NCBI GenBank assembly: GCA_019247695.1
Contig: JAFBAP010000047.1
Coordinates: forward strand, 1 to 47,172
Direction of reading: 5' to 3'
Origin: Verrucomicrobiota bacterium
GTDB taxonomy: Bacteria; Verrucomicrobiota; Verrucomicrobiia; Chthoniobacterales; JAFAMB01
DNA length: 47,172 nucleotides
A program made the position numbers and the translations under genes. This document shows positions 1 to 47,172 of this stretch, one piece after another. The notes under the pieces are model-generated. The model did no database searches, had not been told where the DNA came from, and was given only the letters and a program-made list of their open reading frames with translations. Position 1 is the first letter of the stretch. The number at the start of each line of letters is the position of its first letter.

Positions 1-43
1 GTGGCGCGTGCCGGGTCTTGCTTGACGGTGGCAGAATTGCGGG

Positions 44-240
44 TCAGGTCGAGGGGTAAACGCTGGGCTATGTTCTCTTGGCCCTTCGGGCCGTAAGACG
101 GTCACGGCTGTCCCGCGCTGCCCTCAAACAATGTGGGTAAAGCTCAGGGATTCACCCTGGGCTATGTTCTACCGACCGCCCCTTCGGGTCTGAAAACCGC
201 TTTGTCGCCGGCGTCGAAGCTCGACGGCATAAGTGGGTTA
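44..240. repeat. two partial copies of a dispersed hairpin-rich repeat
   Basis: Two partial copies lie side by side. Around 55-110 there is 'GCTGGGCTATGTTCT' followed by 'GGCCCTTCGGGCC'. Around 135-215 there is 'CCCTGGGCTATGTTCT' followed by 'CCCCTTCGGGTCTGAAA'. The same modules recur at 8.3, 25.6, 30.9 and 37.2-37.4 kb, always between genes. No convincing gene lies in bases 1-260. Confidence 0.6.
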
Positions 241-260
241 ACTCACAGCAGGAACTTAAG

Positions 261-1043
261 TCAGGTGCCGACTGACTCTCGATCGAGGTCGGCGGCGTGT
301 TCCCGGGGCCGGGTTTCCGCTGCCTGGCGGATTAGTTTGATCGTTCCGTCACAATCTTCTACCAAGGCCGTGCAACTCTCTATCCAATCACCCGTGTTGT
401 AATACTCGGTTGCCCCGATCCTTCGTACCGTCGCCGTATGGAGGTGGCCGCAGATGACTCCATCCACCTTATAATCCTGCGCATAGCGGACAACCGCTTC
501 TTCAAAATTGCTGATGAATGTGGCGACGTTCCTTACCCGCCCTTTTACATAAGCGCTCAGCGACCAGGGCTCGAGTCCCAGCAGGCGCCTGCCCAGATTA
601 ACAATCCCGTTGCTTCGCAGCAGCACCGTATACCCGAAATCGCCCGCATGCCCTAGCCAGCCAAGGTTCTGCACCAGGGCATCGAGTTCGTGCCCGTGGA
701 ACACCAGAATGCGCCTGCCGTTGGCCGTGGTGTGAATCGCGTGTTTCTGCAGGGTGACGCTTCCATACGTGCCCAAATAGCCGGTCACGAATCCGTCGTG
801 ATTTCCGGGAATGTAAATAAGTTCGGTGCCCTTCCTGCCCTTGCGAAGGAGTTTTTGGATGACGTCGTTATGTTCCTGGGGCCAGAAAATCCCGCGCCGC
901 AATGCCAGGACATCGATGATGTCGCCGACGAGGTATAACCTGTCGAAGTCGTTTTCACGGAGAAAGTCCAGCAGCACACCGGCCTTGCTTCCTTTCATGC
1001 CGAGGTGAAAATCTGAAATCCAGCCGGTACGCCAATGGGCCAT
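261..1043 (-). CDS. COG2908 metallophosphoesterase (UDP-2,3-diacylglucosamine diphosphatase-like)
   Basis: This is a calcineurin-like metallophosphoesterase of the LpxH-related COG2908 group. Characterised relatives cleave the pyrophosphate of UDP-2,3-diacylglucosamine in lipid A synthesis; many members are untested. The metal-binding blocks appear in order: SDFHLG near the N-terminus, LVGDIID, IPGNHD, VFHGHE and ICGHLH, then the family-typical YYNTGDWIESCTALVE near the C-terminus. I chose the start at 1043 (MAHWRTGWISDFHLG) because relatives begin about ten residues before the SD-x-H motif. An in-frame ATG at 1079 is possible, and the frame stays open to 1298, but that would overlap the divergent gene. 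No strong Shine-Dalgarno is visible. The fold and family are secure; lipid A as the substrate is inferred. Confidence 0.85.
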   Translation of the reverse strand: MAHWRTGWISDFHLGMKGSKAGVLLDFLRENDFDRLYLVGDIIDVLALRRGIFWPQEHNDVIQKLLRKGRKGTELIYIPGNHDGFVTGYLGTYGSVTLQKHAIHTTANGRRILVFHGHELDALVQNLGWLGHAGDFGYTVLLRSNGIVNLGRRLLGLEPWSLSAYVKGRVRNVATFISNFEEAVVRYAQDYKVDGVICGHLHTATVRRIGATEYYNTGDWIESCTALVEDCDGTIKLIRQAAETRPREHAADLDRESVGT

Positions 1044-1215
1044 GCAATTTGTCCGGGTTACTCTTTGCACCGGCTTCATTTCATACCGCGGTGGTAATAG
1101 CAACCCGCCGATTGTTACAATTTCGACAGATACACCCGCGTCGTGGATAGATCGAATCGATAGACCGAATTCCGCGTGACTTTTCTTGACGTTTCCACCA
1201 TCATGCCGTTCCTGC

Positions 1216-1524
1216 ATGACCACGCTTCCGGAAGCGTCCCCAGTAAAGTCCCTGGCTGAAGAACTCGAAACCGTTCGCCTGCTCTGGCGCCAGTGCATCG
1301 AAACCTATGCGTCCGGCGTTGAAGCCACCCTCGACCAGGTTCAAGCCTCAGTCCGGGGCCAGCAAAGGGCGCGAAAACTTCCGGTCAGCAAGTTAGGGGA
1401 TCTGCGAGACATGCTCGCCATGTGCCGCGGCCTCAACCTGCGACCGGAAAAGGGTCGCCGTAAAGACCTCAAAAAGATCGAGACCCTGATCGAAGAACTC
1501 CGCCTCCTGACGGAGCAATGGTGA
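1216..1524 (+). CDS. small helical protein of unknown function
   Basis: This frame of about 102 residues is divergent from the phosphoesterase gene. I do not recognise the family. The product is hydrophilic and probably all-helical (SLAEELETVRLLW; a Lys/Arg-rich stretch with RKDLKKIETLIEELRLL near the end), with no signal peptide or membrane segment. The frame opens at a TTG at 1186, but the ATG at 1216 is a better start and leaves a divergent promoter gap of about 170 bases. Codon use and composition look like its neighbours. The frame may be real but has no motif support, and it could be a fortuitous open frame. Confidence 0.45.
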   Translation: MTTLPEASPVKSLAEELETVRLLWRQCIETYASGVEATLDQVQASVRGQQRARKLPVSKLGDLRDMLAMCRGLNLRPEKGRRKDLKKIETLIEELRLLTEQW

Positions 1525-1834
1525 GCCTTGCAGGCCGGCCTGGCCCGGTTGGTGGTCGGGTGCAGCCCTCTGGTTTGGCTGGCGCATCACCCGGGAGCGA
1601 AGATTTCGAGCCCCGGGAAGGCCGTTGCGTGCCCCCGAACCGTCGCTTGAACGCGTCCGCAACCGCGACGATAATGCCGCGGTGGTTTGTGACCGTACGC
1701 GCTTGAGGCAAGCCGGGACGGGATCAAGCGCGCGCTGGCCGCTGTTCCCCCCACGTTTGCGGACCGAAGCGCGAGGCCCTGCCACCCGGTCCGAAACAGG
1801 CTAAGCACTCAGACCCTTGTGCGGATTAAGTCCG
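1525..1834. other. intergenic stretch without recognised features
   Basis: GC-rich DNA between the small helical gene and the CHAD gene. Frames are open on both strands, but none has a recognisable motif and they shadow one another. No clear terminator or repeat was seen. Confidence 0.5.
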
Positions 1835-2758
1835 ATGAATTTACGACTAAAGCGCAGTGAGAATTTGAGACAGGGACTCCGGCGAATTGCCGAAGAACGG
1901 CTCCGGGAGGTATCGCAACTTGTAGGCAAAGACGGGCTCACGGCCGAGCCCGTGCACACAGCCCGAAAAACCATTAAGCACCTGAGGGCGACCTTGCGGC
2001 TCACGCGCGGAGCGCTCCCGGCCGAGGCACGCAAAGAGCGCAACCAGGTGTTGCGGGATTTTGCGGGCCGGCTCTCGGGGCCTCGCGATGCCGCGGTCAC
2101 GCTGGCTGCCTTTGAGAAAGCCTACCGTGAAAGCCTGGACGCCGGTCGGCGTCCGCGGGTCCGGCTCCGGTGGGTGGCGCAGGTGCGCCAGGCCTTGCGC
2201 GGCCAGGCCCACGCGCCGGTCAAGGCCGAAACCTACCGGGACGCGGCTGAAGGCGTGCAACGGTTGGCCGGCAACGTGTTGCCCTTTGAGGATGACACCC
2301 GGAAAGACGACTGGACCGATACGGTCGAAACCGGCCTGCGAAAGACTTACCGCCAGGGCCGCCAGCTTCTGGCCGACATCCAAAACACACCGGATGCACC
2401 CGACGCGCAGTGGCATGAACTGCGCAAACGCGTCAAGGATCTCGGGTACGAATTGGCGCTGATCAGGAAGGTTAAGGGCGTCAAGCCGCTGCTGGCGAAA
2501 CTTGACGAGGTCGGCGAAGCGCTCGGCGACGCGCGCGATCTGACCCTCCTGCGCGACTACCTGAACAAGGTGCCCGACAAACGTGAACTTACGTCCGAAG
2601 AACAACAAAGTTTCCGGCGCCTCCTGGCGCACATTGACCTCGAGCGCGGACAACTGCACCAGCGCGCGTTGAAGATTGCCCAGGGCGTATACCGGCGCGG
2701 AGGCAAAAAGTTCACCACGCGGCTGACGAAACGCTGGCGCTCCTGGTACACGGGGTAG
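1835..2758 (+). CDS. CHAD domain protein
   Basis: This protein of about 307 residues is a single CHAD (conserved histidine alpha-helical) domain. The family binds inorganic polyphosphate through a basic helical cavity and often locates to polyphosphate granules. Visible hallmarks are ARKTIKHLRATLRL and RNQVLRDFAGRLSGPRDAAV in the first half. The second half holds the matching repeat: WHELRKRVKDLGYEL, then VGEALGDARDLTLLRDYL. The many Arg, Lys and His residues fit polyanion binding. I prefer the ATG at 1835 (MNLRLKRSEN) over the slightly longer frame starting at 1817. It has no CYTH domain and no adjacent ppk gene, but a polyphosphate-using phosphotransferase lies at 13.5-15.0 kb. The domain assignment is firm; the cellular role is unproven. 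Confidence 0.85.
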   Translation: MNLRLKRSENLRQGLRRIAEERLREVSQLVGKDGLTAEPVHTARKTIKHLRATLRLTRGALPAEARKERNQVLRDFAGRLSGPRDAAVTLAAFEKAYRESLDAGRRPRVRLRWVAQVRQALRGQAHAPVKAETYRDAAEGVQRLAGNVLPFEDDTRKDDWTDTVETGLRKTYRQGRQLLADIQNTPDAPDAQWHELRKRVKDLGYELALIRKVKGVKPLLAKLDEVGEALGDARDLTLLRDYLNKVPDKRELTSEEQQSFRRLLAHIDLERGQLHQRALKIAQGVYRRGGKKFTTRLTKRWRSWYTG

Positions 2759-2919
2759 GGGCAACACCGATAGGTAAAGGGGCGGTGAAAGATCTCTGAC
2801 CACCCTCGCGGGGGGTGCTGTTCCTCACACACCTCCTGACTTTGGCTGGCCGCCAGGATGGCAAAACCGGCTCGTACACTTGCGACGGCAAAGGCTGCGG
2901 CGCACTTGGCTAACCGTCC

Positions 2920-3591
2920 ATGCATGCACTAATTATCGAGGACGATCCCAAAACCGCCGCGTTCCTCTGTGAGTCGCTCCGTGAAGCCGGATGGTTTCCG
3001 GATACGGCGCGAGACGGGCAGGAAGGTCTGCAAAAGGCCCTGGCTGGAGATTACGCCTTCATCCTGCTCGACGTCATGCTGCCGCGCGGCGACGGCTGGT
3101 CGGTCCTCACCTCGTTACGTGAGAAAGGCAAGGCGACCCCCGTGCTGTTTCTTACGGCGCGTGATGCCGTCGGCGATCGGGTGCGCGGGTTGGATCTGGG
3201 GGCGGATGATTACCTCGTAAAACCGTTTGCGCTTCCGGAACTGCTCGCGAGAATCCGTTCCATCCAGCGGCGCGGGCTCGAGCGCCCGCCGCTGAGCTTG
3301 CGGGTGGCTGACCTTGAAGTCGACCTGCTGAAGCACACGGCCAGCCGGGGCGGCGTTCCGTTGCATCTCACACCCAAGGAGTTTGCCCTTCTGGCGTTGA
3401 TGGCCCGCCATGCCGGCGAGGTTCTCGGACGCACGCAGATCGCCCGGCAGGTTTGGAAACTGGAGTTCGATGGCGGCTCAAACGTCGTGGACGTCGCGGT
3501 CACGCGTCTGCGGCGCAAGGTTGATCTGCCGTCCATGCGACCGCTGATCCGCTCGGTTTACGGGGTAGGCTATGTCCTTGAAGGCAGCTGA
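2920..3591 (+). CDS. OmpR/PhoB-family response regulator
   Basis: Two-component response regulator of 223 residues, with a receiver domain (about 1-118) and an OmpR-type winged-helix DNA-binding domain (about 128-222). Receiver residues are present: acidic pair D8/D9, phospho-acceptor D51 in LLDVMLPRGDGW, T79, and K101 in LVKPFALPE. The C-terminal half has the expected LTPKEFALLALMARHAGEVLGRTQIARQVW and the recognition-helix region VVDVAVTRLRRKVD. It overlaps the following kinase gene by 20 bases, so the two are translationally coupled. The closest general group is CusR/CopR-like regulators, which commonly respond to metals or envelope conditions. The true signal and regulon cannot be read here. 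The secreted phosphoesterase gene directly downstream of the pair is a plausible target. Confidence 0.9.
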   Translation: MHALIIEDDPKTAAFLCESLREAGWFPDTARDGQEGLQKALAGDYAFILLDVMLPRGDGWSVLTSLREKGKATPVLFLTARDAVGDRVRGLDLGADDYLVKPFALPELLARIRSIQRRGLERPPLSLRVADLEVDLLKHTASRGGVPLHLTPKEFALLALMARHAGEVLGRTQIARQVWKLEFDGGSNVVDVAVTRLRRKVDLPSMRPLIRSVYGVGYVLEGS

Positions 3592-5032
3592 ACCGGCTCC
3601 AGGCCCGGCGCGCAGCTGGTCGATCGTCTTTCGGCTCGCCCTGCTCTATAGCCTTTCTTCAGCGATTTCGTTCGGAGCCGTTGGCGCGTTCCTTTACCGC
3701 GCCTTGGGCGAGACCCTGGATTCCGAGGCGGGCACTGTGCTGGCCGACAAGGTCGCGGTCCTGCGCCAGATCGTCCGCGAACGTCCGCACCAGCGCGAGG
3801 CGTTGGAAGAGGAGGTCGAATGGGAAAGTGCCGCGCGCAAAAACTCGGCCTACTACGCACGCCTGCTTGACGCCGAAGGAACCGTGAAGCTCGCGTCTGC
3901 AGGGGCGGATGCCTTACTGCCGCCGGCATCCCGTTTCCCGGCCGCTGCACCGGTCGACCGCACCCTTGGCGCGACGGCCCGATGGCGCCGGGACGGTCAC
4001 GCGCTTCTCCTGACGTCGGCCATCGCGCAAACCCCCGACCACGAAACCTATGTTTACCAACTGGGTTTGGACGTGTCCGGCCAGGAACGTGTCCTCGCTG
4101 CGTTCCAGGAAAAGCTGCTGCTCGCCCTCTCGATTCTCACCGGCCTTTCGGCTTTTTTGGGAGCATTGATCGCACAGCGCGGAATCCGGCCGCTCGAGAA
4201 GATTACCCGCGCCGTGCAACGCGTCAGTGCGACCGCCCTTGGGGAACGCATCGGCACTACCGCCTGGCCGCGGGAGCTGATTCCCCTGGCGCAGGCATTT
4301 GATAACATGCTCGAACGCCTGGAGGATTCCTTCACCCGCCTTTCGCAGTTCTCTGCCGATCTGGCCCATGAATTCCGTACTCCCCTCCACAACCTTCTGG
4401 GTGAGGCACAGTGGGCGCTCGTCAAACCTCGCACCGCCGAGGATTACCGCCGCGTCGTGCAGTCCGGCTTGGAGGAGTGTGAACGTCTGGCACGGATGGT
4501 TGAAGGTATGCTCTTCCTTGCCCGCGCCGATCACGGGACCATCCCGTTGCGCTGGGCCGAGATCCCCGTTTCGGAGGTCGTGCAGGAGTTGCTGGACTTT
4601 TTCGAGCCGTGGGCTAACGAACGGGAAGTCACCCTGCGAGCGCAGGGAGACGCGAAACTGCAGGCCGACCCGGACCTGTTTCGCCGGCTTTTGTCCAACC
4701 TCACCGCGAACGCGGTCGAACACACGCCTTCAGGCGGGCAAGTCGAGGTCCGATGTGAAGACCAGGGAACCGTGGTGGCGCTGACGGTTCAGGACACCGG
4801 AGAGGGCATCGCGCCGGAACATTTGCCCAGGCTGTTTGATCGTTTCTACCGCATCGACGCAGCACGGGCTCATCGAAACGGAAGCGGCCTGGGCCTCGCC
4901 ATTTGTAAAAAGATCACCGAACTGCATGGCGGAACTATCTGTATCGAAAGCGTGCTCCGGCAGGGAACCGCCGTGCAGGTAGTTTTGCCCAAAAAACTCG
5001 CCACCCGGCACGCCCAAACGGTGCAATCATGA
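3572..5032 (+). CDS. membrane sensor histidine kinase (CusS-like class)
   Basis: Sensor kinase of 486 residues paired with the preceding regulator. Order of parts: a short cytoplasmic N-terminus, a first membrane helix about 20-42, a periplasmic sensor region of about 140 residues, a second helix about 182-201, then a HAMP linker. Next comes the dimerisation/phosphoacceptor region (SADLAHEFRTPLHN, phospho-His H266), then the ATPase domain. That domain has an N-box (NLTANAVEHTP), G1 (DTGEGIAPEHLPRLFDRFY) and G2 (GSGLGLAICKK). All catalytic boxes are intact. The sensor loop has no recognisable ligand domain, so the stimulus is unknown. The start overlaps the regulator's stop by 20 bases. The next gene begins 137 bases downstream on the same strand. 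Confidence 0.9.
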   Translation: MSLKAAEPAPGPARSWSIVFRLALLYSLSSAISFGAVGAFLYRALGETLDSEAGTVLADKVAVLRQIVRERPHQREALEEEVEWESAARKNSAYYARLLDAEGTVKLASAGADALLPPASRFPAAAPVDRTLGATARWRRDGHALLLTSAIAQTPDHETYVYQLGLDVSGQERVLAAFQEKLLLALSILTGLSAFLGALIAQRGIRPLEKITRAVQRVSATALGERIGTTAWPRELIPLAQAFDNMLERLEDSFTRLSQFSADLAHEFRTPLHNLLGEAQWALVKPRTAEDYRRVVQSGLEECERLARMVEGMLFLARADHGTIPLRWAEIPVSEVVQELLDFFEPWANEREVTLRAQGDAKLQADPDLFRRLLSNLTANAVEHTPSGGQVEVRCEDQGTVVALTVQDTGEGIAPEHLPRLFDRFYRIDAARAHRNGSGLGLAICKKITELHGGTICIESVLRQGTAVQVVLPKKLATRHAQTVQS

Positions 5033-5168
5033 CAATTCGGTTAATTTGTTACGACACTGTTAACTAACTTTCGTTGCCTCACCCGCCCTTTGGCCTTTAG
5101 TGCTGGCCTGATGGAATTCACCTGCCGTTCGACAGGTTGACTGCTTCAGCACCCTAAGGACTACCCCA

Positions 5169-8090
5169 ATGAAAATGAGGCCTTCATTTTGCGGCGCCGT
5201 GCATCCGGTTGCGGCGCAGGTTGCGGCCCTGCTGGTCGCACTCGGTTCTGCACTTTCAGCTTCGGCGCAGGATCAGAACGACAACGTTACCCCCGCCGGA
5301 CAGCTTCTCACCCCGACGGCTGCTCCGGGGTCCGCGTTCGAATACTTCAACCCCGAATTATCGAAGTACCCTGACTTCCGGCCGAGCGGTGGAGCCGCCA
5401 CGGTCCTCAGCCCTGACAAAAAGACGATGGTGATCGTCATTTCGGGGTACAACCTGTGGTATGACCCGACCGGTAAACAGGATCCCGCGGCCTCCACCGA
5501 GTACATTTTTGTCTACGACGTAAGCAGCGGCAAACCGGTTAAGAAACAGGTTATCCAGATTCCGAACACCTTTGTCGGCGCAGCGTTCGATCCCTCAGGA
5601 AACACCCTCTACGTCGGAGGTGGTAAAGACGACGACGTGCACATTTTCACGCGCTCGGATGACGGTACGTGGTCGGACACAGGCACGCCGGTCAGCCTTG
5701 GCCACAAGGGAATCAACGGCGTCACCCCAAGTGATGCGCCGCCGGAAACCGCGGGCCTGGCGGTCACTCCGGACGGCTCGCGACTGGTCGTCTGCAACCT
5801 GGAAAACGATTCCGTTTCGATCGTAGACCCGCACGCCGGCACGGTGGTTGGCGAGGTCGACCTGCGCCCCGGTAAGATCAATCCGGCTCAGCAAGGCGTG
5901 CCCGGCGGCGAGTACCCCTATGGCGTGGTGATCAAGGGCAATGACCTTGCGTACGTCTCCAGCCTCAGGGACCGCGAAATCGTGGCGGTCAGCCTGGGGA
6001 CACTGGGTGAGCAGCCGGCTGTCGTTGCCCGCATCAACGTCAAGGGTTCACCCAACTCGCTGCTGCTGAACCGGAACCAGACCCGTTTGTTCGTGACGGC
6101 GGACATGGAGGACGTGGTCAACGTCATTGACGCTAACACGAATTCCTTGCTGCACACCATCAGAACCACAGGTCCGGACTACGCGGTAGGCAACTTTCAA
6201 CCCTACAGGGGCAGCATCCCCAATAATCTGGCGCTCTCGCCCGACGAGAAAACGCTTTACGTGACCAACGCCGGCAACAACTCGCTCGCCGTCATCGACC
6301 TGAGCGCAAGACGCGTCACGGGCCTGATTCCTACCTCGTTCTGGCCCACGGCCGTCGCCACGAGCCAGGATGGCAACTTCCTGTTCGTGACCAATTGGAA
6401 GAGCCCCGCCGGTCCCAACCCGGAACATTTCACCAACCCGATAAACAGCAACGCGGCAAACCAGTACGTGTTGCAGTTGGACAAAGCCGGGCTGCTTACC
6501 ATTCCGCTGGTCACCGACCCGGGCACCCTGGATCAACTTACCCGCACCGTGGCCGCTAACAACGGCTATTCGGTGCAGCCGGACGCCAATGATCAGACAA
6601 TGATGGCCGGGCTCCGCAACCGGATAAAACACGTGATCTACATCGTCAAGGAGAACCGGACCTATGATCAGCTTCTCGGCGACCTGCCTGAAGGCAACGG
6701 CGACCCGTTCATCACCCAGTTCGGGTACGATGTGACGCCGAATTTCCACCGGCTCGTGACCGATTTTGTCCTCCTGGATAATTTCTACACCCCGGGCGAC
6801 GTCAGCGGCAACGGCTGGCCCTGGAGCACGGCGGGCCGGGAAACCGATTACGGCGTGAAGAGCATCACGGAAAACTACGCCGGCCGCGGATTCTCGTACG
6901 ATACCGAAGGTACTAACCGCGACGTCAATGTCGGTTACGCAAGATTGGACCGGCGTTTGCAAGCTGCGCCTTACCTGACGAATGACCCGGACATTCTCCC
7001 GGGTGCCGTCGACGTCGCCGCCCCTGACGGGCCGGAAGGTCAGAAAGGAAAAGGTTATCTCTGGGACGCAGCCCTGCGTGCAGGGCTGGCCATCCGCGAC
7101 TACGGCTTTTTCTGTGACCTGGTCCGTTACGGCACCACGTCGGGAAACACCGACATCAGCGCTTACCAGATCCCGCTCGAACGTAACCCGGCCTCGGTAA
7201 ACCTGCAGGTCGCCTTTCCCACCAAGCCGGCCTTGATCCGCAACTTCGACCCTTACTTCCGCAGCTTCGATACCGCCTTCCCGGATTTCTATCGTGAAGC
7301 CGAGTGGGAGCGCGAGTTTGCAGCCTTTGACCAGAACGGCAATTTGCCGCAGCTCAGCTTCGTGCGCCTCATGGAAGATCACATGGGCAACTTCAACCGT
7401 GCCCTCGACATGGTAAACACGCCGGAGAAACAGCAGGCGGACAACGATTATGCCGTCGCCCGGCTGGTCGACCGGGTTGCCCACAGCAGTTACAAAAACG
7501 ATACCCTCATCTTCATCTGCGAGGATGATTCCCAGGATGGTCCCGACCACGTCGACGCACATCGCTCGACGGCCTACGTCGTGGGGCCGTACGTAAAGCA
7601 TAACGCCCTCGTCTCGGACCGGTACAGCACGGTTAACCTGATCCGTACGATCGAAGACGTCCTCGGCCTCGAGCACCTGAACCTTTACACTGCGACGGCA
7701 CGCCCCATGACCTCGTGCTTCGACCTTAACCAGCAGGACTGGGACTTCGTCGCACAACCCTCTGCGTACCTCGTATTCGGCACGACCCTGCCCGTGCCTC
7801 AGAATCCGCCGGTTTCGGTATCAGGCGGAATTTCGACCCACGACGCGGCGTACTGGGCCGAAAAGACGAAAGACTTCGATTTCAGCCGGGAAGATAACCT
7901 CTTCGATCCGCAGCTGTTTAACCGGATCATCTGGGCCGGGCTCAAGGGAACGGCGCCCTACCCCGCGGCCCGGACCGGCCTCGACCTGCGCCGGAACCGG
8001 GAGAAACTGCTCGAACAGGCGGCAATTCTGTTCGACCTGGAAACCCATCTGCCGGGATTGGCAACTCAGACGCAGCAGTCCCGGAGGTAG
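5169..8090 (+). CDS. secreted YVTN/YncE-type beta-propeller fused to an alkaline-phosphatase-superfamily phosphoesterase
   Basis: This 973-residue exported protein has an N-terminal signal peptide (hydrophobic to about residue 34, SALSASAQDQ) and two modules. Residues about 60-440 form a seven-bladed-type propeller with YVTN-like repeats (LAVTPDGSRLVVCNLENDSVSIVD; LALSPDEKTLYVTNAGNNSLAVIDL). Residues about 488-880 match the PF04185-type phosphoesterase family (phospholipase C/acid phosphatase). They carry HVIYIVKENRTYDQLLGD near 490 and the metal-site block FICEDDSQDGPDHVDAHRS near 785. Such fusions are usually annotated as bifunctional propeller/phosphoesterase. The likely role is extracytoplasmic release of phosphate or cleavage of phosphodiesters; the substrate is unknown. 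It lies downstream of the two-component pair and convergent with a TonB receptor gene. Confidence 0.85.
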   Translation: MKMRPSFCGAVHPVAAQVAALLVALGSALSASAQDQNDNVTPAGQLLTPTAAPGSAFEYFNPELSKYPDFRPSGGAATVLSPDKKTMVIVISGYNLWYDPTGKQDPAASTEYIFVYDVSSGKPVKKQVIQIPNTFVGAAFDPSGNTLYVGGGKDDDVHIFTRSDDGTWSDTGTPVSLGHKGINGVTPSDAPPETAGLAVTPDGSRLVVCNLENDSVSIVDPHAGTVVGEVDLRPGKINPAQQGVPGGEYPYGVVIKGNDLAYVSSLRDREIVAVSLGTLGEQPAVVARINVKGSPNSLLLNRNQTRLFVTADMEDVVNVIDANTNSLLHTIRTTGPDYAVGNFQPYRGSIPNNLALSPDEKTLYVTNAGNNSLAVIDLSARRVTGLIPTSFWPTAVATSQDGNFLFVTNWKSPAGPNPEHFTNPINSNAANQYVLQLDKAGLLTIPLVTDPGTLDQLTRTVAANNGYSVQPDANDQTMMAGLRNRIKHVIYIVKENRTYDQLLGDLPEGNGDPFITQFGYDVTPNFHRLVTDFVLLDNFYTPGDVSGNGWPWSTAGRETDYGVKSITENYAGRGFSYDTEGTNRDVNVGYARLDRRLQAAPYLTNDPDILPGAVDVAAPDGPEGQKGKGYLWDAALRAGLAIRDYGFFCDLVRYGTTSGNTDISAYQIPLERNPASVNLQVAFPTKPALIRNFDPYFRSFDTAFPDFYREAEWEREFAAFDQNGNLPQLSFVRLMEDHMGNFNRALDMVNTPEKQQADNDYAVARLVDRVAHSSYKNDTLIFICEDDSQDGPDHVDAHRSTAYVVGPYVKHNALVSDRYSTVNLIRTIEDVLGLEHLNLYTATARPMTSCFDLNQQDWDFVAQPSAYLVFGTTLPVPQNPPVSVSGGISTHDAAYWAEKTKDFDFSREDNLFDPQLFNRIIWAGLKGTAPYPAARTGLDLRRNREKLLEQAAILFDLETHLPGLATQTQQSRR

Positions 8091-8178
8091 TCTGAGCCGT
8101 GGTTTGGGGGGGGAACCGCTCGGGTATATCCGCCGGAAACGCACCTGCCCGGGCGTCCCCCTCGTACGGAAGGTCTGT

Positions 8179-8410
8179 TACCATTTCGACGGCTATGGAG
8201 GTAGAATTTTTGTCTTCCTTCCCAGGCCATGCCGGCGTTACACCTATTAGACCGTATCAACGGTCCAGGCCCAGCGGGCCGGCAGACGGTTTGATGGCCT
8301 GAAGGGCCAAAGGAACTTAGCCCAGGGGGTAAAGCCCTGGGCTATGTTCCAGCGCCCCTTCGGGGCTGAAACCCGGTCGAAATGTTACCCGGATAATCGT
8401 CTAAATGGTA
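8179..8410. repeat. complete copy of a MITE-like intergenic element
   Basis: This 232-base non-coding element has imperfect terminal inverted repeats: TACCATTTCGACGGCTATGG at the left end and, as reverse complement of the right end, TACCATTTAGACGATTATCC. About 23 of the outer 33 bases agree. Inside are a perfect hairpin, AGCCCAGGG (8319-8327) with CCCTGGGCT (8335-8343), and a GCCCCTTCGGGGC hairpin. Partial copies occur at 1-240, 25.56-25.65, 30.83-30.97 and 37.13-37.47 kb. It encodes no protein, so it would be non-autonomous if mobile. No target-site duplication could be assigned with confidence. Confidence 0.6.
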
Positions 8411-8488
8411 TGTCTATACGGATTGCGGGTCAAACGGATCGCTTTCAGCCGGTGGGAAGTTCACGTTTTGATCCGCAACCGGTATGTT

Positions 8489-11290
8489 TCAGAATTTGAA
8501 TTGTACGCCGGCCACGTAGGTTTCCCCGTAAAACTCCCGCTGGATGGGGCGGTTTGTAGACCCTTCATAGACCCTGAACGCTTGGTTGGTAAGATTCTTT
8601 GCATGAACGTAGAGCCCTAGACCGTTGCAGAACCGATAGCTTACCGAAAGGTCAAGGTGAAACTCTGTATCGAAGTATCGGTCGGTCAATGTAGATGAGC
8701 CGATCGCCTCCAGGCTTCGGTCGGTGAATGTGGCCGCAAGGGAAAATTGGAGCCCGTACTTATCGTAAAAAAGACTGACGTTGTAAAGGTTCGGCGCGGT
8801 GTACGGGAGCCTCGTGGCCTGTGTGGGGTGCGCGTTTCCCCTGCTGTCGACGTAAGTGTAATTGGCGGCAATGCCAAACCCGGACAGGAAACCCGGCAGG
8901 AATTCGAATTCCTGCTGATAGTTCAGTTCGATTCCACGGGCGTAGGCGCTGCCGCCATTCAAGTAGGTAGTTTCCGTATAGTTAACGTTGTTGACCAGCA
9001 CGTTAAGAGATCGTTGAAACACGTAATTTGCCAGCTCCTTATCGAACACGCCAACCGTAAACAGAGCCCCTTTGACGGGATAAAAATCGACCGCCAGGTC
9101 GAAGCTGTTATCGGTTGTCGGCTTTAAGCCGGGATTGCCGGAGGTGATTGTTCGATCAACCTGGTTCACGATTGTCGCCGCGGTAACTTGTCCGAAGGTG
9201 GGACGCCCGATCGCCGTCGAGTACGCAAATCGTGCCTGGAGATAGTCGGTAAACTGGAATTTCGCCTGAAACGAAGGGAACAGGTTAGCGTAGTTCGCGT
9301 AACGATTCACAAAGTGGTAGGAGGATGGTGTACCCGGGTCGGTCCCGGGCGCATTGGCGTAGGCGCCATAGTCAGCCTGTGTGGCCTCCAGGCGTACGCC
9401 GGCCAGCAAATTGAGCCGGCCGAACGAGATGTCTCCTTGCAGGTAACCCGCATAGACATTTTCCGTGTCGTCGAAGTAAGCCTGAAGCGCGGTCACCTCA
9501 TCGGCGCGCGCGTTGCGCGCAAATCCGCCGCCGAAAGTTTTCATGAAGGCTTGGAACTTGGGAAGGCTTGGCGAAAATCCCAGGGCATAGTAACCTCCGT
9601 ACACCGAATAGAATGAGCTGCCCGCAACGTCGGCTAGGGTTAAATTATTCTCTCCGCTCGCCGCAGGACCGTGGTATGCAGAATAGGTCTGCGGATCGTC
9701 GTAACGATCCTTGTCTCGGAACCGAAGGTTCGTGCCGAACTTCAGCGCGGCCGAGTAGCCGGCGAGGGTGATCGGAACGGTAACGTTGATGGCACCGGCG
9801 ACTTCCGTATCCGTGCTGCCGTTGCGGTCGATAGTCAGGGAGCTGAATTTGTACTGGGTCGGATCAAAGGGCCTCGTGAGTCCGGGCGCACCTCCCAGAA
9901 TGATCGTCGGGCGGTCTGCGGTCCCGGAATTATTGTAGGAAATCACCTCATCCTTCGGCGTGGCGAAGTTCAGGGTCGAATCGAGGGGACTGAAACTATA
10001 CCCCTGAGCGAACGACCCTCGGAAATCCACGATCAGCGGACCCAACAACGCCCGGCCACCACCGGAGAGGACCTGGTTATCGTGGTGTTCCTCAGTTTTG
10101 TACCGGAGGCTTGAAAGAAGCTCGCCCCGGGTCGTCCGAAAGGTCCTGCTGTCCGGCCCGTCTGAGGCGGGGGCATCCGTGGCGCTGACTGCGGTATTCA
10201 GGTTGAGCAGGCTTAACCCGTAACGCACGTTCGACTCGACGTAACCGCCGTCGTCGAAATTGATGTAAAGCCGAAGATTTTCCGAGGGCCGGTAGTCAAC
10301 CGAGCCGCCATAACCATACGTGCGGCGGTGGAAAGTGAATCTGTAGAAATCGAGCTCGTTGAGGAGTTTCGTGTCATAAGCGACCGGCGTGCCGTCGTTA
10401 TAGGCGGCCTGAAAACTGTCAACTCCGACATGATCGTCATAATATGCGGCTCCCCCAAGCACACCGAATGGTCGTGGACCGGCCGCGTTTTCGCCGTTGG
10501 CCGGCACGGGGTTACCGGGCCCTTTGCCATCTCCGGACGGGTCCCGTCGGCTGGCAGCGGTGCCCTCCCGGTGCGAACTGAAGGGATTCCCGCCCGCGCC
10601 AAATCCGAAGGTGGTTCCGGCCGTGATTGAGCCGTCGATGATCGGGTAACCCGGTCGAAGCGGCAGGAAGCCGGACCCCATCCGGCCTTCGAAGGTGACC
10701 TTAGATGAATCAAAGGCACTGCGCGGAGTGAGCTCGATGGTGCCGCCCAAAGCCTCGGCATCCTGGTCAGGAGTATTCGATTCCGTTAATACGATCTGGC
10801 TCACCAGGTCAGAGGGGATCTGATTCAGCGAGACGTGACGTCCGAGTGCATCGGTCGCCGGCAAACGGACCCCGCCAAAAGTGACGCCGACGAGGTTGGG
10901 ATCGATGCCTCGCACCGAGGCATACAGGCCCTGTCCCTGGTTGTATTGCAGCCCGATTCCCGGCAGCCTTTTCAGGGACTCGCCCAACCTCACGTCGGGG
11001 TATCGGGCGATTTCCTGACGCGATTGGACGACCTCCAGGTTAGCCGCTTCCTCGGTGATCTCTTCAGCGATGGGTTGGTTTTCCGGGTGCGGCGCCGTTC
11101 CCGTAACCACCATCGGATTGAGCATCTGTTCGGCCGTTATTCCACTTGCGTCTGCTGGATCCGGTGGACTGGACGCTTGCTGACATAGGGCCGTCAGGCA
11201 AGTAAGGAGAAAAGTACCGCCAACTGCAATCACCCGGTTTTGGAGGCGCCGGTAGAGCCTGTGAAGCCGAACGGTGCGTATTCGATGCAT
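8489..11290 (-). CDS. TonB-dependent outer-membrane receptor
   Basis: This 933-residue receptor is predicted to import a ligand across the outer membrane, driven by TonB/ExbBD. It has a signal peptide (LLTCLTALCQQASS), a plug domain about residues 85-190 (RLGESLKRLPGIGLQYN; VSQIVLTESNTPDQDAEALGG) and a long 22-strand-type barrel. The barrel ends in VAGVQFKF, the C-terminal Phe that barrel-assembly machinery recognises. The acidic Asp/Ala/Glu-Ala-Leu-Gly-Gly plug motif resembles the large receptors of Caulobacter/Xanthomonas type that often take up carbohydrates. The substrate cannot be read from sequence. A good RBS (AAAGAGG) precedes ATG 11290. It converges on the secreted phosphoesterase gene, so import of a product of that enzyme is possible but inferred. 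Its promoter region contains a large inverted repeat (11345-11439). Confidence 0.9.
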   Translation of the reverse strand: MHRIRTVRLHRLYRRLQNRVIAVGGTFLLTCLTALCQQASSPPDPADASGITAEQMLNPMVVTGTAPHPENQPIAEEITEEAANLEVVQSRQEIARYPDVRLGESLKRLPGIGLQYNQGQGLYASVRGIDPNLVGVTFGGVRLPATDALGRHVSLNQIPSDLVSQIVLTESNTPDQDAEALGGTIELTPRSAFDSSKVTFEGRMGSGFLPLRPGYPIIDGSITAGTTFGFGAGGNPFSSHREGTAASRRDPSGDGKGPGNPVPANGENAAGPRPFGVLGGAAYYDDHVGVDSFQAAYNDGTPVAYDTKLLNELDFYRFTFHRRTYGYGGSVDYRPSENLRLYINFDDGGYVESNVRYGLSLLNLNTAVSATDAPASDGPDSRTFRTTRGELLSSLRYKTEEHHDNQVLSGGGRALLGPLIVDFRGSFAQGYSFSPLDSTLNFATPKDEVISYNNSGTADRPTIILGGAPGLTRPFDPTQYKFSSLTIDRNGSTDTEVAGAINVTVPITLAGYSAALKFGTNLRFRDKDRYDDPQTYSAYHGPAASGENNLTLADVAGSSFYSVYGGYYALGFSPSLPKFQAFMKTFGGGFARNARADEVTALQAYFDDTENVYAGYLQGDISFGRLNLLAGVRLEATQADYGAYANAPGTDPGTPSSYHFVNRYANYANLFPSFQAKFQFTDYLQARFAYSTAIGRPTFGQVTAATIVNQVDRTITSGNPGLKPTTDNSFDLAVDFYPVKGALFTVGVFDKELANYVFQRSLNVLVNNVNYTETTYLNGGSAYARGIELNYQQEFEFLPGFLSGFGIAANYTYVDSRGNAHPTQATRLPYTAPNLYNVSLFYDKYGLQFSLAATFTDRSLEAIGSSTLTDRYFDTEFHLDLSVSYRFCNGLGLYVHAKNLTNQAFRVYEGSTNRPIQREFYGETYVAGVQFKF

Positions 11291-11344
11291 ATTGCCTCTT
11301 TCCGCCTGTGTTTCATAGGGGGGACCGTGACGTCCGTGAATGCC

Positions 11345-11439
11345 GGAAATGTGACAAGAACGTCATGTTTTCGCCGGCTGACGCACGCGCGCCTCATGAG
11401 TGGCTTCGGCCGGAAACATGGCAAAAGTGTCACATTTCC
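11345..11439. promoter_or_regulatory. nested inverted repeat in the TonB receptor/flippase divergent promoter
   Basis: Perfect 12-base outer arms, GGAAATGTGACA (11345-11356) and TGTCACATTTCC (11428-11439), enclose a second pair, CATGTTT (11364-11370) and AAACATG (11414-11420). The spacers between the outer and inner arms are both 7 bases. The inner arms continue into CCGGC and GCCGG-like bases. The whole 95-base structure is nearly symmetrical and sits between two divergent genes. It could be a two-site operator pair or an extrudable hairpin. Nothing seen identifies the regulator. Confidence 0.55.
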
Positions 11440-11527
11440 ACCCTTGTGAACGGACCCGGGCGGGTTAACCCTGCGATCCGAACCTCAGGTCGCTACGAAA
11501 CACCTCCTCTATTATTCGAGTTCCAGC

Positions 11528-12727
11528 GTGGTCAGCCAGACGATTCGGGTCTTTGGCGTCTTCCTGTCTACTTCACAGGTCGGAGCAAAACCATTCGCGA
11601 CCTTTGCGAGCGCGCTGATGCTCGTCGGCTTTTGCAACATGCTGCGCGACCTGGGCCAGGATCCCGCCCTCCTGAGCTTGCCTGAACTGAACCGGCGCTA
11701 CATCCGATTTCATTTTCTGATCACCGCTGCCCTGGGCGTCCTTGCGTGTGGCATCATCTCGGCTTTGGTTTGGTGCAGCCCGTGGTTTATCGATCTGCAG
11801 CCGGTATTCATCTTCATGCCTGCATTGATCCTAACGGAGGCCGGCTATCATACGTCGCAAATCGTCGCCCAACGCCGGTTTGCGTTCCGGGCCATCGCGT
11901 TGATTGAGGTCTGCGCCGCGATAAGCTGGTTGCTGACGATCGTGCTGGTTTCTTTCTATCACCGCACCGCAGCCGGATTGCTGTTCGCCAACCTGATGGA
12001 ATTCCTGGTCCGGGGAACGGGTTTGTTGCTGCTCGAGCATACCTGTTTGCGCCCGGTGACAGTCCCGAGAAAGGTCATCCGGTACTTCGGCCGGTACGCC
12101 AGAATTTTAACGATCCAATCCTGGATCCAACACGTGGGGGAACATACTGACGTAGCACTCTTACGCCTTCTATCAAACCCGGGCGAGCTGGGCGATTACG
12201 CGCGCGTCAAACAGGTATTGGGTATCGTTTTCTCCCTCGGCGTGAGGTTAGTCGACCAAGTGGCCGCCGCCACCTACAGCGCCGAGCAGCGATCACATAC
12301 GTTGCTCAGGCGCTCGGTCGACCGCTTCCTGAAACTCACCCTTTCCGGCACGCTCGCGGCACTGGCAGGCGTCTGCCTTTTTGTGCTGATAACTTGGCGA
12401 GGTAGCCCCGGTGCAGACGTCAACCCGATGCGCCTGTGGTGGTGGGCGTTGCCTTTGTGCCTTATCCGCCCCGTTTATTGGAACTTTAACCTTTCGTTCA
12501 AAGCAACAAGCCGGCCGCAGCTGCTGCTCTCTTCCGTGTTGGTCGACACGTTACTGTTACTCGTTTTCGCGCTGATCTCGATTCCTCTACTCGGGGCGCG
12601 CGGGCTCTTCCTCGCCCTGATCATCAGCTCCGTCTCGACCGTTGCACTGCAGCGGCTCTGGTCGATTGAATTTCGAGGCTCGCAGGTTCCTCTGCCGGCC
12701 GTTCTCCCGGAACAAAAAGGCGTGTGA
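11528..12727 (+). CDS. polysaccharide flippase-like membrane protein (Wzx/MATE-related)
   Basis: This roughly 399-residue polytopic membrane protein resembles oligosaccharide flippases, which move lipid-linked sugar units across the inner membrane. The N-terminal region (FATFASALMLVGFCNMLRDLGQDPALL) matches the usual second-helix block with the LRDLG motif. About ten hydrophobic segments follow. The best start is GTG 11528; the frame upstream to 11450 has no ATG, GTG or TTG. Compared with typical flippases, this leaves the first transmembrane helix short or missing, so the gene may be 5'-truncated or use an atypical start. No glycosyltransferases are adjacent. The stop is 4 bases before the next gene's ATG, so the two are probably co-transcribed. 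Confidence 0.7.
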   Translation: MVSQTIRVFGVFLSTSQVGAKPFATFASALMLVGFCNMLRDLGQDPALLSLPELNRRYIRFHFLITAALGVLACGIISALVWCSPWFIDLQPVFIFMPALILTEAGYHTSQIVAQRRFAFRAIALIEVCAAISWLLTIVLVSFYHRTAAGLLFANLMEFLVRGTGLLLLEHTCLRPVTVPRKVIRYFGRYARILTIQSWIQHVGEHTDVALLRLLSNPGELGDYARVKQVLGIVFSLGVRLVDQVAAATYSAEQRSHTLLRRSVDRFLKLTLSGTLAALAGVCLFVLITWRGSPGADVNPMRLWWWALPLCLIRPVYWNFNLSFKATSRPQLLLSSVLVDTLLLLVFALISIPLLGARGLFLALIISSVSTVALQRLWSIEFRGSQVPLPAVLPEQKGV

Positions 12728-12731
12728 CGGT

Positions 12732-13517
12732 ATGGGTTTCTGGAATTTTGGAGTGTTCTTCGGCGCGCTCATGGGCGCGGGTGTTGAATTCCTGGAAGTG
12801 GTGGCGATCGCGTATGCGGTCGCCCGTTCGGGTTTCCCTCGAGAGGCGCTGCGTGGAACCGTGGCCGCCGTTGTCCTGGTTGGGCTTCTGGCACTCCTGC
12901 TCGGGCCACGACTGGCCCTCTTCCCGATCCGCTGGGTGCAGTGCCTTGCCGGGTCAGCGCTGCTTTACTTCGGCGGCAAATGGATCCCCAAATCGGTCCT
13001 CCGCCTGGCACGCGGGAAGCGTGCAGGGTGGATCGAGCATCCATTGAAAGGCAAGAAGCTGGAGTCACTCGGAAATTCGCGCCGGTTTAACCACCTGAAC
13101 TTCATCATTATGATGAAGGGCGCCGCCGTGGAAGTGTTCGAGGCCGTCCTGATCGTGATGAGCATCGCGCTCGGTTCAAAAGCTTGGCTGGAAGCCATCT
13201 CGGGCGCTTTTTGCGCCGCCGGGGTGGCCGTCACGATCGTCCTGCTACTCCATGGTTACCTGGTCAGGCTCCCGGACGTGCTCCTGAAGCTCGGGGCGGG
13301 GATCTTATTTGCGAGTTTTGGCACTTTTTGGCTGATAAAAGGTGTCGGCCTGGGAAGGCACCTGAGCGATTTCAGCTTACCCGCCGTTGCGGCGATTTAC
13401 GCATGCCTCAGCTTCGGTGCAATTTGCTGGATGCGTTGGCGCGACGCGCGCGGCGGGCCCGCAGAGAACGCAGAAAAGAGAGAACAGCCACAGATCACCC
13501 GGATTAACACAGATTAA
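12732..13517 (+). CDS. COG4280-type integral membrane protein
   Basis: This 261-residue inner-membrane protein belongs to an uncharacterised family resembling FTR1/TMEM165-like carriers. It has a duplicated arrangement with acidic helix motifs: ALMGAGVEFLEVVAIAYAV near residue 12 and KGAAVEVFEAVLIVMSIAL near 127. Paired E-x-x-E/V-E helices of this type suggest cation transport, but no substrate is established. The start at 12732 follows the flippase stop by 4 bases. The last 20 or so residues (AENAEKREQPQITRINTD) are hydrophilic and are encoded by a dispersed nucleotide repeat, so the original C-terminus was probably replaced by repeat insertion. The membrane core appears intact. Confidence 0.7.
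   Translation: MGFWNFGVFFGALMGAGVEFLEVVAIAYAVARSGFPREALRGTVAAVVLVGLLALLLGPRLALFPIRWVQCLAGSALLYFGGKWIPKSVLRLARGKRAGWIEHPLKGKKLESLGNSRRFNHLNFIIMMKGAAVEVFEAVLIVMSIALGSKAWLEAISGAFCAAGVAVTIVLLLHGYLVRLPDVLLKLGAGILFASFGTFWLIKGVGLGRHLSDFSLPAVAAIYACLSFGAICWMRWRDARGGPAENAEKREQPQITRINTD
13455..13517. repeat. 'agaacgcag...cacagatta' dispersed repeat, forward-strand copy
   Basis: The sequence around 'GAACGCAGAAAAGAGAGAAC' followed by 'ATTAACACAGATTAAG' is the reverse complement of bases about 15755-15820. Such 'ctgcg...ctgtg' repeats are widespread in unrelated bacterial genomes. This copy forms the 3' end of the COG4280 coding frame. Confidence 0.65.
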
Positions 13518-13532
13518 GGGAATGCCTCCCCG

Positions 13533-15032
13533 TCACTCCTTAAGGCGTTTGCGGATCGCGTCGCAGACAGTCTCGAGCACCTTGACGCGGGCGTACCGCT
13601 TGCAATTGGATTCGACGATCGTCCACGGGGCGTACGGCGTGGTCGTGCGGTGCAGCATCTCCTCGACGGCATCCCGGTACTGATCCAGCTTTTCCCGGTT
13701 GCGCCAGTCCTCGTCGGTTATCTTCCACTGCTTGTGCTCCAGTTGCTGGCGTGCCTGGAACCGGCGCAACTGCTCGTCCGGATCGATGTGGAGCCAGAAC
13801 TTCAATAAAACCATGCCGAAATGGACCAGTTGCTGTTCCATCCCGTTGATCTCGCGGTAGGCCCTTCGCCATTGGGCCTCGGTGCAGAATCCCTCCACCC
13901 TTTCGACCAGGACGCGACCATACCAGGTCCTGTCAAAGATCGTGATGTGCCCGGCTTTCGGCATCTGCGCCCAGAAACGCCACAGGTAATGGTGAGCTTT
14001 CTCGATGTCGTTCGGGGCGGCGATCGGCACCACCTCGTATCCCCGCGGATCCAGGTTCTGCGTCAACCGGCGGATGTTGCCCCCTTTGCCGGCGGCATCC
14101 CATCCCTCGTACGCGATAACGACGGGGACTCGTCGCCGGTAGATTTCATGCTCCAGTTCACGGAGCATCACCTGGGCGTCCTTGACACGGGCGTCGTACT
14201 CGTCGGGAGACAATGACAGGGACAGGTCCACCTGGTCGAGCGCACTCGCCTTGAACGCCTTGGCCGTGAAAGATGACTCGGCCACGGGCCGCGCCGGCGC
14301 CGGCTCGGCCTTACGTAGCCAGGCCGCCATCCCCCGCTCGAGTCCATCGATTACCGTCGAGAAAATCTTGAGCGTGGCGAACCGCCGGTCATGAGCCTCG
14401 ACCACCGTCCAGGGAGCATAGTCGGCATCGGTCTCAATCAGCATGTCCTCGGCTGCTTCCAGGTAGCCGCCGTAGCATTCGTGCTGCCGCAGGTCGGCCT
14501 TCGTCACCCGCCAGGCCGTCGTCGCGTTCGCACGCAGGGCGTCGAACCGTCGCTTCTGCTCGCCCTTGGAGATGTGGAGGAAACACTTGACGATGATCAC
14601 CCCCTCATCCGTCAGCTGCCGCTCAAACAAACGGATGTCCTCGAACGCTTGGCGGAGTGCTTTCCCTTTGACCTTGCCTTCGACCCGGTCGGTCACCACC
14701 CGGCGGTTCCAACTCCGGTCGAAAATGGCCAGCCGCCCCCGGGTCGGCGTCCGTTTCCAGAATCGCCACAAAAAGGGGTAAAACGCCTCCTCCTCCTCCG
14801 TCGGGCCCCGGGCGCTATGCACGGTAAATCCCCGCGGGTCAAGCGGCAGAATCATCTCATTGATAAGCGTGCCTTTGCCGGCCGCACTCCACCCTTCGAA
14901 GACGACGATGACGGGGATGCCCAGCGCTTTGATCTCTCGTTGGAGCGCGGCCAGTTTCAGGTCCGCCTCAGCCTTTAGCGCCTTGTACTCCGGTTTCGCG
15001 ACCTTTCGCGACAAATCAATGTTCCTGAGCAT
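13533..15032 (-). CDS. pap: polyphosphate:AMP phosphotransferase (two PPK2 domains)
   Basis: This 499-residue enzyme is made of two tandem PPK2 domains, the class II architecture that phosphorylates AMP to ADP with polyphosphate. Domain 1 (about 35-240) has Walker A GWSAAGKG and Walker B-type IFDRSWNRRV. Domain 2 (about 290-495) has GWDAAGKG and IFDRTWYGRV. Each has a matching lid region (WRFWKRTP and WRFWAQMP) and an APWT.VE block. Domain 2 keeps the canonical DR.WYGR, while domain 1 has WNRR. In characterised Pap the C-terminal domain carries activity, which fits. Length equals the usual two-domain size. The protein is cytoplasmic. With the CHAD protein at 1.8 kb it points to polyphosphate use by this organism. 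No clear Shine-Dalgarno precedes the ATG. Confidence 0.9.
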   Translation of the reverse strand: MLRNIDLSRKVAKPEYKALKAEADLKLAALQREIKALGIPVIVVFEGWSAAGKGTLINEMILPLDPRGFTVHSARGPTEEEEAFYPFLWRFWKRTPTRGRLAIFDRSWNRRVVTDRVEGKVKGKALRQAFEDIRLFERQLTDEGVIIVKCFLHISKGEQKRRFDALRANATTAWRVTKADLRQHECYGGYLEAAEDMLIETDADYAPWTVVEAHDRRFATLKIFSTVIDGLERGMAAWLRKAEPAPARPVAESSFTAKAFKASALDQVDLSLSLSPDEYDARVKDAQVMLRELEHEIYRRRVPVVIAYEGWDAAGKGGNIRRLTQNLDPRGYEVVPIAAPNDIEKAHHYLWRFWAQMPKAGHITIFDRTWYGRVLVERVEGFCTEAQWRRAYREINGMEQQLVHFGMVLLKFWLHIDPDEQLRRFQARQQLEHKQWKITDEDWRNREKLDQYRDAVEEMLHRTTTPYAPWTIVESNCKRYARVKVLETVCDAIRKRLKE

Positions 15033-15325
15033 CGTTCCAAGGGGGGTAAAATTATGTTTTGCCGGATGCTTGTCAGACGCAAGTTGACCCGGCTTACGCA
15101 GTTAACATCACACCATTGCATCCGCGCAAGCCGTCCCGCAAACGAACCCGCTACTCGTTGGCATGGATGAAACCCGATCGCACCGGAGCGACTCCCTGCC
15201 CGCTGCCGGCGGCGACAAGTTTCCGCAGAATTGAACGGTCAGGCCGGAAAATATCGCGGAATACTCACAAAAATTAGTAAATCCACGTCCCGGCCGTCCG
15301 TTGATCTGTTCAGTGCCAGAAGAAA

Positions 15326-15538
15326 ATGAATGCCGGAGAGCTTCCTCAGTACCTCACCCCGCTCCAGTTTGCGGCGATCACTCACTCTCATAAACGCAGC
15401 ATCCTGAATGCCATCGCCACCGGGCGTATCCGTTGTGAACGCCTCGAGCCTCATGTCCTGATGATTCCCGCGAGCGAGATCAGCAGACTCCACCGCCGGG
15501 AGAACCCAGGCGCCAAGGCGATATTCCAAAAACGCTAG
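15326..15538 (+). CDS. small excisionase/MerR-like helix-turn-helix protein
   Basis: This 70-residue frame has the shape of a winged HTH of the excisionase family: YLTPLQFAAITHSHKRSILNAIATGRIRC followed by a short wing (VLMIPASEISRLH). Relatives bind DNA as Xis recombination directionality factors or as small transcription factors. The ATG at 15326 is preceded by AGAAGAAA, a weak RBS. No integrase or attachment site is visible nearby, so it may be an orphan from a lost mobile element or a stand-alone regulator. The HTH pattern is good, but the gene is short and unsupported by neighbours. Confidence 0.55.
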   Translation: MNAGELPQYLTPLQFAAITHSHKRSILNAIATGRIRCERLEPHVLMIPASEISRLHRRENPGAKAIFQKR

Positions 15539-15639
15539 AGGCTTTTCCGGGTGTGGTAAAGACGGTGAAGCCGTTGCCAAATACCCTCCGGACTGAACGC
15601 GGCGCCGGGTGTCGGGGGTCGGGGGCGAGCTTGGGGCAG

Positions 15640-15955
15640 AGCCGCCGATCTCAAGGCTTCCGTTCCTCTTCCCGCCGTGGTCGCCGTGTTCCGCCGTGTT
15701 CGCCGTGTGAACTCTTACGTTGTGCCCGCCAGTTCACCGTGCCCGCCGTGTGCCCTTAAATCTGTGTAATCTGCGTAATCCGTGGATGTTTTCTCTTTTC
15801 TGCGTCCTTCTGCGTGTTCTGCGGATAATTCCTCTCTTCCCGCCGTGGTCGCCGTGTTCCGCCGTGGCGCCGTGTGAACTCTTACGTTGTGCCCGCCAAC
15901 CCCGCTGTGCCCGCCGTGTGACCGTGTGAACTCTTACGTTGTGCCCGCCAGCTGG
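15640..15955. repeat. tandem 'GCCGTG'-rich repeat block
   Basis: Low-complexity DNA made from 'CCGCCGTGGTCGCCGTGTTC'-type units. A 27-base sequence is repeated exactly at 15705-15731, 15872-15898 and 15924-15950 (it begins GTGTGAACTC and ends GTGCCCGCCA). The spacings of 167 and 52 bases are irregular. No gene is supported between 15539 and 16140. Confidence 0.75.
15755..15820. repeat. 'ctgtgtaatctgcg' dispersed repeat, inverted copy
   Basis: 'CTTAAATCTGTGTAATCTGC' followed by 'TTTTCTCTTTTCTGCGTCC' is the inverted counterpart of the copy at 13455-13517. The two flank the pap gene and the HTH gene in opposite orientation. Confidence 0.65.
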
Positions 15956-16140
15956 AGGAGGTTGTACGCAGGCAAGACCACGAAACCGGCTCCGATACTG
16001 CCGGGGGGATTGCTGACTTAACCCGCTATCGTGACCTCTCGTCGCTGCGCGTCGTTAGTCCCGGTGCACGAAAGGATCGCCCGGATCGATCGTCACTGCG
16101 GTGCCGAAAATAACAGAGTAGTTCCACGGTTGATCTAACG

Positions 16141-18903
16141 TCACGTCTTAAGAAGGCCCGTAAATCCGCCCACCCAGAGTGTGGTGAGTATCCACCCGGC
16201 GATGATGTGAAGCCAAAGGTAGCAGCGCAACATGCTGCCGTTCAGGTGAAGAACAACCCTGCTCAGATGGAGGTCTGAACTCCGATTCGCATTGGGAATC
16301 CAATGTGACTCCATTCCCAATTTCACCAGCGGCACGAATGTTTCCAGGGAATAGATCAACGCGTTGAATTTTGGATAACGTTCTTTTAGCTCCGTCTCGT
16401 CGCTGTCGGCATAATAGGCGTCACCGGCGGTTGGCATCACAATTCGTTTATGGTAACCGATCTTGAACAGGCCTGCACCGATTATGACGATCACGATACT
16501 AAGTAAAAGGGCACGCCAAGGACGATAGCCGTAGCAAATGAGCTTCCCAAGGGTGTGATACCAGAACCAGTTCCAAGGCCCATTCGAGTGCCGCCCGGCA
16601 TCCCTGTTTTTGGCGATCATCACGTATACAGCTTCCTCGTGAAGCCCCATGCCGCGTAAAGTCGCGGCGAGCTGTTCGTAGGGTTGAGACAGAAACTGAT
16701 CCCGCTGCCGGTGAAGCCACTGGACCTGGTTACGGGCATCGTCCGGTCGAGCTTTAGCATCGATTACATCGTAGACAAAGCCGTGAAGGAGCAGGTTACC
16801 CTTTTGCGGCCAGCTCTGCCTGTCATTCAAGAAGGTCCCGACTTTTGCAAACTGCAGGTCAAGAGTGAGTTTCTCACGCTGGTCAACACCTTCCAACATG
16901 AAGTTGTGCCCGATACGGCCGTTCTTGAAACTCACGTTTCCCTCCGCAGTAAAATGATCACGCAAGAAGACGCTTCCCATGATTCTCACCGAATCGGCTT
17001 CGAGGGCACCAACGTTCGTCCCATCCTTGAAAAATTTCCCGCCTTCACAGACCAGATCTCCGCCGATCGTTGCGCCTTGGAGACGCACCGTCCCCCTCAT
17101 CACAAGATCCTGGTTCAACAGGACGTTGCCGCCAATCTTGGCCGAACTGGCATCCAGGGCCCCATCCTCGGACCCGATAAATATTCCCTTGGAACACTCG
17201 AAGTTGCCGCCGATATCCGCGTTGTACAGCCAGACCCGGCCGTTGAATCTGGCACCGCGTAGAAAGAGGTTGCGATCGATTCGGATCGAGTCGAGGCCTA
17301 AGGCGTTGTCTTTCGCACTTTTAAACTGGCCTCGGTCGCACTGAAAGATCCCGCTGACCGTTGCGTCGATAAAGTTTACCGCTCCCTCGAAATGGGCAGC
17401 GACCAATACCACGCTGCCGCCGATTCGGGCCGATCTCGCGATCAAGGCTCTGCCATCCTCAGGGTTGCTGGCGAAAGTGGCTGCAATACACTCGAGGTCG
17501 CCTCCGATCGTTACGCCGACGAATTCTACCGTTCCGTTGAATTGGGTTCGCCCCAGCGATACGTTGCTGCCGATCTTGGCCGAACTGGCATCCAGGGCCC
17601 CATCCTTGGACCCGGTAAATATTCCCTTGGAACACTCGAAGTTGCCGCCGATGGCCGCATTGTACAACCAGACCTGGCCGGCGAACGTGGCGCCGCGCAG
17701 GAAGAGGTTGCGATCGATTCGGATCGAGTCGAGGTTTAAAGCGTAACCTTTTGCGTTTGTAAAGTGACCGCCGTCACATTGAAAGATCCCGCTGACCGTT
17801 GCGCCGTTGAAAATCACCGCCCCTTCGAAATGGGCAGTGGTCAACAGCACATTGCCGCCGATCCGGGCCGAACTCGCAATCAAGGCTTTGCCATCATCAG
17901 GGTTGGCGAAAGTCCCCTCGCGACACTCGAAGTTGCCGCCGATGGCTGCGTTGTACAACCAGACCTGGCCAGTAAACGTGGCGCCGCGCAGGAAGAGGTT
18001 GCGATCGATTCGGATCGAGTCGAGGTTTAAAGCGTTACCCTTTGAGTCTGTAAAGTGACCGCCGTCACATTGAAAGATCCCGCTGACCGTTGCGCCGTTG
18101 AAAATCACCGCCCCTTCGAACTGGGCGTTGTCCAGGAGCACGCTGCCACCAACCCTGGCTGAGCTCGCGTCAAGGGCGGTCCCATCAGCGGCGCCGAGAA
18201 ACTTGCCGGCGGTACACTTAAGGTCGCTGCCGACCGTGCTGTTCGTGAGTTCCACCTTTCCCTCCACGTTGAAGCCGCTGCCAAGGTTGATTCCGTCTTC
18301 GACGTGCAAGCCATCCGCCTCCACCCCTTTAACGAAAGAGCCACTCAGATTTAAGGACCGCAACTGGCTATGCCCGAGGACGATCTCACCATCGAAAGCG
18401 CAACTCACCAGTTGCAGCGGAAAGGGGATTTGCAGGCCGTGCAGATCTAAAGTTCCCTTGATGCGGACGCCGGACAGAGAAATGCCGCGTATGCTCACGA
18501 GCTTTAGCGCTGCCGGGTCGGTACATAACCACCGGAGTCGCTCCGGTCTGATCATCCGCCCACTTCGCCAGCTGGCAGCCTTTGCCGGATCAACATCATC
18601 CGTAGCCGTTTCCCGGCCATCAGCTTCTCCTCCGCTAGCCGCCGCTCGGAAGAGCTTCTCTTCCGCCGGCCAGTTCTCCTCGTGGAAGTGTTTTCTCGCC
18701 AACTCGAGCAACGCCGCTCCCTGCGCGCTCGCATGGGATTGAGTGGCGAGGACCGGGCCGGCACCGAAAGCGGCAACGGCGAGTGCTGCCGTAACTAACG
18801 TCCAAACGCCCCGAACATCGCTTGGCCTCTCGCGAGAGGATGGCTGATCCAGGCGCATCCTGACCGCCGCGCCTGAGCTGAAGATTATCTCCGTCATAGC
18901 CAA
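16141..18903 (-). CDS. exported beta-helical repeat protein with C-terminal membrane anchor
   Basis: This 920-residue protein has an unknown function. It has an N-terminal signal/anchor segment (VWTLVTAALAVAAFGAGPVLA, about 33-53). A long run of short beta-strand coils follows (about 125-720), with a pattern such as ARIGGNVLLTTAHFEGAVIF then GATVSGIFQCDGGHF, typical of a right-handed beta-helix. Two or three hydrophobic helices lie near the C-terminus (LLLSIVIVIIGAGLFKIGY; WLHIIAGWILTTLWVGGFTG). The first coils (ISLSGVRIKGTLDLHGLQIPF) match a family of membrane-associated repeat proteins of no known activity. Blocks of the repeat are near-identical in DNA, with spacings of 438 and 291 bases at 17272, 17710 and 18001, so internal duplication is recent. 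The helix is probably periplasmic or surface-facing. Confidence 0.7.
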   Translation of the reverse strand: MAMTEIIFSSGAAVRMRLDQPSSRERPSDVRGVWTLVTAALAVAAFGAGPVLATQSHASAQGAALLELARKHFHEENWPAEEKLFRAAASGGEADGRETATDDVDPAKAASWRSGRMIRPERLRWLCTDPAALKLVSIRGISLSGVRIKGTLDLHGLQIPFPLQLVSCAFDGEIVLGHSQLRSLNLSGSFVKGVEADGLHVEDGINLGSGFNVEGKVELTNSTVGSDLKCTAGKFLGAADGTALDASSARVGGSVLLDNAQFEGAVIFNGATVSGIFQCDGGHFTDSKGNALNLDSIRIDRNLFLRGATFTGQVWLYNAAIGGNFECREGTFANPDDGKALIASSARIGGNVLLTTAHFEGAVIFNGATVSGIFQCDGGHFTNAKGYALNLDSIRIDRNLFLRGATFAGQVWLYNAAIGGNFECSKGIFTGSKDGALDASSAKIGSNVSLGRTQFNGTVEFVGVTIGGDLECIAATFASNPEDGRALIARSARIGGSVVLVAAHFEGAVNFIDATVSGIFQCDRGQFKSAKDNALGLDSIRIDRNLFLRGARFNGRVWLYNADIGGNFECSKGIFIGSEDGALDASSAKIGGNVLLNQDLVMRGTVRLQGATIGGDLVCEGGKFFKDGTNVGALEADSVRIMGSVFLRDHFTAEGNVSFKNGRIGHNFMLEGVDQREKLTLDLQFAKVGTFLNDRQSWPQKGNLLLHGFVYDVIDAKARPDDARNQVQWLHRQRDQFLSQPYEQLAATLRGMGLHEEAVYVMIAKNRDAGRHSNGPWNWFWYHTLGKLICYGYRPWRALLLSIVIVIIGAGLFKIGYHKRIVMPTAGDAYYADSDETELKERYPKFNALIYSLETFVPLVKLGMESHWIPNANRSSDLHLSRVVLHLNGSMLRCYLWLHIIAGWILTTLWVGGFTGLLKT

Positions 18904-19200
18904 AACTGGGTTCTAACCACCGCAATTCGAATGGATGCGCACAAAGGTGCCGCGTGCGCACCGCTCTCGGTTACCATCCCGCATTGGAATCGAAATTCTC
19001 GAACATGCAATGCCGAAACTACCCCGTCCGGGAACTCTCACCCGAAAGTGGTATGGCCCAGGCCGCGGGAATGTTATCACGTCGAGCTGATCCGTGTTGC
19101 GTCTCGCGGTCATTTCTGTCGTCCGTCCTAATCAACTCTGCATAGACAATAAAGACGTCGGATTTCGTGGAAGTGCCTGAATTTAAATCGTTAAAATATT
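18904..19200. other. divergent intergenic region
   Basis: About 300 bases between the beta-helix gene (leftward) and the TlpA-like gene (rightward). It must hold both promoters. An AT-rich patch (TTTAAATCGTTAAAATATT, 19181-19200) lies directly before the TlpA start. No repeat or recognised binding site was seen. Confidence 0.5.
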
Positions 19201-20286
19201 ATGGTGATAAGCCCTGCTCATAACCGTTCCCTGAAGCTGTCCATGGCAGTCTTGCTGTTTCCACTCGGTTTGGTTGCCGAGGATTTCTCGAAGTTTAAGG
19301 ATGCGGGGATATTTTGGCAGTACATTCAACAGCTGTACGGGACGCCCCTGGGTAATGCCGCCTCCCGGGAAGAAGCCCTGAGAATGCTGCGCGACAAGGA
19401 CCACGCGGTCGAAGAGGCTGCGTCCGCGTTCTGCCGCCGATTTCCTCAAGACCCTCACCGGTGGGATGCAAAAATCCTTCAAGTCCGGATCGCCCCGGTG
19501 TTGGCACGCCTCGATAATAAGGAAGCTCCGGACGATAAGGATACGGAAAATCTTCTTCACCTAATACAAGAGGCTCTCGATGCTTCGGAACAAGCCAGGC
19601 AAGAGGCGACATTTGAATTGATCAGGCTCCACGCCCGGCAGGCTGAAGGCTCGACCGATCAAACTATCGTTAGGGGACTGGATGAGGAAATCCGGAATTT
19701 TATAGGAAAATACCCGGAAGACCAACGCAGCGACGATCTGAATCTGTACCGGGCCCGGCTAATCGCCAAAATGGATCCCCCCCAGTCGGAGAACCTGCTG
19801 AAGAGCCTGACCTCAAGTAGCAACAAGAACATTGCTGCCGAGGCAAAAATGGAGATCAGGAAAGCCGAACTCATGCGCCAGCCGCTGGACCTCAGCTTCC
19901 AAGCCGTCGACGGCCAAAGGGTTGATCTGCAGGCGTTTCGTGGTAAGGTCGTGCTGGTCGACTTCTGGGCCACTTGGTGCGGCCCGTGCATGCGCGAAGT
20001 GCCGAAGGTCGTAGAGACTTACAAAAACCTCCACGATCGTGGATTCGAAATCATTGGTATCTCTCTTGATACGGACGTTGATCAAATGCGGTCGGTTACC
20101 GGGTCGATGGGAATGACGTGGCACCAGTACTGCGATGGTCAAGGGTGGCAAAACAAGCTCAGTTCCGCGTATGGAATCAATTCCATCCCGACGACTTGGC
20201 TCTTGGATAAACGGGGTTATATTCGTTATGTAGGTCTGAGGGGTGAAGCGCTCTCAACACGCATTCAGGAACTGCAGGCGGAGTGA
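19201..20286 (+). CDS. TlpA/ResA-like thiol-disulfide oxidoreductase with long N-terminal domain
   Basis: This 361-residue protein probably lies outside the cytoplasm. Residues about 12-27 are hydrophobic (SMAVLLFPLGLVAED), giving a signal peptide. Residues 30-225 are helical and TPR-like with no assigned family. Residues about 226-361 are a thioredoxin fold with FWATWCGPCMREVP (active-site C260 and C263) and the cis-proline loop NSIPTTWLLDKRG. TlpA/ResA-type proteins reduce disulfides in the periplasm, for instance during cytochrome c maturation, but no cytochrome genes are nearby. ATG 19201 has an AT-rich upstream without a clear RBS; ATG 19243 is an alternative that still leaves a short signal segment. 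It stands alone between an unrelated gene and the decayed cassette copy. Confidence 0.85.
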   Translation: MVISPAHNRSLKLSMAVLLFPLGLVAEDFSKFKDAGIFWQYIQQLYGTPLGNAASREEALRMLRDKDHAVEEAASAFCRRFPQDPHRWDAKILQVRIAPVLARLDNKEAPDDKDTENLLHLIQEALDASEQARQEATFELIRLHARQAEGSTDQTIVRGLDEEIRNFIGKYPEDQRSDDLNLYRARLIAKMDPPQSENLLKSLTSSSNKNIAAEAKMEIRKAELMRQPLDLSFQAVDGQRVDLQAFRGKVVLVDFWATWCGPCMREVPKVVETYKNLHDRGFEIIGISLDTDVDQMRSVTGSMGMTWHQYCDGQGWQNKLSSAYGINSIPTTWLLDKRGYIRYVGLRGEALSTRIQELQAE

Positions 20287-20580
20287 TGTCGCAGGGTAGT
20301 CGGCCTTCCCCTGTCTGGGTCTTTGCCTATCCTCATAGATGGAAGGCGTATTCCGTCTCCAGATCTTCCTGAACCTCACGTTTGGCATCCTCCTGTGCTA
20401 TTGCGGGGAACTGGCAAAGGCTGCGCTGGTCACTGACAAGACCAGCTCAACCCTCCTGAGAATGGGTGTAAAAGCGGATCGGACCGGGGCGGGATCTGCC
20501 CCGTAACTAACGGCCACCGGCCGTGCTTGGCTCACCTGTTTCGTCTGGTGCCTGCCCGGTTAGAAAGCTCGGACTCGGAC
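20287..20580. other. intergenic region with repeat-related sequence
   Basis: Bases about 20448-20490 (ACCCTCCTGAGAATGGGTGT and beyond) resemble 37440-37475 (ACCATCCTGAGAAGGGGTGT and beyond), so this stretch carries part of an intergenic repeat. A 55-codon frame at 20339-20506 runs through it and is not supported. Confidence 0.45.
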
Positions 20581-20616
20581 CGAAACGTTTCGGGCCAATA
20601 CGTATTTTTCCGTATT
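20581..20616. promoter_or_regulatory. duplicated palindromic control site (copy upstream of the truncated cassette)
   Basis: A perfect palindrome CGAAACGTTTCG (20581-20592) is followed by the inverted repeat AATACG (20597-20602)/CGTATT (20611-20616). The same arrangement lies at 30988-31023 before the intact cassette. CGAAACGTTTCG has the central A-CG-T symmetry of LacI-family operators. Function is inferred from its form and its conservation in both copies. Confidence 0.5.
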
Positions 20617-20660
20617 CCTCCAGGCCGGTGGCTCCTGTTATCCCTGGATCACAAGATGGC

Positions 20661-21508
20661 ATGGTAGATAGAACCTCCACCCAATACATTCTCGTTAAAG
20701 GCCAGCCCGGCCTGAAAGAAACCAGGTTTGCGCTGGGACCATCCTCTGTGAACTTTAAAGCTGAACCCCTTTTCCGAAGCATCGGGCAAGAGGGTGCGCT
20801 GGGGGCCGCAGCTGCTGACAAAACGTGGTACGCGTTCGAACCCTCGGTTCCGGTGGATCAGCCAAATTTATGGAACCTGTGCCACTCACGGGTGCAAAAC
20901 GGTTTAGGCGTTGCGGACGGAGCGATCGAGTTCGCGGAGCCCGATTTGCAGCAACAATGGATCGTGGGCGAAGAGGCAGGTCTTGGGATCGCGATGGCGA
21001 GGACGTGCGCGGTTGCGCAGGATCAGAACCAACACTACCCGACCGCACCCGATCCCTTCGGGGTCCGTGACGCTGACCACTCACAATTCGACGCTGCGCT
21101 CGCGGCTCGGACGGGCGCGTCCGGCGTGGCCAGGGTTCGTGTGGCCCATCTTGACACGGGGTACGACGCGGAGCACCGTGCCCTGCCCGGCCGCTTGAAC
21201 AAGGTCCTCCAACCTAATCTTGTCGATGCCGGCCGCCCGGACGATGCCTCCGACGACACCACCGGCACGTTGGGCATCCTGCAGCGCTCTTCGGCGTTGC
21301 TGGCGGCGCGTCCACCCAAGATGCCAATGAGCGGCTCGCGACCGCCGTCATTCCGGTGAACCACGAGATGGCTCTCAAAAAGAGGTGGGGCGAATGCCTT
21401 TGCCTGAACTCGTCGATGCTCTGCACGAGAGGGCGGCCAAAGGCGGGTTAAGGACCGATGAAGATTCCAAGGATCCGATCCAAGGGGTGGAAGTTGACCC
21501 GCTCTACT
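20661..21508 (+). pseudogene. truncated, internally deleted copy of the S8-protease/MBL gene pair
   Basis: From ATG 20661 (MVDRTSTQYILVK) about 200 codons match the first 200 residues of the intact protease gene at 31070, with scattered substitutions. At about 21267 the match breaks. Bases for the PFNNLGHGTG segment, which holds the catalytic His, are missing. After TLGIL the sequence jumps into the MBL gene (bases about 35250-35298), then across a second deletion to about 35911-36090. The second junction falls at GAGCGGCTC, present at both 35290 and 35911. The frame ends at 21359 with scrambled residues. Triad Asp remains; His, Asn and Ser are gone. Homology stops near 21508, where the insertion element begins. 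It is a non-functional relic of a cassette duplication. Confidence 0.85.
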
Positions 21509-23360
21509 TTGACCCATCTTAGACACCACAAATTTGTAAGTAACTGGCCAAGAAAGGGTTACAAAAGTGCAAAAACGCTTTGGCACTACATTTCGCCTTA
21601 CGCGGCCGGGGCGGAAATGTCGCGCAAGGTCGGCGGCGCGGCCGTCCCGGCGGCCCGCAAGGCCGCCAAAGCTTCCCCATTGAGCTGACTCCGAAGTAGA
21701 AAGCGGCGGCCCTGGTAGGTGAGCTCCGCTTCCTGCAGGCCCTCCAGGCCTCCAAGCACTTGGGCCCATTCGCTCGCCGCCTCGGCTTGCTTCAGGCGCC
21801 GCTCTAACTCCACCTTCAGCAGCAAGGCCAGGAAACTGCAAAAGACGTGCCCGCGGATGGCCGCGTCGCTTTGGTGGTAGATCGGTCGGGTTTCCAAGAT
21901 CGACTTGGCCGTGCGAAAGCTCTGCTCCACGGTCCACAGCGTCTTGTAGACGTGGGCGACGGTTTCCGCGTCATAGGCGGTGTTGGTCCGTAAAACCCAC
22001 AGCCCGTCGTAGCGCGCCTCGGCTTTGATTTGGGCCTCATCGATCTGGAAGTGACCCTCGCCCTCCACTTTCAAACACCGGCGGTAGCCCTTGTTGCCCA
22101 CCAGGCTCTTGTCGCCTTGGCGTAGTTGCTGCCGTAGGTGGGCGACAATGGCTTTGCGATCATGGGCGTCGTTACGACGCTCTTCCTCATTGAGGCAGAC
22201 CACGTAGCGGCGCTCCTCGACCCAGACTTCCTTGAGTTTGAGCGGGGCCGGATCTTTGGGGTTCTCCCGTTCCGGCACGCTCTCAAACCAACGGCCCCGA
22301 TGCCCCAGCACCTTGGTACTGACCTCCTTCTGGCGGCGCATGCATACCCCCACGATGTAACCCACCGGGGGCTGACTGCCTTCAAAGGCCGCCAGGATTT
22401 CTTGGCTGACCATGCCCCGGTCGGCCACCACCGTGACCTGCCGCAGGCCGAAGCGGCGCCGCAGCCGCTGCATGACCGGCACCAAGGTGGTGACATCGGC
22501 GGGGTTGCCCGGCCACACCTCGCAGCAGATCGGGTTGCCTTGCACATCGAGGGCCAAGCCTACGACCCTCTGGCGCAGGTCGGGCCGGTGGTCCTTGTTG
22601 AAACCCCGTTCGCCGAGCTCCTCCCCACCCTGGCCTTCGAAGTAAAGGCTGGTGGTGTCGAAAGAGACCAACTCCACTTCGGTGAACAGGTCGCGCCGGC
22701 GGTCGAAGAGCCGCTCTTCCAACACGTCTTTGGTGCAGCGCACCGGGCCGTTTGCGGGTTGCGCTTTGGCCGGCAGCGGCTCGCCCAAAAAGGCCATCGC
22801 CCGGTAAAGGTGGTGCAACCCGAGCCCTTCGGTGCCCGGCAGGAGGTAATCGTCGCGCCAACGTTCCGCCGCGCGGTCGCTGCCGCTGGCAAACAACCGG
22901 TGGAGTACGGTCAGGTAGATGGCCCCCGTTCGACGTCAAATTCGAAGCGCCGGCCTTTGAGCAGCGCGCGCAACGCTTCCGGGAGGCCGCTTTCTTGCCA
23001 CAAACGGCCGAAGACCAAGTCGGGCCCGATTCGGCGCACGGCCACCGGCTGGGTCCCACCGGCCGCATGGGCGTCTAGCACCGCCAAGCCCTCGCAGTGG
23101 CGCACCCCCGAGCGCATCAGCCGATCCAACTGGCCGCTCTGTTGCAATAGGTCGAGTCGGCCCAGCGTCGCGATGACCTGCTGGCGGACTTTCTTCCCTT
23201 CCCGGACGCTATGGGCAATCTGCAGGTATCGCTAGGTGCCGGCGGGTTTGACGCGGAAGAACATGGGGCGAGCGGCTTGGGTCTACCCCCAGCAACCACA
23301 CCCCGCGTGCCAACGCAATGAAAAAGGAGAGAGCGACCGAAGAATTTGCACTACATTTTC
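21509..23360 (-). mobile_element. degenerate IS1634-type insertion sequence
   Basis: The left edge is set where homology to the intact MBL gene ends (about 21508); the right edge is uncertain and lies upstream of the transposase start at 23264. Clear terminal inverted repeats could not be matched. Near-identical direct motifs, GGCACTACATTTCG (about 21584) and TGCACTACATTTTCG (about 23348), flank the coding part. The element interrupts or abuts the tail of the decayed cassette copy. Confidence 0.55.
21598..23264 (-). pseudogene. IS1634-family DDE transposase, two inactivating lesions
   Basis: Read from ATG 23264 the product begins MFFRVKPAGT, then meets an in-frame TAG as codon 11 (23234-23232), where relatives have a Tyr codon. 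It continues in the same frame as RYLQIAHSVREGKKVRQQV to about 22925. There a five-C run on the plus strand (22923-22927) marks a frameshift. The remainder (23 codons later onward, to 21598) holds the catalytic core: VSFDTTSLYF (first Asp), VVADRGMVSQE (second Asp) and the C-terminal VEQSFRTAKSILETRPIYH (Glu). Length without lesions would be about 555 residues, usual for the family. With a nonsense codon and a frameshift it cannot make active transposase unless one is a sequencing error. Confidence 0.85.
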
Positions 23361-23529
23361 GAGTTCCTAACGCGCTAATCGCCCGCCAGCCCGCTCTGGG
23401 AACGGCTCCCGCAATTTTGCCCGCCGGATAACTGTCCAAGATCGGCTTGAGCTAACTGCTCGAGCAGGAGCGGCTGTGGAATAATAATTCTCGCTGTACA
23501 TACTGCCGGGCAAACTGTGCCAAGAGGCG
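23265..23529. other. non-coding spacer between IS remnant and porin
   Basis: No gene is seen here. It probably contains the right end of the insertion sequence and the terminator side of the porin gene. No inverted repeat convincing enough to call was found. Confidence 0.4.
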
Positions 23530-25446
23530 TTAAAACGTAAGGCGTAGCCGCGCGGAAAAGATATTGATGGGACCCCGGTCTTCGTTAAACGCGGGATTAA
23601 CTGCCAGCTGATAGTCGAGCGCTACGTTGATACCTTTGAAAAGTTCGCGATTGTAGTACGTCTCGATAACGTTCTCCAGACCGTAATGGGGAAGTTTGCC
23701 ATCTCCGACCTCAATTCCGAGTCCCCCGTCGCTTAGGTATTCTCATTCCGCGTGACCGATACCGTCCAGCATCTCAGCCAGGCCGACGGCGTCATTTGGA
23801 CGGTGCCAACCAGTCCCTTTGAGCGAGAGCCCAATTTCCAGGCTTCGCGTGGCATCGGAGAATTGGTAGGTCTCGTAATTTGCGTCTCGCCAGCCAAGCC
23901 GGAGGAAGCCGCCCAGATCCTTGGTGATCTCTTGTTCGACGTTGAGCACGATTCCATAGGAATACCGGTACCGTCGAGTATCAGCCAGGTCCGGCATCTC
24001 GGTCGGGTAGTCCAGCATGGCGGCCTTATAGCTGCCCATTGAGGCGCTCATAAGATAGCCCAGGAGACGCACTTTCCCCGGGTGACCCCAAAGCGCGTAC
24101 CGCCCTTCCAGTTCTGCTTCCTGTTGCCACGCCCGGAGATAGTGACCGTCCGTTGCGCTCCCGTCTGGCACGCGTGCAATCGTAAAGATACCCCAGCGCG
24201 CCGCCCAGGCTTTTTGGTTCAGCTCCAAGGTCAGGCCCTCTGCGTACCCGAGGGCGTCCTGGGCATAGTCGTAAACCAAAGCGTCCACAGCGGCCCAATT
24301 CATAAAATCTCCCCGCCCGTCATGCGCGTACTGATTGTTGTCAAACAGGTCGGTAACGGCGAACCTGCCTACCTGCAAAGTCAGTCGAGAGATGTCCGCC
24401 TTCCCGGCAAGCTGTAATGCGCCCGCATCCAGGTCCTCCTGCTCGCCTCCAAATCCCCAGACCTGACGCAAGAAAAGGTGGGGAATGTTAAAGTCGCCGC
24501 GGTATTGACCCGTCTTATAGGCCATGGCATTCGAAAAGGCGCCTAACCCATGGGCTTCGGCGAAACCGAACCCCTGGTAATATTCCGGATTAAAATAGAT
24601 TTCTCCGCCAGGCCAAACGCGAAAAGCAAAAAACAAATCGACATCGGAAGTCTGACGGAAGTTATCGCTCGGATACAGGCTTTGAGGCCCCTCGTAGGGC
24701 GAATGAAACCCGGGTTGGCCCTGAATGACTTCCACGGCGTCAAAGTGGATCGCCCAGTTTTGATGCTCCCCTGAATTTTCGTTCTCAATGATCGGTATCT
24801 TGTCCTTCGGTGGCGTCTCTTCACTGGTGGATTTCTGCCCGAAACTGGGCAACGCGTACCGGATGCCGGCCCGGGTCGTGATAAGCTCGTTTCGCAAGTT
24901 CGCGGCAAAGTTATAGCGCGCATCGGCAAAAAGCCCGAGATTCGGATTCAGACGGTATTCGATGCCTCCCCCGACATCCGCAAGAATCCCGGTTCTCTCA
25001 ACGTACCTTTGAACGCCGGGCGTGGAGCTCGGGAGACCGACCCGTTCACTATAAAATTTGGCGGCCCCGCCGAACACATAGGGAGCGACATGAAAGTTGG
25101 GTAGATAATCGTCCAGTGGAAGCCGTAAGATCAGGTTGCCCGTCATCGTGCCGCCAAAACTGCCTCCGGGCATCTCATTAAACGCATCACCGTCCACTGA
25201 CATGCCCAAATACTTAAAGTGGAAGTAATTGGCTTCCAGACCGTCCCCCAACGCGTGATTCCCAATGCCTTGATGGTTCTCGCCGTAGGTGTCCAGATAA
25301 CTGCCGAAAACTCCGACGCTGATTTCGTTACTTCGGAAATAGCCGGCTGAAGGCGGGGGCGCGGCGAGATCGTTATTGATTTGCTGACCAGCGAACACTC
25401 CATACGGCGCGAGCATCACGACGCTTAAGGCGATGAGCTTTTCCAT
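23530..25446 (-). pseudogene. OprB-like porin interrupted by one in-frame TGA
   Basis: This is an outer-membrane channel with a signal peptide (MEKLIALSVVMLAPYGVFA). An OmpA-like small barrel domain follows (about 25-205; EISVGVFGSYLDTYGE, VGGGIEYRLNPNLGLFADARYNF). Then comes a carbohydrate-porin OprB domain (about 235 onward; HFDAVEVIQGQPGF, RPNDAVGLAEMLDGIGHA). The frame stops at TGA 23745-23743 after 567 residues. In the same frame the next 70 codons read EYLSDGGLGIEVGDGK ... VALDYQLAVNPAFNEDRGP ... ARLRLTF and stop at TAA (23532-23530). Those residues are exactly the family's final strands, with the terminal Phe needed for barrel assembly. So the gene was 638 codons and is split by a single nonsense codon. 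It may be a new pseudogene, a read error, or a readthrough site. Confidence 0.85.
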
Positions 25447-25561
25447 TTCTCAAATTGGACCGTCCTCGGACCGTCGAGGCAAAAGTGATATCAGATCCCG
25501 CCGCGAAATAGCCAGCAGAGATAGAGGTCGTTTGGCGAGGGGGAAAATTAATGAACCCTTC

Positions 25562-25651
25562 CACGGCGTACGTAAACCCCGGGCTAGGTTCTCCCGCCCT
25601 TCGGGGCTGAAACCCGGTCGAAATTCTACCGAAATAACTATCTAAACGGTA
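25562..25651. repeat. right half of the MITE-like element
   Basis: CCCGGGCTAGGTTCT, GCCCTTCGGGGCTGAAACCC and the terminal TCTAAACGGTA (25641-25651) match the right half of the element at 8179-8410. The left half is missing. It lies between the porin start and the end of the kinase-STAND gene. Confidence 0.65.
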
Positions 25652-25662
25652 TCACACGGGCA

Positions 25663-28600
25663 TCAGCCCTTCACGCCTCTCCTCCGCCCCGGTTTTTCTC
25701 CATGTTCGGCTTCCCTGCATTGCCTTGAAGGTTTCCCTGCCCTCGCGATCCGGTAATCGGCGTAGCTCATTTCTGCACGTTTGAGCAGGGAGATTGATCC
25801 TTGCTCCTCTGCCATTTGGATGGCCTTGCTGAACGCGGCCTGGATTTCCATCTCGTCGGCACCCATCGCGGCCAGATACACCCCTCGAAACCGGAACAAC
25901 TCTGCGCACCACGAACGTTCTTCCGAGCTTTCGGCCACTGCTTCCGCCTCCCTGAGCGCCTCCAGGGCTTCCGAGGTACGATCCACAAGGTGCAAAGCTT
26001 CCGCCTTTATGACGAGCCAGGATGGCAGACCCAACCTCGTGCCGGTCGCCCGGTAGTCCCGCAGGCCGTCCTCAATCCACGCGATACCTTCTGCTGGATT
26101 ATCCGAAACGGTCCGCGCCCAGCCCCGGAGAATCCTGGCGCCAACCAGCCAAAACGCGAAATGCTGGCGCGTCGACAACTCCATCAATTCTGCCGCCAGG
26201 CGCTCCACTCGCGCATGGTCACGTACGCAGTACCCAAGGACCGCTGCAAAAAACAGTGCCTCGGCCAATGCAAACGTCTCATTCAGCTCCTTTGCCAGCG
26301 AGATGGCTGCCATCATGCTCGCGTGGCAGGAGGCAGTCTCACCTAAATGCCACTTGCAAAGGGCCTCAAAGTAAAAACACGGAACCGCGGGCGCACTTAC
26401 CTCCTCAACCGAAGACGGCGCATCTCCCGAACGCCAAAGCTCAATGCCGCGGCTCGCGTATCGGCACGCAGCCTTGAAATCACCTAGACGGTAGAGCGTG
26501 CATGCTAACGCACGATACGCGCCGATCAGCAGCGCAGCGTCATTCTGCTCCTGTGCAATCGAATGAACCCGTTGGGCGATCTGCATCGCGACCGTTAGCT
26601 TGTCGGTGCAAAGCGTAAATCGCCACTGGCCGGTCAGTGCAGAATACAAGGGCAGCGGACAAGCAAGCCCCTGGCACAATGCCTCCGCGCGCTCGTAGCA
26701 GCAGTGGGCCTCCGGTGCGGCCGACCCTCGCGTTGCCGTCAGGTAAAGCCCCGCTTGCATAAGGATGAAGAGCTGATCTTCCGCCGTGAGGGTCTGGCCC
26801 TCGGCACTGCCTTGCGCCAGGGATCCCCAATGGCCGTTTTCAAAAAAATTAGCTAAAACCGAGACCAATGCACCGCGTGCCCCGAGCACTTTTGCCGTGA
26901 AGGAAGCATCACCCCGCTGAATCCGCGGCAGGTAAACTTCGTGCAGCGCATCCCGATAAAACCCCGCCCGGCAGCCGCAGGCAACCGCCAGAAAGAGCGG
27001 CTCCATGTCCCGAAACGTTTCGGGCTGTTGCGGCGCCAGCGTCCGGTAATACCCATAAAGACGCCGGTTGCCCTCCTTCCAGGCATCCGCTCGCTGGCAC
27101 TGAAGCTGCGCTCCGAAGTATTCACGCACGAGCGGGTGCGCATCGAGTTGTCCCGGATGATACGGATCTTCGCCCGCCAGCAGCCTTGCCCTTCTTAACC
27201 GGGCCAGAATCATCCGCCACTCCGCGGGGCGTAAATCCGTCAGGGATTCCGTCACGCCTGGGATCACCGGCGGCGTCAACAAGGCCGCAAGCACTCTTTC
27301 ATCCGCCGGCCGGTCGAAAAAGCCTATCAGGCGCAGCACGGATAGCTCCGGACCTTCGCCGAACCAGCCTTGGTAGGAGGCCATGACCGTTCGCGCATGC
27401 GCGCCTTGCCGTACGTCATACGTCAGACGGCTTGAGACTTCATCCCGGCAACGAACGTCCCCGTGATACGCATCGGTCAGGTAGCTGCCCAGAAGGGTGA
27501 GCGCCAGACAGTGTCCCCCGAACTCTTCGCTGGCCCTTCGCAACTCCGGCTCCTCACCTTTGAGGCCCAACGCTCGCAGCAGCTGTGCACCGGCCTCGCC
27601 CGAGAGGTGTTCGAGGTCACGCCGCGGGGCGGAGCCGGACTCATAGCCGCCCAGGTCAGTGACTGCCATCCGGGTTGTAATGACACAAAGGCCCCGGTTG
27701 GACGCAGCCAGCTCGCGTATCAGCGCCTGGAGAGCGGGCTCGCGCAAGCGCCCTTCCTGGGGTCCGGGTGGATTCTGGAGCGGCTCCAAACCGTCAAGGA
27801 TTAATAAGGTAGGCTGCCGGGTGATGAGTCGCGCTAGACGCTCGCCCTTTTCCCAGGCTGTGCCAAGGCGGGGGTCCGGATCGCCGAACCAGTTCAGGGC
27901 CGCATCTAGAAACTCATCGGCCGAGGAAGCTTCCCCGCAGGTGCCTTGCCGGTAGAACGACCAGCCGAACACAAGCTCAGCCGAACGGTAACTCGCAGCG
28001 GCCATTCGCCGCAGCCAATGGTTAACCAGCGTAGACTTGCCTACCCCGGCCCAGGCCACAATCGTCACGATGTGGACCTGGGGGTTGGCCCAGGCGGCAT
28101 CCAGGAACGACACGTCCTCCTCGCGCCCAAAAATCTCTTTACCGGTTACAGGCAACCTGGCGATGGAAATCCTTCTTGGCCCCCGCCGCGAGGGCGGCTG
28201 TTTGCGAGTGAGGCTGCCCGGGCCGGTCTGGAGCACCCCGTTCAAGCCTTGGCGCCGGACGGAACGGTCCGGTTGGATCGCGCTCGTGATGCCCGGCAAC
28301 GCCTGCAGGAGTTGCGCCGGGCTTTGGAACCGCAACGCAGGGTCCTTCTCCAATAGCCTTTCAAGCAGAACCACGACCGGCTCCGGGAGCCCGTGGAGCC
28401 GGGCAAGCGGCAGGGGCGCCTGCAGGTGCTGGCGCATCACCTCAACCCGGGACCCACGGAAGGGTGGACGGCCGGTCAGCATTTCCCAGAGCGTCGCGCC
28501 CAAAGAGTACAAATCCGCACGCGCATCCACATCGACGCCCGTGAACTGCTCGGGGCTGGCAAAGGCGGGCGTGCCCACAAACCCGCCGTAGGTCAGGTTC

Positions 28601-29310
28601 GTCTCACCTGCACCGGCCACCGCCTTGGCCACCCCGAAATCGATGACCTTCACAAACAGCTCCGGTCCGTTGACCAGCATCAGGTTGGAGGGTTTCAAAT
28701 CCCGGTGCACCAACCCCTGTGCCTCCGCCGCTCCAAGTGCGCGGGCCACTTGCGCAGTTACCTCCAAAGCTTCCGATGTTAGCAAAGGCCCGCCACGGCG
28801 CACGCGCGCTTCGACGGTCTCGCCCTCGACGAGTTCCATCGCGTAGAAACATTGGCCATCAGCCTTGCGCACCCCGTAATAGAAGACCGAAGCCACATGA
28901 GGGTGCCGGAGCCGTGCGGCCGCACGCGCCTCGCGCAAAAACCGTTCCCGCGCCTCCGGGCGGGACGCCACCCGCGCGTCGAGCACCTTGAGAGCTACGG
29001 CGCGATCCAGAATGGTATCGCGCGCACGGTACGTAATCCCCATGGCGCCCCGACCCAGTTCATCAAACGCCCCATCCTTGCGTACACCAAGCTCGTAATG
29101 GTCAAAGCGACCTTCGTCAAAGGCAGCACCGCCTGAGGGCGGGACGGCGGCAGGGTTGAAAGCTTGCCGGAACAGGCACACGGGACAACCCGGCCCGTCA
29201 TTCTTCTGCAGGTAGGCCGTGCCGCACGCTGGGCAGCAGCGGGTCCGTCCGATCCCTAAGGCTTCCGAAGATGCCCCGGGCTTGGTCGAATGCGGCCGGC
29301 TCGGGTTCAT
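25663..29310 (-). CDS. zinc ribbon-Ser/Thr kinase-nSTAND NTPase-TPR protein
   Basis: This signalling protein has about 1215 residues (the frame opens further upstream at 29427). From ATG 29310 the parts are as follows. A CxxC...CxxC zinc ribbon (CPACGT; CPVCLF) lies at about 25-45. A Hanks-type kinase spans about 68-345: GRGAMGITYRA, VALKVL, HRDLKPSN, IDFGVAK and FASPEQ are all present. A STAND/NACHT-like ATPase spans about 390-760, with P-loop AWAGVGKSTL, Walker B PTLLILDGLEPLQ, and GWSFYRQGT after the P-loop. Helical TPR-like repeats run to the end. Such proteins sense a ligand through the TPRs, oligomerise by ATP binding and phosphorylate partners; the ligand and partners here are unknown. 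All catalytic motifs look intact. It is divergent from the MpaB gene. Confidence 0.85.
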   Translation of the reverse strand: MNPSRPHSTKPGASSEALGIGRTRCCPACGTAYLQKNDGPGCPVCLFRQAFNPAAVPPSGGAAFDEGRFDHYELGVRKDGAFDELGRGAMGITYRARDTILDRAVALKVLDARVASRPEARERFLREARAAARLRHPHVASVFYYGVRKADGQCFYAMELVEGETVEARVRRGGPLLTSEALEVTAQVARALGAAEAQGLVHRDLKPSNLMLVNGPELFVKVIDFGVAKAVAGAGETNLTYGGFVGTPAFASPEQFTGVDVDARADLYSLGATLWEMLTGRPPFRGSRVEVMRQHLQAPLPLARLHGLPEPVVVLLERLLEKDPALRFQSPAQLLQALPGITSAIQPDRSVRRQGLNGVLQTGPGSLTRKQPPSRRGPRRISIARLPVTGKEIFGREEDVSFLDAAWANPQVHIVTIVAWAGVGKSTLVNHWLRRMAAASYRSAELVFGWSFYRQGTCGEASSADEFLDAALNWFGDPDPRLGTAWEKGERLARLITRQPTLLILDGLEPLQNPPGPQEGRLREPALQALIRELAASNRGLCVITTRMAVTDLGGYESGSAPRRDLEHLSGEAGAQLLRALGLKGEEPELRRASEEFGGHCLALTLLGSYLTDAYHGDVRCRDEVSSRLTYDVRQGAHARTVMASYQGWFGEGPELSVLRLIGFFDRPADERVLAALLTPPVIPGVTESLTDLRPAEWRMILARLRRARLLAGEDPYHPGQLDAHPLVREYFGAQLQCQRADAWKEGNRRLYGYYRTLAPQQPETFRDMEPLFLAVACGCRAGFYRDALHEVYLPRIQRGDASFTAKVLGARGALVSVLANFFENGHWGSLAQGSAEGQTLTAEDQLFILMQAGLYLTATRGSAAPEAHCCYERAEALCQGLACPLPLYSALTGQWRFTLCTDKLTVAMQIAQRVHSIAQEQNDAALLIGAYRALACTLYRLGDFKAACRYASRGIELWRSGDAPSSVEEVSAPAVPCFYFEALCKWHLGETASCHASMMAAISLAKELNETFALAEALFFAAVLGYCVRDHARVERLAAELMELSTRQHFAFWLVGARILRGWARTVSDNPAEGIAWIEDGLRDYRATGTRLGLPSWLVIKAEALHLVDRTSEALEALREAEAVAESSEERSWCAELFRFRGVYLAAMGADEMEIQAAFSKAIQMAEEQGSISLLKRAEMSYADYRIARAGKPSRQCREAEHGEKPGRRRGVKG

Positions 29311-29582
29311 CATGGCGCAAGCTGTCCGCAAACTGCCAGGTTCGACGACCGGCCTGGCGTTGGCCCCCGCCTTTTGACATGGCCCACGCCGACCCGCCTG
29401 CGCATTCGGTCCCGGGCCATCGCCCATATACCAGATCTAACCGGTCGTTTCATAACGCCGCCGCAACCCCAAAAGGGTACAACCTCTTTGAAAAGCTGAA
29501 ACCTTGCCGGCCCGATTACTTTGTAATCCTTGAGCCGTCGATTCAACATTAGTGGGCTTGTCCCGCTTGGCAAATAACACCA

Positions 29583-30752
29583 ATGGATCGCGGATCTGCA
29601 ATCGCACTCAACCCGCTGACTATGACCTACTTTAGGTGGACCGATGAATTCCTCGATCCCATGCGACGCCTTGGGGACGAGCCCGCAGATCAACTTGTAC
29701 GGGCACTCTTCGCCGCGCAGCAGGTTGACGCCGTTAATTCAATGATGCGTGTCCTGGTCGGAAACGAAGCCATTCCGCCAGGATCAATTCCTGATGATCT
29801 CCGCCGATTTCTGGAATCCGTCGCCGTGTTGCCGCCGTGGGCGGACGTCGCGAAAATCCAGGCGGGGCAGCAGTTGTTCTGGGAGCATGGCCCGGCCATT
29901 GTCCTCCTTTTGCATTGCTACTCGCTGCCGTATTGTTATGCCGCCCGAAAAGGGGTCCAGGCCTTGGCGCTGACCGGACGCCTGAATACCAATCCCAGCC
30001 GACGCATTACCGAGACCGCCCAAATGTTGATGGATGTACTGTCACCAGGCGGGCTCACCGGTCCCGGTACCGGCATTCGAACCGTCCAGAAGGTTCGACT
30101 GATGCACGCGGGCGTGCGTTACCAGCTATTGCATTCGAACCAATGGAAGCCGGATTTCGACCACCCGCTTAATCAGGAAGATCTTGCGGGAACGTTGATG
30201 TCGTTTACCTGGATCACCTTGGACGGACTACGGCGGCTGGGGATCCATGTCAGCGAGGCTGAAGCCGAAGCTTACCTCCATTGTTGGAATGCGATTGGGC
30301 ATATTCTCGGGATTCGGCAAGAGTTGCTCCCGGCTGATTTAGCGGACGCTGAAGCGCTGACGGCAGCCTTCGAAAGGCGGCAATTTGCGGCGTGTGAGGA
30401 AGGCCGGTCCATGACCACGGCTTTGCTTGAGACGATGGATCACATTCTTCCGGGAAACGTTTTTGACGGCCTTTCCGGAGCACTTACGTATTATTTTATC
30501 GGCGACAATACCGCCAACCTGCTGGGAGTTAAACCGGTTCCGTTCGAGCGTGCGTTACTCCGGCCGCTGCAGTCGGCTAATCTGATCGCGGATGATTTTC
30601 TCGAAAGTTCAGGGTGGATGCAACAACTGGTCGCGCTCGTTTCCAGGCACCTCCTCGAGGGGCTCCAATTTACCGCGCGAGGCGGCAACCGGCCAAGCTT
30701 CAGCATCCCGACGGAACTTCGGCAGCGCTGGGGCATCAACTGGCGCTCTTGA
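29583..30752 (+). CDS. MpaB/DUF2236-family heme oxygenase-like protein
   Basis: This 389-residue protein belongs to the oxygenase MpaB (DUF2236) family, which includes the latex-clearing protein and fungal MpaB. Members bind heme b and oxidatively cleave or modify hydrophobic substrates. Recognisable features are HGPAIVLLLHCYSLPYCYA about residues 101-119, the central KVRLMHAGVRYQLL near 176, and MSFTWITLDGLRRLGI near 207-222. These carry the His and Arg residues expected at the heme and fit the usual length. No signal peptide is evident. It is separated from the protease cassette by a half MITE and the palindromic control site, so it is probably not in that operon. The substrate is unknown. 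Confidence 0.8.
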   Translation: MDRGSAIALNPLTMTYFRWTDEFLDPMRRLGDEPADQLVRALFAAQQVDAVNSMMRVLVGNEAIPPGSIPDDLRRFLESVAVLPPWADVAKIQAGQQLFWEHGPAIVLLLHCYSLPYCYAARKGVQALALTGRLNTNPSRRITETAQMLMDVLSPGGLTGPGTGIRTVQKVRLMHAGVRYQLLHSNQWKPDFDHPLNQEDLAGTLMSFTWITLDGLRRLGIHVSEAEAEAYLHCWNAIGHILGIRQELLPADLADAEALTAAFERRQFAACEEGRSMTTALLETMDHILPGNVFDGLSGALTYYFIGDNTANLLGVKPVPFERALLRPLQSANLIADDFLESSGWMQQLVALVSRHLLEGLQFTARGGNRPSFSIPTELRQRWGINWRS

Positions 30753-30826
30753 TTCGAGCACCCGCGGCCGCGGGGCCTCGCTTCGTGCGCGGTTTTCCGC
30801 CTTCAGATGCTTTCCGGATGATCTTG

Positions 30827-30970
30827 TACCATTCAAACAGTTATGTTGGTAGAACGCCGGCTCAGAGGGGTTGCCGGCGCCGGAGAATGCTCCGCACCTT
30901 GTTGAATTGGTCTCAGGCCCAACGGGCCGGCAGACCTTAGCCCACGAGGGTAGCAGCCCGGCGCCTCCGG
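30827..30970. repeat. left half of the MITE-like element
   Basis: TACCATTCAAACAGTTATGT (from 30827), GGTAGAAC and GGCCCAACGGGCCGGCAGAC match the left half of the element at 8179-8410. It ends just before the palindromes preceding the protease cassette. The decayed cassette copy at 20.6 kb lacks it, so this half element arrived on one side only. Confidence 0.55.
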
Positions 30971-30987
30971 GCTTGTCGGAAATTGGC

Positions 30988-31023
30988 CGAAACGTTTCGG
31001 GCCAATACGTATTTTTGCGTATT
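30988..31023. promoter_or_regulatory. palindromic control site upstream of the protease cassette
   Basis: A perfect palindrome CGAAACGTTTCG (30988-30999), extended by TGGC and GCCA flanks with one extra G, is followed by the inverted repeat AATACG (31004-31009)/CGTATT (31018-31023). About 45 bases separate it from ATG 31070. The block matches 20581-20660 almost base for base. It looks like an operator, with LacI-family-like symmetry, plus a second dyad; the cognate regulator is not in the window. Confidence 0.55.
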
Positions 31024-31069
31024 CCTGCGGGCCGGTGGCTCCTGTTATGCCTGGGAGTTGAAAGATAGC

Positions 31070-34000
31070 ATGGCAGATAGAACCTCCACCCAATACATTC
31101 TCGTTAAAGCCCGGCCCGGCCTTAAAGAAACCAAGCTTGCGCTGGGACGATCCTCTGTGAACGTTAGAGTTGAACCCCTTTTCCGAAGCATCGGTCAAGA
31201 TGGTGCGCTGGGGGCCGCAGCCGGTGACACAACGTGGTACGCGTTCGAACCCTCAGTTCCGGTGGATCAGCCGAATTTGTGGGACCTGTGCCACTCGCTG
31301 GTGCAAAACGGTTTAGGCGTTGCGGACGGAGCGATCGAGTTCGCGGAGCCCGATCTGCAGCAACAATGGATCGTGGGCGAAGAGGCAGGTCTTGGGATCG
31401 CGACGGCGAGGACGTGCGCGGTCGCGCAGGATCAGGACCAACACTACCCGACCGCACCGGATCCTCTCTGGTTCCGTGACGCTGACCACTCACAATTCGA
31501 CGCTGCGCTCGCGGCTCGGACGAATGCCACCGGCGCGGCCGGAGTCCGTGTGGCCCATCTTGACACGGGGTACGACGCCGAGCACCGCACCCTGCCCCGC
31601 CGCTTGAACAAGGTCCTCCAACGTAATTTTGTCGATGCCGGCCGTCCGGACGATGCTTCCGACGACACCACCGGCCCATTCAACAACCTTGGTCACGGCA
31701 CCGGCACCTTGGGCATCCTGGCAGGTTCAGCACCGGACGGGGGCAAACCGATCGGCGCCGCACCGGACATCGAGGTAGTTCCTATTCGCGTCGCCAACCG
31801 CGTGGTGCTCTTCTACAACAGCGCGATTGCCAAAGCGTTTGATTACGTTCACGGGCTGTGCCGGGATCCCGCCACTCGTATCCATGTGATCACGATGAGC
31901 ATGGGGGGCTTGGCGTCCCAGGCGTGGGCGGACGCAGTGAACGCCCTCTACGAGGCCGGCGTGTTTGTCGTGACGGCCGCCGGGAACAACTTCGGTAACC
32001 TTCCCACTCGCAATATCGTGTACCCCGCCCGTTTTGGCCGGGTGATCGCGGCCTGCGGGGTGATGGAAAACCATCAACCGTATGCGGACCTGGATCGCAA
32101 GCTGATGGCGGGGAATTACGGGCCGGAGAGCAAGATGAAGACCGCCTTGTCTGCGTGCACGCCGAACCTGCCGTGGGCGCGGCTGGGTTGCCCGCAGTTG
32201 GTTGACCACAACGGCAGCGGCACCTCGTCGGCCACCCCGCAAATCGCTGCGACCGCAGCTCTCTGGATTCAGCGAAACCTGCGGGCCTGGGAGGCTTATC
32301 CGGAAGGCTGGATGCGGGTGGCCGCCGTCCGCCATGCGCTCTTCAGCAGTGCGCACGCGATTGCGGACGAAGAGCGGTGGCTGGGCCAAGGTGAACTGCG
32401 CGCGCGCGACGCGCTCAACGTTCTTCCCGCCAAGGCGTCAGAGCTTCACCCGGAACCGGCGGATAACGCCCACTTTCCCCTCCTGCGCACGTTAGCCGGC
32501 CTCGGAATTGAGGCGGAGACGGACCCGAAACTTCGCATGCTCGAGCTTGAGGCGCTGCAACTGTCGCAATCGGCTGACCTGGAGGCGGTCTTACCGGACC
32601 CGGCACTACCGCCTGAGGCGGTCACACGCACCCAACTGCAGCAACTGGCCGAAGCGCTTGCCGCCCAACCGGGCGCATCGACCGCACTGCGGGACGCGCT
32701 CGGGGCCGCCGAGCGGAAAAACCGGACGGTGGTAGCCCTTCCACCTACCCTTCATCCTATCACCAACTCAGTCGAGAAGCTTCATCTTGAGCACGCCATC
32801 GAGCCTCGACCGCCGGTGCCCGCCCGCCGCCCGCTCCGGGTCTATGCGTACGATCCCTCACTCGCAACCCGCATCGAAACGTTCGGCATCAACGAGGCGA
32901 CGATCGAGATCCCTTGGGAAGACCTGGAACCGGGCCCGGTAGGCGAGTACATCGAGGTCGTTGACGTGGACCCTGCAAGCGGGTGCTGCTATGCACCGGT
33001 TGATCTGAATCATCCCCACCTGCTGACCCAGAACGGCTTGGCCCCGTCCGAAGGAAACCCGCAATTCCACCAGCAAATGGCCTACGCGGTGGCCATGCAG
33101 ACGATCGAACGGTTCGAGCGTGCACTCGGCCGCAAGGCCTTGTGGGCACCACGCCGGTTGCGGGGCTCTGACGGGCACGTCTGTGAAAATCGTTTTGTGC
33201 GGCGCCTGCGGATTTACCCCCATGCCCTCCGAATGGCGAATGCGTTCTATAGCCCGGACCGTAAGGCGCTGCTGCTTGGCTACTTTTCCGCCGCCGGAAA
33301 GGATCCGGCCAATGTGTTGCCCGGCGGATTGGTCTTCGGCGCGCTCTCACACGACATCGTGGCTCACGAGACGACGCACGCACTGCTCGACGGGCTGCAC
33401 CGGCGCTTTAGCGAACCGACTAACCCTGACGTTTTGGCGTTCCATGAGGCATTTGCGGACATCGTTGCGCTGTTTCAGCATTTCACCATCAAAGAGGCAT
33501 TGCGCCACCAGATTCGGCGTACCCGCGGCGACCTGCAACGGCACAGCCTGCTGGCTGAACTTGCCGTCGAGTTTGGCCAGGCAACCCAGGGCGGCTATGG
33601 AGCCCTTCGTGATGCGATCGGCAAATTCGAGGAGAAAGACGGCAAACAGGTTTGGACTCCCCATGAACCTGGCCGCAATGATTACGAAGCGTCCAGTGAA
33701 CCTCACGCGCGCGGCTCCGTGCTTGTATCCGCGGTATTCGCCGCGTTTCTGCAGATCTATCGCAGCCGGGCTGCCGAATTTGTCAGGCTCGCCACGGGAG
33801 GTAGCGGTATTCTGCCCGAAGGCGAGATCCCGGAATTCCTTGCCGACCGCCTGACGGAGGAAGCCGGAAAAGTGGCAGGCCACGTGCTAACCATGTGTAT
33901 CCGGGCCTTGGACTACTGCCCTCCGGTGGACCTCAGGTTCGGGGAGTACCTGCGAGCGCTCATCACCGCCGATCGAGACATCGTGCCGAACGACACGCGC

Positions 34001-34663
34001 GGCTATCGCGTTGCCTTCGTCTCTGCCTTCCGCGATCGCGGCATCTATCCCTCGGAGGTTAAACACCTTTCGGAGGGAAGCCTGATTTGGGAACCTCCGC
34101 CCCTGCCATTGCGAAACATCGACAACGTTCTGCGTGACATGACCTTAACGTGGGATCTCAACACGCAGCGGGAGGTAGCGTATCACACCTCGGAAGACAA
34201 TGCCCGTAAATTCTGGCACTGGCTCCGCTCGCCGCATCAGGTCCCGGATGATGAACTCACCGCGCTCGGCTTTTTCCGGGACGCACAGGACATGAGCATC
34301 GGCGACGTACCGGGTAAGCTCGGCGGTATTGAGGTCCACTCGGTGAGGCCCGCACGCCGGATCGGCCCCGACGGCCAGAGCCGGACGGATCTCGTCGTCG
34401 AACTTACTCAGACCTTTCGGCCATCCCCACCCAAAAACGGTACGTTCCGGGGCGGATGCACGCTCCTGATCAATCTCGAGGAGACGAACCCGGAATTCAA
34501 AGTGCGTTACTTCGTTCGTAAGCGGGTCGGCAGCCCCGACCGGATCCAAAGTCAGCAAAACTACACCCAAGCCATAACCCAGAATCACCGGGCTACCTAT
34601 TTTGACGATCCGGACGGCGGACGGGAACCGTTCGCGCTGCTGCATCAGCATCGATACGCTTGA
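31070..34663 (+). CDS. dual protease: subtilisin-type (S8) domain plus HExxH gluzincin-like domain
   Basis: This 1197-residue protein carries two peptidase domains. The first ~150 residues, with an acidic IEFAEPDL stretch, could be a propeptide or inhibitor-like region. The S8 domain (about 155-460) has D165 in HLDTGYD, H209 in LGHGTGTLG, oxyanion N306 in TAAGNNFGN and S386 in GTSSATPQIAATAAL. A helical linker follows, then a zincin (about 640-930) with HETTH at 766-770 and a third-ligand candidate E793 in FHEAFADIVALF, as in M4/M36-type gluzincins. The C-terminal ~270 residues are unassigned. There is no obvious signal peptide, so it may act in the cytoplasm. I chose ATG 31070 because the truncated copy conserves it. 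The MBL gene starts 17 bases after its stop, indicating an operon. Substrates are unknown. Confidence 0.85.
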   Translation: MADRTSTQYILVKARPGLKETKLALGRSSVNVRVEPLFRSIGQDGALGAAAGDTTWYAFEPSVPVDQPNLWDLCHSLVQNGLGVADGAIEFAEPDLQQQWIVGEEAGLGIATARTCAVAQDQDQHYPTAPDPLWFRDADHSQFDAALAARTNATGAAGVRVAHLDTGYDAEHRTLPRRLNKVLQRNFVDAGRPDDASDDTTGPFNNLGHGTGTLGILAGSAPDGGKPIGAAPDIEVVPIRVANRVVLFYNSAIAKAFDYVHGLCRDPATRIHVITMSMGGLASQAWADAVNALYEAGVFVVTAAGNNFGNLPTRNIVYPARFGRVIAACGVMENHQPYADLDRKLMAGNYGPESKMKTALSACTPNLPWARLGCPQLVDHNGSGTSSATPQIAATAALWIQRNLRAWEAYPEGWMRVAAVRHALFSSAHAIADEERWLGQGELRARDALNVLPAKASELHPEPADNAHFPLLRTLAGLGIEAETDPKLRMLELEALQLSQSADLEAVLPDPALPPEAVTRTQLQQLAEALAAQPGASTALRDALGAAERKNRTVVALPPTLHPITNSVEKLHLEHAIEPRPPVPARRPLRVYAYDPSLATRIETFGINEATIEIPWEDLEPGPVGEYIEVVDVDPASGCCYAPVDLNHPHLLTQNGLAPSEGNPQFHQQMAYAVAMQTIERFERALGRKALWAPRRLRGSDGHVCENRFVRRLRIYPHALRMANAFYSPDRKALLLGYFSAAGKDPANVLPGGLVFGALSHDIVAHETTHALLDGLHRRFSEPTNPDVLAFHEAFADIVALFQHFTIKEALRHQIRRTRGDLQRHSLLAELAVEFGQATQGGYGALRDAIGKFEEKDGKQVWTPHEPGRNDYEASSEPHARGSVLVSAVFAAFLQIYRSRAAEFVRLATGGSGILPEGEIPEFLADRLTEEAGKVAGHVLTMCIRALDYCPPVDLRFGEYLRALITADRDIVPNDTRGYRVAFVSAFRDRGIYPSEVKHLSEGSLIWEPPPLPLRNIDNVLRDMTLTWDLNTQREVAYHTSEDNARKFWHWLRSPHQVPDDELTALGFFRDAQDMSIGDVPGKLGGIEVHSVRPARRIGPDGQSRTDLVVELTQTFRPSPPKNGTFRGGCTLLINLEETNPEFKVRYFVRKRVGSPDRIQSQQNYTQAITQNHRATYFDDPDGGREPFALLHQHRYA

Positions 34664-34680
34664 AGAGGAACATAGAAAAT

Positions 34681-36108
34681 ATGGCCAAACCTGCAGCCGC
34701 AACCCGGACGCCGAAAGGCCGTCAGGCCGGGACCGCGACGCCTTCAAAGCCGCATGCCGGTGCCTCAACCGGGAAAGCATCAGCGTCCGCGCGGCGACGA
34801 AAAAACGCATTCCGTGCCACGATCCGGATGTATCGGCAGGGATTAGGCGATTGCTTCCTTATCACTTTGCCGAAATCCGGTACCCCGGAAGCTTATTATC
34901 GAATCCTTATAGATTGCGGCGTCATCCTCGGTACCCCGGATGCCGTGGCCAAGATGACTGAGGTCCTCAAAGACGTTGTCGCAGTATCAAAAGGTCAGAT
35001 CGACCTCTTGCTTGCCACCCATCAGCACTGGGATCATCTTTCCGGCTTTATTCAAGCGGCCGACACTTTTGATCGGTTGGAAGTTAAAAAAGTCTGGATG
35101 GCGTGGACCGAAAACCCGGATGATGACTTGGCAAAACAACTTGCAGGGGACCGTGATGCGGCCCTGACGGCGTTGCGTGCTGCGGGAAGCGGCATGCTCA
35201 TTTCAGGGGATTTGGACGGAGCCGATGAGGTGGCTGACTTTGCGGGGCTCTTCGGCGTTGCCGGCGGCGCGTCCACCCAAGACGCCATCGAGCGGCTCCG
35301 AAAGAAGGCTAAAGCGCCCGTTCGCTACTGTTATCCGACGGATGGCCCCGTTCATCTGGAAGCCCCGGACGTCCGATTGTACGTACTGGGCCCTCCCCAC
35401 GATCCCAAGCTCATCAGACAAACCCTGGATACCAAACGCGATCCGGAGACGTACGGGATCAGGGCTCAAATGTCCGCTGCGGCGGCCGCTTTGGAAACGC
35501 TGAAAGACGAGCCGGCGAGCCCGTTCGGCACCCTTCATGCGATCCCGATGAACGTGGCCTCCAGCTTACCGTTCTTCAAAAATCACTACTTTGGCGCAAG
35601 CCGCAGCGGTGACGAGTGGCGCCGGATCGACAGCGGTTGGCTCGACGGTTCGTCCGAGCTCGCGTTGGCGCTGGACAGTGCAACGAACAACACCAGCCTC
35701 GTTCTAGCCATCGAATTACGAGACGGTGATGTGCTGTTATTTGCTGCCGACGCGCAAGTCGGCAACTGGCTTTCGTGGCAGGATCTCAAGTGGACCGTGG
35801 GCGGCCGGGAGGTCACGGGTCCTGAACTCCTGAGGCGCACCGTCTTCTATAAAGTCGGGCATCACGGGAGCCATAACGCCACCCTTCGCCAGAAAGGTCT
35901 CGAACAGATGGAGCGGCTCGCAACCGCCGTCATTCCGGTGAACCACGAGATGGCTCTCAAAAAGAGGTGGGGGCGAATGCCTTTGCCTGAACTCGTCGAT
36001 GCTCTGCGCGAGAGGGCCGCCAAAGGCGTGCTGAGGTCCGATGAAGATCCCAAAGAGCCGATCCAAGGGGTGGAAGTTGACCCGCTCTACTTTGAGATTA
36101 CGCTTTGA
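34681..36108 (+). CDS. ComEC-like metallo-beta-lactamase-fold hydrolase
   Basis: This 475-residue protein has a basic, low-complexity N-terminus (about 1-45, Lys/Arg/Ala/Pro-rich) and an MBL-fold hydrolase of the ComEC/Rec2-like group. Metal motifs visible are THQHWDHLSGF near 113-123 and FKVGHHGSHNATL near 395-408, plus Asp-containing LIDCGVIL and LLFAADAQVGNW. Relatives cleave phosphodiester or related bonds. Comparable MBL proteins are encoded beside proteases and STAND ATPases in bacterial conflict systems. The start at ATG 34681 has AGAGGA about 12 bases upstream and lies 17 bases after the protease stop. Two fragments of this gene occur in the decayed copy at 21.27-21.51 kb. The substrate is not predictable. 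Confidence 0.85.
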   Translation: MAKPAAATRTPKGRQAGTATPSKPHAGASTGKASASARRRKNAFRATIRMYRQGLGDCFLITLPKSGTPEAYYRILIDCGVILGTPDAVAKMTEVLKDVVAVSKGQIDLLLATHQHWDHLSGFIQAADTFDRLEVKKVWMAWTENPDDDLAKQLAGDRDAALTALRAAGSGMLISGDLDGADEVADFAGLFGVAGGASTQDAIERLRKKAKAPVRYCYPTDGPVHLEAPDVRLYVLGPPHDPKLIRQTLDTKRDPETYGIRAQMSAAAAALETLKDEPASPFGTLHAIPMNVASSLPFFKNHYFGASRSGDEWRRIDSGWLDGSSELALALDSATNNTSLVLAIELRDGDVLLFAADAQVGNWLSWQDLKWTVGGREVTGPELLRRTVFYKVGHHGSHNATLRQKGLEQMERLATAVIPVNHEMALKKRWGRMPLPELVDALRERAAKGVLRSDEDPKEPIQGVEVDPLYFEITL

Positions 36109-36254
36109 CCGCCCAATGTTCCTCAACGGCCGGCCGATAAACAACCTCCTGCTCAACCGGATCACCTGGGCGGTCGCCCGCATGGATCCTTCTTCTGTGA
36201 CTCGAGGCACCCGCCCGACCCGCCGCCAGGGCGCACCAAGACTTCCCAAGCACA

Positions 36255-37130
36255 ATGAACCTCCAAATTACCAGGCGTCAGCAGGCCAATGCTACCATGC
36301 ATCGGCAGGCCGGTAGCCGTCAATGCTCAGCCCTAAGGTCCTTGTCCGCCGGCCTTTCGTCGATCAGGAGCTTCCTCCTTCCCGCCGTTCTCCTCGCCGT
36401 AACGACGCCGGGGATCCGCGCTCAAGATGCGCAAACCCCGCCTACGCTCACGGCTCACGATGTCTATACGCCCTCATTTCAGGCGCTGTTCACTCTCTTC
36501 ATCCTGGCCGTACTCCTTGAGTCAGGTCTCGCCATCATTTTTAACTGGAAGCTGTTTATCTCAACTTTTGACGCCAAGGCCACCAAGCCCTTGATCGCCG
36601 TCCTCGTCGCGAGCCTCTTTGTCTTCAGGTATAAACTGGACATCGTCACCAGGTTGGTAAATATCTACACGAATGCAGGCTACCCGATAAATTTTGCCGG
36701 GAAGTTCCTGACGGCCCTGGTGATTGCGGGTGGTAGTGCCGGGGTAAACAGATTGCTGCAGGCCCTGGGTTTTCGGTCTGTCCAGACGGAATCCCAGCCG
36801 CCGCCGAGGGTTCCACCGGCGGTAGCGTGGATTTCCGTCACTCTGAAGCGAGTAAAAGCAGAGGGGATGGTTAACGTCCTTGCCCGGCCGGACGGCAACT
36901 TCAGCCTGATCGGAACGATTTCCGGCCCCGGACTGGCCAATCCGCTCCTTCGATTCTTCTTCCAGGATCGTGCCCGGTTTCCGGGATCTGGCGGCCACAC
37001 CCTTGTGCCGGGAACGTGGGCGATTCAACTCGAAGGAGTCGACCGGAATGGAGCGGTCATCCAATCAAGACTCTGGGGACCTTACGCGATTGCAGCGGGT
37101 ACCATTATCGATATCGAGTTGACGTTGTAA
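36255..37130 (+). CDS. small multi-pass membrane protein with C-terminal soluble domain
   Basis: This 291-residue protein is not recognised. Residues about 40-57 form a signal- or anchor-like segment (SFLLPAVLLAVTTPGIRAQD). Then come helices about 73-97 (ALFTLFILAVLLESGLAIIF), 108-125 (PLIAVLVASLFVF) and possibly 145-165. The last ~105 residues are beta-rich (FSLIGTISGPGLANPLLRFFF; GTWAIQLEGVDRNGAVI), like an Ig-like or carbohydrate-binding sandwich. It lies 146 bases after the MBL gene on the same strand and may be the cassette's third, membrane-acting component. ATG 36297 is an alternative start. No homologous fragment is present in the decayed copy. Confidence 0.65.
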   Translation: MNLQITRRQQANATMHRQAGSRQCSALRSLSAGLSSIRSFLLPAVLLAVTTPGIRAQDAQTPPTLTAHDVYTPSFQALFTLFILAVLLESGLAIIFNWKLFISTFDAKATKPLIAVLVASLFVFRYKLDIVTRLVNIYTNAGYPINFAGKFLTALVIAGGSAGVNRLLQALGFRSVQTESQPPPRVPPAVAWISVTLKRVKAEGMVNVLARPDGNFSLIGTISGPGLANPLLRFFFQDRARFPGSGGHTLVPGTWAIQLEGVDRNGAVIQSRLWGPYAIAAGTIIDIELTL

Positions 37131-37616
37131 GTCGAGTACGACAAGGTAGAATGTCGGCTAGGGGGGTGCCGCCGCCCGAGGCTGCTCCGTAGCCGGTTGA
37201 ATCGCTCGTAGACCCAACGGGCCGGGGAGATCTTAGCCCAGGGTTTACCCGGGGAACGCCACCCCCCTCACCGTTGAGCCCTCCTAAGGCGCCACGTCCG
37301 TACGCCCATCCTGACAAACGCCCGCCCCGCCGGGTTGGATTTGCTCAAGGGGCGGCAGAAAATGCGAGCGACCCCTTCTGCCGGCCCTTCAGACCTCGGA
37401 CGAGCAAGAGGGCCGCCCCTTCGGGGCTAAAGCCGGCTCAACCATCCTGAGAAGGGGTGTAGGAACCGATCCGGACTGCGGTGCACACAAAGTGCACAAA
37501 ACCAAATGAACAGCCGCATGTAACCCTGACGTGCAAGTACCGCGAATGGAGCCGAATCATCGTTAACCGGGCAGCATTCTTCCGGGGCGGACAACTGCAG
37601 TTAGCCCATCCAGGCC
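37131..37616. repeat. repeat-rich convergent intergenic region
   Basis: This stretch of about 485 bases lies between the ends of the membrane protein and giant kinase genes. It contains scattered modules of the MITE-like element: AAGGTAGAATGTCGGC (about 37143), AGACCCAACGGGCCGG (about 37210), CTTAGCCCAGGGTTTACCC (about 37234) and CGCCCCTTCGGGGCTAAAGC (about 37411). An ACCATCCTGAGAAGGGGTGT module is shared with 20.45 kb. No gene is supported. Confidence 0.55.
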
Positions 37617-40600
37617 CTACTGATGATCCTCCTGGGGCGTCACCTCAGAAAAAGTTACCTCATGCACTCGCAACCATTCCCGTGCGGACGGAATCCCCGC
37701 GGTGGCCGCCTGTTTTATCCAGCCTACGGCCTCGGTGCGGCGGCCCGGCTTCTCGGCGATCAGAAGGCCATAGAAATACATGCTTAACACGTTGCTATGC
37801 TCTATGCCTTCTTTATAGAGCTCCTCTGCCTTTCCTTCATTCTTTTGCATGCCGCCGAAGCCTTTCTCATACAACTGGCCAAGGTGCGCCGCGGCGTTCC
37901 AGTCCCCCTCCGCGACCGCCCGTTCCCACCACGGCTTGGCTTGGCTGTAAAACGCGTCTGCCTGGGCCATGAGCTTCTGTTTGAGTGACCCTGTACTGTG
38001 TCCCGCTTCGACTTGTTTGTCTTCCGCCTTGTATTGGAGTATCCGGCCGGCTAACACCATCGCGGGAACGACGCCTTGGCTGGCCAGAGGCAGGATGATC
38101 TTTTCAGCTTTCTGTACATCTTGCTTTGTCCCCCTGCCACTTAAGTAACAGTCGCCGATGTATGCGCCGGCTTCCAGATTTGGTTTTGGGGCGGTATAGG
38201 CCCGGTTAAGCCATGCAAACCCTTCTTTGTCGTCGTCCGGAGTCCCTTTTCTGAAATAGAATCGGCCGACTCTCATCATAGCATAGGAATCGCCCAGGTT
38301 GGCCGCGCGAAGGAACAAGTCAAACGCCTCGGGCCCATTCTCGTTGGCGGCCAGCCACAGAATGGCCGGGAGAATATTCAAGTTCGCCGCGTCTCTGATG
38401 CTTGATCCGTAAGAGAGGCTGAATTCATCCCCGCTGATCGGAGGCACCTTGGTTCGGAGCTCTTCGATAACCTGTCCAAGCTCGTTGTACTCTTGGGGAT
38501 TGGGCTGTCCAGGCCGCGTCAGGGCCTGCACAAGCCGCACGTAAGCATTGAGGAATTGCGGAGAACCTCTTTCAGACTTTTTGACCTCATTCCGTAAAAC
38601 TTCGATGGGATCCGGCTGGAGCGTCAGGACGATCCGGGGCGGGGTCGCTCGATCCAGTTGTAATTCCTGCTGCGCCGGCAGGTACCCTGGCAGAGTGGCC
38701 GTGAGTTCATGGCGCCCAAACGGGACGCGGGTAAAGGTGTTCGGCGGCTGCTGGGGCGGCCTGCCGTCCAGCGACACCGAGGCACCGGGCGGCTGGGTCT
38801 GCACCGCTAAGGCCGGCAACTCAGTCGCAACGGGCTGCAGCATCAGGCGCAACTCCGGGCTCATTCGCTCACGAACCTCCAGCTCCTGGCTGAGCGGCTC
38901 ATAGCCGTCCAACGTGGCGGTGAGCCGGTGATGCCCGAAGGGCACATGGGTGAAAGTATCGGGCAGCTGCTGGGGCGGCTTGCCGTCCAGCAACACCGAG
39001 GCGCCGGCCGGCTCCGTTTGCACTGATAAGGCTGCAAGTTCGGTGGGAACCGGCTGGAGCGTCAGGACGATTTGGGGCGAGGTCGCTCTATCCAGGTTCA
39101 ACTCTTGTTGCGCCGGCAAATAACCTTTCAACGCAGCCGTGAGCCGGTGGTACCCAAATGGCACGTGGGTAAAAATGTTCGGCAGCTGCTGGGGCGGCTT
39201 GCCGTCCAGCAGGAGCGAAGCGCCCGCCGGCTCGGTTTGCACCGTCAGGGCCGGCAACTCGGTCGGAACGGGCTGCAGCGTCAGGCGCAACTCCGCGCTC
39301 ATGCCTTCATGCACCTCCAGCTCCTCGCTGAACGGTTCATAGTTGTCCAGCGTGGCGGTGAGCCGGTGCCGCCCGAACGGGACGTGCGTAAAAGTGCCGG
39401 CCGGGCTTTGGGGCGGCTTGCCGTCCAGTAACACCGAACCGCCCGCCGGTTCCGTTTGGATCGAGACCGCGGCAACCTCCGTCGGAACCGGCTGAAGCGT
39501 CAGGACGATCCGGGGCGGGGTCGCTCTATCCAGTTGCAATTCCTGCTGCGCCGGCAGGTACCCCGGCAAAGTGGCCGTGAGTTCATGGCGCCCAAACGGG
39601 ACGCGGGTAAAGGTATTTGGCGGCTGCTGGGGCGGCTTGCCGTCCAGCAACACCGAGGCACCGGCCGGCTGGGTCTGCACCGCCAAGGCCGGCAACTCAG
39701 TCGGAACGGGCTGCAGCGCCAGGCGCAGCTCCGGGCTCATGCCCGCACGGACTTCCAGCTCCTGGCTGAGCGGCTCGTAGCGGTCCAACCTAACCGTCAG
39801 CCGGTGACGCCCGAAGGGCACATGGGTGAAAGTGCCGGGCGCCTGCTGCGGCGGTTTGCCGTCCAGCAGAATGGAAGCGCCGGCCGGCTCCGTTTGCACC
39901 GTAAGCGCGGCAACTTCAATCGGAGCCGGCCGCAGCGCCAGAACGAGTTTTCGTGGGGTCACTCCATCCACCTGCACGTCTTGACGCGCCGGCAGGTATC
40001 CCTTGAGGTTGGCGGTAAGCCGATGGTGCCCGAACGGGACACGGGCAAAACGGTGCGGTGCGCTTAACGAGGGCCCTTCGTCCAGGGTAATGGCGGCGCC
40101 GGGCGGATCGCTTTCAACCGCGAGATCCGCAAACTCGGGAAGCGGCGGTGGCGGTGCCTGAGACCGGTAAACGACGTAACCACCAATTCCCACGCACGCC
40201 ATCAGGCCGGCTGCCAACGCCAAACGCCGCGCGCCCGCTTTCTTGGGTTTGGCTGGGCGCTCGGCCGGAATTTCCACCGGCGCTATCCGGGGCGGCCCCG
40301 GGGGGACGCGCCTCACGCTTTCAGAGGCGGATGCCGCCGTCCCCGTCACGCCAACTACGGCCGCCAGTTGCCGGGCTAACTCGCTTGCAGACGGCCATTC
40401 ATTGATCACCCCACGCCGCAACGCAGCGTTTGCACCTTCAGTCAACGTTGCCAGAGGCGTGTACTGCCCCGTTGCCTCCAGCCGGGCCCGCAGTCCCCCC
40501 AGCAACTCGTACGCCAGTAGACTCAACAAACGCACGTAACTGCCCCGGGAGCCACCTTCCACCGCGCCGTGCACCCGGGTTGCCGGACCTGACCCCGTGC

Positions 40601-43079
40601 CGGAGGGGGAAAGCACAAACAAAAAGTCAATCGCGTCCACCCTCAGCCCCAGGGATTCCCAAGCCGTGAGGGGCCGCTTTAAAGCGTTCACGTGAGTCCC
40701 GCCCCCTGTAGAATGCCGATTGGTTAAATGAATTCCCCTTAAGGTGAAGTCAACGTGCTGCAACCGGTGGCCGTGTGCGTGGTCGGCGAGCGGCGCCAGC
40801 AGGCTTAGCAACTGAACAATCTCCGGCGCGCTTAGCGCGTTGCGGATCCGAAGCACGTCCAGTAAGGATGCCCCCGCCACGTCCTCTTGTACCAGAACAC
40901 AGTAACCGGCGATCGTTTCCAAGTCGTAGACTGCACGAAGCATCGGGTGCGGTGCCTCCCATACACGGTTCACCGCCTCCTGCAGTCGCGCCACCCCGCC
41001 AGCCTCCGAGGCGACCTCCCGGTTCAACACCTGCAAGCTCACCCGGCGCTGCCGCCGGAGATCGTCCGCCAGGAAATGGCACCCCTGAGGAGTGTCACTT
41101 AGCCGGTCGACCAGTCGGTAACGCTGCGCAAGCAGGGTCTCCACATCCAAAGGTGCCGGCAGCGGCAACGCGGGATCGTTTACAGTTGGTAAATTCGTTT
41201 CAGCCGCATCGGTTGGTCCACCTGACGGTTGCAGGGGAGTTGGCTCCAGGTCAACGGTAGCGGGCCGGTCAGTCGCAGGAGCGGGAATCGGGCGGCCTGC
41301 AGCAGCCGCGACCCGGCCGGGCAGGCACCCGGCCAGGGTACGCACGAATTCGTCCGCCGTTCCAGCCTCGTCGGCTAAACCGCGCCGGAGCACCTGGTTA
41401 CCCCCTTCCGGCAGCGCTGCCAGCGGAATGTACCGCCCCTGGGTCTCCAGCGCGCCGCGCGGGCCGCCTAACAACTCGTAGGCCAACAAGCTCAACCGAC
41501 GGACGTACGAGCCTTTCGGTCCCGCCAGGGGTCCCGAAGGTTGCACCACGGTTGCTTCACCGGCCCAATGAAGTGGATCCTCAGCCTGAAACGCAAAGTC
41601 AATCGGTGCAACCCGCGGCGTCAGGTCCGGCCACTCCGTCAGGGGCTGCTGAATCCATTGCTCCAGGCCGGCACCATCCCGGCTCTGACCCGGATCGCTC
41701 AACTGGATCCCGCTCAGGGTAAAATCCAGGTACTCCAATCCCTTGAGCCGCGCGTGGTCGGCAACCGGCACCAACCGTTCCAATGCCGCAACGACCTCAG
41801 CCGCCGGCAATCGTCCACGGACCCGCAGGATCTCCTGCAGGCTGGGTGCGTTCAGGAATTCTTCCACGAGAACGGTTTGGTTCCCGGCCGTTTCCAGAGC
41901 AATGACCTGGCGCAAGCCCGGGTGCGGCGCGCTGCGCGCCTGATCGACGGCCCTTTCCAAAGCGGAAAAATGCAGGGCGTCGGCCAGGAACTCGCGGCTG
42001 AGGACCAAAAGGCTCACCGTGAGCCGGCGCTCAAGGTCAACCCCTCGATAACGCTTGCCGGCGACGTGGTCCGGTAACGGTTCATCCACGCGGTACTTGC
42101 GAGCAAAGACCGAGCCGGCCTCGACCGTCGCTTCGGAAGCGGGGCTTGAACCCATGGTCGCCGTCACGTCGGATTGCAAGGCACGGATGACGGCCGAAGC
42201 CGATCCGTTGAGCGCCGTGACGCCCAACTCTCGAACGCAGCGCTGGATGGCCCGCCGCAGCTCCGTGGCGCTTTGGGGCCGTTTGTCCCGATCCTTTTCC
42301 ATCATCCAAAGGATCAGGTTGATAAAGGGAGGCGGGAGGCCCTGCAGCGGCTCGGCCGGCACCGGCTTGTACAGGTGCTGGCTCATGATCTGAGCCACCG
42401 AACCGGAGAAAGGTGGCCGTCCCGTCACCAGGTAATACAGCGTGCTGCCCAGCGAATAAATGTCGGATCGAACGTCAAGATCGCGGTCCTCGAGCTGTTC
42501 CGGGCTGGCGAAATGGGGTGTCCCGACAAAACCTCCGCCCACGGTCAGGGACCCGGAATCCTCACCTTCTCGCTTGACACTCTTCGCAAGGCCGAAATCG
42601 ATGACTTTGACTACCTGTTCGCCGTCCTCGTCGACCAGCATGAGGTTGGTCGGCTTCAGGTCACGATGGACCAGTTGCTGCCGGGCCGCGGCGGCGAGCG
42701 CGCGCGCGACCTGGAAGGCAATGTTTAGGGCTTCCAGCGGGGTGAACCGGCCCTTCTGTTTCATGTATTCATCGACGGTCTGCCCATCGACGAACTCCAT
42801 GGCGTAAAAATAGGTGCCGTGATCCGTGCCCAGGTGGAACACCGACGCGACGTTCTGCTGGCGCAGAGCAGCCGCTGCCCGCGCTTCGCGCAAAAAGCGT
42901 TGCCGCGCCGTCTCGTTTTCCAAGTACGTCGCGTTGATGACCTTCAAAGCCACCGGGCAACGCAGGTTGGTGTCATAGGCCTTGTAGGTGATGCCCATGG
43001 CGCCGTGACCCAGTTCCCACAAACTGCCGTCAGCCCGCTTGAGCACCTCGTAATGCTGGTAGCGGTTATCCTCTGGCAT
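37617..43079 (-). CDS. Ser/Thr kinase with two pseudokinase domains, 7 PEGA repeats and Sel1 repeats
   Basis: This 1820-residue membrane kinase begins with an active Hanks-type domain (about 10-290): GHGAMGITYKA, K46 in VALKVI, HRD 138-140, DFG 161-163, FASPEQ. Two further kinase-shaped regions follow at about 325-600 and 650-925. Each has a YR-V/L-D-x-L start, a VLVEEFLNAPSLQEILRVRG-like hinge and a LLAYELLGG block. They lack the catalytic Lys (VSLLVL, VSLQVL), HRD (YLDFTLSGIQ, HVDFTLRGIH) and DFG. A single transmembrane helix lies near 955-973 (LALAAGLMACVGIGGYVVY). Seven PEGA repeats (about 980-1490) and Sel1-type repeats (about 1580-1800) follow, probably periplasmic. AGGA precedes ATG 43079. 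The TIR-like/SLOG gene lies upstream on the same strand. Confidence 0.85.
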   Translation of the reverse strand: MPEDNRYQHYEVLKRADGSLWELGHGAMGITYKAYDTNLRCPVALKVINATYLENETARQRFLREARAAAALRQQNVASVFHLGTDHGTYFYAMEFVDGQTVDEYMKQKGRFTPLEALNIAFQVARALAAAARQQLVHRDLKPTNLMLVDEDGEQVVKVIDFGLAKSVKREGEDSGSLTVGGGFVGTPHFASPEQLEDRDLDVRSDIYSLGSTLYYLVTGRPPFSGSVAQIMSQHLYKPVPAEPLQGLPPPFINLILWMMEKDRDKRPQSATELRRAIQRCVRELGVTALNGSASAVIRALQSDVTATMGSSPASEATVEAGSVFARKYRVDEPLPDHVAGKRYRGVDLERRLTVSLLVLSREFLADALHFSALERAVDQARSAPHPGLRQVIALETAGNQTVLVEEFLNAPSLQEILRVRGRLPAAEVVAALERLVPVADHARLKGLEYLDFTLSGIQLSDPGQSRDGAGLEQWIQQPLTEWPDLTPRVAPIDFAFQAEDPLHWAGEATVVQPSGPLAGPKGSYVRRLSLLAYELLGGPRGALETQGRYIPLAALPEGGNQVLRRGLADEAGTADEFVRTLAGCLPGRVAAAAGRPIPAPATDRPATVDLEPTPLQPSGGPTDAAETNLPTVNDPALPLPAPLDVETLLAQRYRLVDRLSDTPQGCHFLADDLRRQRRVSLQVLNREVASEAGGVARLQEAVNRVWEAPHPMLRAVYDLETIAGYCVLVQEDVAGASLLDVLRIRNALSAPEIVQLLSLLAPLADHAHGHRLQHVDFTLRGIHLTNRHSTGGGTHVNALKRPLTAWESLGLRVDAIDFLFVLSPSGTGSGPATRVHGAVEGGSRGSYVRLLSLLAYELLGGLRARLEATGQYTPLATLTEGANAALRRGVINEWPSASELARQLAAVVGVTGTAASASESVRRVPPGPPRIAPVEIPAERPAKPKKAGARRLALAAGLMACVGIGGYVVYRSQAPPPPLPEFADLAVESDPPGAAITLDEGPSLSAPHRFARVPFGHHRLTANLKGYLPARQDVQVDGVTPRKLVLALRPAPIEVAALTVQTEPAGASILLDGKPPQQAPGTFTHVPFGRHRLTVRLDRYEPLSQELEVRAGMSPELRLALQPVPTELPALAVQTQPAGASVLLDGKPPQQPPNTFTRVPFGRHELTATLPGYLPAQQELQLDRATPPRIVLTLQPVPTEVAAVSIQTEPAGGSVLLDGKPPQSPAGTFTHVPFGRHRLTATLDNYEPFSEELEVHEGMSAELRLTLQPVPTELPALTVQTEPAGASLLLDGKPPQQLPNIFTHVPFGYHRLTAALKGYLPAQQELNLDRATSPQIVLTLQPVPTELAALSVQTEPAGASVLLDGKPPQQLPDTFTHVPFGHHRLTATLDGYEPLSQELEVRERMSPELRLMLQPVATELPALAVQTQPPGASVSLDGRPPQQPPNTFTRVPFGRHELTATLPGYLPAQQELQLDRATPPRIVLTLQPDPIEVLRNEVKKSERGSPQFLNAYVRLVQALTRPGQPNPQEYNELGQVIEELRTKVPPISGDEFSLSYGSSIRDAANLNILPAILWLAANENGPEAFDLFLRAANLGDSYAMMRVGRFYFRKGTPDDDKEGFAWLNRAYTAPKPNLEAGAYIGDCYLSGRGTKQDVQKAEKIILPLASQGVVPAMVLAGRILQYKAEDKQVEAGHSTGSLKQKLMAQADAFYSQAKPWWERAVAEGDWNAAAHLGQLYEKGFGGMQKNEGKAEELYKEGIEHSNVLSMYFYGLLIAEKPGRRTEAVGWIKQAATAGIPSAREWLRVHEVTFSEVTPQEDHQ
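38590..40140 (-). repeat. 438-base tandem repeats encoding alternating PEGA units
   Basis: The PEGA-coding DNA repeats with an exact 438-base period: equivalent sites starting CGCTC lie at 38646, 39084 and 39522. Each 146-codon unit holds one 'GYLPAQQEL'-type and one 'YEPLSQELEV'-type PEGA repeat. The order along the protein is A-B-A-B-A-B-A, so expansion occurred by two-repeat blocks. Confidence 0.8.
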
Positions 43080-43594
43080 GACAGTCCTACGGCGATGATT
43101 CCGAACTAACCGTTCAGTTTGAGTAAATCCAGGTTTGAATCACGTACACGTCTCGGCCGGCGGTTTTCCTGCAGAGTAGAATCACGTTCGCCATTTGCAA
43201 CGGATAAGAACGCATCTAAAGCAGAAACCGCCAGCGTGAAGCTAGCGAAAACCGAGCTATCTCGTCAAGTCAGAGATCTGCCGGCCTCAAAGTCCGCGTC
43301 CCGCGATTGCGCCTCGGTTGTTCCATCCTCGTTTATTCACTCCATTGACCGCATTAAAGCGGGAAGCTGCCCCACCTGAGGTGCCTCTGTCCATTACCCA
43401 TTCAGGTCAGGTTCGCCATCGGAACCTGTTCCCATTCCTCGTGCATTTGGACTTGAAGTCTGCAGCCAATGGCGAGCGCGCAGCCCGAGATCCACCATGC
43501 CCGCTGGGGATTGCACCTCGTGTACCCGCCCAGGAAATGCCGTGGTGGGTCCGGCTGGTCTGATAAGCGAAGCCGGACCAAGCTAAAAAGGTAG
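43080..43594. other. intergenic region upstream of the giant kinase with inverted repeats
   Basis: About 515 bases without a supported gene. Two dyads stand out: CACCTGAGGTG (43373-43383) and CAGGTTC (43408-43414)/GAACCTG (43422-43428) with a 7-base loop. They could end transcription of the TIR-like/SLOG gene or control the kinase gene; neither has a T-run typical of an intrinsic terminator. Confidence 0.4.
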
Positions 43595-43596
43595 AT

Positions 43597-45597
43597 TTAT
43601 GAGCCGGTTGACGGCAGATGAGCGGGATTGATCACCGTCGGCGCCCGGCCCGAGAGTCTCCTGACCAACTCGAACATGTGCTGGGTTCCGCCCGGGCCAT
43701 CACCCCCTTGCCCATCCCACAAGCAAAGGAAACGCACGCGCGTGGCCCCGCGCGCCAGCGCGTTGTAAAGCATCCATAAGTTGGCGCGCTCGTACACATC
43801 GACGTGCGCCGGCGCTGGCCCGAGCTCATCCGGCATAATGAAGAAGGCGGCGCCCGGATGCGCCTTGACCTCATCGTAAAGCGCCTGCCACCGCGGATCG
43901 GCAAAAGAAACCGAATCTGCCAGAAACTCAGGTTCCTGCTTCGGCAGCCGAACCTCCAGATGCATTTTCCGGGCCAGGCATGCCCGGGCAAACAGCAGGT
44001 CGCCACCGCAGGCGGCCTGCGACAGCCCCAGATCCCCCTCCCGGACCCCAAGTTGGTCGAGTTCGGCCGCAATCGCTTCTGCCGCAGCCGCCGCCTTGCT
44101 CTCGGGAAAGCGCGCCGTTTCCCGCCCGGGCTTATCAATCATATGCCCGCTGAACAGGACCACACGTTCGGGCTCGAGCTTTGGATTCCCCGCGCTCGTG
44201 CGGGCCTGTTCACGCTCGAGCACTTCGATGGCCGCTCCGACCAGCTCGGGTCGAATCCCGAGGTCTCGCAGCAGCTGCAACTGCTGTTTGGAGGAATCAA
44301 GCGCGAACCAGTCGTTGTTGGCGACGGCAGCCGCCGATTTGTAGGCGCGCTGGACCGTCGTATTATCGGCAGCGAGCACCTCGAGCACCTCGAGTTCGGC
44401 CAGGCTGGCCCTGGCCCAGTAGTCGTTTGAGTCGCGACGCAGGCGGCAACTGGCCGCCCAGCGCACGCCGTGCACCATGGCAGGGACGTCCAGCTCAAGG
44501 TCACGCTGACCGGTGAGCTCCTGCCAGAGCCAGCCGAGCGTGACCGCGTTGATGCCCGGATAGAAGCCAAGCGGGTCCGCGCGGAACGCAGCCGAGTAGG
44601 CGCGCGCCGCCTCATGCAGGCGCGCTTCCTCCCAAATGGCCTCCTCGCGCCTTTGCGGAGCCGCCACGCCATCCCGCCGCCAGCGCGCCGCCCACTCGTC
44701 CTTGTAGGTGCGCCCGATCAGCCCGAGAGTCTCACCATTTTCGGGGTGGTCCCGGGCAACGGCTTGAAGCCACTGGCGCGCTTCCTCGTGCCGATCCAGG
44801 CGCTCAAGCGCCAAACCTTTCTGCTGCCGGCAGGCGAGATCCTTCGGTTCAAGCACGAGCGCCTGCTCAAACACCTCCAAGGCAAAACGGAAACTGCGCA
44901 GACGCATCAATGCCTTGCCGGCGGTGCGTAGCGCTTCCAGCCGCAGCACACGGGTGGGCATTTCCCCCGCGAGCACCAGCACATCCCCGGGCCGGCCGCG
45001 CTGGCGCGCCACTTCGACCCGATCCTGCCACGTTTCAAGCTTCTGCCAGTACTCGTTGACGTCGCCAACGCGCAACGAACGCCAGTCCGGCTCCTGCAGG
45101 TTGGGCAGAAGGTGGTAGACCGGACTGACCTTACGGCCATGCCAGGCCGCCATGGTCGCTTTAACCATGGTCACCAGCGCGGCCTTATCCGCCGTGAGCC
45201 TGTCCGGGTCAGGCCTGCCATCCTTGAGCGCGTAAGCCAACGTTCGGTCCGGCCCCACATCGAAGGGCAGATGACCGCGGCCACTTTGCAGCGCGATCAT
45301 GCCCCGGGCGCGCAGGGCGTGGCGCACGCCAAGTTCGTACCACACGTTCGGGTTATCGAGCGTCAGCTCCGCTACGACCAAATCGGCGAGCAGAAGCTCC
45401 TGGAACATGTCGGTTCGAATGTTGCCGGCGCGCTGTTCCCCGTCAGCACGCATGACCGCACATCCGGCCTCAATCAAGGCGGGCTGGATCACCTCGGCAA
45501 AGATGGCGTCGAAGTGAATGGGCCGTCCGTCCACGCCCGGCTTGGTGCCAAACGGCATCACCACAAACGCCTGTATCCCCGTAAGATCAGCACTCAA
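43597..45597 (-). CDS. TIR-like/TRAFs-binding-type TPR/SLOG-like protein
   Basis: This protein of about 666 residues has three parts. Residues about 6-160 form a TIR-like/deoxyribosyltransferase-like fold: QAFVVMPFGTKPG, MFQELLLADLVVAELTLDNPNVWYELGVRHAL, then FDVGPDRTLAYAL. Residues about 165-455 are helical and match the TRAFs-binding (DUF4071) family known from animal MAP3K5/ASK1 and bacterial relatives: ENGETLGLIGRTYKDEW and YPGINAVTLGWLW. Residues about 480-650 resemble a SLOG-type nucleotide-binding fold: VVLFSGHMIDKPGRETARFP and QAACGGDLLFARACLARK. I place the start at TTG 45597 because GGAGG lies 7 bases upstream; GTG 45642 would add 15 residues without an RBS. A nucleotide-sensing or nucleotide-cleaving role in stress or immunity is inferred. 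Confidence 0.8.
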   Translation of the reverse strand: MSADLTGIQAFVVMPFGTKPGVDGRPIHFDAIFAEVIQPALIEAGCAVMRADGEQRAGNIRTDMFQELLLADLVVAELTLDNPNVWYELGVRHALRARGMIALQSGRGHLPFDVGPDRTLAYALKDGRPDPDRLTADKAALVTMVKATMAAWHGRKVSPVYHLLPNLQEPDWRSLRVGDVNEYWQKLETWQDRVEVARQRGRPGDVLVLAGEMPTRVLRLEALRTAGKALMRLRSFRFALEVFEQALVLEPKDLACRQQKGLALERLDRHEEARQWLQAVARDHPENGETLGLIGRTYKDEWAARWRRDGVAAPQRREEAIWEEARLHEAARAYSAAFRADPLGFYPGINAVTLGWLWQELTGQRDLELDVPAMVHGVRWAASCRLRRDSNDYWARASLAELEVLEVLAADNTTVQRAYKSAAAVANNDWFALDSSKQQLQLLRDLGIRPELVGAAIEVLEREQARTSAGNPKLEPERVVLFSGHMIDKPGRETARFPESKAAAAAEAIAAELDQLGVREGDLGLSQAACGGDLLFARACLARKMHLEVRLPKQEPEFLADSVSFADPRWQALYDEVKAHPGAAFFIMPDELGPAPAHVDVYERANLWMLYNALARGATRVRFLCLWDGQGGDGPGGTQHMFELVRRLSGRAPTVINPAHLPSTGS

Positions 45598-45604
45598 TCG
45601 GTCG

Positions 45605-45609
45605 CCTCC
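45605..45609 (-). promoter_or_regulatory. Shine-Dalgarno GGAGG setting a TTG start
   Basis: GGAGG followed by CGACCGA and then TTG (45597-45595) is an ideal spacing of 7 bases. It decides the start of the TIR-like/SLOG gene in favour of TTG over the upstream GTG. Confidence 0.7.
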
Positions 45610-45696
45610 ACGCACGCAGGCTAAGCCGGATAAACCGGGCACTGCAAGTTTAGGGCTGAAGGTGAGAGGCGTTCGGGCCGAATATCTCGCCTCGAT

Positions 45697-45891
45697 TTAA
45701 ATCATGGATTCTTCAAGCAAAGCCAGGGCCGAATCGGAGAGACAGAATAGCACCCGGGTACCGGCCACCGGGACGAACCTCATGCGAAGGCCGTTTTCCC
45801 ATGGAGGTTCCTTCCTGGCACTCGAAAAGAAGCTGCTTAGCGAGCGTTCCTTGATCCTTGATATAGAAATGTAAGTAGTAGAGGCCGGCAC
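45697..45891 (-). pseudogene. fragment of a formylglycine-generating-enzyme (SUMF1-like) domain
   Basis: A 64-codon frame contains KEPPWENGLRMRFVPVAGTRVLF. This resembles the opening of SUMF1/FGE domains (usually ...N-S-L-G-M-x-F-V-P-V-P-G-T), which in related bacteria are often fused to Ser/Thr kinases. After LF the sequence loses family resemblance (CLSDSALALLEESMI) and stops. Only about 25 residues are recognisable, so this is a remnant, probably cut by the IS4-type element directly beside it. Alternatively it is a chance match in a short frame. Confidence 0.4.
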
Positions 45892-45900
45892 CCGTAAGCG

Positions 45901-47170
45901 CTAACTTGTTTTGAGAAAATTCTGCGCCTGGGACTGGCGTTTCCGAGGGGACTCGCGTAGCGCCGCGGCCAAGTCGTGCCAATTTTCGATCAACTCGCGC
46001 AGGCTCAGGCGCGGTTCGATCGCCCGCACGATTTGAGGAAAGGCCAAGCTAAATTCCCGCCACGAACTGGGCGCCCGTCGCTTCGGGCGAGACGAAACCC
46101 CAGGGGGAAATGGCGCGCGCGTGCGCCAAAAGCTTCTCGGTTAGCAGCGCCACAAATACTTTGCCGTACAGCCAGGCTTGGGCGCTGTCGTCCTGGCGCT
46201 TGGGCAAGTGGCCCAGTTGCACGATTTGCTTCAGGCGCTTAAAGACCAACTCGATCTGCCAGCGGTAGCGGTAGGCCTCCAGCACTTGGCCGGCGCTGAA
46301 GGCCGCAGCGACAAAGGTGCTCAGCACCAGGACGTACTGGGCAGAGAACAACGTTTCGGGTTGTAATTGCGAGCCGTTTTTGGTGGCCTCGCGCCGCAGC
46401 TTGGCCTGCGTGAGGGCGATGGCCGCCTTGGTCTTGCGCACCACGCACAAGCGCACCGCCAGCGCCGGGCGGCCATCGTGGGCAATCCAGACGGGCCACT
46501 CGGCTACTTGGCCCGTGTGGCAGAGGCTTTGGAGCCGCGCTTCCAGCTCAAAGGCCGAGCCGTCGGCCTGCTGGAGCCGGATGCCTTGCGCGTTGAGCCG
46601 CACGGTGAGCGCCGCACCTTGCTGGGCGGCATAATGCAAGCCCCGCGCGTGGCAATAGCCCCGATCGGCCACCCCCTGATCGCCGGCCCTCAAGGGCTAC
46701 TGCAGCAGCGATTCGCCGTTGCCTTTGCCTTCCCGCGCCGTGAGCTTGAAAAAATCGCACGCCAGCGTGGGCCATTGAAAGCTGTAGTGCAGGCGCCAGA
46801 GGCTGCCGCTCTGGCCGGGTTCTTGCACCAGGGTCGAATCGATCAACCGTAGGGCGGGGGTGCCGGCCGCTTCCAGCCGCACGCCCCGCTCCCGCCACAG
46901 GGCACAGCAGAGTTGGTAGAGCCAAGCCTTGCTTTTGCGTAGCGGCTTGAGCAAGGCCACATCCGATAGCTCGGCCCAGTGGGCCGCCCGGGCCCGCCCG
47001 GCGGTTTCGCGCAGCGAAAAGCCCGCGCCCACGTGCAGCAGCAGCACCCGTAAGAGCGTTTCGGCCGACTTGTCTGGACGCAAGCCCTTTAAGGCGCCAT
47101 GCTGCTGGGCCAGCGTCATCCAATCGGCCGGGAAAAAGGTCCGTAGCAGTTCCCAATCCTCATCGACCAC
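45901..47170 (-). pseudogene. IS4-family transposase with nonsense codon and frameshift, cut by the window edge
   Basis: The frame runs from at least 47170 (MVDEDWELLRTFFPADWM, possibly starting beyond the window). An in-frame TAG lies at 46699-46697 within ...GNGESLLQ-stop-PLRAGDQGVADRGY, where relatives read straight through. The frame continues to about 46100 (LLAHARAISPWG) and then shifts. The true end, SSWREFSLAFPQIVRAIEPRLSL ... RKRQSQAQNFLKTS, is in another frame and stops at TAG 45903-45901. Catalytic residues are visible: Asp in LRLIDSTLVQ, Asp in VADRGYCHARG and Glu in YRWQIELVFKRLKQ. Two lesions make it inactive. No terminal inverted repeat could be assigned; the other end lies outside the window. 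Confidence 0.8.
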
Positions 47171-47172
47171 AG

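Follow-up and report, generated by a model that had tools for sequence, protein, structure and literature searches.

A conserved gluzincin–MBL gene pair with exchangeable partners as a candidate bacterial conflict system

Analysis of a three-gene cassette in a Verrucomicrobiota bacterium (GCA_019247695.1) revealed that the conserved unit is a pair of genes, encoding a gluzincin metalloprotease and an MBL hydrolase, and not the three-gene trio. The cassette lies in what we call the window, i.e., the whole stretch of DNA analyzed, which is one entire contig of 47,172 nt (G000:C47, JAFBAP010000047.1). The pair looks like an undescribed immune or self-destruct switch. We hold, with a little more confidence than doubt, that it is the core of a modular conflict system, most likely anti-phage by host shutdown, in which a gluzincin metalloprotease is combined with an MBL pro-nuclease of the ComEC type. 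A fuller version, put forward tentatively and with somewhat more doubt than confidence, is that of a widespread, undescribed immune system. In it, a metalloprotease of a new family would open a gated MBL pro-nuclease at a Pro-Phe dipeptide, and a swappable second killer enzyme (phospholipase or S8) as well as a dedicated membrane protein would be coupled to this protease, such that one proteolytic trigger would hit DNA and membrane or protein together.

The pairing itself was examined at 79 loci from different species, drawn from the best 80 of at least 549 gluzincin relatives in a collection holding one genome per species. In 77 of the 79, the gene immediately after the gluzincin encoded an ORF2-family MBL, with the contig ending at one exception, although the 80 fetched relatives are those closest to the query and hence a biased sample. 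The median gap from gluzincin to MBL domain was about 29 bases. The pair is also present in four relatives from the window's own order, which were identified independently and are as little as 35% identical. An earlier note on this DNA had proposed a protease–MBL link, had taken the trio as a module and had named homologues occurring mostly as unlinked single genes as the finding that would count against it. The link is borne out, as the homologues are mostly linked (77/79 loci), and so is the modular behavior, with the pair kept while its partners swap; the trio as a unit is not, as ORF3 is optional and S8 is just one among the parts that swap.

The features of the cassette are collected in Table 1. 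The S8 domain of ORF1 matched PF00082 with 85.1 bits (Pfam cut-off 21.8) and has the D/H/S triad. In an alignment of 34 homologous fusions, D165, H209 and S386 as well as N306 were invariant, as were H766-E767-x-x-H770 and E793/D797 of the gluzincin. Since the catalytic residues are invariant in all 34 homologues, both protease sites are genuine and under selection. The structure model of the S8 domain matched subtilisin and pro-subtilisin folds (E = 1e-12) and includes a propeptide-like N-terminal region, and these two features of the model suggest that the window S8 may be a protease held inactive until triggered. By sequence, the nearest solved protein is an intracellular serine protease. 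A Pfam search returned zero matches across the gluzincin region (the second half of ORF1), which displays weak thermolysin similarity around HExxH. An EAD2 adaptor in the linker was considered and rejected (20.0 bits against a cut-off of 23.8, in 1 of 34 homologues). The earlier description of two complete protease sites in one protein, an MBL hydrolase gene 17 bases downstream and a membrane protein as the third gene agrees with these data: S8 exceeds its cut-off and both catalytic sets are invariant, ORF2 starts 17 bases past the ORF1 stop and exceeds the Lactamase_B cut-off, and ORF3 has three hydrophobic segments, its beta-rich tail being a judgement from sequence only.

Table 1. Positions in the window of the cassette genes, their domains and motifs, and the decayed duplicate
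Feature	Position (nt)	Strand	Description
Decayed duplicate	20661..21513	+	ORF1 residues 1-220 joined to MBL C-terminal residues
ORF1	31070..34663	+	1197 aa, single open frame, ATG at 31070; domain order: N-terminal beta-alpha-beta propeptide-like region, S8 subtilase, helical linker, gluzincin metallopeptidase, C-terminal beta/helix domain
S8 subtilase domain	31457..32449	+	ORF1 residues about 130-460; triad D165, H209, S386
Helical linker	32462..32809	+	ORF1 residues about 465-580; helices in model; sub-threshold EAD2 resemblance
Gluzincin domain	32822..34039	+	HETTH 33365-33379, HEAFAD 33443-33460; no Pfam family
C-terminal helix and four long antiparallel strands	34118..34600	+	Conserved together with the gluzincin
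ORF2	34681..36108	+	475 aa MBL hydrolase, ComEC nuclease fold; 17 bases downstream of ORF1
ORF2 motifs	35020-35037; 35749-35751; 35860-35877	+	HxHxDH; D357; HHGSHN
ORF2 disordered, length-variable loop	35464..35634	+	Residues 262-318; Pro281-Phe282 at 35521-35526; proposed gating loop and cut site
ORF3	36255..37130	+	291 aa membrane protein, conserved family, C-terminal tail

ORF2 matched Lactamase_B with 28.7 bits (Pfam cut-off 22.7), and its residues H114, H116, D118, H119, D357, H394 and H395 were invariant among 52 MBL homologues. Alignment with Lamassu-type MBLs by hhalign (probability 95%, E = 2.5e-8) extended over 306 columns and covered all motifs, and weak matches to LmuA, RTasMBL and Avs1a were found. 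Judged from these similarities, ORF2 is a divergent relative of the Lamassu-type MBLs within a wider clade of defence MBLs. The ORF2 model (pLDDT 85) had as its top solved fold the ComEC beta-lactamase-like domain 9ic4 (E = 1.2e-9, TM 0.74 of target), relative to which it contains about 180 extra columns. One alternative retains the conflict system but has the MBL degrade a signal molecule or lipid rather than act as a gated nuclease, with the proteases as direct effectors. The sequence similarity of the MBL is indeed partial, weaker matches include RNase Z, lactonase and, for a relative, Apyc1, and lipases are the commonest partners of the pair. Nevertheless, we consider this alternative unlikely, as the ComEC-type nuclease is clearly the top fold match and the nearest defence MBLs with published tests act as nucleases (PMC12799240).

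Within ORF2, the first insertion is ordered and helical in the structure model, i.e., there is no second loose loop, while pLDDT is 52–60 over most of the loop listed in Table 1 and residues 265–320 are poorly ordered. Loop length ranges from 48 to 112 across the family, and Pro-Phe is present in 52 of 52 members with variable neighbors on both sides; PF or PLF is kept in the most divergent ones. Such a pattern would be expected of a gating loop with a conserved cut site, but Pro-Phe could be structural instead.

Protease-activated MBL nucleases were demonstrated in 2025 for trypsin and caspase partners. According to Tuck et al. 2025 (PMC12799240), disordered insertions bearing conserved residues keep the MBL nucleases of Hachiman and AVAST closed until a partner trypsin opens them, and caspases act likewise on the canu MBL nuclease, the layout having been shown biochemically for HamM, Avs1a and CanC. 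The main text mentions nucleases with "other diverse" proteases and does not name a gluzincin; our literature search for the gluzincin–MBL combination yielded nothing beyond this paper, whose supplement (fig. S2) may show the pair. Compared with the gated pairs described there (HamM, Avs1a/b, Lamassu and DRT), the present pair likewise has a separate MBL gene adjoining a protease gene, an MBL homologous to the Lamassu type with a ComEC nuclease fold and insertion(s), and a protease that occurs within fusions and is exchanged between settings. Its one disordered loop, with a conserved dipeptide, may be the counterpart of their gating insertions, the other insertion being ordered. In contrast, the protease here is a gluzincin (plus S8) and not trypsin-like, the MBL belongs to a separate clade and its gene lies downstream instead of upstream, the conserved element is Pro-Phe instead of Ile, and no STAND, HamB or RT is fused. 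As in canu, a non-trypsin protease gene lies upstream of the MBL nuclease gene, but the caspase with its Ig-like fold and CanB are absent.

The comparison with AVAST-type MBL–protease sets drawn in the earlier note points in the right direction, given the weak LmuA, RTasMBL and Avs1a matches and the Lamassu-type similarity. ORF2 was nonetheless rejected as an AVAST Avs1a (30.5 bits, far below the cut-off of 420), and the trypsin-like protease and STAND NTPase of AVAST type 1 are absent from the cassette, which instead has S8 and gluzincin in ORF1 and a membrane protein in ORF3; the NACHT protein nearest to it is a divergent kinase gene. The SMC-like ATPase partner of Lamassu, LmuB, is also absent, there is no ATPase among the constant neighbors of the pair, and no NTPase sensor was constant across the pair loci. 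PDC-M48, a PADLOC candidate and by its name an M48 peptidase system, also HExxH, has an MBL component that weakly matches ORF2 (E = 1.6e-4) and a relative (E = 7.9e-9), but ORF1 matches none of the PDC-M48 models. The EAD/MoxR-vWA and NucA-trypsin-S8 systems (Kaur et al. 2020, PMC7159879) similarly combine several peptidases with a nuclease and swap effectors, and two plasmid copies of the pair adjoin genes like theirs; unlike the present set, no MBL, patatin or subtilisin–gluzincin fusion is described in that text, and EAD2 is below cut-off here. Finally, the gluzincin shares the HExxH...E arrangement and weak similarity around HExxH with thermolysin (M4), but the PF01447 cut-off is unmet (no match for ORF1, best relative 18.1 versus 22.4 bits) and the MBL neighborhood is conserved. 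The gluzincin half and ORF3 are without a name in Pfam, NCBIfam and PADLOC, and none of the three recognizes the pair, which is therefore invisible to current defence annotation, though relatives occur at more than 500 places (one genome per species).

From these comparisons we infer cleavage of the MBL, its nuclease activity and a defence role, as follows. In the resting cell, the ORF2 loop would cover the MBL active site. A trigger would be sensed by the attached part, namely S8 with its propeptide-like N-terminus in the window and TPR-S, CHAT-NB-ARC or nothing recognizable elsewhere. The gluzincin would then cut the loop at or beside Pro-Phe, as in the trypsin–MBL and caspase–MBL pairs, and the cut MBL would be a released nuclease, while S8, patatin or other lipases would attack proteins or the membrane and ORF3 might tether or sense at the membrane. 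Thermolysin-like enzymes favor a hydrophobic residue after the cut. If this is true, a third, unrelated protease class would have its own MBL clade in at least 12 phyla, including an archaeal bin, and a single cassette would link nuclease activation with lipase and second-protease effectors.

It is also conceivable that activation of the MBL in the window version falls to S8 rather than to the gluzincin. S8 is conserved with its triad intact, and Pro-Phe suits subtilisin specificity as generally known, Ala-Ala-Pro-Phe being a standard subtilisin substrate. However, Pro-Phe is equally invariant at loci without a fused S8, which makes the gluzincin the likelier cutter of the loop, and we regard activation by S8 as quite unlikely.

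We then considered the partners of the presumed gluzincin–nuclease pair. In a tree of 85 gluzincins, the N-terminal fusions comprised S8 (38), an LCAT-like hydrolase, i.e., a lipase (3), and the TPR-S sensor (2), with the "stand-alone" class overcounted since some of its rows start at a contig edge. These labels require at least 11 changes on the tree, of which at least 5, for S8, are unavoidable given the well-supported branches. A patatin-like phospholipase was encoded by 12 of 38 adjacent upstream ORFs versus 2 of 804 other neighbors, one of these two lying directly downstream of the MBL. Neighbors seen once were a Tle1-like phospholipase, a CHAT-NB-ARC-TPR protein (CHAT below cut-off), a stand-alone S8 and a papain-like (C1) protease, and plasmid loci add a phospholipase D, DUF2235 and a caspase near the pair. 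The partners are mostly membrane-attacking or proteolytic enzymes. At locus L113 (1354–9629), two consecutive gluzincin–MBL pairs have a stand-alone S8 protease between them.

ORF3 has no match in Pfam, NCBIfam or PADLOC. Its family is characterized by a TM region (LESALAVIFNWRxF), a second hydrophobic stretch, AGGSxGVNxLLxALGFR and a C-terminal tail. Among 72,556 plasmid records, 16 carry the family (versus 36 with the gluzincin), and in 7 of these 16, one twin strain counted, the two lie no more than 10 kb apart. A Rhizobium etli plasmid has S8-gluzincin, MBL and ORF3 in the window order with overlapping genes; in R. phaseoli the order is gluzincin, MBL, patatin, ORF3; and at L041 and L046 ORF3 lies just upstream and divergent. 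The only other intact S8-gluzincin and MBL pair of the genome (contig C48) is without ORF3. Because ORF3 is found near the pair on several plasmids and loci yet is absent elsewhere, it is part of the system but optional. On a Paroceanicella plasmid (L124, 6332–11934), a patatin, an ORF3 homologue, a 713-aa S8 protease and an MBL unmatched by the ORF2-family model form a cousin S8–MBL set that has ORF3 and patatin in common with the present system. ORF3 homologues on rhizobial plasmids (L120, L122, L127 and L128) are often near peptidoglycan hydrolases (cell wall hydrolase, lysozyme-like, GH25, amidase and DUF2272).

Those wall hydrolases, together with the Tle1-like and patatin lipases, would fit an inter-bacterial antagonism set with exported lipases, peptidases and wall hydrolases and a holin-like ORF3. 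This we regard as very unlikely: ORF1 and ORF2 are predicted to be cytosolic, because a signal peptide or membrane segment is absent from both by hydropathy, the nearest solved S8 is intracellular, VgrG, PAAR and an immunity gene were absent from the operons read, and defence genes are neighbors.

Consistent with the conflict system that we favor, the neighbors of the pair on plasmids include CBASS and Hachiman (two plasmids that are 90–96% alike and were counted once), CBASS with an AAA/HNH pair, SIR2 proteins elsewhere, MoxR-type conflict operons with trypsin/NucA (two plasmid copies), and S8/ATPase and ThiF genes (one plasmid). Specifically, 117 neighbors of the pair matched 158 PADLOC families versus 22 matched by 97 proteins elsewhere on four of the same plasmids, a ratio that is no more than indicative as the models overlap. 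Some plasmid neighborhoods were ordinary, and one control region held Shedu and IetAS. A reading of the set on the two Hachiman plasmids as a Hachiman variant was rejected, since the adjacent HamA keeps GExK and is without a fused protease, and Hachiman was taken as a neighbor. The suggestion that the cassette be looked for in defence islands thus had a divided outcome: several plasmid relatives lie in such islands, but the window copy is outside any classical defence island because the left 25 kb of the window contains ordinary genes.

The pair was found across at least a dozen phyla. Its hosts include Pseudomonadota, Acidobacteriota, Planctomycetota, Verrucomicrobiota, Bacteroidota, Chloroflexota, Armatimonadota, Myxococcota and Thermodesulfobacteriota as well as one Methanosarcinales bin (archaeal), with plasmid matches in Deinococcus and a cyanobacterium. 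Presence is patchy, with matches in 4 of 388 genomes drawn across the phylum (about 1%), two of them full length. Of the 36 plasmid records with the gluzincin, 20 are conjugative plasmids. In the 85-gluzincin tree, the window copy groups with Rhizobiales copies and the C48 copy with Methylococcales and Pyrinomonadaceae copies, and since these are different clades, the two pairs (59%/56% identical) were probably acquired separately. A phage origin was rejected, since 50,697 phage records gave two matches and IMG/VR gave one, located at a contig end. A housekeeping or peptide-maturation role, in which the proteases process a peptide and the MBL is a processing enzyme, is the least credible alternative, since the weak similarity of S8 to PatA/PagA maturation proteases is set against the patchy presence, exchange between phyla, swapped partners and conjugative plasmids, and a precursor gene was not found in the operons read.

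Two further claims about the window did not hold up. The unit had been described as locally duplicated, but the second copy is a degenerate chimera, i.e., a degraded duplicate of the window copy: 20661–21320 matches ORF1 residues 1–220 at 80% (protein) and 21329–21513 matches only the MBL C-terminus. The MBL pieces of this remnant (21280–21390) meet at a shared GAGCGGCTC, as if deleted between short repeats. The proposed palindromic control site, CGAAACGTTTCG at 30988, offers no evidence of control, because the 47 kb contains 20 perfect 12-bp palindromes including this one, which recurs at the remnant through duplication and is also found inside a kinase gene. Just beyond each cassette end (30867–30930 and 37162–37225) there is a copy of a 64-nt direct repeat (78%), perhaps a border or perhaps an intergenic repeat that occurs genome-wide. 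Two large Ser/Thr kinases are encoded on either side of the cassette, at 25663–29427 (−) and 37617–43079 (−), one with NACHT and one with seven PEGA repeats and Sel1. Farther right, 43597–45642 (−) encodes a protein with a TPR-S sensor domain (72.5 bits), as is also found fused to the gluzincin in L089 and L095, and with an N-terminal part that is TIR-like by eye, and transposase-like frames occupy the right contig end (46049–47170, −). Elsewhere in the same genome (G000, contig C152, about 30650–33173; L131), a CHAT-like (caspase-fold) N-terminal part, recognized by eye, and a C-terminal Lamassu-type MBL (LmuA, E = 1.9e-65) form a caspase–nuclease fusion in one chain.
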